A stretch of 31,049 nt of DNA from a virus, in IMG/VR virus record IMGVR_UViG_3300042890_001306, positions 1 through 31,049 of that record; one strand, written 5' to 3'. The translations under genes and the position numbers were made by a program. The notes beneath the pieces are model-generated. The model searched no databases. It saw only the letters and a list, made by a program, of their open reading frames with translations, and was not told the DNA's origin. Within the stretch, counting starts at the first letter, position 1. Every line of letters starts with the position of its first letter. Positions 1 to 31,049 of the stretch are shown here, piece by piece.

Positions 1-172
1 AGCATCACCTTCACTTTGGGTTCACTTGCCTGAACAAGGTCCTGACTCACAAAACGACCAAGAGAACATCTTAAAGAGATTGGAAGAACGATATGTTGGT
101 TCATCAAATGCTGGTCGTATCATCGTTTCATGGGGAGGTCCTGAAGGTGAGAAACCTGAGATTACCCAAATC
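1..172. repeat. Circularisation overlap, left copy (matches 30878-31049)
   Basis: The first 172 bases are repeated at the window end with one difference: C at 46 against T at 30923, a silent change in an Asp codon. The repeat lies in the middle of the portal gene, and joining the ends restores one uninterrupted reading frame. The simplest reading is a circular or circularly permuted genome of 30,877 bp with an untrimmed assembly overlap. The single mismatch suggests population variation or a read error. It is unlikely to be the physical end of the virion DNA. Confidence 0.95.
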
Positions 173-457
173 AATTCAAATCTTCAAGCAGGTATGTTTA
201 GTGAGATTTTTGCTTTGGTTCGTGAGAACATCTTGGCAGGACACCAAATCCCTGACGCATCACTATTGGGATTACCTCAACCATCAGGATTCTCAAGTCA
301 GGCAGACCAACTTGAAACTGCTCACAAACTATTTATGAGCACAACCATAAAACCGCTCCAAGAGTTTTTAGTAAGGGAACTAACCCCAATTTTAGAATTG
401 ATGTATCCTGGTCAAGAAATCAACTTGGAGATTGAACAAAACCAATTATTAGCGTAA
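2..457 (+). CDS. Portal protein, C-terminal part (continues from the window end)
   Basis: This is the 3' part of the portal gene that starts at 30261. The frame is open from base 2 with no start codon of its own; the first ATG or TTG codons in this piece are internal. Joined across the circle the gene is 1,074 bp and encodes 357 aa, slightly short for a dodecameric siphovirus portal. This part reads through the motif RIIVSWGGPEG and ends with a helical stretch containing FLVRELTPILELMYPG, typical of the C-terminal portal region. The stop overlaps the next gene's ATG by one base (TAATG), which implies translational coupling with the connector gene. Confidence 0.88.
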   Translation, partial: ASPSLWVHLPEQGPDSQNDQENILKRLEERYVGSSNAGRIIVSWGGPEGEKPEITQINSNLQAGMFSEIFALVRENILAGHQIPDASLLGLPQPSGFSSQADQLETAHKLFMSTTIKPLQEFLVRELTPILELMYPGQEINLEIEQNQLLA

Positions 458-1080
458 TGAATTACAATGTCCTTTTAATATCAGAACAGAAATTAAAGTC
501 ACAGAGTCCGATTGACCCCAATGTAGATTCTGATGAGCTAAGATACGGCATTCAGATGGGTCAAAATATTTTTATTCAGGAGACATTAGGGACTAATTTT
601 TTTGAAGAAATATTGAATCAAGTAGAAGATGGTTCAATTTCGTTACCTGCTAATATCTACAATAAGGAGTTGTTGGACAACTTTATTCAACCTACTTTGG
701 TTGCATATTCCTACTACATTATCTTGGACAATATGTTCGTTAAATTGGTGAATGTGGGTCTTCAACAATTCCGTTCAGAACAATCAAATCCTGTTGGGAT
801 AAAAGAGTTCCAATACCTTAAGGACCAAGCAAGAGACAGAGCACAATTCTTGGACAACTTAATGAGAAGACACTTGGTATTTGAGAATTGGAAGTATCCA
901 AGATATACACAAGTTACCAACAATGGTCAGTTGATACCTGAGTTCGGTTCTCCATTCAGAACATCTGTAATCCTACCAACAAATAGCAGATTCAATTATT
1001 ACGGATATAATAGTCCATTAAACTCATTGTTTAATTGTTCTATTCCCTGGTGGTATGGGGGTAGACGCTCAGGTGAATAA
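457..1080 (+). CDS. Putative head-tail connector (neck) protein
   Basis: The 207-aa protein opens with LLISEQKLKSQSPID and a helical stretch including GIQMGQNIFIQETLG. This layout resembles the small helical connector proteins that follow the portal in Bacteroidota phages (DUF6712-like, by motif memory). Such proteins dock on the portal and form part of the neck. The C-terminus is rich in Tyr, Asn and Arg and may be extended. Its ATG overlaps the portal stop, so it is translationally coupled to the portal. The connector role is inferred from position and this resemblance; no catalytic motif is present. Confidence 0.6.
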   Translation: MNYNVLLISEQKLKSQSPIDPNVDSDELRYGIQMGQNIFIQETLGTNFFEEILNQVEDGSISLPANIYNKELLDNFIQPTLVAYSYYIILDNMFVKLVNVGLQQFRSEQSNPVGIKEFQYLKDQARDRAQFLDNLMRRHLVFENWKYPRYTQVTNNGQLIPEFGSPFRTSVILPTNSRFNYYGYNSPLNSLFNCSIPWWYGGRRSGE

Positions 1081-1081
1081 G

Positions 1082-1237
1082 ATGGACAGAGACACAACAA
1101 TAGCAAATGTAGTCACGATGGGTGCTGTGGGTATGAGTGTTATGTCCACCATTCAAATCCTAACCATCATCTCTTTGATGACGGCTGTTGGATTGAACTT
1201 GATTTTGATTTGGAAGCAGTTAAAGAAGAAGGATTAG
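1082..1237 (+). CDS. Small membrane protein, 51 aa
   Basis: The protein has a short polar N-terminus (MDRDTTIANV), then about 35 mostly hydrophobic residues that could form one long or two short membrane spans, and a basic tail (KQLKKKD). I chose ATG 1082, two bases after the connector stop. An upstream ATG at 1055 would run inside the connector gene and adds a polar stretch. Size, topology and basic C-terminus fit a holin or another small phage membrane protein, but nothing in the sequence decides this. It is the last plus-strand gene of the late block. Confidence 0.6.
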   Translation: MDRDTTIANVVTMGAVGMSVMSTIQILTIISLMTAVGLNLILIWKQLKKKD

Positions 1238-1337
1238 ATTTCTCCTTTAACATCACATATAAATCCAAGTCCTTTTGGAACTTTTGTTTCTCAAAGACTG
1301 GTATTGTTTTCTCGTATTCCCTTTTGTTGATTCCCAT
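1167..1337 (-). CDS. Small hypothetical protein, 56 aa, antisense-overlapping
   Basis: A minus-strand frame starts with MGINKREYEKTIPVFEKQKF and continues as a charged helical stretch. The last third is Ser-rich and low in complexity, and it runs antisense to the 3' end of the 51-aa membrane protein gene for 71 bases. It fills an otherwise empty gap and follows the 74-aa minus-strand gene in the same orientation, so it may be the last gene of that operon. Function unknown. The first 35 residues look protein-like; the Ser-rich tail may only reflect the opposite strand's code. Confidence 0.4.
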   Translation of the reverse strand: MGINKREYEKTIPVFEKQKFQKDLDLYVMLKEKSNPSSLTASKSKSSSIQQPSSKR

Positions 1338-1360
1338 AGTTAAAATATAATCATTTAATT

Positions 1361-1585
1361 TTACTTAAACAAATACCCTGAGGTAATTTTTGTTGTTGCC
1401 TTAATCTCCAAATCATTCAACTCATTTTGGACCTTCAGGAACGACTTATCTGTAGGTGAGATTAGTATAATATACTTGGAGATGAATTGTCTCTTTAGAG
1501 TTCGTGCCAAGGTCAAATCCTCTTGGGTCTTGACTGACTTAAGAATCAATCTTACATAGGTCAGGTCTTTTTCGTATTCGCTCAT
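1361..1585 (-). CDS. Hypothetical protein, 74 aa
   Basis: The sequence starts MSEYEKDLTYVRLILKSVKT and is predicted mainly helical and charged, with no membrane span or signal peptide. I do not recognise a family. It starts one base after the stop of the HTH gene upstream on the same strand, so it belongs to a three- or four-gene minus-strand operon read from 2365-2396. Association with two likely nucleic-acid-binding proteins suggests a regulatory or host-takeover role, which is inference only. Confidence 0.65.
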   Translation of the reverse strand: MSEYEKDLTYVRLILKSVKTQEDLTLARTLKRQFISKYIILISPTDKSFLKVQNELNDLEIKATTKITSGYLFK

Positions 1586-1586
1586 C

Positions 1587-2006
1587 TTAATATAGTTTGT
1601 TGATTATGTTTGTGTGATATTGAATTAGATTACTTCTCGTGGGTTTTTCCACCATGAATGAGGTATTGGTATCAATTCGTGGAATAAAGTTAACATAGGT
1701 CAAATAAACATATAAAATCGTGGTGTCTGTGATGATAGGTGAAATCATGGATTTAATAACATCATCACCAATCGTAGATTCAATCACATCTTGAATACCC
1801 AATTCGTGTTTCATTACGAATGAGTGGTTATCAAAGTTCCATCTTTTTCCTCTACGAATACTTGATACATGGATTCGTGAAATACTCTCACCACTATTGG
1901 TCCTGTAGATTCTGGCAATTTCAGAGTTCGTTAATCCCATATCAAATAGGTCTTGTAATCTTTGTAGGTCGTTTGTTGTTTCGTCAATTTTGCTTGAGCC
2001 AATCAT
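1587..2006 (-). CDS. HTH-domain DNA-binding protein
   Basis: In this 139-aa protein residues about 14-52 form a helix-turn-helix-like unit: LFDMGLTNSEIARIYRTNSG, then ISRIHVSSIRRGKRWN. The NSEIARIYR and SSIRRGKRW parts resemble HTH modules seen in phage homing-nuclease and resolvase proteins, where the second helix reads DNA. The C-terminal 85 residues have no recognised motif and may mediate dimerisation or ligand binding. It is the middle gene of the minus-strand operon. A likely role is transcriptional control of the divergent operons, inferred from its location next to the divergent promoter region. Confidence 0.7.
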   Translation of the reverse strand: MIGSSKIDETTNDLQRLQDLFDMGLTNSEIARIYRTNSGESISRIHVSSIRRGKRWNFDNHSFVMKHELGIQDVIESTIGDDVIKSMISPIITDTTILYVYLTYVNFIPRIDTNTSFMVEKPTRSNLIQYHTNIINKLY

Positions 2007-2016
2007 AATTTTGTTT

Positions 2017-2349
2017 TTATTTAAGTTTATGTTTTATTTCAAATTGTCGCCAGACTGGTAATTCATCTGGTCCAATCTTATATCCGAGATTCTTTAACAC
2101 TTTTTCTGTCTCCACAAAATCTCTGTCTGATATTGGATTCATCTTGAGGTAATCATATTCAGGGTCAGGTGGTTCTTTATCTTTGATGTAATGAACTTTA
2201 CACTTGTATGTCTTACCAAAGGGTGTATCTTTGGAGTTATAGAACTGTGACTCGTGTTTATACTCTCCACACAATCTACAGAAGTAATTCCACCCCTCAT
2301 CTGTTAGCATTCTCCTGTTTAAGAAGGATTGTATCTTTTGATTTCCCAT
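2017..2349 (-). CDS. Zinc-finger protein, CCCH type
   Basis: The 110-aa protein carries a zinc-binding motif: Cys24 and Cys27 (FCRLCG) paired with Cys50 and His53 (CKVH). The spacing and the aromatic SQFY between the pairs resemble short zinc fingers found in phage HNH or endonuclease-VII-like proteins, but no nuclease catalytic region follows. The remainder is charged (KEPPDPEYDY). It is the first gene of the minus-strand operon, and its start lies about 16 bases past the -7 box. It probably binds DNA or RNA. The 104-aa protein at 7305 has a similar finger with a fourth Cys in place of the His. Confidence 0.7.
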   Translation of the reverse strand: MGNQKIQSFLNRRMLTDEGWNYFCRLCGEYKHESQFYNSKDTPFGKTYKCKVHYIKDKEPPDPEYDYLKMNPISDRDFVETEKVLKNLGYKIGPDELPVWRQFEIKHKLK

Positions 2350-2364
2350 ATCTATAAATATCTA

Positions 2365-2396
2365 CAATAATAAAAAAAACCAATTTAATTATCAAA
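2365..2396 (-). promoter_or_regulatory. Minus-strand promoter for the regulatory operon
   Basis: On the minus strand a TTTG box (2396-2393) is followed after exactly 20 bases by TATTATTG (2372-2365), one mismatch from the Bacteroidota -7 consensus TAnnTTTG. It lies just upstream of the zinc-finger gene start at 2349 and points towards it. Together with the plus-strand promoter at 2419-2450 it makes a divergent control region. Confidence 0.6.
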
Positions 2397-2418
2397 TTAT
2401 ACATTTTTTTTTCATTTA

Positions 2419-2450
2419 ATTGGAACTTTAGGATTTTATTACTATATTTA
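2419..2450 (+). promoter_or_regulatory. Plus-strand promoter, TATATTTA class
   Basis: ATTG at 2419-2422 is followed after 20 bases by TATATTTA at 2443-2450. This is close to the TTTG / TAnnTTTG consensus but ends in A. The -7 box is only five bases from ATG 2456, so the transcript may be nearly leaderless or translation may begin at ATG 2471. Confidence 0.55.
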
Positions 2451-2455
2451 CTGAT

Positions 2456-2605
2456 ATGGAGAAAGACAAAATGATACCAATGAATGTGGACCTACACTTA
2501 AAGTTGAAGGTCTATTGTGCAAAGAACGGACTACAAATCAAAAAGTTTGTTGAAGAATTAGTTAGTGATAAATTAAAATTGGAGGGACAGAAAAATGAGA
2601 ATTAA
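2456..2605 (+). CDS. Ribbon-helix-helix-like small DNA-binding protein
   Basis: The 49-aa protein reads as a short beta strand (MIPMNVDLHLKLK) and two helices (VYCAKNGLQIKKFVEELVSD), the layout of CopG/Arc-type ribbon-helix-helix repressors, which bind operators as dimers. Two starts are possible: ATG 2456, or ATG 2471, which gives an A-rich leader and keeps the whole fold. Its end overlaps the next gene by 11 bases. As the first gene of the replication-like operon beside a divergent promoter, it is a likely autoregulator. A similar 53-aa protein is encoded at 8403. Confidence 0.65.
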   Translation: MEKDKMIPMNVDLHLKLKVYCAKNGLQIKKFVEELVSDKLKLEGQKNEN

Positions 2606-3014
2606 GAATGTTTTAATATATGAAAGTATTTGGGATATGATACCAAAACTAACTGACCAACAAGTTGCTTGTTTGTTTAGAGGGATTTCTGATTGGAGAT
2701 TAGGGGTTCAACCAGTATTTAATGACCCATTGATTCAGGGTGTTTGGTTTGGGATTGAACCAAACTTACTTAAACTTGAACAGGAATACAACAGGAAGGT
2801 TGAGGCTAACCGAAATAATGGTAAATTAGGTGGTCGCCCAAAAACCCAAGTAAACCCAAATAACCCAAGTGGTTTTTTAGAAACCCAACCTAACCCAAAT
2901 AACCTTAAAGAGAAAGAGAAAGATAAGGATAAAGAGAAAGAGAGAGATATAGATAAGGATATGGATATAGATAAGGAATTAGATAGGATTTTAGAAATGA
3001 AAAATATAAGATGA
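2595..3014 (+). CDS. Replication-initiator-like protein with charged tail (DUF6291-like)
   Basis: The first 85 residues of this 139-aa protein resemble the short N-terminal domain of phage and plasmid replication or regulatory proteins (DUF6291-like): YESIWDMIPKLTDQQVACLF, then the marker NRNNGKLGGRPK near residues 73-84. A linker of NPNNP-type repeats follows, then a strongly charged Lys/Glu/Asp tail from about residue 105. No helicase or polymerase domain is present, so it would recruit host machinery. The linker-coding DNA holds phased AACCCAA repeats and a purine tract, as in phages whose origin lies inside the initiator gene. Role inferred. Confidence 0.55.
   Translation: MRIKNVLIYESIWDMIPKLTDQQVACLFRGISDWRLGVQPVFNDPLIQGVWFGIEPNLLKLEQEYNRKVEANRNNGKLGGRPKTQVNPNNPSGFLETQPNPNNLKEKEKDKDKEKERDIDKDMDIDKELDRILEMKNIR
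2843..2977 (+). repeat. Phased iterons and purine tract, candidate replication origin
   Basis: Five copies of AACCCAA start at 2843, 2853, 2862, 2882 and 2892, spaced 10, 9, 20 and 10 bases, so they sit on one face of the helix. They are followed by a tract (about 2907-2990) that is almost all purine on this strand. It includes two exact copies of GATATAGATAAGGA at 2946-2959 and 2964-2977. The array lies in the linker region of a replication-initiator-like gene, as the lambda origin does in gene O. The repeats also encode a low-complexity NPNNP linker, which is the competing explanation. Confidence 0.45.
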
Positions 3015-3214
3015 AAGACCTAACCAATATACCTGAAAGATTTCATTGTTTATTCTTAACTGATTGGAACAATGGAAATGAGAGTGAGATGAAAAGCGTA
3101 GAGCGTAGTCAGATGGGTGATTTATTCCTTGAGTATAACCGATGGGATATTCAACGAATGATTGATTCAAAGAAACCAGTTCAACAAGAAAATATGGTTG
3201 GATTTGTAGATTAA
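3011..3214 (+). CDS. Hypothetical protein, 67 aa
   Basis: The protein begins MKDLTNIPERFHCLFLTDWN and is predicted soluble and mixed helical. I do not recognise it. Its ATG overlaps the stop of the initiator-like gene (ATGA), so the two are translationally coupled and probably act together, for example in replication start. It is the last gene before the intergenic small-RNA region, and no terminator is seen directly after it. Confidence 0.65.
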   Translation: MKDLTNIPERFHCLFLTDWNNGNESEMKSVERSQMGDLFLEYNRWDIQRMIDSKKPVQQENMVGFVD

Positions 3215-3217
3215 AAT

Positions 3218-3249
3218 ATTGATTCACTCAACGGGATTTACTATATTTA
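3218..3249 (+). promoter_or_regulatory. Promoter of the intergenic small-RNA candidate
   Basis: ATTG at 3218-3221, 20 bases, then TATATTTA at 3242-3249. It shares ACTATATTTA with the promoter at 2419-2450 and has the same spacing. No ORF follows before the terminator at 3330-3359. Confidence 0.55.
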
Positions 3250-3252
3250 TTA

Positions 3253-3359
3253 TTGTAGGTCGTCTTATTCATCATATCGTATTAAAGTTCCCGTTTTAGT
3301 ATCTATGACCTACGGTTGATTCACACATAGTCCCCAATGAAAGTTGGGGATTTTTTTTT
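3253..3359 (+). ncRNA. Candidate phage small RNA, about 105 nt
   Basis: The 207-base gap between genes contains a promoter-like pair (3218-3249), a predicted transcript start near 3254, and a strong intrinsic terminator ending at 3359. The transcript can fold a stem of 9-11 pairs between 3253-3263 (TTGTAGGTCGT) and 3305-3315 (ATGACCTACGG) with a loop of about 40 nt, followed by the terminator hairpin. No ORF of useful size lies inside. It sits between the candidate origin and the mini-gene array, so it could be a regulatory RNA or a replication-linked transcript. No known RNA family is recognised. Confidence 0.5.
3330..3359 (+). terminator. Rho-independent terminator
   Basis: The stem TCCCCAA / TTGGGGA with a six-base loop (TGAAAG) is followed by nine T residues. 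It ends the candidate small RNA and probably also read-through from the 2456-3214 operon. It insulates the following gene, which has its own -7 box. Confidence 0.85.
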
Positions 3360-3390
3360 GCTACTATGATGCTGGTTTAAAAAATAGTTG

Positions 3391-3398
3391 TATCTTTG
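3391..3398 (+). promoter_or_regulatory. -7 box for the first array gene
   Basis: TATCTTTG is a perfect Bacteroidota -7 box. The following GTAAGACAAT stretch resembles the leader of the other array promoters. It lies 23 bases before ATG 3422, the same spacing as the rest. No good -33 TTTG is present at 19-21 bases (best GATG or TGAT), so it may be weaker or depend on an activator. Confidence 0.55.
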
Positions 3399-3421
3399 TA
3401 AGACAATAAACGGGAAACATT

Positions 3422-3991
3422 ATGGAAAAGAAAAGATTTAAATGTGTTGATAACTTGTATGAGTTCAAATCTTATATTCAAGATTTAAAGTATGGTTCTG
3501 ACTGTGCATACAGAGCATTACAGATTCAAGGTAAAACCAATTATGATATCAACTTTGGATTTATGTTATGTCGTAAATCTTTGATGAATGGAGTAGACGA
3601 GAACTTTAAAAGTGTTGGTGGTGGTTATTGTATGCCTTATGCGTGGCATGTATGGAATGAAACAGATGATACAATCTATGATAGTTGTGGAGCATTACAA
3701 CGATGGGGATTTGATGTATGTGATGTTGAGAATGTATTGATAGTTGATGCACCAAGAATTAAATCAGTTAAAGAGTTTGATAAGTGGGTAAGTAGATTTG
3801 CAAAAAGTTTAATTACCAAAGGATTACCACCAGTTGTCTACATTCAAGGTCTTGGTATGGATACAGATAATGAAGGTAATTGGTTCGTTATTGGTGATGA
3901 CCACTTCAACAATAAGTTAGATATTATTGACGCTAATCATAATATTACAGGATTTACTGAAACAAATATTGTAAAAGTTTTGGCAGATTAA
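3422..3991 (+). CDS. Hypothetical protein with possible Cys-His-Asp site
   Basis: This 189-aa protein is the largest in the array. Residues 67-90 read GGGYCMPYAWHVWNETDDTI then YDSC. The order Cys (28 or 70), His76, Asp87 recalls papain-like or transglutaminase-like folds, where an HAW motif is followed by an Asp in a hydrophobic strand. This is suggestive only, because no full family signature is seen. There is no signal peptide or membrane span. The last three codons (LAD) overlap the -33 box of the next promoter. Roles to consider are a host-modifying enzyme or, less likely, a lysis enzyme. Confidence 0.65.
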   Translation: MEKKRFKCVDNLYEFKSYIQDLKYGSDCAYRALQIQGKTNYDINFGFMLCRKSLMNGVDENFKSVGGGYCMPYAWHVWNETDDTIYDSCGALQRWGFDVCDVENVLIVDAPRIKSVKEFDKWVSRFAKSLITKGLPPVVYIQGLGMDTDNEGNWFVIGDDHFNNKLDIIDANHNITGFTETNIVKVLAD

Positions 3992-4010
3992 AATAGAATG
4001 CATACCTTTG
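3979..4010 (+). promoter_or_regulatory. Array promoter 1
   Basis: TTTG at 3979-3982, 20 bases starting GCAGATTAAAATAGAA, then TACCTTTG at 4003-4010. The -33 box lies inside the last codons of the upstream gene, and its stop is in the spacer. The next ATG is 25 bases beyond the -7 box. Confidence 0.85.
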
Positions 4011-4035
4011 TTAGACAATTAAACAGATAGACACT

Positions 4036-4332
4036 ATGAAAAAGGCAACCAAAAAAGAAGTATTAGAAATGGCAATCCAACAACAACAAAAATATGAGGA
4101 ACTTGTATGGTTTGCTCGTAGTGGTAGAAACGCTCATATGCCAGTTGTAAAGAATCATAGAGAGAGAATTGAGGGAATGTATCCACAAGAGGTTAAAAAT
4201 CTCTCAGGTGAGACAGGAGATTGGTCTCATGGATTTAATTCAGGTATGTTGGCTGGTATGAGATTGATTGTCTCAATGATGGAATACAGCACAGAACACG
4301 CAACAGAAAACTTTCCTGAATTAGATTCATAA
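4036..4332 (+). CDS. Hypothetical protein, 98 aa
   Basis: The protein starts with a basic, Gln-rich helix (KEVLEMAIQQQQKYEELVWF) and has a second part with GDWSHGFNSGMLAGMRL. That motif reads like a conserved helix-turn segment of small phage proteins of unknown function. It is soluble and less acidic than its neighbours. It has its own promoter, and the next promoter begins four bases after its stop, so it is a self-contained cassette. No function can be assigned. Confidence 0.7.
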   Translation: MKKATKKEVLEMAIQQQQKYEELVWFARSGRNAHMPVVKNHRERIEGMYPQEVKNLSGETGDWSHGFNSGMLAGMRLIVSMMEYSTEHATENFPELDS

Positions 4333-4336
4333 TTTA

Positions 4337-4368
4337 TTTGGCAGATTAAAATAGAATCAGTAACTTTG
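4337..4368 (+). promoter_or_regulatory. Array promoter 2
   Basis: TTTG at 4337-4340, 20 bases, TAACTTTG at 4361-4368. The upstream gene stops just before the -33 box. Homology with array promoter 4 extends further upstream through ATTCATAAT. The next ATG follows after 17 bases, the shortest leader of the set. Confidence 0.85.
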
Positions 4369-4385
4369 TAGAAACAATTAAAGAC

Positions 4386-4667
4386 ATGAAAAACATTAGA
4401 GTATACGACATTGATTACTTGTATTTGGAAGATGAAAAATACGCAAGAGAATACAATCAAGATTTTCAACTCACTGAAGATGAAATCAAAGAACGCATTG
4501 AACATCTCAAATCTAACAGAGAGGTAATCTTCAAGTTTGACGAATGGGAAATTGATGAAGAAGATTGGAATGATGAAGAAAATATGGAAGATGTTTTGGT
4601 TGATTGGCTTGAATCAGAAACAGGAGAATATTTTTGTAGATATGAATGGGAATATTTGGCAGATTAA
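4386..4667 (+). CDS. Acidic hypothetical protein, 93 aa
   Basis: Asp and Glu make up roughly a third of the residues, with clusters such as DEWEIDEEDWNDEENMEDVL and many aromatic residues. It is soluble and rich in predicted helix. Small, highly acidic, aromatic-rich early phage proteins can mimic DNA and inhibit host DNA-binding enzymes (Ocr is the classic case), but no sequence resemblance to such a family is visible, so this is only a possibility. It ends in YLAD because the next promoter's -33 box and spacer are read in frame. Confidence 0.7.
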   Translation: MKNIRVYDIDYLYLEDEKYAREYNQDFQLTEDEIKERIEHLKSNREVIFKFDEWEIDEEDWNDEENMEDVLVDWLESETGEYFCRYEWEYLAD

Positions 4668-4686
4668 AATAGAATACATACCTTTG
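4655..4686 (+). promoter_or_regulatory. Array promoter 3
   Basis: TTTG at 4655-4658, 20 bases, TACCTTTG at 4679-4686. It overlaps the last codons (LAD, stop) of the upstream gene. It is followed by GTAAGACACTTAACAATTAA and the ATG at 4711. Confidence 0.87.
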
Positions 4687-4710
4687 TAAGACACTTAACA
4701 ATTAAAAGAC

Positions 4711-4980
4711 ATGGGAAAAGAAATTATTTTTAGCGAAGGAAGTCCTGTAAAAGGCAAGAAAGACATTATCAATTTCATGAAATACATGAAAAAGAAATAC
4801 AACATCAAACAAGAAAAAGGTGTTGCTGATGCTGTGGTAAACGCTTACCTACAATCACCAACAGGTAAAGACCACATCGTTATGCATAATGTGAATGATG
4901 AGTGGTTCTTAAACTTTTTATCTAATGATGAGGTATTGGGTCAAGTTGAAATTGAACCAGAGACCAAAATATATTCATAA
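4711..4980 (+). CDS. Hypothetical protein, 89 aa
   Basis: The protein begins MGKEIIFSEGSPVKGKKDII, has a basic helix (MKYMKKKYNIKQEK), then a strand-rich C-terminal half (DHIVMHNVNDEWFLNFLSND). It is less acidic than the neighbouring array proteins. I recognise no family. It is a single-gene cassette with promoters on both sides, and the gene stops before the following -33 box. Expression with the other array genes is expected soon after infection, inferred from the host-type promoter. Confidence 0.7.
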   Translation: MGKEIIFSEGSPVKGKKDIINFMKYMKKKYNIKQEKGVADAVVNAYLQSPTGKDHIVMHNVNDEWFLNFLSNDEVLGQVEIEPETKIYS

Positions 4981-4984
4981 TATA

Positions 4985-5016
4985 TTTGGCAGATTGAAAT
5001 AGAATACATACCTTTG
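4985..5016 (+). promoter_or_regulatory. Array promoter 4
   Basis: TTTG at 4985-4988, 20 bases (GCAGATTGAAATAGAATACA), TACCTTTG at 5009-5016. One spacer base differs from array promoter 3, and the leader is nearly identical. It drives two genes, at 5041 and 5278. Confidence 0.87.
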
Positions 5017-5040
5017 TAAGACACTTAACAACTAAAAGAC

Positions 5041-5271
5041 ATGAATAAACAAGAATTAACCCAATTAGAAGAACTCATTCACAAATTACATTGTGAATAT
5101 CCAAACTCATTTGTTGTTGGAAATTATGTAATCCAACCAATGTATTGGTCAGAAGACAATGATGGTAATATCAACTATGATGTTGAGAGTATGAGAGATG
5201 AGTTTAATGTAATATGTTCTAATTTAGAGGAACATAATGAAAACTCTGATTTTGATTGGGATAATATGTAG
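5041..5271 (+). CDS. Acidic hypothetical protein, 76 aa
   Basis: A helical N-terminus (MNKQELTQLEELIHKLHCEY) precedes a strand-rich middle (FVVGNYVIQPMYWSEDNDGN) and a very acidic end (NENSDFDWDNM). There is no membrane span and no recognised family. The stop is six bases before the next ATG with no promoter between, so this gene and the 75-aa gene form the only two-gene cassette among the LAD-type units. Function unknown. Confidence 0.68.
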   Translation: MNKQELTQLEELIHKLHCEYPNSFVVGNYVIQPMYWSEDNDGNINYDVESMRDEFNVICSNLEEHNENSDFDWDNM

Positions 5272-5277
5272 TAAGAT

Positions 5278-5505
5278 ATGAAAAACATAGATATAACACA
5301 CTTAATAACAGAACAGGAGATAATCAGTAAGTATGAGTATTTCTTGGAATATACAGGTGAAGGAGACCCTGTGGAACAACTAATCTATATGTTTTGGGAA
5401 GGTGAGGAAGGATATGGTAATCCTTATGATTTAACCGAACAAGAACACGATGATTTGATTAGACCAGTATTGGAAGAATATTTTAGAAAACATTTGGCAG
5501 ATTAA
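5278..5505 (+). CDS. Acidic hypothetical protein, 75 aa
   Basis: The protein is rich in Glu and Tyr (EQEIISKYEYFLEYTGEGDP and LTEQEHDDLIRPVLEEYF) and is predicted mostly helical. It is cotranscribed with the 76-aa gene. The terminal LAD is encoded by the next promoter's -33/spacer bases. No known family. Its acidity matches several array neighbours, which might point to a common mode of action such as binding basic host proteins, but this is speculative. Confidence 0.68.
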   Translation: MKNIDITHLITEQEIISKYEYFLEYTGEGDPVEQLIYMFWEGEEGYGNPYDLTEQEHDDLIRPVLEEYFRKHLAD

Positions 5506-5524
5506 AATAGAAAGCATACCTTTG
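5493..5524 (+). promoter_or_regulatory. Array promoter 5
   Basis: TTTG at 5493-5496, 20 bases, TACCTTTG at 5517-5524, overlapping the upstream gene's LAD-stop end. The leader GTAAGACACTTAACAACTAA leads to ATG 5548. Confidence 0.87.
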
Positions 5525-5547
5525 TAAGACACTTAACAACTAAAGAC

Positions 5548-5736
5548 ATGAACATTACAGAAATCCACAACCTACTTTTATCAATTCAAACACAAGCAAA
5601 TAATGCAATCCAAGAACACAGATGTGATGACTATACCATTGAAGAACAACAATGGAATGAACAACTTTGGATAGGTGTTAAGATTGGTGCTGAAACCTTA
5701 TACAAAAAAATCCAAGAAAAACATTTGGCAGATTAA
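5548..5736 (+). CDS. Hypothetical protein, 62 aa
   Basis: The protein is short, helical and Gln-rich: LLLSIQTQANNAIQEHRCDD and EEQQWNEQLWIGVKIGAETL are the visible segments. It has no membrane span, zinc motif or recognised family. It is a single-gene cassette between two near-identical promoters, and it ends with KHLAD, the same tail as the 75-aa protein, because both read through the same promoter sequence. Confidence 0.65.
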   Translation: MNITEIHNLLLSIQTQANNAIQEHRCDDYTIEEQQWNEQLWIGVKIGAETLYKKIQEKHLAD

Positions 5737-5755
5737 AATAGAATACATAACTTTG
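5724..5755 (+). promoter_or_regulatory. Array promoter 6
   Basis: TTTG at 5724-5727, 20 bases, TAACTTTG at 5748-5755, overlapping the LAD-stop end of the upstream gene. ATG 5779 follows after 23 bases. Confidence 0.87.
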
Positions 5756-5778
5756 TAAGACACTAAACAACTAAAGAC

Positions 5779-6135
5779 ATGGACAATACACTAATTCAAG
5801 ACAACTTTGACGAACTATTAAAATTGACTAAAGAGGATAGAAATGTTGTAATACAATATTTCAACAACTGGTCAGAATCTTATCCCGCATATTTTGAGGA
5901 TAATGATACACTCCAAGAAAAAATGGAGAAATCATTTATCAAATGGTTTAATGAAAATCATGATATGGAAAGTTTTACTGCTGAAGATGTTATGGAATAC
6001 CATAACGATGGATTAAATGAAATGGCATCATTATGGGAATACGAGGTTGATACAATCTTATCTTATTACAAGGGTGAATACGATGAAGAATTATTCAAAG
6101 AATTAGTTGAAGAATATTTGGCAGAACAAGAATAA
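5779..6135 (+). CDS. Acidic hypothetical protein, 118 aa
   Basis: A soluble, helical, acidic protein with many aromatic residues: VVIQYFNNWSESYPAYFEDN, then SFTAEDVMEYHNDGLNEMAS. It resembles no family I know. It ends EYLAEQE: the first residues of the shared tail are kept, but a change in the promoter spacer removes the usual stop and adds three residues. The -33 box of the next promoter therefore lies wholly within this gene. Confidence 0.7.
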   Translation: MDNTLIQDNFDELLKLTKEDRNVVIQYFNNWSESYPAYFEDNDTLQEKMEKSFIKWFNENHDMESFTAEDVMEYHNDGLNEMASLWEYEVDTILSYYKGEYDEELFKELVEEYLAEQE

Positions 6136-6148
6136 TTCAGTATCTTTG
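6117..6148 (+). promoter_or_regulatory. Array promoter 7
   Basis: TTTG at 6117-6120, 20 bases (diverged spacer GCAGAACAAGAATAATTCAG), TATCTTTG at 6141-6148. Unlike the others it is followed by a leader of about 115 nt before the next ATG. Confidence 0.82.
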
Positions 6149-6164
6149 TAAGACAATTAAAGGA

Positions 6165-6224
6165 AACGATTCAGATACCATTATTTAATTGGACACTCAT
6201 AAGGGGAAGGAACGATTCAGATAC
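6165..6224 (+). repeat. Duplicated leader element
   Basis: AACGATTCAGATAC occurs at 6165-6178 and 6211-6224, 46 bases apart, each preceded by an AAGG-like purine run and followed at some distance by TTTTAATT-like sequence. The copies lie in an ATG-free leader between array promoter 7 and the 43-aa membrane peptide gene. They may be operators, protein-binding sites in the RNA, or the remnant of a duplication. Confidence 0.6.
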
Positions 6225-6268
6225 AACTACCCTTTTAATTTGTAAAACCCTAAAAAAAAAACATAGAC

Positions 6269-6400
6269 ATGGAAACACAAAACAAAAACAACCAAGAACA
6301 AATCAACGACCTTAACTTTAAGGCAACTGTAGTCCTCCTTCAAGGAGTAGTGGCAATCGCTTCAGCAGTATTCGCACTTTATGTATTGATTACATTGTAG
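6269..6400 (+). CDS. Single-span membrane peptide, 43 aa
   Basis: A polar Asn/Gln-rich N-terminus (METQNKNNQEQINDLNF) is followed by one hydrophobic span from about residue 20 to the end (VVLLQGVVAIASAVFALYVL). An A-rich leader precedes the ATG. This is the first of three consecutive genes for small single-span proteins, each with its own promoter. Possible roles are lysis, superinfection exclusion or modulation of host membrane proteins; the sequence does not choose among them. The -33 box of the next promoter overlaps its last codons. Confidence 0.6.
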   Translation: METQNKNNQEQINDLNFKATVVLLQGVVAIASAVFALYVLITL

Positions 6401-6424
6401 GTTCAAGAAAAAGTAGTATATTTG
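6394..6424 (+). promoter_or_regulatory. Promoter of the 57-aa membrane peptide gene
   Basis: ATTG at 6394-6397 (inside the end of the upstream gene), 19 bases, then TATATTTG at 6417-6424. The leader GTAGAACAAT resembles the other array leaders. ATG 6448 follows after 23 bases. Confidence 0.75.
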
Positions 6425-6447
6425 TAGAACAATCTAAAAAAAACAAT

Positions 6448-6621
6448 ATGTCGTTATTCAACTCAATCAGTAAAGGTTTCGGTATGTCTCTTGGAAGCAC
6501 AGCCGCAAAGAAAGTAACAAGTTCAAACATTGATGGAACATTCAAGATGGTTTGGGGATTATTCAAATGGTCTATGATTATCACATTTATTTTTGGAATG
6601 ATTCAAGGATTTATGGAATAA
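6448..6621 (+). CDS. Single-span membrane peptide, 57 aa
   Basis: The protein has a Ser/Gly/Lys-rich N-terminal half (MSLFNSISKGFGMSLGSTAA) and one hydrophobic C-terminal segment of about 22 residues (MVWGLFKWSMIITFIFGMIQ) ending in GFME. It has its own promoter and its stop directly precedes the next promoter. No recognised family. The amphipathic N-terminus with a C-terminal anchor could place it in the host inner membrane. Confidence 0.6.
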   Translation: MSLFNSISKGFGMSLGSTAAKKVTSSNIDGTFKMVWGLFKWSMIITFIFGMIQGFME

Positions 6622-6625
6622 AATA

Positions 6626-6657
6626 TTTGGTAGAATAAAATAGAATTAGTATATTTG
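6626..6657 (+). promoter_or_regulatory. Array promoter 8
   Basis: TTTG at 6626-6629, 20 bases (GTAGAATAAAATAGAATTAG), TATATTTG at 6650-6657. It is a diverged copy of the array unit that keeps AAAATAGAAT in the spacer. It drives the genes from 6683 to 7249. Confidence 0.83.
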
Positions 6658-6682
6658 TATAACAATTAAAAACATAAAAGAC

Positions 6683-6865
6683 ATGGAAAAACAACTTAAA
6701 ACAATGGAACAGAAAATGGCAGAGAACCCAAACGAAATCATGGAGAACGGATTGACTCGTGCTCACAACGACAAAATCAACAAAGATGGTGATACATTCG
6801 CAGGTATCATTCACTTGGCGGTAGGAATCTTTTTATTATACACCGTAATCCAAATCATCTTGTAA
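6683..6865 (+). CDS. Single-span membrane protein, 60 aa
   Basis: About 38 polar residues (MEKQLKTMEQKMAENPNEIM and following) precede a C-terminal hydrophobic span (FAGIIHLAVGIFLLYTVIQI). It is predicted to be anchored by its tail with the bulk in the cytoplasm. It is the first gene of a three-gene unit and is followed three bases later by the next gene. Function unknown. It is the third single-span peptide in a row. Confidence 0.62.
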   Translation: MEKQLKTMEQKMAENPNEIMENGLTRAHNDKINKDGDTFAGIIHLAVGIFLLYTVIQIIL

Positions 6866-6867
6866 TC

Positions 6868-7050
6868 ATGTGTAATCTAAACGAAGCAATGGAGGAACAA
6901 AGAGGGTCAGTCAACCAAGATGAGATTTTGGAGAAGATGTTCCAAGAAGAACAAGAAGAATACTACTTACAGTATTTCAAGGACCTACAGTTTGCAATGA
7001 ACGAACACTATAAAGAAATGGAGGGTGAAAATGTCGCAGAACAAAGATAG
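6868..7050 (+). CDS. Acidic hypothetical protein, 60 aa
   Basis: The protein is strongly acidic and rich in Glu, Gln and Tyr (ILEKMFQEEQEEYYLQYFKD) and probably one long helix. It lies in the same transcription unit as the membrane protein before it, and its 3' end overlaps the start of the next gene by 20 bases. No family recognised. Confidence 0.6.
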   Translation: MCNLNEAMEEQRGSVNQDEILEKMFQEEQEEYYLQYFKDLQFAMNEHYKEMEGENVAEQR

Positions 7051-7249
7051 ACAAATAGCAACACAATCAAGTTTGAAATTGGTTAACGATTGGGCAAACA
7101 GTTGTGGAAAATGTTTGGAACTGAAAGAACTTGTAGCCATCACCAATGTAATCGTAGATTATGTGGAGAAGGGTTACTCAAAAGAACTTGGGGATAGGTT
7201 GGACAAGATACAAGAGCATCTTGACCACAAGGGGTTACCTAAGAAATAG
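7031..7249 (+). CDS. Hypothetical protein, 72 aa
   Basis: I take ATG 7031 as the start, since a purine-rich GGAGGGTGAAA stretch lies just before it; a GTG at 7025 would add two residues. The protein is soluble and helical, with CGKCLELKELVAITNVIVDY in the middle and a basic end (HLDHKGLPKK). Two Cys in CGKC are not enough for a zinc site alone. It closes the array and is followed by a terminator. Confidence 0.6.
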   Translation: MSQNKDRQIATQSSLKLVNDWANSCGKCLELKELVAITNVIVDYVEKGYSKELGDRLDKIQEHLDHKGLPKK

Positions 7250-7270
7250 TGTTTCCATAATGTCGGAAAG

Positions 7271-7300
7271 GGTGTAGTATTTATTTACTACACCTTTTTT
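7271..7300 (+). terminator. Rho-independent terminator after the array
   Basis: GGTGTAGTA (7271-7279) pairs with TACTACACC (7286-7294) around a six-base loop, followed by six T. It ends the array transcripts and lies only four bases upstream of the next ATG, so read-through or an attenuator role is possible. Confidence 0.85.
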
Positions 7301-7304
7301 AATT

Positions 7305-7619
7305 ATGAAGAAATGTATTATATGTAATGAAATAAAACCCTATGAGGATTTCCATCGTCACTCAAACTCGTTAGATGGAAGATTGAATAAATGTAAGCCC
7401 TGTCTAAAACAATACACCTTAGACCTCAAGAACGGTAAGAGAATGAGCAAGGAGGAGGTAAGAGAAATCAGACAACACACCAAAGAGAAAGGAATGGCTC
7501 ATGAGAGAGAGATTACGAACTATATGTTAAGAGTGATGGGATACGAACCTGATTCACTAATATCAGTCCACGAACAATTTTTAGTCCGACATTTGCTTGA
7601 CGCTCACAAGGAAGTGTAA
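7305..7619 (+). CDS. Zinc-finger protein, CCCC type
   Basis: Cys4, Cys7, Cys30 and Cys33 ([13 protein letters not shown], then CKPC) form a four-Cys zinc site like those at the start of phage endonuclease-VII or HNH-like proteins. The usual nuclease core is not visible in this 104-aa protein. The remainder is charged and helical ([20 protein letters not shown]). The start codon follows the array terminator almost directly and no separate promoter is seen, so expression probably depends on read-through. A nucleic-acid-binding regulator is the most likely role, by inference. Confidence 0.65.
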
Positions 7620-7627
7620 TATATTTA
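7596..7627 (+). promoter_or_regulatory. Possible promoter inside the end of the zinc-finger gene
   Basis: CTTG at 7596-7599, 20 bases, then TATATTTA at 7620-7627. It has the same -7 sequence and spacing as the promoters at 2419 and 3218. A transcript would start near 7631 and run into the terminator at 7667-7705 without passing through an ORF. Confidence 0.4.
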
Positions 7628-7630
7628 TAC

Positions 7631-7705
7631 CTGACAGAAAGTCAGTCAATCTATTGTTTTTTTTTTAACCCCTAAGTTTTGATATTCTTAGGGGTTTTCT
7701 TTTTT
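7631..7705 (+). ncRNA. Possible second short RNA, about 75 nt
   Basis: Downstream of the promoter-like pair at 7596-7627 lies a hairpin CTGAC / GTCAG (7631-7645), then a T10 run and a strong terminator hairpin. No ORF is present. This could be a very short untranslated RNA or just the trailing region of the zinc-finger transcript with two hairpins. The support is weaker than for 3253-3359. Confidence 0.3.
7667..7705 (+). terminator. Rho-independent terminator before the late region
   Basis: AACCCCTAAG (7667-7676) pairs perfectly with CTTAGGGGTT (7687-7696) around a ten-base loop and is followed by a T-rich run to 7705. It separates the early and late regions. Confidence 0.88.
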
Positions 7706-7733
7706 ACTTCTGCACCAACCATACCTATATTTA
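7702..7733 (+). promoter_or_regulatory. Probable late-region promoter, TATATTTA class
   Basis: TTTT at 7702-7705, 20 bases, then TATATTTA at 7726-7733, preceded by CC. It shares CTATATTTA with the promoters at 2443 and 3242. It is the only promoter candidate seen before the terminase genes, and ATG 7750 lies 16 bases past the box. Confidence 0.5.
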
Positions 7734-7749
7734 TAGTAAATCAAAAATC

Positions 7750-7998
7750 ATGTGTAACTGTAAATCAGGTAAAGAACAAAAGTTAAATAACTTGGATTCA
7801 AACGACCATCTACAAGTGGCGTTTGATGCATACAACATCGTTGTAAAAGAGAAGGAAGTATCAGAGTATGATGATACAGATAAAGCGATTGTGATGTCTG
7901 CATTCTATGCAGTCTACCCAAATGCAAAGGGTGAGGTAACTGTTGAACACGCAACATTAACAATCAAAGGAATCTATTCACAATATAATGGAAAATAG
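7750..7998 (+). CDS. Hypothetical protein, 82 aa, first late gene
   Basis: The protein starts MCNCKSGKEQKLNNLDSNDH and is otherwise mixed helix and strand (AFDAYNIVVKEKEV, then HATLTIKGIYSQYNGK). The CNC at the start could bind a metal, but two Cys alone do not show it. Its end overlaps the small terminase gene by 11 bases, so the two are coupled. It may act in packaging, by association only. Confidence 0.65.
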   Translation: MCNCKSGKEQKLNNLDSNDHLQVAFDAYNIVVKEKEVSEYDDTDKAIVMSAFYAVYPNAKGEVTVEHATLTIKGIYSQYNGK

Positions 7999-8419
7999 GA
8001 AAGGACCAGGAAGACCTCGTTTGGAAGAAACGATGAATCCTGAATGGTATAAGATAATCGTAGAGGCAGGTAGAGATGGAAAACACATCACACAATTCTT
8101 GATTGAGTTGGGTATTTCGTGGGAGAGTCACTACGCATTACTCAAAAGAAACAAGAAATATTTGGAAGCGTTCAATGAGTATGAGAAACTCTGTGAGCAG
8201 TGGTGGTTTGAAAGAGCATACGATGCAATGGCATCAGGTGAATCTAACAAGTTCAATCAGAGGTTGTGGACCATCATCATGAAGAACAAGTTTAAGAACA
8301 ACTGGCAAGACGAGAACAAGGTGGACATCACAACCAAAGGTGATAAGTTAAATCCACAAGACAACACCATTCAGGTTGAGATAATCCGTAAGAGTATTGA
8401 AGATGAAAATCAAAAGTAA
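7988..8419 (+). CDS. terS: Terminase small subunit
   Basis: This 143-aa protein starts with an AT-hook-like GPGRPR, then an HTH-type region (ITQFLIELGISWESHYALLK) and helices containing FNEYEKLCEQWWFERAYDAM. That layout is typical of small terminase subunits, which recognise the packaging site and feed DNA to the motor. The C-terminus is extended and charged and probably contacts the large subunit. The large subunit follows after one small gene. Function is assigned from motif pattern and position. Confidence 0.82.
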   Translation: MENRKGPGRPRLEETMNPEWYKIIVEAGRDGKHITQFLIELGISWESHYALLKRNKKYLEAFNEYEKLCEQWWFERAYDAMASGESNKFNQRLWTIIMKNKFKNNWQDENKVDITTKGDKLNPQDNTIQVEIIRKSIEDENQK

Positions 8420-8564
8420 GAATGGGGAAAAAACCTATGAGTATGATTACAAGATGATTTTGGTCTATGGTAAAGTTAGAGAACAACTCAAGGATTATTG
8501 TAAGAAAAAAGGACAGACCTACACACAGGTCATTAGTCATTGGTTAAGACAAGAAAATAAATGA
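8403..8564 (+). CDS. Ribbon-helix-helix-like protein between the terminase genes
   Basis: The 53-aa protein overlaps the small terminase end by 17 bases and the large terminase start by 4 (ATGA). It reads as a strand (DYKMILVYGKV) and two helices (REQLKDYCKKKGQTYTQVIS, then HWLRQ), like the RHH protein at 2456; both have a helix with YCxKxG. An RHH protein within the packaging genes could help recognise the packaging site or regulate the late operon, which is inference. Confidence 0.6.
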   Translation: MKIKSKNGEKTYEYDYKMILVYGKVREQLKDYCKKKGQTYTQVISHWLRQENK

Positions 8565-9727
8565 GGATAAGGGCAAATGGGTTATTTGAAGAAGTATCAC
8601 AAAAGATACAGGAAGGAAAGAGATACATATCTTTACGAGGCTCCTCTCGTTCAGGAAAGACCGTATGTGCCCTACAAACAATCATATTGGAGTGTCTCAC
8701 CAAACCAGGAACGACAACGACCATTGCTCGTGAAACTCAGGTCTCTATTAAGAACACCGTCTTTATTGACTTTAAGGAACAAATGGAGGAACTACAGATT
8801 TGGGACGACTCAAGATACAACAAAGTAGAAATGGTCTACAGGTTCACCAATGGTTCAATCGTTCGTTTCATTGGACTTGATGATACCACAGGTAAGTTGA
8901 GGGGAATGAAATCTAACATCTGTTTGGTTGATGAGGTCAATACGGTTAGTATGTCGGCATTCGTTCAGTTGGACATCAGAACATCAGAGTATATCTTGAT
9001 GTGTTACAACCCTGAGATTCCAACTGACTGGTGGGGATTGGATTACGAGAAAAAAGAGAATGGGTGTGTATTGATTTCAACATGGAGGGACAACGCATTC
9101 TTGGACCAACGAATCATTGACTCAATCAACTCATTAAAAGAAACTGACTATGACCTGTGGTTGATTTACTCTGAAGGTCAGATAGTCCCTCCAAGAGAGG
9201 TTGTGTATGTTCAACCAAGCATATACGATGAAGAACCACAAGGGATTAAATATACCTATTACGGATTGGACTTTGGTTTTGCCAAAGATGTCTGTGCTGT
9301 TGTTGAGGTCAAAGCACGAGACAAGGAAATATTCGTAAGGGAAATCATTTACGAAGCAGGACTCACGAATGAGGACCTTGCGTTCCTACTCAAAGACAAA
9401 GGGATAAGTAGAATGGACAACATCGTGGCAGATTCATCAGAACCCAAATCAATTGCCGAGTTAAACAGGTCAGGTCTAAATGTTCGTGGAGTTAAAAAGG
9501 GAACAGGGTCAGTTCTCTTTGGAATCCAAAAGTTAAGACAATTCAAGATACACATTCATAAGGACTCACACAACCTCATCACTGAGTTCACTAATTATAG
9601 ATATAAAAAAGATAGACAGGGACGAATAACGAATCAGACAGAAGGTGATGACCACGCCTTAGATGCCTTGAGATATGTTGTATCAGAGTTCCTTGATACC
9701 AAACCAAAAAAGTTCACATTTGTATGA
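8561..9727 (+). CDS. terL: Terminase large subunit
   Basis: The 388-aa packaging ATPase/nuclease has both domains intact. Walker A is GSSRSGKT at residues 27-34, Walker B is CLVDEVN at 121-127, and a coupling-type CYNP lies at 148-151. The nuclease half has YGLDFGF with Asp237, IVADSSEP with Asp291, and GDDHALDALRY with Asp364 and Asp368, the metal-binding acids of the RNase H-like fold. It is of the PBSX/Terminase_3 kind. It cuts concatemers and pumps DNA through the portal. Its stop overlaps the next gene's start by four bases. Confidence 0.95.
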   Translation: MRIRANGLFEEVSQKIQEGKRYISLRGSSRSGKTVCALQTIILECLTKPGTTTTIARETQVSIKNTVFIDFKEQMEELQIWDDSRYNKVEMVYRFTNGSIVRFIGLDDTTGKLRGMKSNICLVDEVNTVSMSAFVQLDIRTSEYILMCYNPEIPTDWWGLDYEKKENGCVLISTWRDNAFLDQRIIDSINSLKETDYDLWLIYSEGQIVPPREVVYVQPSIYDEEPQGIKYTYYGLDFGFAKDVCAVVEVKARDKEIFVREIIYEAGLTNEDLAFLLKDKGISRMDNIVADSSEPKSIAELNRSGLNVRGVKKGTGSVLFGIQKLRQFKIHIHKDSHNLITEFTNYRYKKDRQGRITNQTEGDDHALDALRYVVSEFLDTKPKKFTFV

Positions 9728-10413
9728 TAGAAGTAAAAATTGATGACCAAATAATTAAGGTCAATCCCAAACTAACGATTGATAAATACCAAAAGATACA
9801 GGGTAATCCTGTTAAATATTCCAAGCCAGAGGAAATCCTATCATTGTATTTGGACATCAGTGTAGATGAGTTGAGAGACCTACCTGCAGACCAAATCAAG
9901 TTTGTGGAAAAAGCATTATCAAACTACATTTTAGAACCAAAGTCAAACGACTTGGTGAACACATTTGAATTGAATGGAGTGACTTATGGATTGGAGAATG
10001 ACTGGCAGAATATGACTTGGGGACAATGGGTGGACCTTGAGGTATATTCACAATCAGATAAGTTGTTATACAACCTACACTTGATTATGGCAATCTTATA
10101 CAGACCTGTTGAGAGTGAGAAAGGGGTGAAATACAAATTGAAAAAGTTCAAGTCATCAGAGGTGATGGAACGAGCAGAGTTATTCAGGGAAAACTTACCT
10201 GTGGAAATGTGGTTTGGTGTTTCAACTTTTTTTTTGCAAACGCTAAACGCATACATAACGCATATAGACATTTCTTTGAAAGCGAAGATGAAGATAGAGA
10301 GTTATCTGAAACCCCTGAGGAAGATACTCCCCAAATGGCTCCTTCCGAAACCACTGCCCGATTCTACTTTGAGCTCACCTACCAACTCGCAACTGAAGAC
10401 ATCACCAAAATAG
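9724..10413 (+). CDS. Tail assembly chaperone, zero-frame product (gpG-like)
   Basis: The zero-frame product is 229 aa. The first 170 residues look like a tail chaperone with helices such as HLIMAILYRPVESEKG and AELFRENLPVEMWFG. A T9 run at 10227-10235 follows. A frame shifted by -1 there gives a fused 264-aa product ending at 10517, whose C-terminal part looks more like a real protein than the zero-frame end (KPLRKILPKWLLPKPLPDS). This G/GT arrangement is a hallmark of siphovirus tail chaperones that coat the tape measure during assembly. The tape measure gene lies 7 kb downstream here, not adjacent. Confidence 0.75.
   Translation: MIEVKIDDQIIKVNPKLTIDKYQKIQGNPVKYSKPEEILSLYLDISVDELRDLPADQIKFVEKALSNYILEPKSNDLVNTFELNGVTYGLENDWQNMTWGQWVDLEVYSQSDKLLYNLHLIMAILYRPVESEKGVKYKLKKFKSSEVMERAELFRENLPVEMWFGVSTFFLQTLNAYITHIDISLKAKMKIESYLKPLRKILPKWLLPKPLPDSTLSSPTNSQLKTSPK
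10227..10235 (+). promoter_or_regulatory. Slippery site for -1 frameshifting
   Basis: Nine T residues contain the heptamer T TTT TTT in the zero frame (10227-10233). Slipping back one base moves ribosomes from the chaperone frame to the frame that stays open to 10517. A homopolymer read-length error could mimic this, but then the gene would be a single 264-aa ORF. Confidence 0.7.
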
Positions 10414-10517
10414 AACAACTCAACGAGATGAATATGTATTTATGTTTGTCTACCGCTTCATTGATTAAAGACAGGATAATTAAACAACAAAACGAACTCA
10501 AAAAACAAAAGAAATAA
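10233..10517 (+). CDS. Tail assembly chaperone, frameshifted extension (gpT-like)
   Basis: Read in the -1 frame this 94-residue extension starts FANAKRIHNAYRHFFESEDE, runs through an acidic stretch, and ends with a helical region (TYQLATEDITKIEQLNEMNM and LIKDRIIKQQNELKKQKK). It fills the 104 bases between the zero-frame stop and the next ATG, which directly follows its stop. In lambda the T part binds tail tube subunits. An ATG at 10207 in the zero frame and an ORF-opening TTG/ATG near 10209 exist, but separate initiation is less likely than fusion. Confidence 0.7.
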   Translation, partial: FANAKRIHNAYRHFFESEDEDRELSETPEEDTPQMAPSETTARFYFELTYQLATEDITKIEQLNEMNMYLCLSTASLIKDRIIKQQNELKKQKK

Positions 10518-11891
10518 ATGAGTAATATAATGAACGAATATACCACCTTCCATAAGGTGTTAGATTACCTCCAATATTTTCAGGAACAATCCCCGATGTT
10601 GAACACATTCGGTTATGGAAACTTGGTGGATTTTGGAAAGAATGTTTCTGGTTCGTCTGTGAACTACCCATTCTTATTTGTGGTGCCACAGGCAATAGAG
10701 TATCAGGAGAATATGACCGTATATTCTGTTACCATGATTTTTGCGGACATCTTGAATTGGGACTTATCTAATGAAAAGGATTGTGTATCTGATATGAGTA
10801 TGGAAGCCAAGAGATTTCTGGCATACCTGAAGTATGGTCAGAATACCTTACCAACATTATACGACAATATTGATGTGAATATGCCAGTTCAGGCAATCCC
10901 ATTCTTTGAGAGATTTGGAGACCATGTGGCAGGGGTTGCTATGGAAGTCCCATTGATTGTTTATGATACATTGGATTCGTGTGATTATTACCCAACACCA
11001 ACAGCGACACCAGGTCCTGAACCAACACCAACGGTTACAGCAACCAATACTGCAACTCCAACGGTTACCCCTACAAACACATCAACACCAACATCAACAC
11101 CAGTATTAAGTCCAACACCTACGACCACTTCAACCTCAACTCCGACACCGACTCAAACAGGAACTCCTACTCAAACTCAAACACCTACAAATACTTCAAC
11201 ACCAACGAATACACCTACCACAACTACCACTTTAACGGCGACACCAACATTAACTCAAACACCAACATCAAGTCCTATATCAACAGTATCGTTCTTTGTA
11301 ACTACAGGTCAAAGTATCTATGAAGCATTTAGTTCAAGTGCCACAACAACATTATACACGGCGGATATTGGAAATTGTGGACCTTGTACCAGTGGTGGAA
11401 TAACTTGTTTCCCTTGTCTTACAACAAATCAAGTTTTATATCTTGACCCATCTTTAACAATTTTGGCTCCAAATGGATTCTATACGAATGAGATGTCTTC
11501 AGGAAACTATGGAACGATTACAGTATTTGGAACTAAAGAAGTTGCTGGTGGATTCTTTGGTGGGGCACCAAGTCCTCCATCACCTCCATCAGGTTCACAC
11601 CCTTATACATTTACAGGATATTCTGTTAATGGAACTTATACCACAGGTTGTGATGCTAACCCATTATCAGGTGGAACACCAATAACATTATATGGTGATG
11701 CTGATTGTTTAGACACAAATGGTTATTTGTATAATGTAACATCAGGAACATCAACAACTAATCTATTTGGTTCTTATTACTTTAGTTTACCACAATCGGT
11801 TCCTGGATGTGGAAGTGGAAATATCATATTTAACTTGGATAAAGATGGTCGTGTATCAAGATTTTTCCAAAACCCATCAACCCTTTGTTAA
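10518..11891 (+). CDS. Tail terminator-like protein with Thr/Pro linker and Cys-rich C-domain
   Basis: Of 457 aa, residues 1-155 resemble a tail terminator/completion protein: helix KVLDYLQYFQEQSPMLNTFG, strands, MEAKRFLAYLKYG and a final strand VAMEVPLIVYDTLDSCDY. Residues about 158-255 are a low-complexity Thr/Pro/Ser/Asn linker. The last 200 residues are a beta-rich, Cys-containing region with two similar modules (LYLDPSLTILAPNGFYTN, then ITLYGDADCLDTNGYLYN) ending in LC. Tail terminators normally lack such an extension, so this one probably displays a surface domain at the neck. Confidence 0.72.
   Translation: MSNIMNEYTTFHKVLDYLQYFQEQSPMLNTFGYGNLVDFGKNVSGSSVNYPFLFVVPQAIEYQENMTVYSVTMIFADILNWDLSNEKDCVSDMSMEAKRFLAYLKYGQNTLPTLYDNIDVNMPVQAIPFFERFGDHVAGVAMEVPLIVYDTLDSCDYYPTPTATPGPEPTPTVTATNTATPTVTPTNTSTPTSTPVLSPTPTTTSTSTPTPTQTGTPTQTQTPTNTSTPTNTPTTTTTLTATPTLTQTPTSSPISTVSFFVTTGQSIYEAFSSSATTTLYTADIGNCGPCTSGGITCFPCLTTNQVLYLDPSLTILAPNGFYTNEMSSGNYGTITVFGTKEVAGGFFGGAPSPPSPPSGSHPYTFTGYSVNGTYTTGCDANPLSGGTPITLYGDADCLDTNGYLYNVTSGTSTTNLFGSYYFSLPQSVPGCGSGNIIFNLDKDGRVSRFFQNPSTLC
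10991..11283 (+). repeat. Thr/Pro linker repeat in the tail terminator gene
   Basis: About 290 bases of degenerate ACNCCNAC-type trinucleotide-phased repeats encode TPTxTPT runs. Short exact words such as ACTCAAACAGGAACTCCT recur here and in the fibre gene at 26928-26970, which makes recombination between the genes possible. Confidence 0.85.
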
Positions 11892-11894
11892 TGT

Positions 11895-12470
11895 ATGGCA
11901 CAGGCACCAGATGATATATTAAGAATGTTGGGTGATGTGATTGAACAGAACATCAAGACCGAACTATTGAAACCCCGTCAATCACGAGGTTATGATGGTA
12001 AGCCAAAATCACCAGGAGCAGTAAACAATCGTGTTTATACTGGTCGTTTATTGGACGCTGCTACGGTTAGTTGGGAACGAGATGCTGATGGAAATATAAA
12101 GATGGTGATTGAGTTCCCTGGAGCACCTGAATGGCAAGTTGTGAACTCAGGTCGTAGAGGTAAGAAACAATCCCCTACATTCAAGTATCCACCACTTGCA
12201 ACAATTGCCACTTGGGCAAGAACAAGAACCAATAATTCAATCCCACAATTCAGGGATAAACAAGGTAGGTTCATGTCCAACGATGATAGAGCATTCTTAA
12301 TTCAAAGAAGTATTGGAGAATTGGGTATTGCACCTACATTCTTTTTAGATGAGGCAATCAAACAATCATTGGACGACATATCAAGAGATTTTGGTATCTA
12401 TGGTAGAGCATTCATTGAGGAAGTAATAAGAGAAAAAATAACCTTTAGAACAGGAACACAAAGACAATGA
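11895..12470 (+). CDS. Head-tail joining protein, HK97 gp10-like
   Basis: The 191-aa protein has the typical gp10-like course: an N-terminal helix (ILRMLGDVIEQNIKTELLKP), VYTGRLLDAATVSWERD, a strand pair ending EFPGAPEWQVVNSGRRG, and a helix near IAPTFFLDEAIKQSLDDI. Such proteins complete the tail or join it to the head. It lies after the tail terminator and overlaps the next gene by four bases. The loop containing RTRTNNSIPQFRDKQGRF is longer than in the usual family member. Assigned from overall pattern and position. Confidence 0.65.
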   Translation: MAQAPDDILRMLGDVIEQNIKTELLKPRQSRGYDGKPKSPGAVNNRVYTGRLLDAATVSWERDADGNIKMVIEFPGAPEWQVVNSGRRGKKQSPTFKYPPLATIATWARTRTNNSIPQFRDKQGRFMSNDDRAFLIQRSIGELGIAPTFFLDEAIKQSLDDISRDFGIYGRAFIEEVIREKITFRTGTQRQ

Positions 12471-14140
12471 GTATAGCATTTACATCAACACCAGCAGAGT
12501 TTCAACCCGTATTATCAGACGGGATATATTTTACATTATCATCGGACACATACAATCCGTTAAGCACATTCAAGTTCAAATATAACTACGAGTTGTATGT
12601 TGAGGACCTATTGGTCTTTGAGGGTAAGTGTTCACCAAACCCTTTTGGACTTGGGATATTGGATTTACAACAAATCCTTGAGACCTACACAGATTCATTA
12701 CCACTATCGTATTGGAACACCACACCAATTTATACACACCAAACATTCCCATTCTCAAGACCATTGAATCAGGAGACAATCAACTACTATGTGAAGGTTG
12801 GTTATGAGTATGCGGATACAGAGATTGGTTCAATTACAGGATACACTGGTTTTGGAAACTCCATTGGACCACCAGCAGTTGAGAGTATCCCATACAAAGT
12901 ATTCCGTTCAACAATGGGGGTGAATCCAAAAGCCACAGAACAAAGTTTTGATATAGGTCAGTTCGTATTATCAGGAACACCAGCAGGTGTGAACCCAACA
13001 ACATCTAACCTATTCTTAACAAACGCACCAAGAACATTAGATGTGATGGAGGACGACTACTTCACATTGGGGTTCACAAACTATTATCTTTGGTCTGGTT
13101 CAACATCAGGACTCTCAGAGGGGTATTATGTGAAATACACATTTATTGACGACCAGGGAGCCGTAATCACCGCAACCACATACGACAATATTATATCAAA
13201 TGGTGGTGGTCCAAGACCTAACTGTAATTTGGTGTATCAGAACTACCCATTGATATATCCCGCCACAGGAACTACAGATTACAACACACTTTATGTGGGA
13301 GCAGGACCAGCAAACTTACCATACATTCCACCAAACGCAGTTCAATATACCGTTCAGTTGTATGGAAGATTTACAGGTTCAACAATTCCAATTCAACCAA
13401 CCCCAACTCCGACAGCAACTGTGGGAACAACCCCAACTCCTACAGGTAGTCCAACTCCGACACCTACGGCATATTGTAGTGGTTGCACCGAGTATCAAAT
13501 CAGTTATACAGGTTCAGGTCAATATAGTGTTGGATTTACAAATTGCACCAATGGTAGATTTGGTCAGTTGGTATTACAACCTAATTTGGGTTATGTTGTA
13601 TGTTCATGCACCTACCCAATCACAGAGGTTGCAGCAACAATCATAAATGCTGGTCCATGTAATCCAATCCCAACACCAACTCCGACACCAAGTCCAACAA
13701 GTGCTTGTGTATGTATTGAATATGGGGTAACGAACAACACACCATATACAGATGAGATTAGATGGTTAAATTGTAATGGAACGGTTGGGACATTCTCATT
13801 AGCAGGTAACTCAGGAATGGCTCCATTCTGTGCATGTCAGGATTCAATAACCTCAACATTCTCAGTTGTGGGTGTAATTGGTTCTTGTTCAACAACAACT
13901 CCAACTCCGACACCTACCCCTACAGTAACCCCATCAGCAAACTGTATCACTTGTTATCAGTTGAATATATCAAACAATAATGCAGTGACTTGTCCTGTCC
14001 AATACTACAACTGTTCAGCAAGTAGATGGGAGACAATTAACATAGCAGGTTTCACATCGGTAATCATACCTTGTGGTTGTCCAAACATAATCACAGATTG
14101 TGCAAACATAACAGTAATAACAGGAGCAGCCTGTTCATAA
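12467..14140 (+). CDS. Tail protein with three Cys-rich surface modules
   Basis: The 557-aa protein has residues 1-305 as a beta-rich N-terminal domain (YNYELYVEDLLVFEGKCSPN and a long set of strands) of the kind found in Bacteroidota-phage tail proteins. Then come three modules of about 62 residues each at roughly 335-398, 412-474 and 491-557. All follow C..C or C..Y, then YxNC, a CxC or CGC, and a final GxC. They are separated by Thr/Pro linkers at about 310-334, 401-411 and 476-490. The modules probably form beta-sandwich decorations facing outward. The gene overlaps the gp10-like gene by four bases. Confidence 0.68.
   Translation: MSIAFTSTPAEFQPVLSDGIYFTLSSDTYNPLSTFKFKYNYELYVEDLLVFEGKCSPNPFGLGILDLQQILETYTDSLPLSYWNTTPIYTHQTFPFSRPLNQETINYYVKVGYEYADTEIGSITGYTGFGNSIGPPAVESIPYKVFRSTMGVNPKATEQSFDIGQFVLSGTPAGVNPTTSNLFLTNAPRTLDVMEDDYFTLGFTNYYLWSGSTSGLSEGYYVKYTFIDDQGAVITATTYDNIISNGGGPRPNCNLVYQNYPLIYPATGTTDYNTLYVGAGPANLPYIPPNAVQYTVQLYGRFTGSTIPIQPTPTPTATVGTTPTPTGSPTPTPTAYCSGCTEYQISYTGSGQYSVGFTNCTNGRFGQLVLQPNLGYVVCSCTYPITEVAATIINAGPCNPIPTPTPTPSPTSACVCIEYGVTNNTPYTDEIRWLNCNGTVGTFSLAGNSGMAPFCACQDSITSTFSVVGVIGSCSTTTPTPTPTPTVTPSANCITCYQLNISNNNAVTCPVQYYNCSASRWETINIAGFTSVIIPCGCPNIITDCANITVITGAACS
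13397..13470 (+). repeat. Thr/Pro linker repeat in the tail protein gene
   Basis: The word CCAACTCCGACACCTAC and close variants recur. Shorter linkers of the same type at 13668-13703 and 13891-13938 separate the following Cys-rich modules. Confidence 0.8.
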
Positions 14141-14151
14141 ATAAAACGACT

Positions 14152-14313
14152 ATGAAGAAAGAACAAATATTTGGTTTAATCAGACACACCCTTACATTCA
14201 TCGGTGGTGTTCTGGTAATTAAAGGTGTTGTTGATGAAGCAACCTTTACAGAAATAAGCGGAGCATTACTTACCTTAATCGGTGGTATTTGGAGTGTAAT
14301 AGATAAGAAGTAA
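14152..14313 (+). CDS. Putative holin, Pam3-gp28-like
   Basis: A 53-aa protein with two short hydrophobic segments (LTFIGGVLVIKGVVDEATF and LLTLIGGIWSVIDKK) and RHTLTF near the start. This two-span pattern with a central VDEATFTE loop matches the small holin-like family called Pam3-gp28 by motif memory. Holins open the inner membrane to time lysis. It is inserted between two tail protein genes rather than next to an endolysin, and none is recognisable. I chose ATG 14152; an in-frame upstream start would run inside the tail protein gene. Confidence 0.65.
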   Translation: MKKEQIFGLIRHTLTFIGGVLVIKGVVDEATFTEISGALLTLIGGIWSVIDKK

Positions 14314-14314
14314 A

Positions 14315-14848
14315 ATGGCAATAATTCCACAAACCCCACCAACAGGTTATACTGAAGGAAACTGCGTTGAATACCAACCAGTATCAGAGATGTTCACATT
14401 TAACTTAAATTGTGGTCCAACTCGTTCACAGAACCAACACATTCAGTTGATGTTCTTGAATCGTTATGGACACTACGATTATGTTAGATTGATGTTTAAC
14501 AGATTTCAGGGTCTATCTATTAATAGACAACAATATAAATCCTTGAATATTGATTGGGGTTCAGACAACCCTGTTAAGACACAATATTCTCGTGGATTGA
14601 ATGACTCCGATGTTGTGATGGTTGAGACCGTATTGGTAAACACAGGATTTGTGAACCAACCTACATTCCAATGGTTAGAGGAATTATGGACATCAAATCT
14701 TGTCTATGAAATCACAACTGAAGGGGGACTTGCTCCTGTGAATATCTTGAACACAGAGTTTGAGAAAAAGATAGAAGGTAACAGAACCGTATACAATTTG
14801 GAACTCCAATATGTATATTCAAATAACATCAAACTTTTAGGAAAGTAA
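14315..14848 (+). CDS. Tail structural protein, beta-rich
   Basis: The 177-aa protein includes the motifs FLNRYGHYDYVRLMFNRFQG and FQWLEELWTSNLVYEITTEG, then VNILNTEFEKKIEG. I recall this pattern as the C-terminal half of larger tail proteins in Bacteroidota phages whose N-terminal half resembles the protein at 12467. Here the two parts are separate genes with a holin between them. Role inferred as tail tip or baseplate structure. No catalytic motif. The gap to the holin stop is one base. Confidence 0.6.
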   Translation: MAIIPQTPPTGYTEGNCVEYQPVSEMFTFNLNCGPTRSQNQHIQLMFLNRYGHYDYVRLMFNRFQGLSINRQQYKSLNIDWGSDNPVKTQYSRGLNDSDVVMVETVLVNTGFVNQPTFQWLEELWTSNLVYEITTEGGLAPVNILNTEFEKKIEGNRTVYNLELQYVYSNNIKLLGK

Positions 14849-14849
14849 C

Positions 14850-17447
14850 ATGGATACTATATTATTGGCACAATTTACAGGGAATACTTGGCAGCGTATT
14901 GATGTGTTTGAGGACATTCCAATCACGCTCACAATTCAACAGAATGACTTGACTGATTTAACCAGTCGTAGAGTCCCATATTCCAAAACAATTCAGATTC
15001 CTGATACCAATAATAATGCAATCCTATTTGAACACTACTACGAGATAAATGGATTGGAGTTTAACCCACTCCAAAAAATCCCTTGTATCGTCCAATATAG
15101 AGGGACAGATATATTTCAGGGTGTGATGAGGTTGAACTCTGTAACCACAAACACAGAGGAACGATTGTATGAGGTTTATTTGATGGGTGAGGTCTCTGAC
15201 TTTATGGCTCCACTTAGAAATCTACAATTACAGGATTTGAACTATACAGACCTCAATCACGACTTGGTGTATTCATCTGTTACTCAATCTTGGGAGTGTG
15301 TGAACGATGGAGCGTCAGGATTGTTCAATGGACAAATCCTATATCCACTTATCAATTATGGATTGGACTATCAGGGTTCAACCTCATCGGCAGCAACCCC
15401 TACATTCACTTATGATTTTGATGGAGTATTCTCATTTGACCAACCAGGTAGAGCAGTCCCACCATCAATGTTCAAACCTGCCATTCAGGTAAAATCCGTA
15501 TTGGATAGAATGTTTGCTGAGACAGGGTATGAGGTTGTATCAGAGTTTTTTGATTCACCTTATTTTACTTCAATCTATATGGACACATTCCAAAATGGTA
15601 AGATTGGAGTTGAGTATGCTTCGGGTGTAACAAACCAAAACATATTCAGGACCTACATGAATCCTGTAAACTTTACCTATGATAAGGATACAACTCACCG
15701 ATTACTGTTCAGGGATTTCTTAGGACCTGCCTACGACCCTTTAAATAACTTTATCAACCAATCAAATGGAAATAGATTTGTAGTTCCTTACGCGGGACAA
15801 TACGGGTTTAATATTAGGTTTAATGTAATCACAGATGATGTGTGTATTCCTATTGCAATTGCTGACCCTGAGATTGTGGTTAGAGCATTCAAATCAACAA
15901 ACCCAAATGATGTTATTGGAACAGGGACGATGTTCTACGAATCACCACTTATCAATTTGAGACAGGCATACATTGGACCATTGGGTAATGGACCACTACC
16001 AGTGAATCTATTCTTTGACGATGTGTTTGTTGCTGGTGAATATGTTGAGGTTGTAATCTTTGATAAGACCACATTCTTCTCTGTGTGTGCATCAAACATT
16101 AGGGGTGAGTATAGAATCCAAGCCTACGATGATGGAACGCTTAGAGACCCATTACCATTATACGAATTATACCAGTCCCCAACCATCATAACAGAATTGG
16201 TGGATATGAGATTGGGTATTCCAAACTTAGAGTGTGTTGAGTTCTTCAAATCCATGATTACGATGTTCAACTTGAATGTAACCCAAGATGAGCAAGCCAA
16301 GACAATTAGGATTGAACCATACACTTGGGATTATGACGACAATACCAGAGGTGTTAAAGATTGGACAAAGATATTAGATTTGAACTCTGATGTTAAGGTT
16401 GAACCGTTATCGTTTGAGTTGGCTAAAGATAGTATTTGGACTTATCAATTTACAGACAACGAATACCTACCAAAATTATGGCATGACCAGTATGACTTTG
16501 TATTTGGTCGTGAAAGGTTCACATCTGATTCCAATTTCTTTACAGGAGAAAACATATATGAAGTGCCATTTGGTCCATGTCCAACATCAGGTGTGACCAA
16601 TGCACCCAACTTTATCATACCACAATTCTACTACCTGAATAACCAACAACAAGCACCATACGCAACCAAACCACACTTGTTCTTTTGGGTGGGTAATAGA
16701 TTGGCTTGGAAAGACCAGTATAAGACACAACAAGGGTCATGGTATTTGAGTTCAGGTTCAACACCGATTGAATGGACAACCTATCCTGCGGTATCACACT
16801 TATCAACATTGGAATCACAAATCTCTGAGGTGGTATCGGACTTGAACTTTAGAAACACATTTGATTTCTTTGGAAACACCAATACACAGATTGAGCAGTT
16901 TACAGATTACAATGTGTATAATGTCTTTTGGAAAACATACATAGACAACCTGTATGACCCAACAGGAAAACGACTATCAGGTAATTTTTATTTCAGACCT
17001 ATTGATGTTTATGATACCAAACTAACAGATAAGATATGGATTAAGGATTCTTGGTTTACGATTGAAAAAATGACTGATGCGGATTTGGTGAACAAACGAT
17101 TGACCCAAATATCCCTCATAAAAGATATTATACCATATTACAGAATTGAACCACCAGCACCGATTTATATCTATGCTCCAAATGAGGGTTATCCTGGTCC
17201 AACTCAATTCTATTATGACTTGGCTTACATCTCAACGAACAAGGATTCTGTATGTGATGAGTCAGCAACTCAATATACCTTCTACTCTGATAACAATAGT
17301 TTGACCATTGAGAACTATGATGTAATTTATACAGACCTTACTGGTCCAACATTACTACCAATGGGAACATATATCAAACAACAGGGTAGTTCAACCACCT
17401 TCGTATGTGTTGATACTTATGGTAGAGTATTACAAACCTCTTGTTAA
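14850..17447 (+). CDS. Large tail/baseplate protein, 865 aa
   Basis: A long beta-rich protein opening with LLAQFTGNTWQRIDVFEDIP, then VPYSKTIQIPDT and the pattern CIVQYRGTDIFQGVMRLN, which fit distal tail or baseplate hub proteins of Bacteroidota phages. The middle is aromatic-rich without an enzyme motif. The last 70 residues (from about 795) are a Cys-containing appended module (YTDLTGPTLLPMGTYIKQ, then GRVLQTSC at the end) comparable with the C-terminal modules of the protein at 10518. It sits just before the tape measure gene and probably forms the tail tip. Confidence 0.62.
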   Translation: MDTILLAQFTGNTWQRIDVFEDIPITLTIQQNDLTDLTSRRVPYSKTIQIPDTNNNAILFEHYYEINGLEFNPLQKIPCIVQYRGTDIFQGVMRLNSVTTNTEERLYEVYLMGEVSDFMAPLRNLQLQDLNYTDLNHDLVYSSVTQSWECVNDGASGLFNGQILYPLINYGLDYQGSTSSAATPTFTYDFDGVFSFDQPGRAVPPSMFKPAIQVKSVLDRMFAETGYEVVSEFFDSPYFTSIYMDTFQNGKIGVEYASGVTNQNIFRTYMNPVNFTYDKDTTHRLLFRDFLGPAYDPLNNFINQSNGNRFVVPYAGQYGFNIRFNVITDDVCIPIAIADPEIVVRAFKSTNPNDVIGTGTMFYESPLINLRQAYIGPLGNGPLPVNLFFDDVFVAGEYVEVVIFDKTTFFSVCASNIRGEYRIQAYDDGTLRDPLPLYELYQSPTIITELVDMRLGIPNLECVEFFKSMITMFNLNVTQDEQAKTIRIEPYTWDYDDNTRGVKDWTKILDLNSDVKVEPLSFELAKDSIWTYQFTDNEYLPKLWHDQYDFVFGRERFTSDSNFFTGENIYEVPFGPCPTSGVTNAPNFIIPQFYYLNNQQQAPYATKPHLFFWVGNRLAWKDQYKTQQGSWYLSSGSTPIEWTTYPAVSHLSTLESQISEVVSDLNFRNTFDFFGNTNTQIEQFTDYNVYNVFWKTYIDNLYDPTGKRLSGNFYFRPIDVYDTKLTDKIWIKDSWFTIEKMTDADLVNKRLTQISLIKDIIPYYRIEPPAPIYIYAPNEGYPGPTQFYYDLAYISTNKDSVCDESATQYTFYSDNNSLTIENYDVIYTDLTGPTLLPMGTYIKQQGSSTTFVCVDTYGRVLQTSC

Positions 17448-17453
17448 AAAATT

Positions 17454-20400
17454 ATGGCAGAAACTATTGCTCTTAATATTGTCCTTAATGGTGTTCCCCA
17501 AGCGGTAACCAACATTGAGGAACTTGAATTAAAATTAAAACAGGCAAAACTTGAATTAAGTCAGATTGCCATTGGTTCAGATGCGTTCAAGAAATTATCC
17601 GCAGAGATACAGATTGCGGAAAGTAAGTTAAAGACATTACAGAAATCTGCCGAGGGTAAAGACCTTGAAGGTAAGTTAGGAGATTTAGCGAGATTGGGTG
17701 GAGCCATCGGGGCTTCCTTTGGTGCGGCAACAGCAGCGTTTGCTTTATTTGGCGAAGAAAGTGAGGACACCACAAAAGCCCTGGCTCAAGCCCAAAACGC
17801 ATTGGTAATCGCCTTGGCTGCTCGTGAGGCGGCTGAAGGTGCTGTGGTTCTTAAGACCATAGCGTTGGACCTTTCAACCAAAGCATTGGCAATATCAACG
17901 GCAGCAACAAATAGTGTAACCAGAGCATTCTTTGCAACTCTTGCGGCAAACCCATACACAGCCATCTTGACTGGTGTTGGATTATTGGTTGCAGCATTCG
18001 CATCATTTACAAGTGGAACGGAGGACGCAACCAAAGCACAAAAAGAGTTCCAAAAGAATATTGATACAGATGTTGCCAAAGAGGTTACAAATCTGAAGGT
18101 ATTGAACAATACAATCAACGACACCAGTCAATCATTAGACACAAGAAAGATTGCATTGGAGAACCTTAAAAAGTCATTCCCTGGTTACTTCAAGAATCTA
18201 AAAGATGAGGACATTCTAACAGGTAAGGTTAAAATTGCCAACGATAAATTAACAGGGGCAATCGTGGCTCAGGCTCAAGCAAGAGCATTGGAGGCAAGGA
18301 TTGCTGAACGAAGTATTGGACTATTAGATTTGGAGAGAGAATTGGCTAAGGCAACTGCCGCAAGAGCCAAGGCACAAAAAGATTTAAAAGAGGCTGAGAG
18401 TGTAATTGTAACAGGTGGGGGAACTGCTGGTGGATTTGGTGGAACAAGTAATTTCCAAGCATCTGCTGAGAATGCATTGTTCAAAGCCAAAGAAAGAGTT
18501 GCCGATATTCAAAGAGAAATCAACAAATTAAATAAAGAAAACAATAGAGATTTTGCCGACATCAATGAGAGACAGAAAGATTATCTTGATTTGGTTGAAG
18601 ATGATACTGAAAAGACAGACAAGAATACTGAAGCAAAAGAAAAGAATATTCAAGCAACTCGTGAACAAATCAAATTATTCAATCAGTTAGAAGAATCCTT
18701 AAATAATGAATTGGACTCACTACAAAAATCAGTTGATATATTCACCAAGTTAGCAGAAGCACAGGCTATTGATGTAGAAGAACCAAAAGTTTTAACAACA
18801 ATCAAAGAACTTAAAGGTGCGATTGATGGATTGATTCCTGATACACTCCAAGACAAGTTCAAGGAGATTGGTCTTGCGATTGAGTTTATTGATGGTAAGT
18901 TCAACATACAGAAAAATACATTAGCAGAAACCAGAGATGTCTATGGTGAGTATGTTGAGGAATTAAGAAAAACCTTAACATCAGGAGCATTGACTCAAGG
19001 GGTTACTGAGTTTGCCAACACAGCGACAAAAGAACTTGATAAGATTTCATTATTATTCCAACAAGGATTTGTAACCAAAGAAGCGTTCCAAGCAACTGAA
19101 ACACTAATCAAACAATATAAGGACTTAAACTTTATCATCAAACAATTACCTGAAGGAGTTCAACAAATCTTCACAGGAGATGAACTTGAAAGATATTTGT
19201 CTATTGTTAAAGAGATTGGTATTGCGACAGGTGAGATTAGATTTGAAAGAGATGCTGAAGGTAATATCAAGAAGATTGAAGACAGCACCGTAAAATTAAG
19301 TATCCAACTACAGAGATTAGATGAGTTCCTTAAAAAGAGTTCATCATCATTGCAGGAAAAATATAATAAGGATTTGGTTGTTGTGACTGATACTGGTAAA
19401 AAAATTAATGAGGAAGCATTTAAGAGATATGTTGATATTTTGGTCAAACAAAAACAACTTACTGAAGAGCAGGGATTAGACCTAAAAGACAAGTTAGATG
19501 AGTTTGGTGGAGAAGCGGATAAACTAATTAAAGAGTTATCAGACGCTCAGACCAAAGCATTATCAACAACGGTTCAAAACATTATTGCTGAGGAATCACA
19601 GATTCGTGGTTTCTTGTTTGATGTTCAACAACAGAGAGCGGAAGCATTAAAGGTTCAAGGTGAAGCACAATCTCGTGTGTTCCTAAACAACTTGGAATTG
19701 GTGTTTGACTTTACCCAAAAGGAAAACGCAATCCTTATAGATGCAACAAAGACCACAGAGCAACAAAGAAAGGCAATACTTGATGACTTTGCCAAAAAGA
19801 AAATTGACCTTACCAACCTAACTGAAAAAGAGATTGATGCAATCATCGCATTCTACTTGGATAAACAAAATGCCGCACTTGAGAAATCAAACGAGGCATT
19901 CCAAAAGAGAATTGAGAAAATCCAATCCAACATTGAAGCGTTCCAATCAGCATTGAACTCATTGGGTCAAACCACATCATTGTTTTTTGACGCTCAGTTT
20001 GACCAATTGGAAAAAAGAAACCAAAGATTACAGGAGACAATTATCGGTGATTCTGAGGAAGCAAATCAAAAGAGATTGGAGGCTGAAAAGTCATTCCAAG
20101 CACAGAAGGCTGAACTTGAAAAGAGAGCAGCAAAAACGGCATTAAGAATATCATTGGCTCAAGCCTTAGCGAACACCGCAGAAGCCATCACCAAATTGGC
20201 AGCAATCACAGGTGGTGTTGGAGCATTCATTGGAGCAGGAGCAATCGTCGCATTTAACGCAGCACAGGTTGCGATAATTGGTAGTCAATTGGCAAACATT
20301 GACTCTTACAGACGAGGTGGTAAACTTGGTTCAGGGGGAATGGTCTCAGGACCTGCTCACGAATATGGTGGAGTTAAGTTTCAAGGTGGTGGAATTGAGT

Positions 20401-20636
20401 TGGAAGGAAACGAAGCAGTCATCAACAGATACTCAAGTATTAACTACATGGGATTACTTGACCAAATAAATCAGGCTGGTGGTGGTAGACCTATCCAACC
20501 AGCAATGGACGATTCAAGAATTGTGGAAGCAATTGCAAAACAACGAAACACTCCAATTAGAGCGTATGTTGTGGAATCTGATATCACCGCTAAACAAGAA
20601 ACAGCAAGACGACTTGAAAAATTAAGTCAGTTTTAA
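17454..20636 (+). CDS. Tape measure protein
   Basis: The 1060-aa protein is rich in Ala, Lys, Glu and long coiled-coil helices. It has hydrophobic segments at about residues 78-97 (GGAIGASFGAATAAFALFG), 160-182 (LAANPYTAILTGVGLLVAAF) and 893-950. It ends with the Gly-rich region (RRGGKLGSGGMVSGPAHEYG) seen near the end of many tape measure proteins. It sets tail length and is ejected during infection. By the usual 0.15 nm per residue the tail would be about 150-160 nm long, consistent with a siphovirus. No lytic-transglycosylase domain is seen within it. Confidence 0.88.
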   Translation: MAETIALNIVLNGVPQAVTNIEELELKLKQAKLELSQIAIGSDAFKKLSAEIQIAESKLKTLQKSAEGKDLEGKLGDLARLGGAIGASFGAATAAFALFGEESEDTTKALAQAQNALVIALAAREAAEGAVVLKTIALDLSTKALAISTAATNSVTRAFFATLAANPYTAILTGVGLLVAAFASFTSGTEDATKAQKEFQKNIDTDVAKEVTNLKVLNNTINDTSQSLDTRKIALENLKKSFPGYFKNLKDEDILTGKVKIANDKLTGAIVAQAQARALEARIAERSIGLLDLERELAKATAARAKAQKDLKEAESVIVTGGGTAGGFGGTSNFQASAENALFKAKERVADIQREINKLNKENNRDFADINERQKDYLDLVEDDTEKTDKNTEAKEKNIQATREQIKLFNQLEESLNNELDSLQKSVDIFTKLAEAQAIDVEEPKVLTTIKELKGAIDGLIPDTLQDKFKEIGLAIEFIDGKFNIQKNTLAETRDVYGEYVEELRKTLTSGALTQGVTEFANTATKELDKISLLFQQGFVTKEAFQATETLIKQYKDLNFIIKQLPEGVQQIFTGDELERYLSIVKEIGIATGEIRFERDAEGNIKKIEDSTVKLSIQLQRLDEFLKKSSSSLQEKYNKDLVVVTDTGKKINEEAFKRYVDILVKQKQLTEEQGLDLKDKLDEFGGEADKLIKELSDAQTKALSTTVQNIIAEESQIRGFLFDVQQQRAEALKVQGEAQSRVFLNNLELVFDFTQKENAILIDATKTTEQQRKAILDDFAKKKIDLTNLTEKEIDAIIAFYLDKQNAALEKSNEAFQKRIEKIQSNIEAFQSALNSLGQTTSLFFDAQFDQLEKRNQRLQETIIGDSEEANQKRLEAEKSFQAQKAELEKRAAKTALRISLAQALANTAEAITKLAAITGGVGAFIGAGAIVAFNAAQVAIIGSQLANIDSYRRGGKLGSGGMVSGPAHEYGGVKFQGGGIELEGNEAVINRYSSINYMGLLDQINQAGGGRPIQPAMDDSRIVEAIAKQRNTPIRAYVVESDITAKQETARRLEKLSQF

Positions 20637-20654
20637 TCTAACTATTTATTAAAG

Positions 20655-22799
20655 ATGTATAAAGTAATAGAACTTGAGGTAAATCCCGACATATCAGGTG
20701 ATACTGGTGTATTTGAGGTAGCATGGGTTGAGTATCCCGCAATTGAACAGGAGTTAATGTATTTCAACAAACAGAGATTCTACAAGGCTCCTGAGAATGT
20801 ATCAGCAAAAGCATGTCGTGCCATCAAAGAGAATGAAGAAAGGGGAAATCCTGCAGCAACACAAACAGGAAAAATTAGAGCACAACAATTGTGTAATCGT
20901 GACGAGATTTCATTGGAAACCGTTAAGAGAATGAAATCCTATTTGGAGAGAGCGGCAACCTATTACACAGGAAACTACGATGATAATGGGACAATCTCCT
21001 ATGACCTATGGGGTGGTAAGCCAGCACTTGAGTGGGTTGATTCAATCTTGAAGAAAGAGGAAATGGGAGTTCAGGACTTTGTTAAACCAGGTCCAACAGA
21101 ATCCAAAGATGAGTTCATCGGTCGTTGTATTGCCTATGTTAAGAACGAGGGAAAAACTGATGACCAAGCAGCGGGACAATGTTATGGTATGTGGGAGAAC
21201 AGAGAGTTCTCAGCAACCAGAGTTGGTTTTGAGTGGGAGACCCTCAAGACAACAGCAGGACTGAGAATGTTCAAAAATGAAATGAGCCGAGGTTCATTAC
21301 CAGTATTATTCATTCAAGGATTACCAACTAAAGAACTGATTGAGTTCACAACTGAGTATGGTATCCCTGTGAGTGCAATCAATATGTATTCAACTCGTAA
21401 TGAGAAAATTGATTTGGTTAAAGTTATGGGTCTTAAAAGACACTATGATTTGGACTTTAATGTAAGACAAGAATTAGGTCCAATCGCAGTTAGATTTGAC
21501 TATGATGTTTCAGGATTACCAGCATACGACAACTATCCCGCAAGTGGTGAGACCGATTCAATGTTGGTTGAACCTGAATTACCACCAGTATTATTTGAGG
21601 GTGATTGTGGTTGTGGTGGAGGAATCTTTGAAGGTCTTGAAGATGCTTGTTGGGAAGGTTACATTGCAATTGGAACAAAAATACAAAATGGTCGTGAAGT
21701 GCCTAACTGTGTTCCAAAGGAAGAGTTTGAATCATTCGGTGTTGAAGATTATACTGAAGAAGAAATTGAGACCGTAAAATTATTAAAGTTCTTGGCTGAA
21801 ACTGATGTTGAAAAGTTTGAGGCAATCACAGGAGCGATGAGGGGTTCAACAGAACAAGAAATCTACAGGAGAAATCACAAATCCCCAACCGTATATTTCA
21901 AGTATGAGAGAGTGTTGAGTGGTTCACCTGATAGAGATTTCTGTGATTCAATAGAGGACAGATATTTCCGCAGATTAGAGATAGATTTATTGAGGGACAC
22001 CAATACAGAGTTTGGTCATAAGAGACAAGCCTATAGCAAATGGCTATACAAGGGAGGTCCTAATTGTGTTCATGCTTGGCACAAATATTTGTTTCAGGGA
22101 AGTAATAAGGCAGATGAAGGAATGGCTGAGGGAACTGCTGGTATCCCACCAAAGTCATTACCGAATAACGGATACTATAGTCCTGAGACCAAGAGAAAAT
22201 CAGAGGTCGCTTACATCATATCACAACAGAATATGAACTCCGTATCTTACATGAAGGATATTGAGTGTGCATTTGGTGATGTGTGCAAACCAAACTTTGA
22301 TAAGAAATCAGAACAGGTGTTTGCAGCAAAAACTGAGGAAAGAATGATATACACCCCATTGATGATACCTGATATTTTGATTCCAAGAATTGATGAGGTC
22401 ACCAATGAGAAATACTATGTTAAGTTCAAACCATCAACTATCCTTACAATTAGAGATAAGTTCATGGCTGAGTTAAGAAACAGAATGACCAACTACGAAC
22501 ACACAGACAAAAAGTTTGAGGACATCGTAATGGTTGAGACATGGATTGTTAAGGGTGAAAAAGACAAAGCCTATGAGTTAGGTTTTACAGATGAGCAAGT
22601 GCCAGTCGGAACCTGGATGGCAGCATATAAGGTGTTAGATACACCTGAAGGAAATCTTGTTTGGAATAATTATATTAAACCTGGTGTGGTGAAGGGTGCG
22701 AGTGTTGAAGGAAACTTTTTACTCAACTTTTCAGTTCAAAAAGGTGATGAGTATTTATTAGAACAAGTGATAAACATAATAAACAAAATAACTTATTAA
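20655..22799 (+). CDS. Fused head morphogenesis and XkdF-like protease protein
   Basis: Of 714 aa, residues 49-100 (SAKACRAIKENEERGNPAAT onward) and 152-181 (DEFIGRCIAYVKNEG, CYGMWE) are phage-associated motifs of unknown function. A Cys cluster (GDCGCGGG) lies near 315. Residues about 418-470 contain RDFC and GGPNCVHAWHKYLF, as in minor head (MuF-like) proteins. Residues about 561-690 resemble the XkdF putative serine-protease domain (MIYTPLMIPDILIPRIDEVT). The fusion would couple capsid assembly with proteolytic maturation. It precedes the scaffold with no gap. Confidence 0.75.
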   Translation: MYKVIELEVNPDISGDTGVFEVAWVEYPAIEQELMYFNKQRFYKAPENVSAKACRAIKENEERGNPAATQTGKIRAQQLCNRDEISLETVKRMKSYLERAATYYTGNYDDNGTISYDLWGGKPALEWVDSILKKEEMGVQDFVKPGPTESKDEFIGRCIAYVKNEGKTDDQAAGQCYGMWENREFSATRVGFEWETLKTTAGLRMFKNEMSRGSLPVLFIQGLPTKELIEFTTEYGIPVSAINMYSTRNEKIDLVKVMGLKRHYDLDFNVRQELGPIAVRFDYDVSGLPAYDNYPASGETDSMLVEPELPPVLFEGDCGCGGGIFEGLEDACWEGYIAIGTKIQNGREVPNCVPKEEFESFGVEDYTEEEIETVKLLKFLAETDVEKFEAITGAMRGSTEQEIYRRNHKSPTVYFKYERVLSGSPDRDFCDSIEDRYFRRLEIDLLRDTNTEFGHKRQAYSKWLYKGGPNCVHAWHKYLFQGSNKADEGMAEGTAGIPPKSLPNNGYYSPETKRKSEVAYIISQQNMNSVSYMKDIECAFGDVCKPNFDKKSEQVFAAKTEERMIYTPLMIPDILIPRIDEVTNEKYYVKFKPSTILTIRDKFMAELRNRMTNYEHTDKKFEDIVMVETWIVKGEKDKAYELGFTDEQVPVGTWMAAYKVLDTPEGNLVWNNYIKPGVVKGASVEGNFLLNFSVQKGDEYLLEQVINIINKITY

Positions 22800-23567
22800 A
22801 TGAACGCAACAGAAGCAATCAACAAAATCGCTGACTTGTTAGGTCTTAAGTTCAAATCTGAAAAGTTTTCTGTAACCAAGTTAATTGATGATATAACAAC
22901 TATCACCAATAACTCTGAAGAACCATTCGCAGTGGGCAATGAATTATTCGTTGTAGGTGAGGATTCAATCTTGAAACCTGCACCCGCAGGTGAACACAAA
23001 ACTCGTGATGGTATTCTTTTGGTAGTAGGTGAAGATTCAATTATTTCTAAGATTGAGGAAATCAAAGAAGAAATAGAATCTCCTGAAGTAGAAGAATCAT
23101 CAAACGATGTAATTGTAAATGAAGAAACTATGGCAAAAGCAAAACTAACAGACGGAACTGAAATCATGACTGATGAAGAAGGTGATTTCCAAGTTGGACA
23201 AAAATTGTATGCAATCACAAAAGAGGGTGAAAAAGTATCTGCTCCTGAAGGGGAACACACAACTGATTCTGGTATCGTATTGACCGTAAATGGTGAAGGA
23301 TTCATTACAGGTGTGAAGTATCCTGACATGAGTGGCGAAGGCTCTCTTGAAGATTACAAAAAGGAAATGAAAAAAATGAAGGAGGCAATGTCACAAATGA
23401 TGGCAGTTATGTCCAAGTTCAGCAAGGACTTTGAGTCCTATAAAAACGATTATGAGGATTTCAAGAACTCCCCTGTGTTTGAAACACCAGTGGCTCGTAA
23501 GACTTTCGCAAAAGAAAATATTGCAGATGCGAAAGTTGCATTCTTGAGAAATGCATTAAAAAAATAA
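22800..23567 (+). CDS. Capsid scaffold-like protein with internal repeat
   Basis: The 255-aa acidic protein lies between the protease and the major capsid gene, where scaffolds are usual. A repeated unit of about 40 residues occurs twice: FAVGNELFVVGEDSILKPAP then GEHKTRDGILLVV, and FQVGQKLYAITKEGEKVSAP then GEHTTDSGIVLTV. The C-terminal third is a coiled coil (YKKEMKKMKEAMSQMMAVMS). Scaffolds are typically cut by the co-encoded protease. ATG follows the upstream stop directly. Confidence 0.72.
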   Translation: MNATEAINKIADLLGLKFKSEKFSVTKLIDDITTITNNSEEPFAVGNELFVVGEDSILKPAPAGEHKTRDGILLVVGEDSIISKIEEIKEEIESPEVEESSNDVIVNEETMAKAKLTDGTEIMTDEEGDFQVGQKLYAITKEGEKVSAPEGEHTTDSGIVLTVNGEGFITGVKYPDMSGEGSLEDYKKEMKKMKEAMSQMMAVMSKFSKDFESYKNDYEDFKNSPVFETPVARKTFAKENIADAKVAFLRNALKK

Positions 23568-23585
23568 AATAAATAAAAAATAAAA

Positions 23586-24554
23586 ATGGAAAAGAAAATG
23601 TTCAAAAAAGGGGAAGTATCATCTTTCGCTTTTAACTACGATTTGTCTAACCTACCTACTTACAACTCATACGGTGACGATATGTTGATTAAGGCGTTCT
23701 TAGGTTTGACTTTACCAAAATATTCATCTGTTAGACCAAACTTGAAAGGAACAACTGAAAAAGTAGGTTTCGTAACTAACGATGTTATATTACAAGATTT
23801 AGCCTGCGGGTTTGAACCCACAGGTGACACAGTTCAAAATGTTGTAACAATTGACTTGTGTAATAAAAAAGTAAACCAACAATTGTGTCCTTATTCTTTA
23901 TATGACACTTATTTGAGTCAGTATTTGTCTGATAGCAATTTCCAAGAATCTGTTCCTTTTGAACAAGTTATCCTTGAAGATATCGCTAACAGAACTGCTA
24001 ACCAAATTGAATTACAATTGTGGAGAAACTCTACTGCAACTGGTGCTACAGTTTACAACAGTCAGTGTTTTGATGGTCTTATCAGATTGATTACATCTGC
24101 TAACGGTGCGACTCCTGTAACTTACACAGCGGCTACTGCAACAAATGGTCTTGATGTATTCACATCTTACTACCAAGCAATCCCTGAGAATGTATTACAC
24201 AGAGATGACTTAGTTATCTATTGTGGTTATGCTGACTACAGAGCGTTGGTAGCGTCAATGAGAAACAACAGTTTCATCAACTTGTTCACAGACCCAACTG
24301 GCGTTGCTACTGAAGGTTCTGATTGGGGTGTAATCCTTCCAGGTTCAAATGTAAGAGTAGTTCCAACTCAAGGTCTTACAGGTCAATCTAAAGTATATGC
24401 AGGACCTGCACAATATGTAATGGTTGGTATGAATGCTGAGATGATGACTCAAAAAGCAATGTATGACCCATTTGAAGACATCGTGAAATTAAACTTACAT
24501 GCTACTTACGGTGTGGGTGTATTCTCTGTTGATTCTTGGGTAGTTGCTTCCTAA
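23586..24554 (+). CDS. Major capsid protein
   Basis: The 322-aa protein follows the scaffold and precedes the tail tube gene, with short A-rich leaders. It has a course expected for an HK97-type capsid protein: an N-terminal arm, LPKYSSVRPNLKGTTEKVGF, the E-loop-like stretch with Cys residues, a long helix at IANRTANQIELQLWRN, and an A-domain with MTQKAMYDPFEDIVKLNLHA near the end. The role is inferred from context and this pattern. Cys residues are unusually frequent for a capsid protein (for example CNKKVNQQLC). Confidence 0.85.
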   Translation: MEKKMFKKGEVSSFAFNYDLSNLPTYNSYGDDMLIKAFLGLTLPKYSSVRPNLKGTTEKVGFVTNDVILQDLACGFEPTGDTVQNVVTIDLCNKKVNQQLCPYSLYDTYLSQYLSDSNFQESVPFEQVILEDIANRTANQIELQLWRNSTATGATVYNSQCFDGLIRLITSANGATPVTYTAATATNGLDVFTSYYQAIPENVLHRDDLVIYCGYADYRALVASMRNNSFINLFTDPTGVATEGSDWGVILPGSNVRVVPTQGLTGQSKVYAGPAQYVMVGMNAEMMTQKAMYDPFEDIVKLNLHATYGVGVFSVDSWVVAS

Positions 24555-24582
24555 TAAACCTTAAATTAAAAAACTAAAAATT

Positions 24583-25128
24583 ATGAGTTGTTTTATATCA
24601 AGTGGGTTTACATTAGATTGTAGAAATGCATCAACAGGTGGTTTACAAACTATTTGGATTTTGGGTGGTTCTGGTAACACAATCACATCATGGACATCAA
24701 ATGGTGATAACCAAGTTACTGCAGCATCTGGTACAGGTGTATTCTACAAGTTTGAACTCACTAAACAAGGCTCTTCATTCACTGAAGACATCGGGGTGAA
24801 CACAACTGCTCAGTCAGTAGTATTCCAACCGACATTGGTAATGAACTTACCAAGAATGGACAAGGATTTGAGAAATGTATTCCAAAATCTTGTTTCACAA
24901 AATAACATCTATGCTATCGCAAAAGACAACAACGGTCGTTATTGGACAGTTGCTTGGCAGAACGGAGCATTGGTAACCGCAGGTTCTCTTGCATCAGGAT
25001 TGGCTTACACAGACCTTAACGGTATGTCAGCACTTACAATCCAAGGTGGTGAACCAAACGCAACACAAGAAATCCTTGTAACTACTACTCTTGGAGCAAT
25101 ATTTACAGGTATTACGGTTCAAGCGTAA
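24583..25128 (+). CDS. Major tail (tube) protein
   Basis: A compact beta-rich protein of 181 aa with FISSGFTLDCRNASTGGLQT at the start, FYKFELTKQGSSFTEDIGVN, and repeated strands. This fits a siphovirus tail tube subunit. It lies directly after the major capsid gene with a similar A-rich leader and before a strong terminator, as would suit two highly expressed virion proteins. Its distance from the tape measure and chaperone genes is odd. Confidence 0.72.
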   Translation: MSCFISSGFTLDCRNASTGGLQTIWILGGSGNTITSWTSNGDNQVTAASGTGVFYKFELTKQGSSFTEDIGVNTTAQSVVFQPTLVMNLPRMDKDLRNVFQNLVSQNNIYAIAKDNNGRYWTVAWQNGALVTAGSLASGLAYTDLNGMSALTIQGGEPNATQEILVTTTLGAIFTGITVQA

Positions 25129-25143
25129 TTAAAAATAATAATC

Positions 25144-25175
25144 GGCACCCTTCAACCCTGAGGGGTGCCTTTTTT
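25144..25175 (+). terminator. Rho-independent terminator after the tail tube gene
   Basis: GGCACCC (25144-25150) pairs with GGGTGCC (25163-25169) and six T follow. It ends the capsid/tail-tube transcript. No promoter is visible before the adhesin gene 18 bases on, which suggests read-through at lower level. Confidence 0.87.
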
Positions 25176-25192
25176 AAGCCAAGAACAAACAA

Positions 25193-27838
25193 ATGAAGTG
25201 GAACGGTAGAACATACAGACCAGCAAACGCACAATACATAACAAAGAAAAAACCCTTTGATTTTCAGGAAGCATTAAAACCCTATGGTGAGAAAGAATTG
25301 CCAGTGTGGAATGCCATTGTCGCTGTGAATAATGAGACATCATCAGAACCTGTTGCTTCACCGACACCGACTCCTTCTAATACTGCTACACAAACTCCAA
25401 CTCCCACAGTAACACAGACCAACACACCTACAACGACAGCGACTTTAACACCAACTCCTACAAATACATCAACACAGACACCATCACCAACGCCTTCACC
25501 ACAACCTGTATTATGGGTTGCGTCTAATGGTAGTAATGGTATTGAAGGTTATTCAATTTCCCCAAGTGCGACAACTTGGACTAATGCGAATATGAATACT
25601 TTGTCCGCAACTGTTTTAACTACAATAGCAAGTGATGGAACATATTGGGGTGGTGTTGGGACAACCAATACAGGAACAACCGCACAAATATCTTATCTTT
25701 CCAATAATGGTTATGATTGGTTTACAGGAGCAACAATGCCAAATTATCAAGCAGTATCAAGAATTGCAACTAATGGTTCAATTTGGTTGGTTGGTTCAGC
25801 AATATCAACAAGTGGAACAATTGCGAGTTATTCTTATGATAGAATAAATTATTCTGCCGCAACTATAACTATTCTATCAGGACAATCAACACCAACTAAT
25901 ATTAGCTCATTTGGATATAATGGAAGTAATTGGTTGGCTGGTTGTTCTTCTACAGGAGCAACAGCACCAGTAAGGACAGCATTATTATATTCTGAAAATG
26001 GTGTAAATTGGACTGGTCTAACAAATAATTTCTTTACTGCGAATATAACGCAATTGATTTACGCAAATGGAAAATGGGCTGCAGTTCAAAGTATTGGAAC
26101 TAGTTTGAATAAGTTTGCAACATCAATAGATGGATTAAATTGGACGGGAACAACAAATATTACAAATGGTAGTATATTTGGAAGTAGCAATTTAAGTGCT
26201 ATTGTTTATTTCAAAAATAAGTATGTTGCGTCAGTAAATACAACAGGAGCGACAAGTTATACAATTGCTTATTCAAATGATGGTTTAACTTGGTCTGCGG
26301 CAACAAGCACAAAACCTTTAATTGCTGGTGGTGTTAGAACATTAACTACAGATGGTAATGTATTGATTGCGAGTTCAATAACAGGAGCAACAGGAAATAT
26401 AAATGAAACATTTATTTCTAATGATGGTATAAATTGGTCGGCAAATACTGGTAGTAATTTTAACACTATATTTACAGGAACATCTCAAGTATCTAACATA
26501 ACAAGTAATGTAATGATACAACCACCACCAAACCCAACACCTACCCCTACCGCAACTGTTACACAAACCCCTACAAACACTGAGACACCGACAACAACAC
26601 CGACAAACACTGAGACACCGACACAAACCCCTTCAAATACACCAACAGGGACACCAACTCCGACAACCACACCAACTCCGACACCTACTGACCCAAGAGC
26701 ATGTAGAACTTATGAAATCGTTACAGGTGGGTTTTCTATATTCGTTAATTATATTGATTGTGATGGAAATCCACAAACTTATTCTCAACCATTCGGGGAT
26801 ACAAATACAATATGTGCCAAACAAAATAGTGTAGTAATAACAAGTGGTTCAGGAACTATAACCGATATTGGAACTTGTCCTTTACCTACACCTACCCCGA
26901 CAATAACTCAAACACAAACTCCAACTCAAACAGGAACTCCTACTCAAACAGGAACTCCTACTCAAACTCCTACAAATACTCAAACAGGGACTCCAACTCA
27001 AACTCCGACTAACACATTAACACCAACAAATACAAGTAGTCCAACACCTACTCCAAGTTCCCAACCATCAGGAACAACTGAAGCAAACACCTATTTAAGT
27101 GCTGTGGTTGATGCTGGTGGAACAGGTATTACTGAAACTGTATCTGCGGCAACAAGAACATTATTCACATCTCTTGTATCAAATAATCTTTGGGAAAGTA
27201 TTACCACTATGTATCCGATGTTGGGTGGTATAAGTGCATCTTGTAAGTTCAATGCCAAAAACCCTGTTGATACAGACGCTGCATATAGATTAGTATTTAA
27301 CGGAGGTTGGACATTCAACGCTTCAGGGGCTACTTCTAACGGAACTAACGCCTACGCAAATACCTACTTATCACCTTCAGCAATGACTTTAGATAGTCAG
27401 CATCTTGGTATTTATTTATCTAATAACAGTGCTCCTGTTGGTTCGGGTAGAAACTATGTTGGTGCGGCTCAAGGAACTCGCTACCAAGTAATTGCTCAAG
27501 ACGGAACACCTAACTGGTTTTGGGGTGTTAATAGTGGTGGTTCATCATTGGCAAGCCCTAATACTCAAGGTATGTTATTGGCGGCATCAAGTGGAACTAC
27601 AAACAACGCTCTTTATAGAAATGGTAGTTCATTACAAAATGTGTCGGTTTCATCAAGAAGTGCAATCACAGTTCCTATGTTCTTGGCGGCGATGAATAAC
27701 AACGGAACTCCTATCCAATACTACGCAAACCAATATAGTTTTGCTACATTTGGATTAGGTTTAACGGCAGCACAGGTAACAACTCTTACAAATATAATAA
27801 ACACATTCCAAACCACATTAGGTAGAAATACATTCTAA
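25193..27838 (+). CDS. Modular tail fibre/adhesin with beta-propeller and lectin-like domains
   Basis: Of 881 aa, residues 1-55 form a small anchor (MKWNGRTYRPANAQYITKKK). After a Thr/Pro linker (56-105), residues 106-440 contain six S-x-[ND]-G-x-x-W-like repeats (YSENGVNW, ATSIDGLNW, AYSNDGLTW, FISNDGINW and two weaker ones), matching a beta-propeller. A second linker (about 443-502) leads to one Cys module (503-563) of the type in the 12467 gene, a third linker (563-628), and a C-terminal lectin-like domain ending in TNIINTFQTTLGR. A receptor-binding role is inferred. Confidence 0.75.
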   Translation: MKWNGRTYRPANAQYITKKKPFDFQEALKPYGEKELPVWNAIVAVNNETSSEPVASPTPTPSNTATQTPTPTVTQTNTPTTTATLTPTPTNTSTQTPSPTPSPQPVLWVASNGSNGIEGYSISPSATTWTNANMNTLSATVLTTIASDGTYWGGVGTTNTGTTAQISYLSNNGYDWFTGATMPNYQAVSRIATNGSIWLVGSAISTSGTIASYSYDRINYSAATITILSGQSTPTNISSFGYNGSNWLAGCSSTGATAPVRTALLYSENGVNWTGLTNNFFTANITQLIYANGKWAAVQSIGTSLNKFATSIDGLNWTGTTNITNGSIFGSSNLSAIVYFKNKYVASVNTTGATSYTIAYSNDGLTWSAATSTKPLIAGGVRTLTTDGNVLIASSITGATGNINETFISNDGINWSANTGSNFNTIFTGTSQVSNITSNVMIQPPPNPTPTPTATVTQTPTNTETPTTTPTNTETPTQTPSNTPTGTPTPTTTPTPTPTDPRACRTYEIVTGGFSIFVNYIDCDGNPQTYSQPFGDTNTICAKQNSVVITSGSGTITDIGTCPLPTPTPTITQTQTPTQTGTPTQTGTPTQTPTNTQTGTPTQTPTNTLTPTNTSSPTPTPSSQPSGTTEANTYLSAVVDAGGTGITETVSAATRTLFTSLVSNNLWESITTMYPMLGGISASCKFNAKNPVDTDAAYRLVFNGGWTFNASGATSNGTNAYANTYLSPSAMTLDSQHLGIYLSNNSAPVGSGRNYVGAAQGTRYQVIAQDGTPNWFWGVNSGGSSLASPNTQGMLLAASSGTTNNALYRNGSSLQNVSVSSRSAITVPMFLAAMNNNGTPIQYYANQYSFATFGLGLTAAQVTTLTNIINTFQTTLGRNTF
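26521..26695 (+). repeat. Thr/Pro linker repeats in the adhesin gene
   Basis: This is one of three linkers (others at 25360-25509 and 26881-27078). ACTCAAACAGGAACTCCT is tandemly repeated at about 26928-26970. The repeats are shared with the genes at 10518, 12467 and 28298. Confidence 0.85.
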
Positions 27839-27839
27839 T

Positions 27840-28097
27840 ATGACTGAACAAGTAGCAATTTTAACAATAAATCAAAAGGATAGTTTGGTGGGACAACTGG
27901 TATGTCCTGATGTATATTTCAACCCAACATTAGACGCCAATGTAAATTGGTTCATATCTGATGAGGAAATCATGAGCTCAATTTACCCTGAACATGAGTG
28001 GGTCAAAGATTTAACTTTGAGTGATTATGTTGGACCATACATGCCACCACAACCAAGCCCAATTCCTTCAGGAACGACAGAGTATGTTGGCAGTTAA
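27840..28097 (+). CDS. Hypothetical virion-associated protein, 85 aa
   Basis: The protein starts MTEQVAILTINQKDSLVGQL and ends with a Pro-rich, flexible tail ([18 protein letters not shown]). The SGTTE string also follows the third linker of the adhesin upstream. No known family. It starts one base after the adhesin stop. It may be a small chaperone or an attachment piece for the two adhesins, which is inferred from position. Confidence 0.6.
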   Translation: MTEQVAILTINQKDSLVGQLVCPDVYFNPTLDANVNWFISDEEIMSSIYPEHEWVKDLTLSDYVGPYMPPQPSPIPSGTTEYVGS

Positions 28098-28317
28098 AAA
28101 GAAAGTAATTGTTGATGAGGTTGAATATGAAGGTTATGAAATATTCTCAGTTGAATGGGAATTAAAAAATAACTTATTTGGAGTTAAGGTTATTTATACT
28201 GATAACGACACAGAAACAAAGAAACTAAAAACCCATTACTTTAGGGTTGGAGATGATGTTAACATAAATGAAATAATAGACGAGATACACAAATTACATG
28301 GCAAGGATATTCTATAG
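28084..28317 (+). CDS. Hypothetical protein, 77 aa
   Basis: I take ATG 28084, which overlaps the upstream stop by 14 bases; an in-frame ATG at 28021 would run far inside that gene. The protein is soluble, with [20 protein letters not shown] and [20 protein letters not shown], mainly strands. Its end overlaps the next gene by 20 bases. Unknown family. Its tight coupling to two adhesin genes suggests a tail or decoration accessory role. Confidence 0.62.
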
Positions 28318-29806
28318 AAAAAAGTTTAGTAACTATTTGGGAGAACAAAGAGCGATAGATGATATTGTTGTCGCATATACTACTGACCCAACACCAACAC
28401 CTACGCCATCTATTACCCCAACTCTAACTCCTACAGGAACTCCTACGGCGACTCCTAATCCAACATCTACACCTACACCATCTATTACCCCAACTCAAAC
28501 TCAAACACCAACCACAACTCCTACGAATACTCCTACGAATACAGGAACACCAACACAAACTCCGACAAATACAGCAACGCCTACATTTACACCTACCCCG
28601 ACTCAAACTCCTAACGCTCTTTGTCCTCAACAACTTATCTTGAGTGCATCTTCACCGAGCTACTTATACGGATTATACAATAGAGCAACAATTTATACTG
28701 GTGGAACATTTGAGACCGCTTGGTATAACTTTGATGATAACATAATGAACTATGGAACTAACCCTGACGGAAACGACTATGTGGCTTTCTCAATCAATTC
28801 GGGTAGTGATTATACTTCGTTATATTGGAGTAGTGATATATTGGGTAATGATGGTAATTGGACTATCGCTTACTCAACTGGTAATACCTTATTTAACGGA
28901 GGAACTCTAATCAGTTCAATTATATTGGATACTGACTCTTTGCTTAGTGGTAGTTTGTTCTTCCCACCAAATGGTTTCTTACAATTTAATGGTGGTTATA
29001 TCAATTATCCTGCGTCTTGTCCTACACCGACTCCTACCCCGACTAACACAAAAACACCAACTATGACCCCTACTCCTTCAGCAGCGGCTTGGACTCCAGC
29101 ACAAATGACTGCATTATGGGATTGGTGGACGGCAAGTAGTGGTGTAACAACAGCATTTGGTTATGTTATTGGTTGGCAGGGATATAATGGAAATATTTTA
29201 CTTCCATTTAATAACAATACTAATAATAGTTATATTTCATCTGATTCTTCATTTAATAATCAACCTTCAGTCAATATAAACACCACTCAATTATCAGCTG
29301 GTGATGTAGGACTTACAACTTTAGTTAGTAGCGCATCTAGTGTGAGTAAGTGTCAAATTATTGTTGGTCAAGTTATTTGGAAAACTGGTGGTGATACATC
29401 TATTATTGCAGCTTGGGGGGCGGAAAACAACCCAAGATTTGCTATGTTTAGTCAGCCAGGAACACCATTAGTTGATTATTATGCCGATGTATCAGGATAT
29501 AATCAAGGGACAGGTTATTTTGAACCAAGCAATTATGTATTCGCAAGACAACAATATAATTTCTCAAATGGAGAATTAAGATATTATGAGTCATCAGCAA
29601 ATACCTTTAATAATCAAATTGGAACATATACAGCATCATCAGGACTAAACTTTGTAAATGGATACTTTACAGTAGGGTCTTATAGAGGTCAATTTGGTTC
29701 AACTCCAAATATGAAGGTTGTAGAGGTTATTGGATTAAACGCAATTCCTACAAGCACAGAACTTACACAGTTATCAACATATATTACAAACAAATACGGA
29801 ATATAA
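28298..29806 (+). CDS. Second modular adhesin with lectin-like C-terminus
   Basis: Of 502 aa, a 30-residue basic anchor ([20 protein letters not shown]) is followed by a Thr/Pro linker (30-105), a beta-rich domain (about 106-240) starting with [20 protein letters not shown], a short linker (242-262), and a C-terminal domain ending [16 protein letters not shown]. That ending is typical of concanavalin/LamG-like domains in Bacteroidota phage and host proteins. The anchor differs from that of the first adhesin, so the two may attach at different virion sites. Cell-surface binding is the inferred role. Confidence 0.7.
28387..28614 (+). repeat. Thr/Pro linker repeat in the second adhesin gene
   Basis: Repeated C-T-A-C triplets encode TPTPT runs. 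An internal duplication of CCATCTATTACCCCAACT is seen. A shorter linker lies at about 29020-29082. Confidence 0.85.
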
Positions 29807-29808
29807 AA

Positions 29809-30255
29809 ATGATATATTTAAATCAAGGTCAGAATAACGAAGCAGCAGCCATCTGTTCAAGAAACAAGTGGTTGACTGGTCCTGTCTCATATCTGTGGTC
29901 AATGCAACATAAATTGTCCCAACAGAAATATCGTTTCATTCCTTATTTAGTTCCATCAACGGCTTCATTTAATCCACCTTATGACCTATTTTGTATAAAC
30001 ATTGATGATTCAATTCCTCAAGTTTTAACGGGAGCAACCGCATGTGGTCAGACCAATGTCCATTTGATACCAGGTGAATATGACCTCAAGGTCTATGAGC
30101 AACCATTATCACTATCAGGTAATACGAATCCTCAATTTGCATACGATGTGGTATATGAAACACTCGTGACTGTGGTAGGAGAAAACCAATACGACCCTAC
30201 CGTTTGGTCAGGAACATCAAATACTTATATTGTGTATAATCCGAATAACGATTAA
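29809..30255 (+). CDS. Hypothetical structural protein, 148 aa
   Basis: A beta-rich protein with IPGEYDLKVYEQPLSLSGNT and YDVVYETLVTVVGENQYDP in the C-terminal half. I recall a similar IPGEYxLKVYEQ motif in virion proteins of Bacteroidota phages encoded near the head genes. It starts two bases after the adhesin stop and ends five bases before the portal start. A capsid decoration or head-completion role is plausible but not shown. Confidence 0.6.
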   Translation: MIYLNQGQNNEAAAICSRNKWLTGPVSYLWSMQHKLSQQKYRFIPYLVPSTASFNPPYDLFCINIDDSIPQVLTGATACGQTNVHLIPGEYDLKVYEQPLSLSGNTNPQFAYDVVYETLVTVVGENQYDPTVWSGTSNTYIVYNPNND

Positions 30256-30260
30256 AAGAT

Positions 30261-31049
30261 ATGAAAATTAGTCAAATGAACTTTGCCGTGGACAATGTGG
30301 ACCGTTGGGTAGAGAAAATGTATAAGAACGAACCATTCGTAAGATGGGGGTTAGATAATATGGAAGTGGAAAGATTGTATTGGTATACAGATTTCTCACC
30401 AATCCATAACGCTTGTATTCGTGCCAAGGTAAATAACGCTGCAGGTCGTGGATTCACAACTGACTACAAAATCAACTCCAAAGAATATTTGAATGATGTC
30501 TTGAAACAGATGTTATTTGAGTATATTGTGACTGGTAACTTATTCTTGGAAATCGTTTGGAAAAAAGATAGACGACAAGGAATTAGCGGTTTCCATGTTA
30601 TCCCATCAAAATACATGAGAGCCAAACAACCAAAAGATGCTGAACTATATTCGGACACTTGGTTCTATTCACACGATTGGGCTATGTGGAAAAAGGCAGG
30701 TATTGTTGAACTAAAAGAGTTTGACCCTACCGCCTATGAAGACAGACAGGTTATCGCAATCAAACAATATCAACCTGGTTACATTTTTTATGGTTCGGCT
30801 GACTATGCCTCAAGCCTATTGGATATTCGTTTATCTCGTGCAATCTCTGAACATAATTTGCACAACATCTATAACGGAGCATCACCTTCACTTTGGGTTC
30901 ACTTGCCTGAACAAGGTCCTGATTCACAAAACGACCAAGAGAACATCTTAAAGAGATTGGAAGAACGATATGTTGGTTCATCAAATGCTGGTCGTATCAT
31001 CGTTTCATGGGGAGGTCCTGAAGGTGAGAAACCTGAGATTACCCAAATC
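30261..31049 (+). CDS. Portal protein, N-terminal part (runs off the window end)
   Basis: From ATG 30261 the frame stays open through 263 codons to the window end and continues at base 2 onwards. The complete protein is 357 aa. Visible portal features include FEYIVTGNLFLEIVWKKDRR, HVIPSKYMRAKQ, and the region around LLDIRLSRAISEHNLHNIYN, followed by LWVHLPEQG. Portal rings form the DNA gateway at the capsid vertex and bind the terminase. The gene lies at the end of the late order, separate from the terminase genes, and is followed across the join by the connector gene. Confidence 0.9.
   Translation, partial: MKISQMNFAVDNVDRWVEKMYKNEPFVRWGLDNMEVERLYWYTDFSPIHNACIRAKVNNAAGRGFTTDYKINSKEYLNDVLKQMLFEYIVTGNLFLEIVWKKDRRQGISGFHVIPSKYMRAKQPKDAELYSDTWFYSHDWAMWKKAGIVELKEFDPTAYEDRQVIAIKQYQPGYIFYGSADYASSLLDIRLSRAISEHNLHNIYNGASPSLWVHLPEQGPDSQNDQENILKRLEERYVGSSNAGRIIVSWGGPEGEKPEITQI
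30878..31049. repeat. Circularisation overlap, right copy (matches 1-172)
   Basis: Identical to bases 1-172 except T at 30923 against C at 46 (silent). It lies within the portal frame and indicates that the ends should be joined. Confidence 0.95.

Follow-up and report, generated by a model that had tools for sequence, protein, structure and literature searches.

The 31,049-nucleotide stretch of viral DNA analysed here, which we call the window, contains a run of short genes separated by repeated promoter units. We put the probability at about three in four that this array consists of gene cassettes of a tailed Bacteroidota phage, rearranged by homologous recombination at the promoter units. 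The proposal draws on comparison of sequences: the units and their consensus, the reordering of genes, joins inside units, and an enrichment of breakpoints above that at unit-less gene boundaries. In outline, a cassette would comprise one unit (a -33 TTTG box, a 20-nt spacer, a -7 TAHHTTTG box, and a short A-rich leader) and 1 or 2 small genes, and it would close within the next unit, often the source of the final codons and stop codon of that gene. Transcription by the host RNA polymerase would start separately at the promoter of each cassette, and strong terminator-like hairpins on both sides would shut the array stretch off. Recombination between any two units, whether in one genome or between co-infecting phages, would cause whole genes to be lost, gained, swapped, or reordered while every gene stays complete and promoted; genes would remain intact because each unit, 45-60 nt long and almost the same in sequence as the others, spans the junction from one gene's end to the beginning of the following gene. 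The exchange route we infer is homologous recombination or strand annealing.

A direct pattern scan of the window finds 8 TTTG-N20-TAHHTTTG units in the array, all on the + strand (Table 1). The earlier note had given the same 8 starts, each exact, and had described a TTTG box, exactly 20 nt, and TAnnTTTG, which all 8 units possess. These are the only spacing-20 matches on the + strand, where a Markov model expects 0.06 per strand; the minus strand of the window has no spacing-20 match to TTTG/TAnnTTTG, and spacings of 14-19 and 21-29 yielded zero pattern matches. The mostly shared spacer is confirmed: the GCAGATTAAAATAGAA core is exact in 5 units and has 1 mismatch at 4985 and 2 at 6626, and the unit at 6117 belongs to a second spacer type, GCAGAACAAGAATAATTCAG. 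The leader GTAAGACACTTAACAA is present without change in the units at 4655, 4985, and 5493, and the unit at 5724 has it almost unchanged. An additional degenerate unit at about 6394 (ATTG-N19-TATATTTG) was missed among the 8, and at 3391 a -7 box and a leader resembling those of the units stand without a good -33 box. Five units start within the upstream gene and give it its last codons and stop: the unit supplies the gene end TTG GCA GAT TAA (LAD*) or, at 6117, LAEQE*.

In 35 of 46 loci, unit spacers resemble one another more than they resemble those of other loci. Part of the spacer likeness (TTTGGYAGA..AAA) recurs in unrelated phages, and this part may reflect function instead of exchange. 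A spacer hairpin was considered as a general trait and rejected, as stems of at least 6 bp numbered 8 against 6.3 expected over 286 distinct units; 2 units, when folded, were no more stable than their shuffled versions (z +1.1 and +1.4), the window spacers have stems of at most 4 bp, and an Rfam search gave no match. Such a hairpin is conspicuous in L040/L046 and in L141.

The promoter consensus of F. johnsoniae is TAHHTTTG (PMC6847099). All 8 units fit the Bacteroidota sigma-A pattern, a -7 TAHHTTTG with a -33 TTTG 20 nt upstream, which agrees with the earlier description of host-type promoters; judged by these letters they match the main Bacteroidota promoter and would be active as promoters. 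The virus probably infects Bacteroidota bacteria. Its closest named terminases are those of Bacteroides phages, at 34%, and the genome is about 31 kb; 2 scans of genome contigs for a host returned no related terminase.

Table 1. Features of the array and its borders in the window (units are putative promoters)
Feature	Position	Strand	Basis or remark
Terminator-like hairpin + T-run upstream of array	3329..3359	+	10-bp stem, U9 tail, -14 kcal/mol, z -3.5
-7 box TATCTTTG + unit-like leader before gene A; -33 box degenerate	3391..3421	+	direct reading
Gene A, 189 aa, end LAD* supplied by unit 1	3422..3991	+	ORF; 99% identical in L009
Unit 1, TTTG-N20-TACCTTTG	3979..4010	+	pattern scan
Gene B, 98 aa	4036..4332	+	ORF; absent from L009
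Unit 2	4337..4368	+	pattern scan
Gene C, 93 aa, pI 4.05, net charge -22	4386..4667	+	98% identical but moved in L009
Unit 3, overlaps end of C	4655..4686	+	pattern scan
Gene D, 89 aa	4711..4980	+	absent from L009
Unit 4	4985..5016	+	spacer identical to C/73-aa unit of L009
Gene E, 76 aa, pI 4.05	5041..5271	+	ORF
Gene F, 75 aa, pI 4.24	5278..5505	+	end LAD* in window, LAEQN* in L009
Unit 5	5493..5524	+	pattern scan
Gene G, 62 aa	5548..5736	+	ORF
Unit 6	5724..5755	+	pattern scan
Gene H, 118 aa, pI 4.05, net charge -24	5779..6135	+	absent from L009
Unit 7, second spacer type	6117..6148	+	18/20 to four L009 units
Gene I, 43 aa	6269..6400	+	95% identical in L009
Degenerate unit ATTG-N19-TATATTTG before J	6394..6424	+	matches left half of L009 unit at 6391
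Gene J, 57 aa	6448..6621	+	ORF; absent from L009
Unit 8	6626..6657	+	leader matches that of L009 unit at 6391
Gene K, 60 aa, opens conserved downstream block	6683..6865	+	syntenic in L009 and L008
Terminator-like hairpin + T-run downstream	7667..7706	+	-14.7 kcal/mol, z -4.5; missed by pattern scan for hairpins

Genes E and F lie under a single promoter, so the array holds 11 genes (A-K) and is not strictly one gene per promoter. The genes had been called unrelated, and at the level tested they are: their sequences are distinct and have no Pfam family in common.

The close relative L009 is colinear with the window and 91-97% identical to it in the flanks. Within the array, it keeps 7 of the 11 genes, is without B, D, H, and J, has 4 others instead, and shows C and E-F with their places exchanged. 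All 10 homology ends between the two arrays fall within 25 nt of a unit plus leader. The tail of F follows the type of the next unit, LAD in the window and LAEQN in L009, and spacer type switches between relatives with the adjoining genes still 86-97% identical. The L009 unit at 6391 consists of the left half of the window's 6394 unit joined to the leader of unit 8; by its sequence, it looks like a hybrid of 2 window units. The earlier note had set its idea against relatives with the same genes in the same order; in L009, genes are lost, gained, and reordered, with joins at units, and the idea survived that test. Gene replacement is also seen away from the units, at window 6868 versus L009 6632 and in part of 2595-3014, and replacement at such unit-less places means that the units are not the sole hot spot.

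Other relatives extend the picture. L008 is without window 3361-6622 (about 3.3 kb) and has a single unit in its place, with the upstream hairpin of Table 1 immediately 5' of it. L038 and L048 are 67.1% identical on the left and 99.9% identical over 1000 nt on the right, the switch lying inside a unit; L038 has 1 additional cassette, between 2 identical units. A 73-aa cassette is common to L009 and L039, where homology spans unit to unit and the contexts differ. Homologues of A, C, D, F, and 2 L009 cassettes also occur between units in other phages, including a 31% homologue of A in L040/L046 with units on both sides, a 50% homologue of C between 2 units in L047, and homologues of D between units in L033 and L152. 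Profile scans with D and C found no relatives beyond these, named phages gave no DNA match to window 3001-8000, and the Bacteroides phages ARB25 and SJC12 are without such an array.

We surveyed 384 homology blocks in 46 locus clusters, with simple ORFs as gene calls and most loci selected by the unit pattern. Block ends, which homology of the units may shift by up to about 50 nt, fell at unit-bearing gene boundaries 3.1 times as often as expected (2.5-3.9) and at unit-less boundaries 1.3 times (1.05-1.57). Within array zones, 51% of unit-bearing versus 21% of unit-less boundaries were hit, a ratio of 2.46 (1.87-3.25). The effect is clear in blocks of at least 85% identity, a threshold picked after a first uniform-null test at 75% identity gave a weaker effect only, and it is gone among width-matched boundaries of 140-200 nt (33% versus 36%, small numbers).

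These figures bear on a second explanation, in which the units are no more than promoters whose likeness is maintained by selection for RNA polymerase binding, and illegitimate recombination strikes at random so that only joins at gene boundaries, here promoters, survive. The mild enrichment at unit-less boundaries, the gene replacement outside the array, and the spacer core found in unrelated phages (a result biased by the search pattern) all agree with it. We nevertheless judge it unlikely, given that hits per boundary in the same zones are 2.4-2.5-fold more frequent where a unit is present than where none is, that spacer type changes beside genes that remain alike, and that the hybrid-like unit of L009 and the L038/L048 switch place joins within units. 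Cassette-like behaviour with preserved orientation, and a short conserved boundary sequence, would also be expected if the units were targets for a transposase or site-specific recombinase supplied in trans by the host or another phage, in the manner of an integron. This is highly improbable: the scan of window proteins (part of the ORFs) revealed no recognisable integrase, transposase, or recombinase, in keeping with the earlier phrase "without an integrase"; the conserved letters are promoter letters; crossovers are scattered over spacer, -7 box, leader, and start codon with no single core; and Rfam holds no match. Finally, the main relatives are metagenomic contigs, so assembly errors are possible, yet that the rearrangements are artefacts of assembly across repeating units is barely credible when exact repeats reach only about 30-45 nt, less than a typical read (read length assumed), cassettes lying between units are seen again in many separate contigs, the window, L008, and L009 are different records that agree outside the array, and cultured Flavobacterium phages reorder cassettes similarly at another repeat.

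Array proteins have weak matches only, none significant, in Pfam, PHROG, or PADLOC; a structure model of C (pLDDT 75) has no significant PDB match (best E 0.97), and that of A is poor (pLDDT 59). Some array proteins are as acidic as DNA mimics. That the cargo comprises early anti-host or anti-defence genes is an unproven suggestion, which comes from the strong acidity and from analogy with the shuffled methyltransferase cassettes of cultured Flavobacterium phages.

Exchange at promoter units may have a wider reach, a reading we advance tentatively and with somewhat less than even confidence. The units would act as stop codon, promoter, and crossover site at once and make up a cassette system, independent of any integrase, that is general among Bacteroidota phages and lets distant phages exchange small anti-host genes one at a time. 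The same genes would turn up between units in phages that are otherwise unrelated, and repeated exchange would keep the units within each genome alike.

T4-type phages reportedly have mobile regulatory cassettes of this general kind, the PeSL (promoter early stem-loop) elements of Arbiol 2010 and Comeau 2014. In one account, PeSL elements are tied to intense shuffling of small accessory genes, and recombination at the elements is proposed (PMC4503421). As in the window, a promoter element is repeated between small accessory genes of a plastic region, and those genes are shuffled among related phages. The window differs in that its promoter is the Bacteroidota -33/-7 type rather than T4 early, the unit has no stem-loop within it and provides the upstream ORF with its end, and the phage is small, about 31 kb, and carries a gene set unrelated to theirs. 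The words "new system" were too strong, since a description of mobile regulatory cassettes with promoters in T4-type phages dates from 2010. Cluster K mycobacteriophages offer a second parallel: the available part of PMC3203893 describes a conserved asymmetric sequence just 5' of many unrelated small genes, with SAS a 13-bp sequence at translation starts and ESAS bearing 17-bp inverted repeats, the extended part of which varies between subclusters. Unlike the window units, ESAS sites stay with a gene family, and that part of the paper does not report them as shuffling sites (PMC3203893). Integrons likewise have exchangeable small cassettes in one orientation with conserved boundary sequences, but most cassettes here bring their own promoter; no tyrosine integrase IntI was found among the window proteins scanned (part of the ORFs), and by direct reading paired attC boxes (RYYYAAC/GTTRRRY) are missing from the units. 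Cultured Baltic Flavobacterium phages (Muminvirus, Lillamyvirus; PMC7077304) have small leftward genes in shuffled blocks 98.9-100% identical; joins in their accessory region fall at a short repeat, 1 repeat is a hybrid, and the cargo includes DNA methyltransferases. Their boundary repeat, in contrast to that of the window, is TAACGTT..GGCTTT..GTTGC, and they have only 1 promoter unit of the window type.

If our reading is true, each gene brings along a host-type promoter of its own and the homology for exchange, which would explain in simple physical terms why the small accessory genes of Bacteroidota phages move so readily, and unit searches would collect a pool of candidate anti-host or anti-defence genes. 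The promoter-cassette idea known from T4-type phages would then reach an unrelated phage group with another transcription system, suggesting convergent evolution.

The promoter pattern TTTG-N20-TAHHTTTG (hereafter a unit) occurs eight times in the window, always on the plus strand and at exactly the positions that the earlier note had claimed. It has no other match at spacing 20, where chance predicts 0.06, and none at neighbouring spacings. TAHHTTTG is the main Bacteroidota promoter consensus as refined in Flavobacterium johnsoniae (PMC6847099); the units fit it, in keeping with the note's description of them as host-type, for a host that is itself putative. Most units carry a type A spacer (GCAGATTAAAATAGAA...), and the unit at 6117 a type B spacer (GCAGAACAA...TAATTCAG). 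Five of the eight units begin inside the upstream gene and terminate it: TTG GCA GAT TAA translates as LAD-stop, and the 6117 unit supplies LAEQE-stop.

The window is an entire virus record (31,049 bases) whose ends hold a 172-nt repeat in copies 99% identical. It encodes tape measure and head proteins, and its small-gene run spans about 2.4 to 8.5 kb. The nearest terminases among named phages, those of Bacteroides phages (34% identity), together with the promoter type, point to Bacteroidota as the candidate host. Long threonine-proline-rich repeat tracts are common to several structural proteins.

Features of the window and their coordinates
Feature	Position	Remark
Ribbon-helix-helix (Arc/Omega-like) repressor candidate	2456-2605	upstream of array
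Terminator-like hairpin	3329-3359	just upstream of array
Units 1-8 (starts)	3979, 4337, 4655, 4985, 5493, 5724, 6117, 6626	plus strand
Block ends in array, window vs L009 (n=10)	4056, 4336, 4698, 5026, 5552, 5492, 5762, 6092, 6439, 6621	
Terminator-like hairpin	7667-7706	downstream, after genes that follow array
Large terminase	8561-9727	
Threonine-proline-rich tracts	10983-11278, 13377-13466, 25353-27057, 28385-28613	

Close relatives place gene loss and gain at these promoters, as had been proposed, and gene reordering too. In L009, a phage whose terminase is 97% identical to the window's, both flanks of the array are colinear at 91-97% DNA identity. The two arrays have small genes A, C, E, F, G, I and K in common; L009 is without B, D, H and J, carries four other small genes instead, and has E-F then C where the window has C then E-F. 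All ten homologous-block ends within the array lie at most 25 nt from a unit plus leader. Spacer type switches at the end of F and at both the end and the start of G, the genes themselves being conserved; F accordingly ends in LAD-stop in the window, where a type A unit follows, and in LAEQN-stop in L009, where the following unit is of type B. The window's I-J-K region corresponds in L009 to I and K with just one unit between them; on its left side this unit matches the degenerate unit at 6394 of the window, and in its leader it matches unit 8, as would a crossover product of the two, or the reverse. A second relative, L008 (terminase also 97% identical), runs from the upstream terminator through one unit to K, the intervening 3.3 kb being absent. 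Two further phages, L038 and L048, are 67.1% identical up to a point within a unit and 99.9% identical beyond it; an extra gene in L038 is flanked by two identical units. Separately, window 6868-7050 and L009 6632-6817 have an identical gene start (MCNL), a similar end (ENVAEQ) and a different middle, an intragenic replacement with no unit nearby.

Joins might instead follow mere gene boundaries. We surveyed 152 loci in 113 clusters for homologous blocks of at least 85% identity, a cut-off set higher once an initial run at 75% had shown a weaker effect, with bootstrapping over 46 clusters. Compared with random placement, block ends were 3.1 times as frequent at unit-bearing boundaries (2.5-3.9) and 1.3 times as frequent at boundaries without a unit (1.05-1.57), where genes are simple ORF calls and the majority of loci were collected through a unit pattern. 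Among boundaries at most 1.5 kb from a unit, block ends hit 51% of those that bear a unit and 21% of those that do not (ratio 2.46; 1.87-3.25); at the widest boundaries, where numbers are small, the difference vanishes. Left block ends cluster at the unit start and right ends just past the unit. Homology of the units itself can pull block ends into them. In 35 of 46 loci, spacers resemble one another more than they resemble those of other loci.

Cassettes, each a unit with one or two small genes, also recur elsewhere. Homologues of A, C, D, F and two L009-only genes sit between two units in otherwise little-similar phages, and in the cassette common to L009 and L039 DNA homology begins and stops at units. 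No units adjoin the B homologue in L040 and L046, and K homologues mostly lack them. Cassette proteins of unrelated phages (units of L009, L038, L047, L078, L126 and L033) share their last few residues (LAD, LAE, LAEQN, LVD), since these codons come from the promoter that follows. Another phage, L141, has a much longer array: 25 promoter matches in 14.6 kb (14,644 bases), many with identical spacer. Spacers between the -33 and -7 boxes can form hairpins, e.g. GGAGGATAGAAATATCCTCC (L040 5854 and 7988; L141 2255, with more copies), and a promoter then overlaps with a terminator-like stem; such hairpins are not enriched overall.

We propose that each unit would serve as promoter of the next gene and often as stop of the preceding one, so that crossover between two units would leave complete, promoted genes. 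Exchange would occur at 45-60 nt of near identity, most likely by homologous recombination or strand annealing, the simplest mechanism; this step we infer. Consistent with the suggestion of exchange without an integrase, the window proteins that were scanned included none recognisable as a recombinase, integrase or transposase, and exchange would therefore have to rely on enzymes of the host or on a co-infecting phage. The ribbon-helix-helix candidate could regulate the array promoters. Array proteins gave no significant family match; C, E, F and H are acidic (pI 4.05-4.24, net charge -14 to -24, 75-118 residues), as DNA mimics are, which offers only a hint of their role.

The literature searched, which covered few subscription journals and is no proof of absence, describes no comparable system in Bacteroidota phages. 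Cultured Flavobacterium phages do have a comparable shuffled region, carrying DNA methyltransferases and bounded by a repeat other than the window unit; the authors of PMC7077304 associate one of these enzymes with plating efficiency on a second strain. In mumin6-1 (L163, 1397-8229), and likewise L164, L165 and L167, small genes and methyltransferases form a leftward array whose order is shuffled at 98.9-100% identity, with joins at a ~27-nt repeat (TAACGTT..GGCTTT..GTTGC). One copy of this repeat, at sniff9-1 7809, seems to be a hybrid of two from mumin. Start-associated sequences of cluster K mycobacteriophages (PMC3203893) are a looser parallel. The nearest described system is the promoter early stem-loop (PeSL) cassettes of T4-type phages (PMC4503421). 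The window array shares two defining PeSL features, but its units are without the stem-loop (no structure formed in the two units folded) and its phage context is not T4-type; it thus works like PeSL cassettes and is not one.
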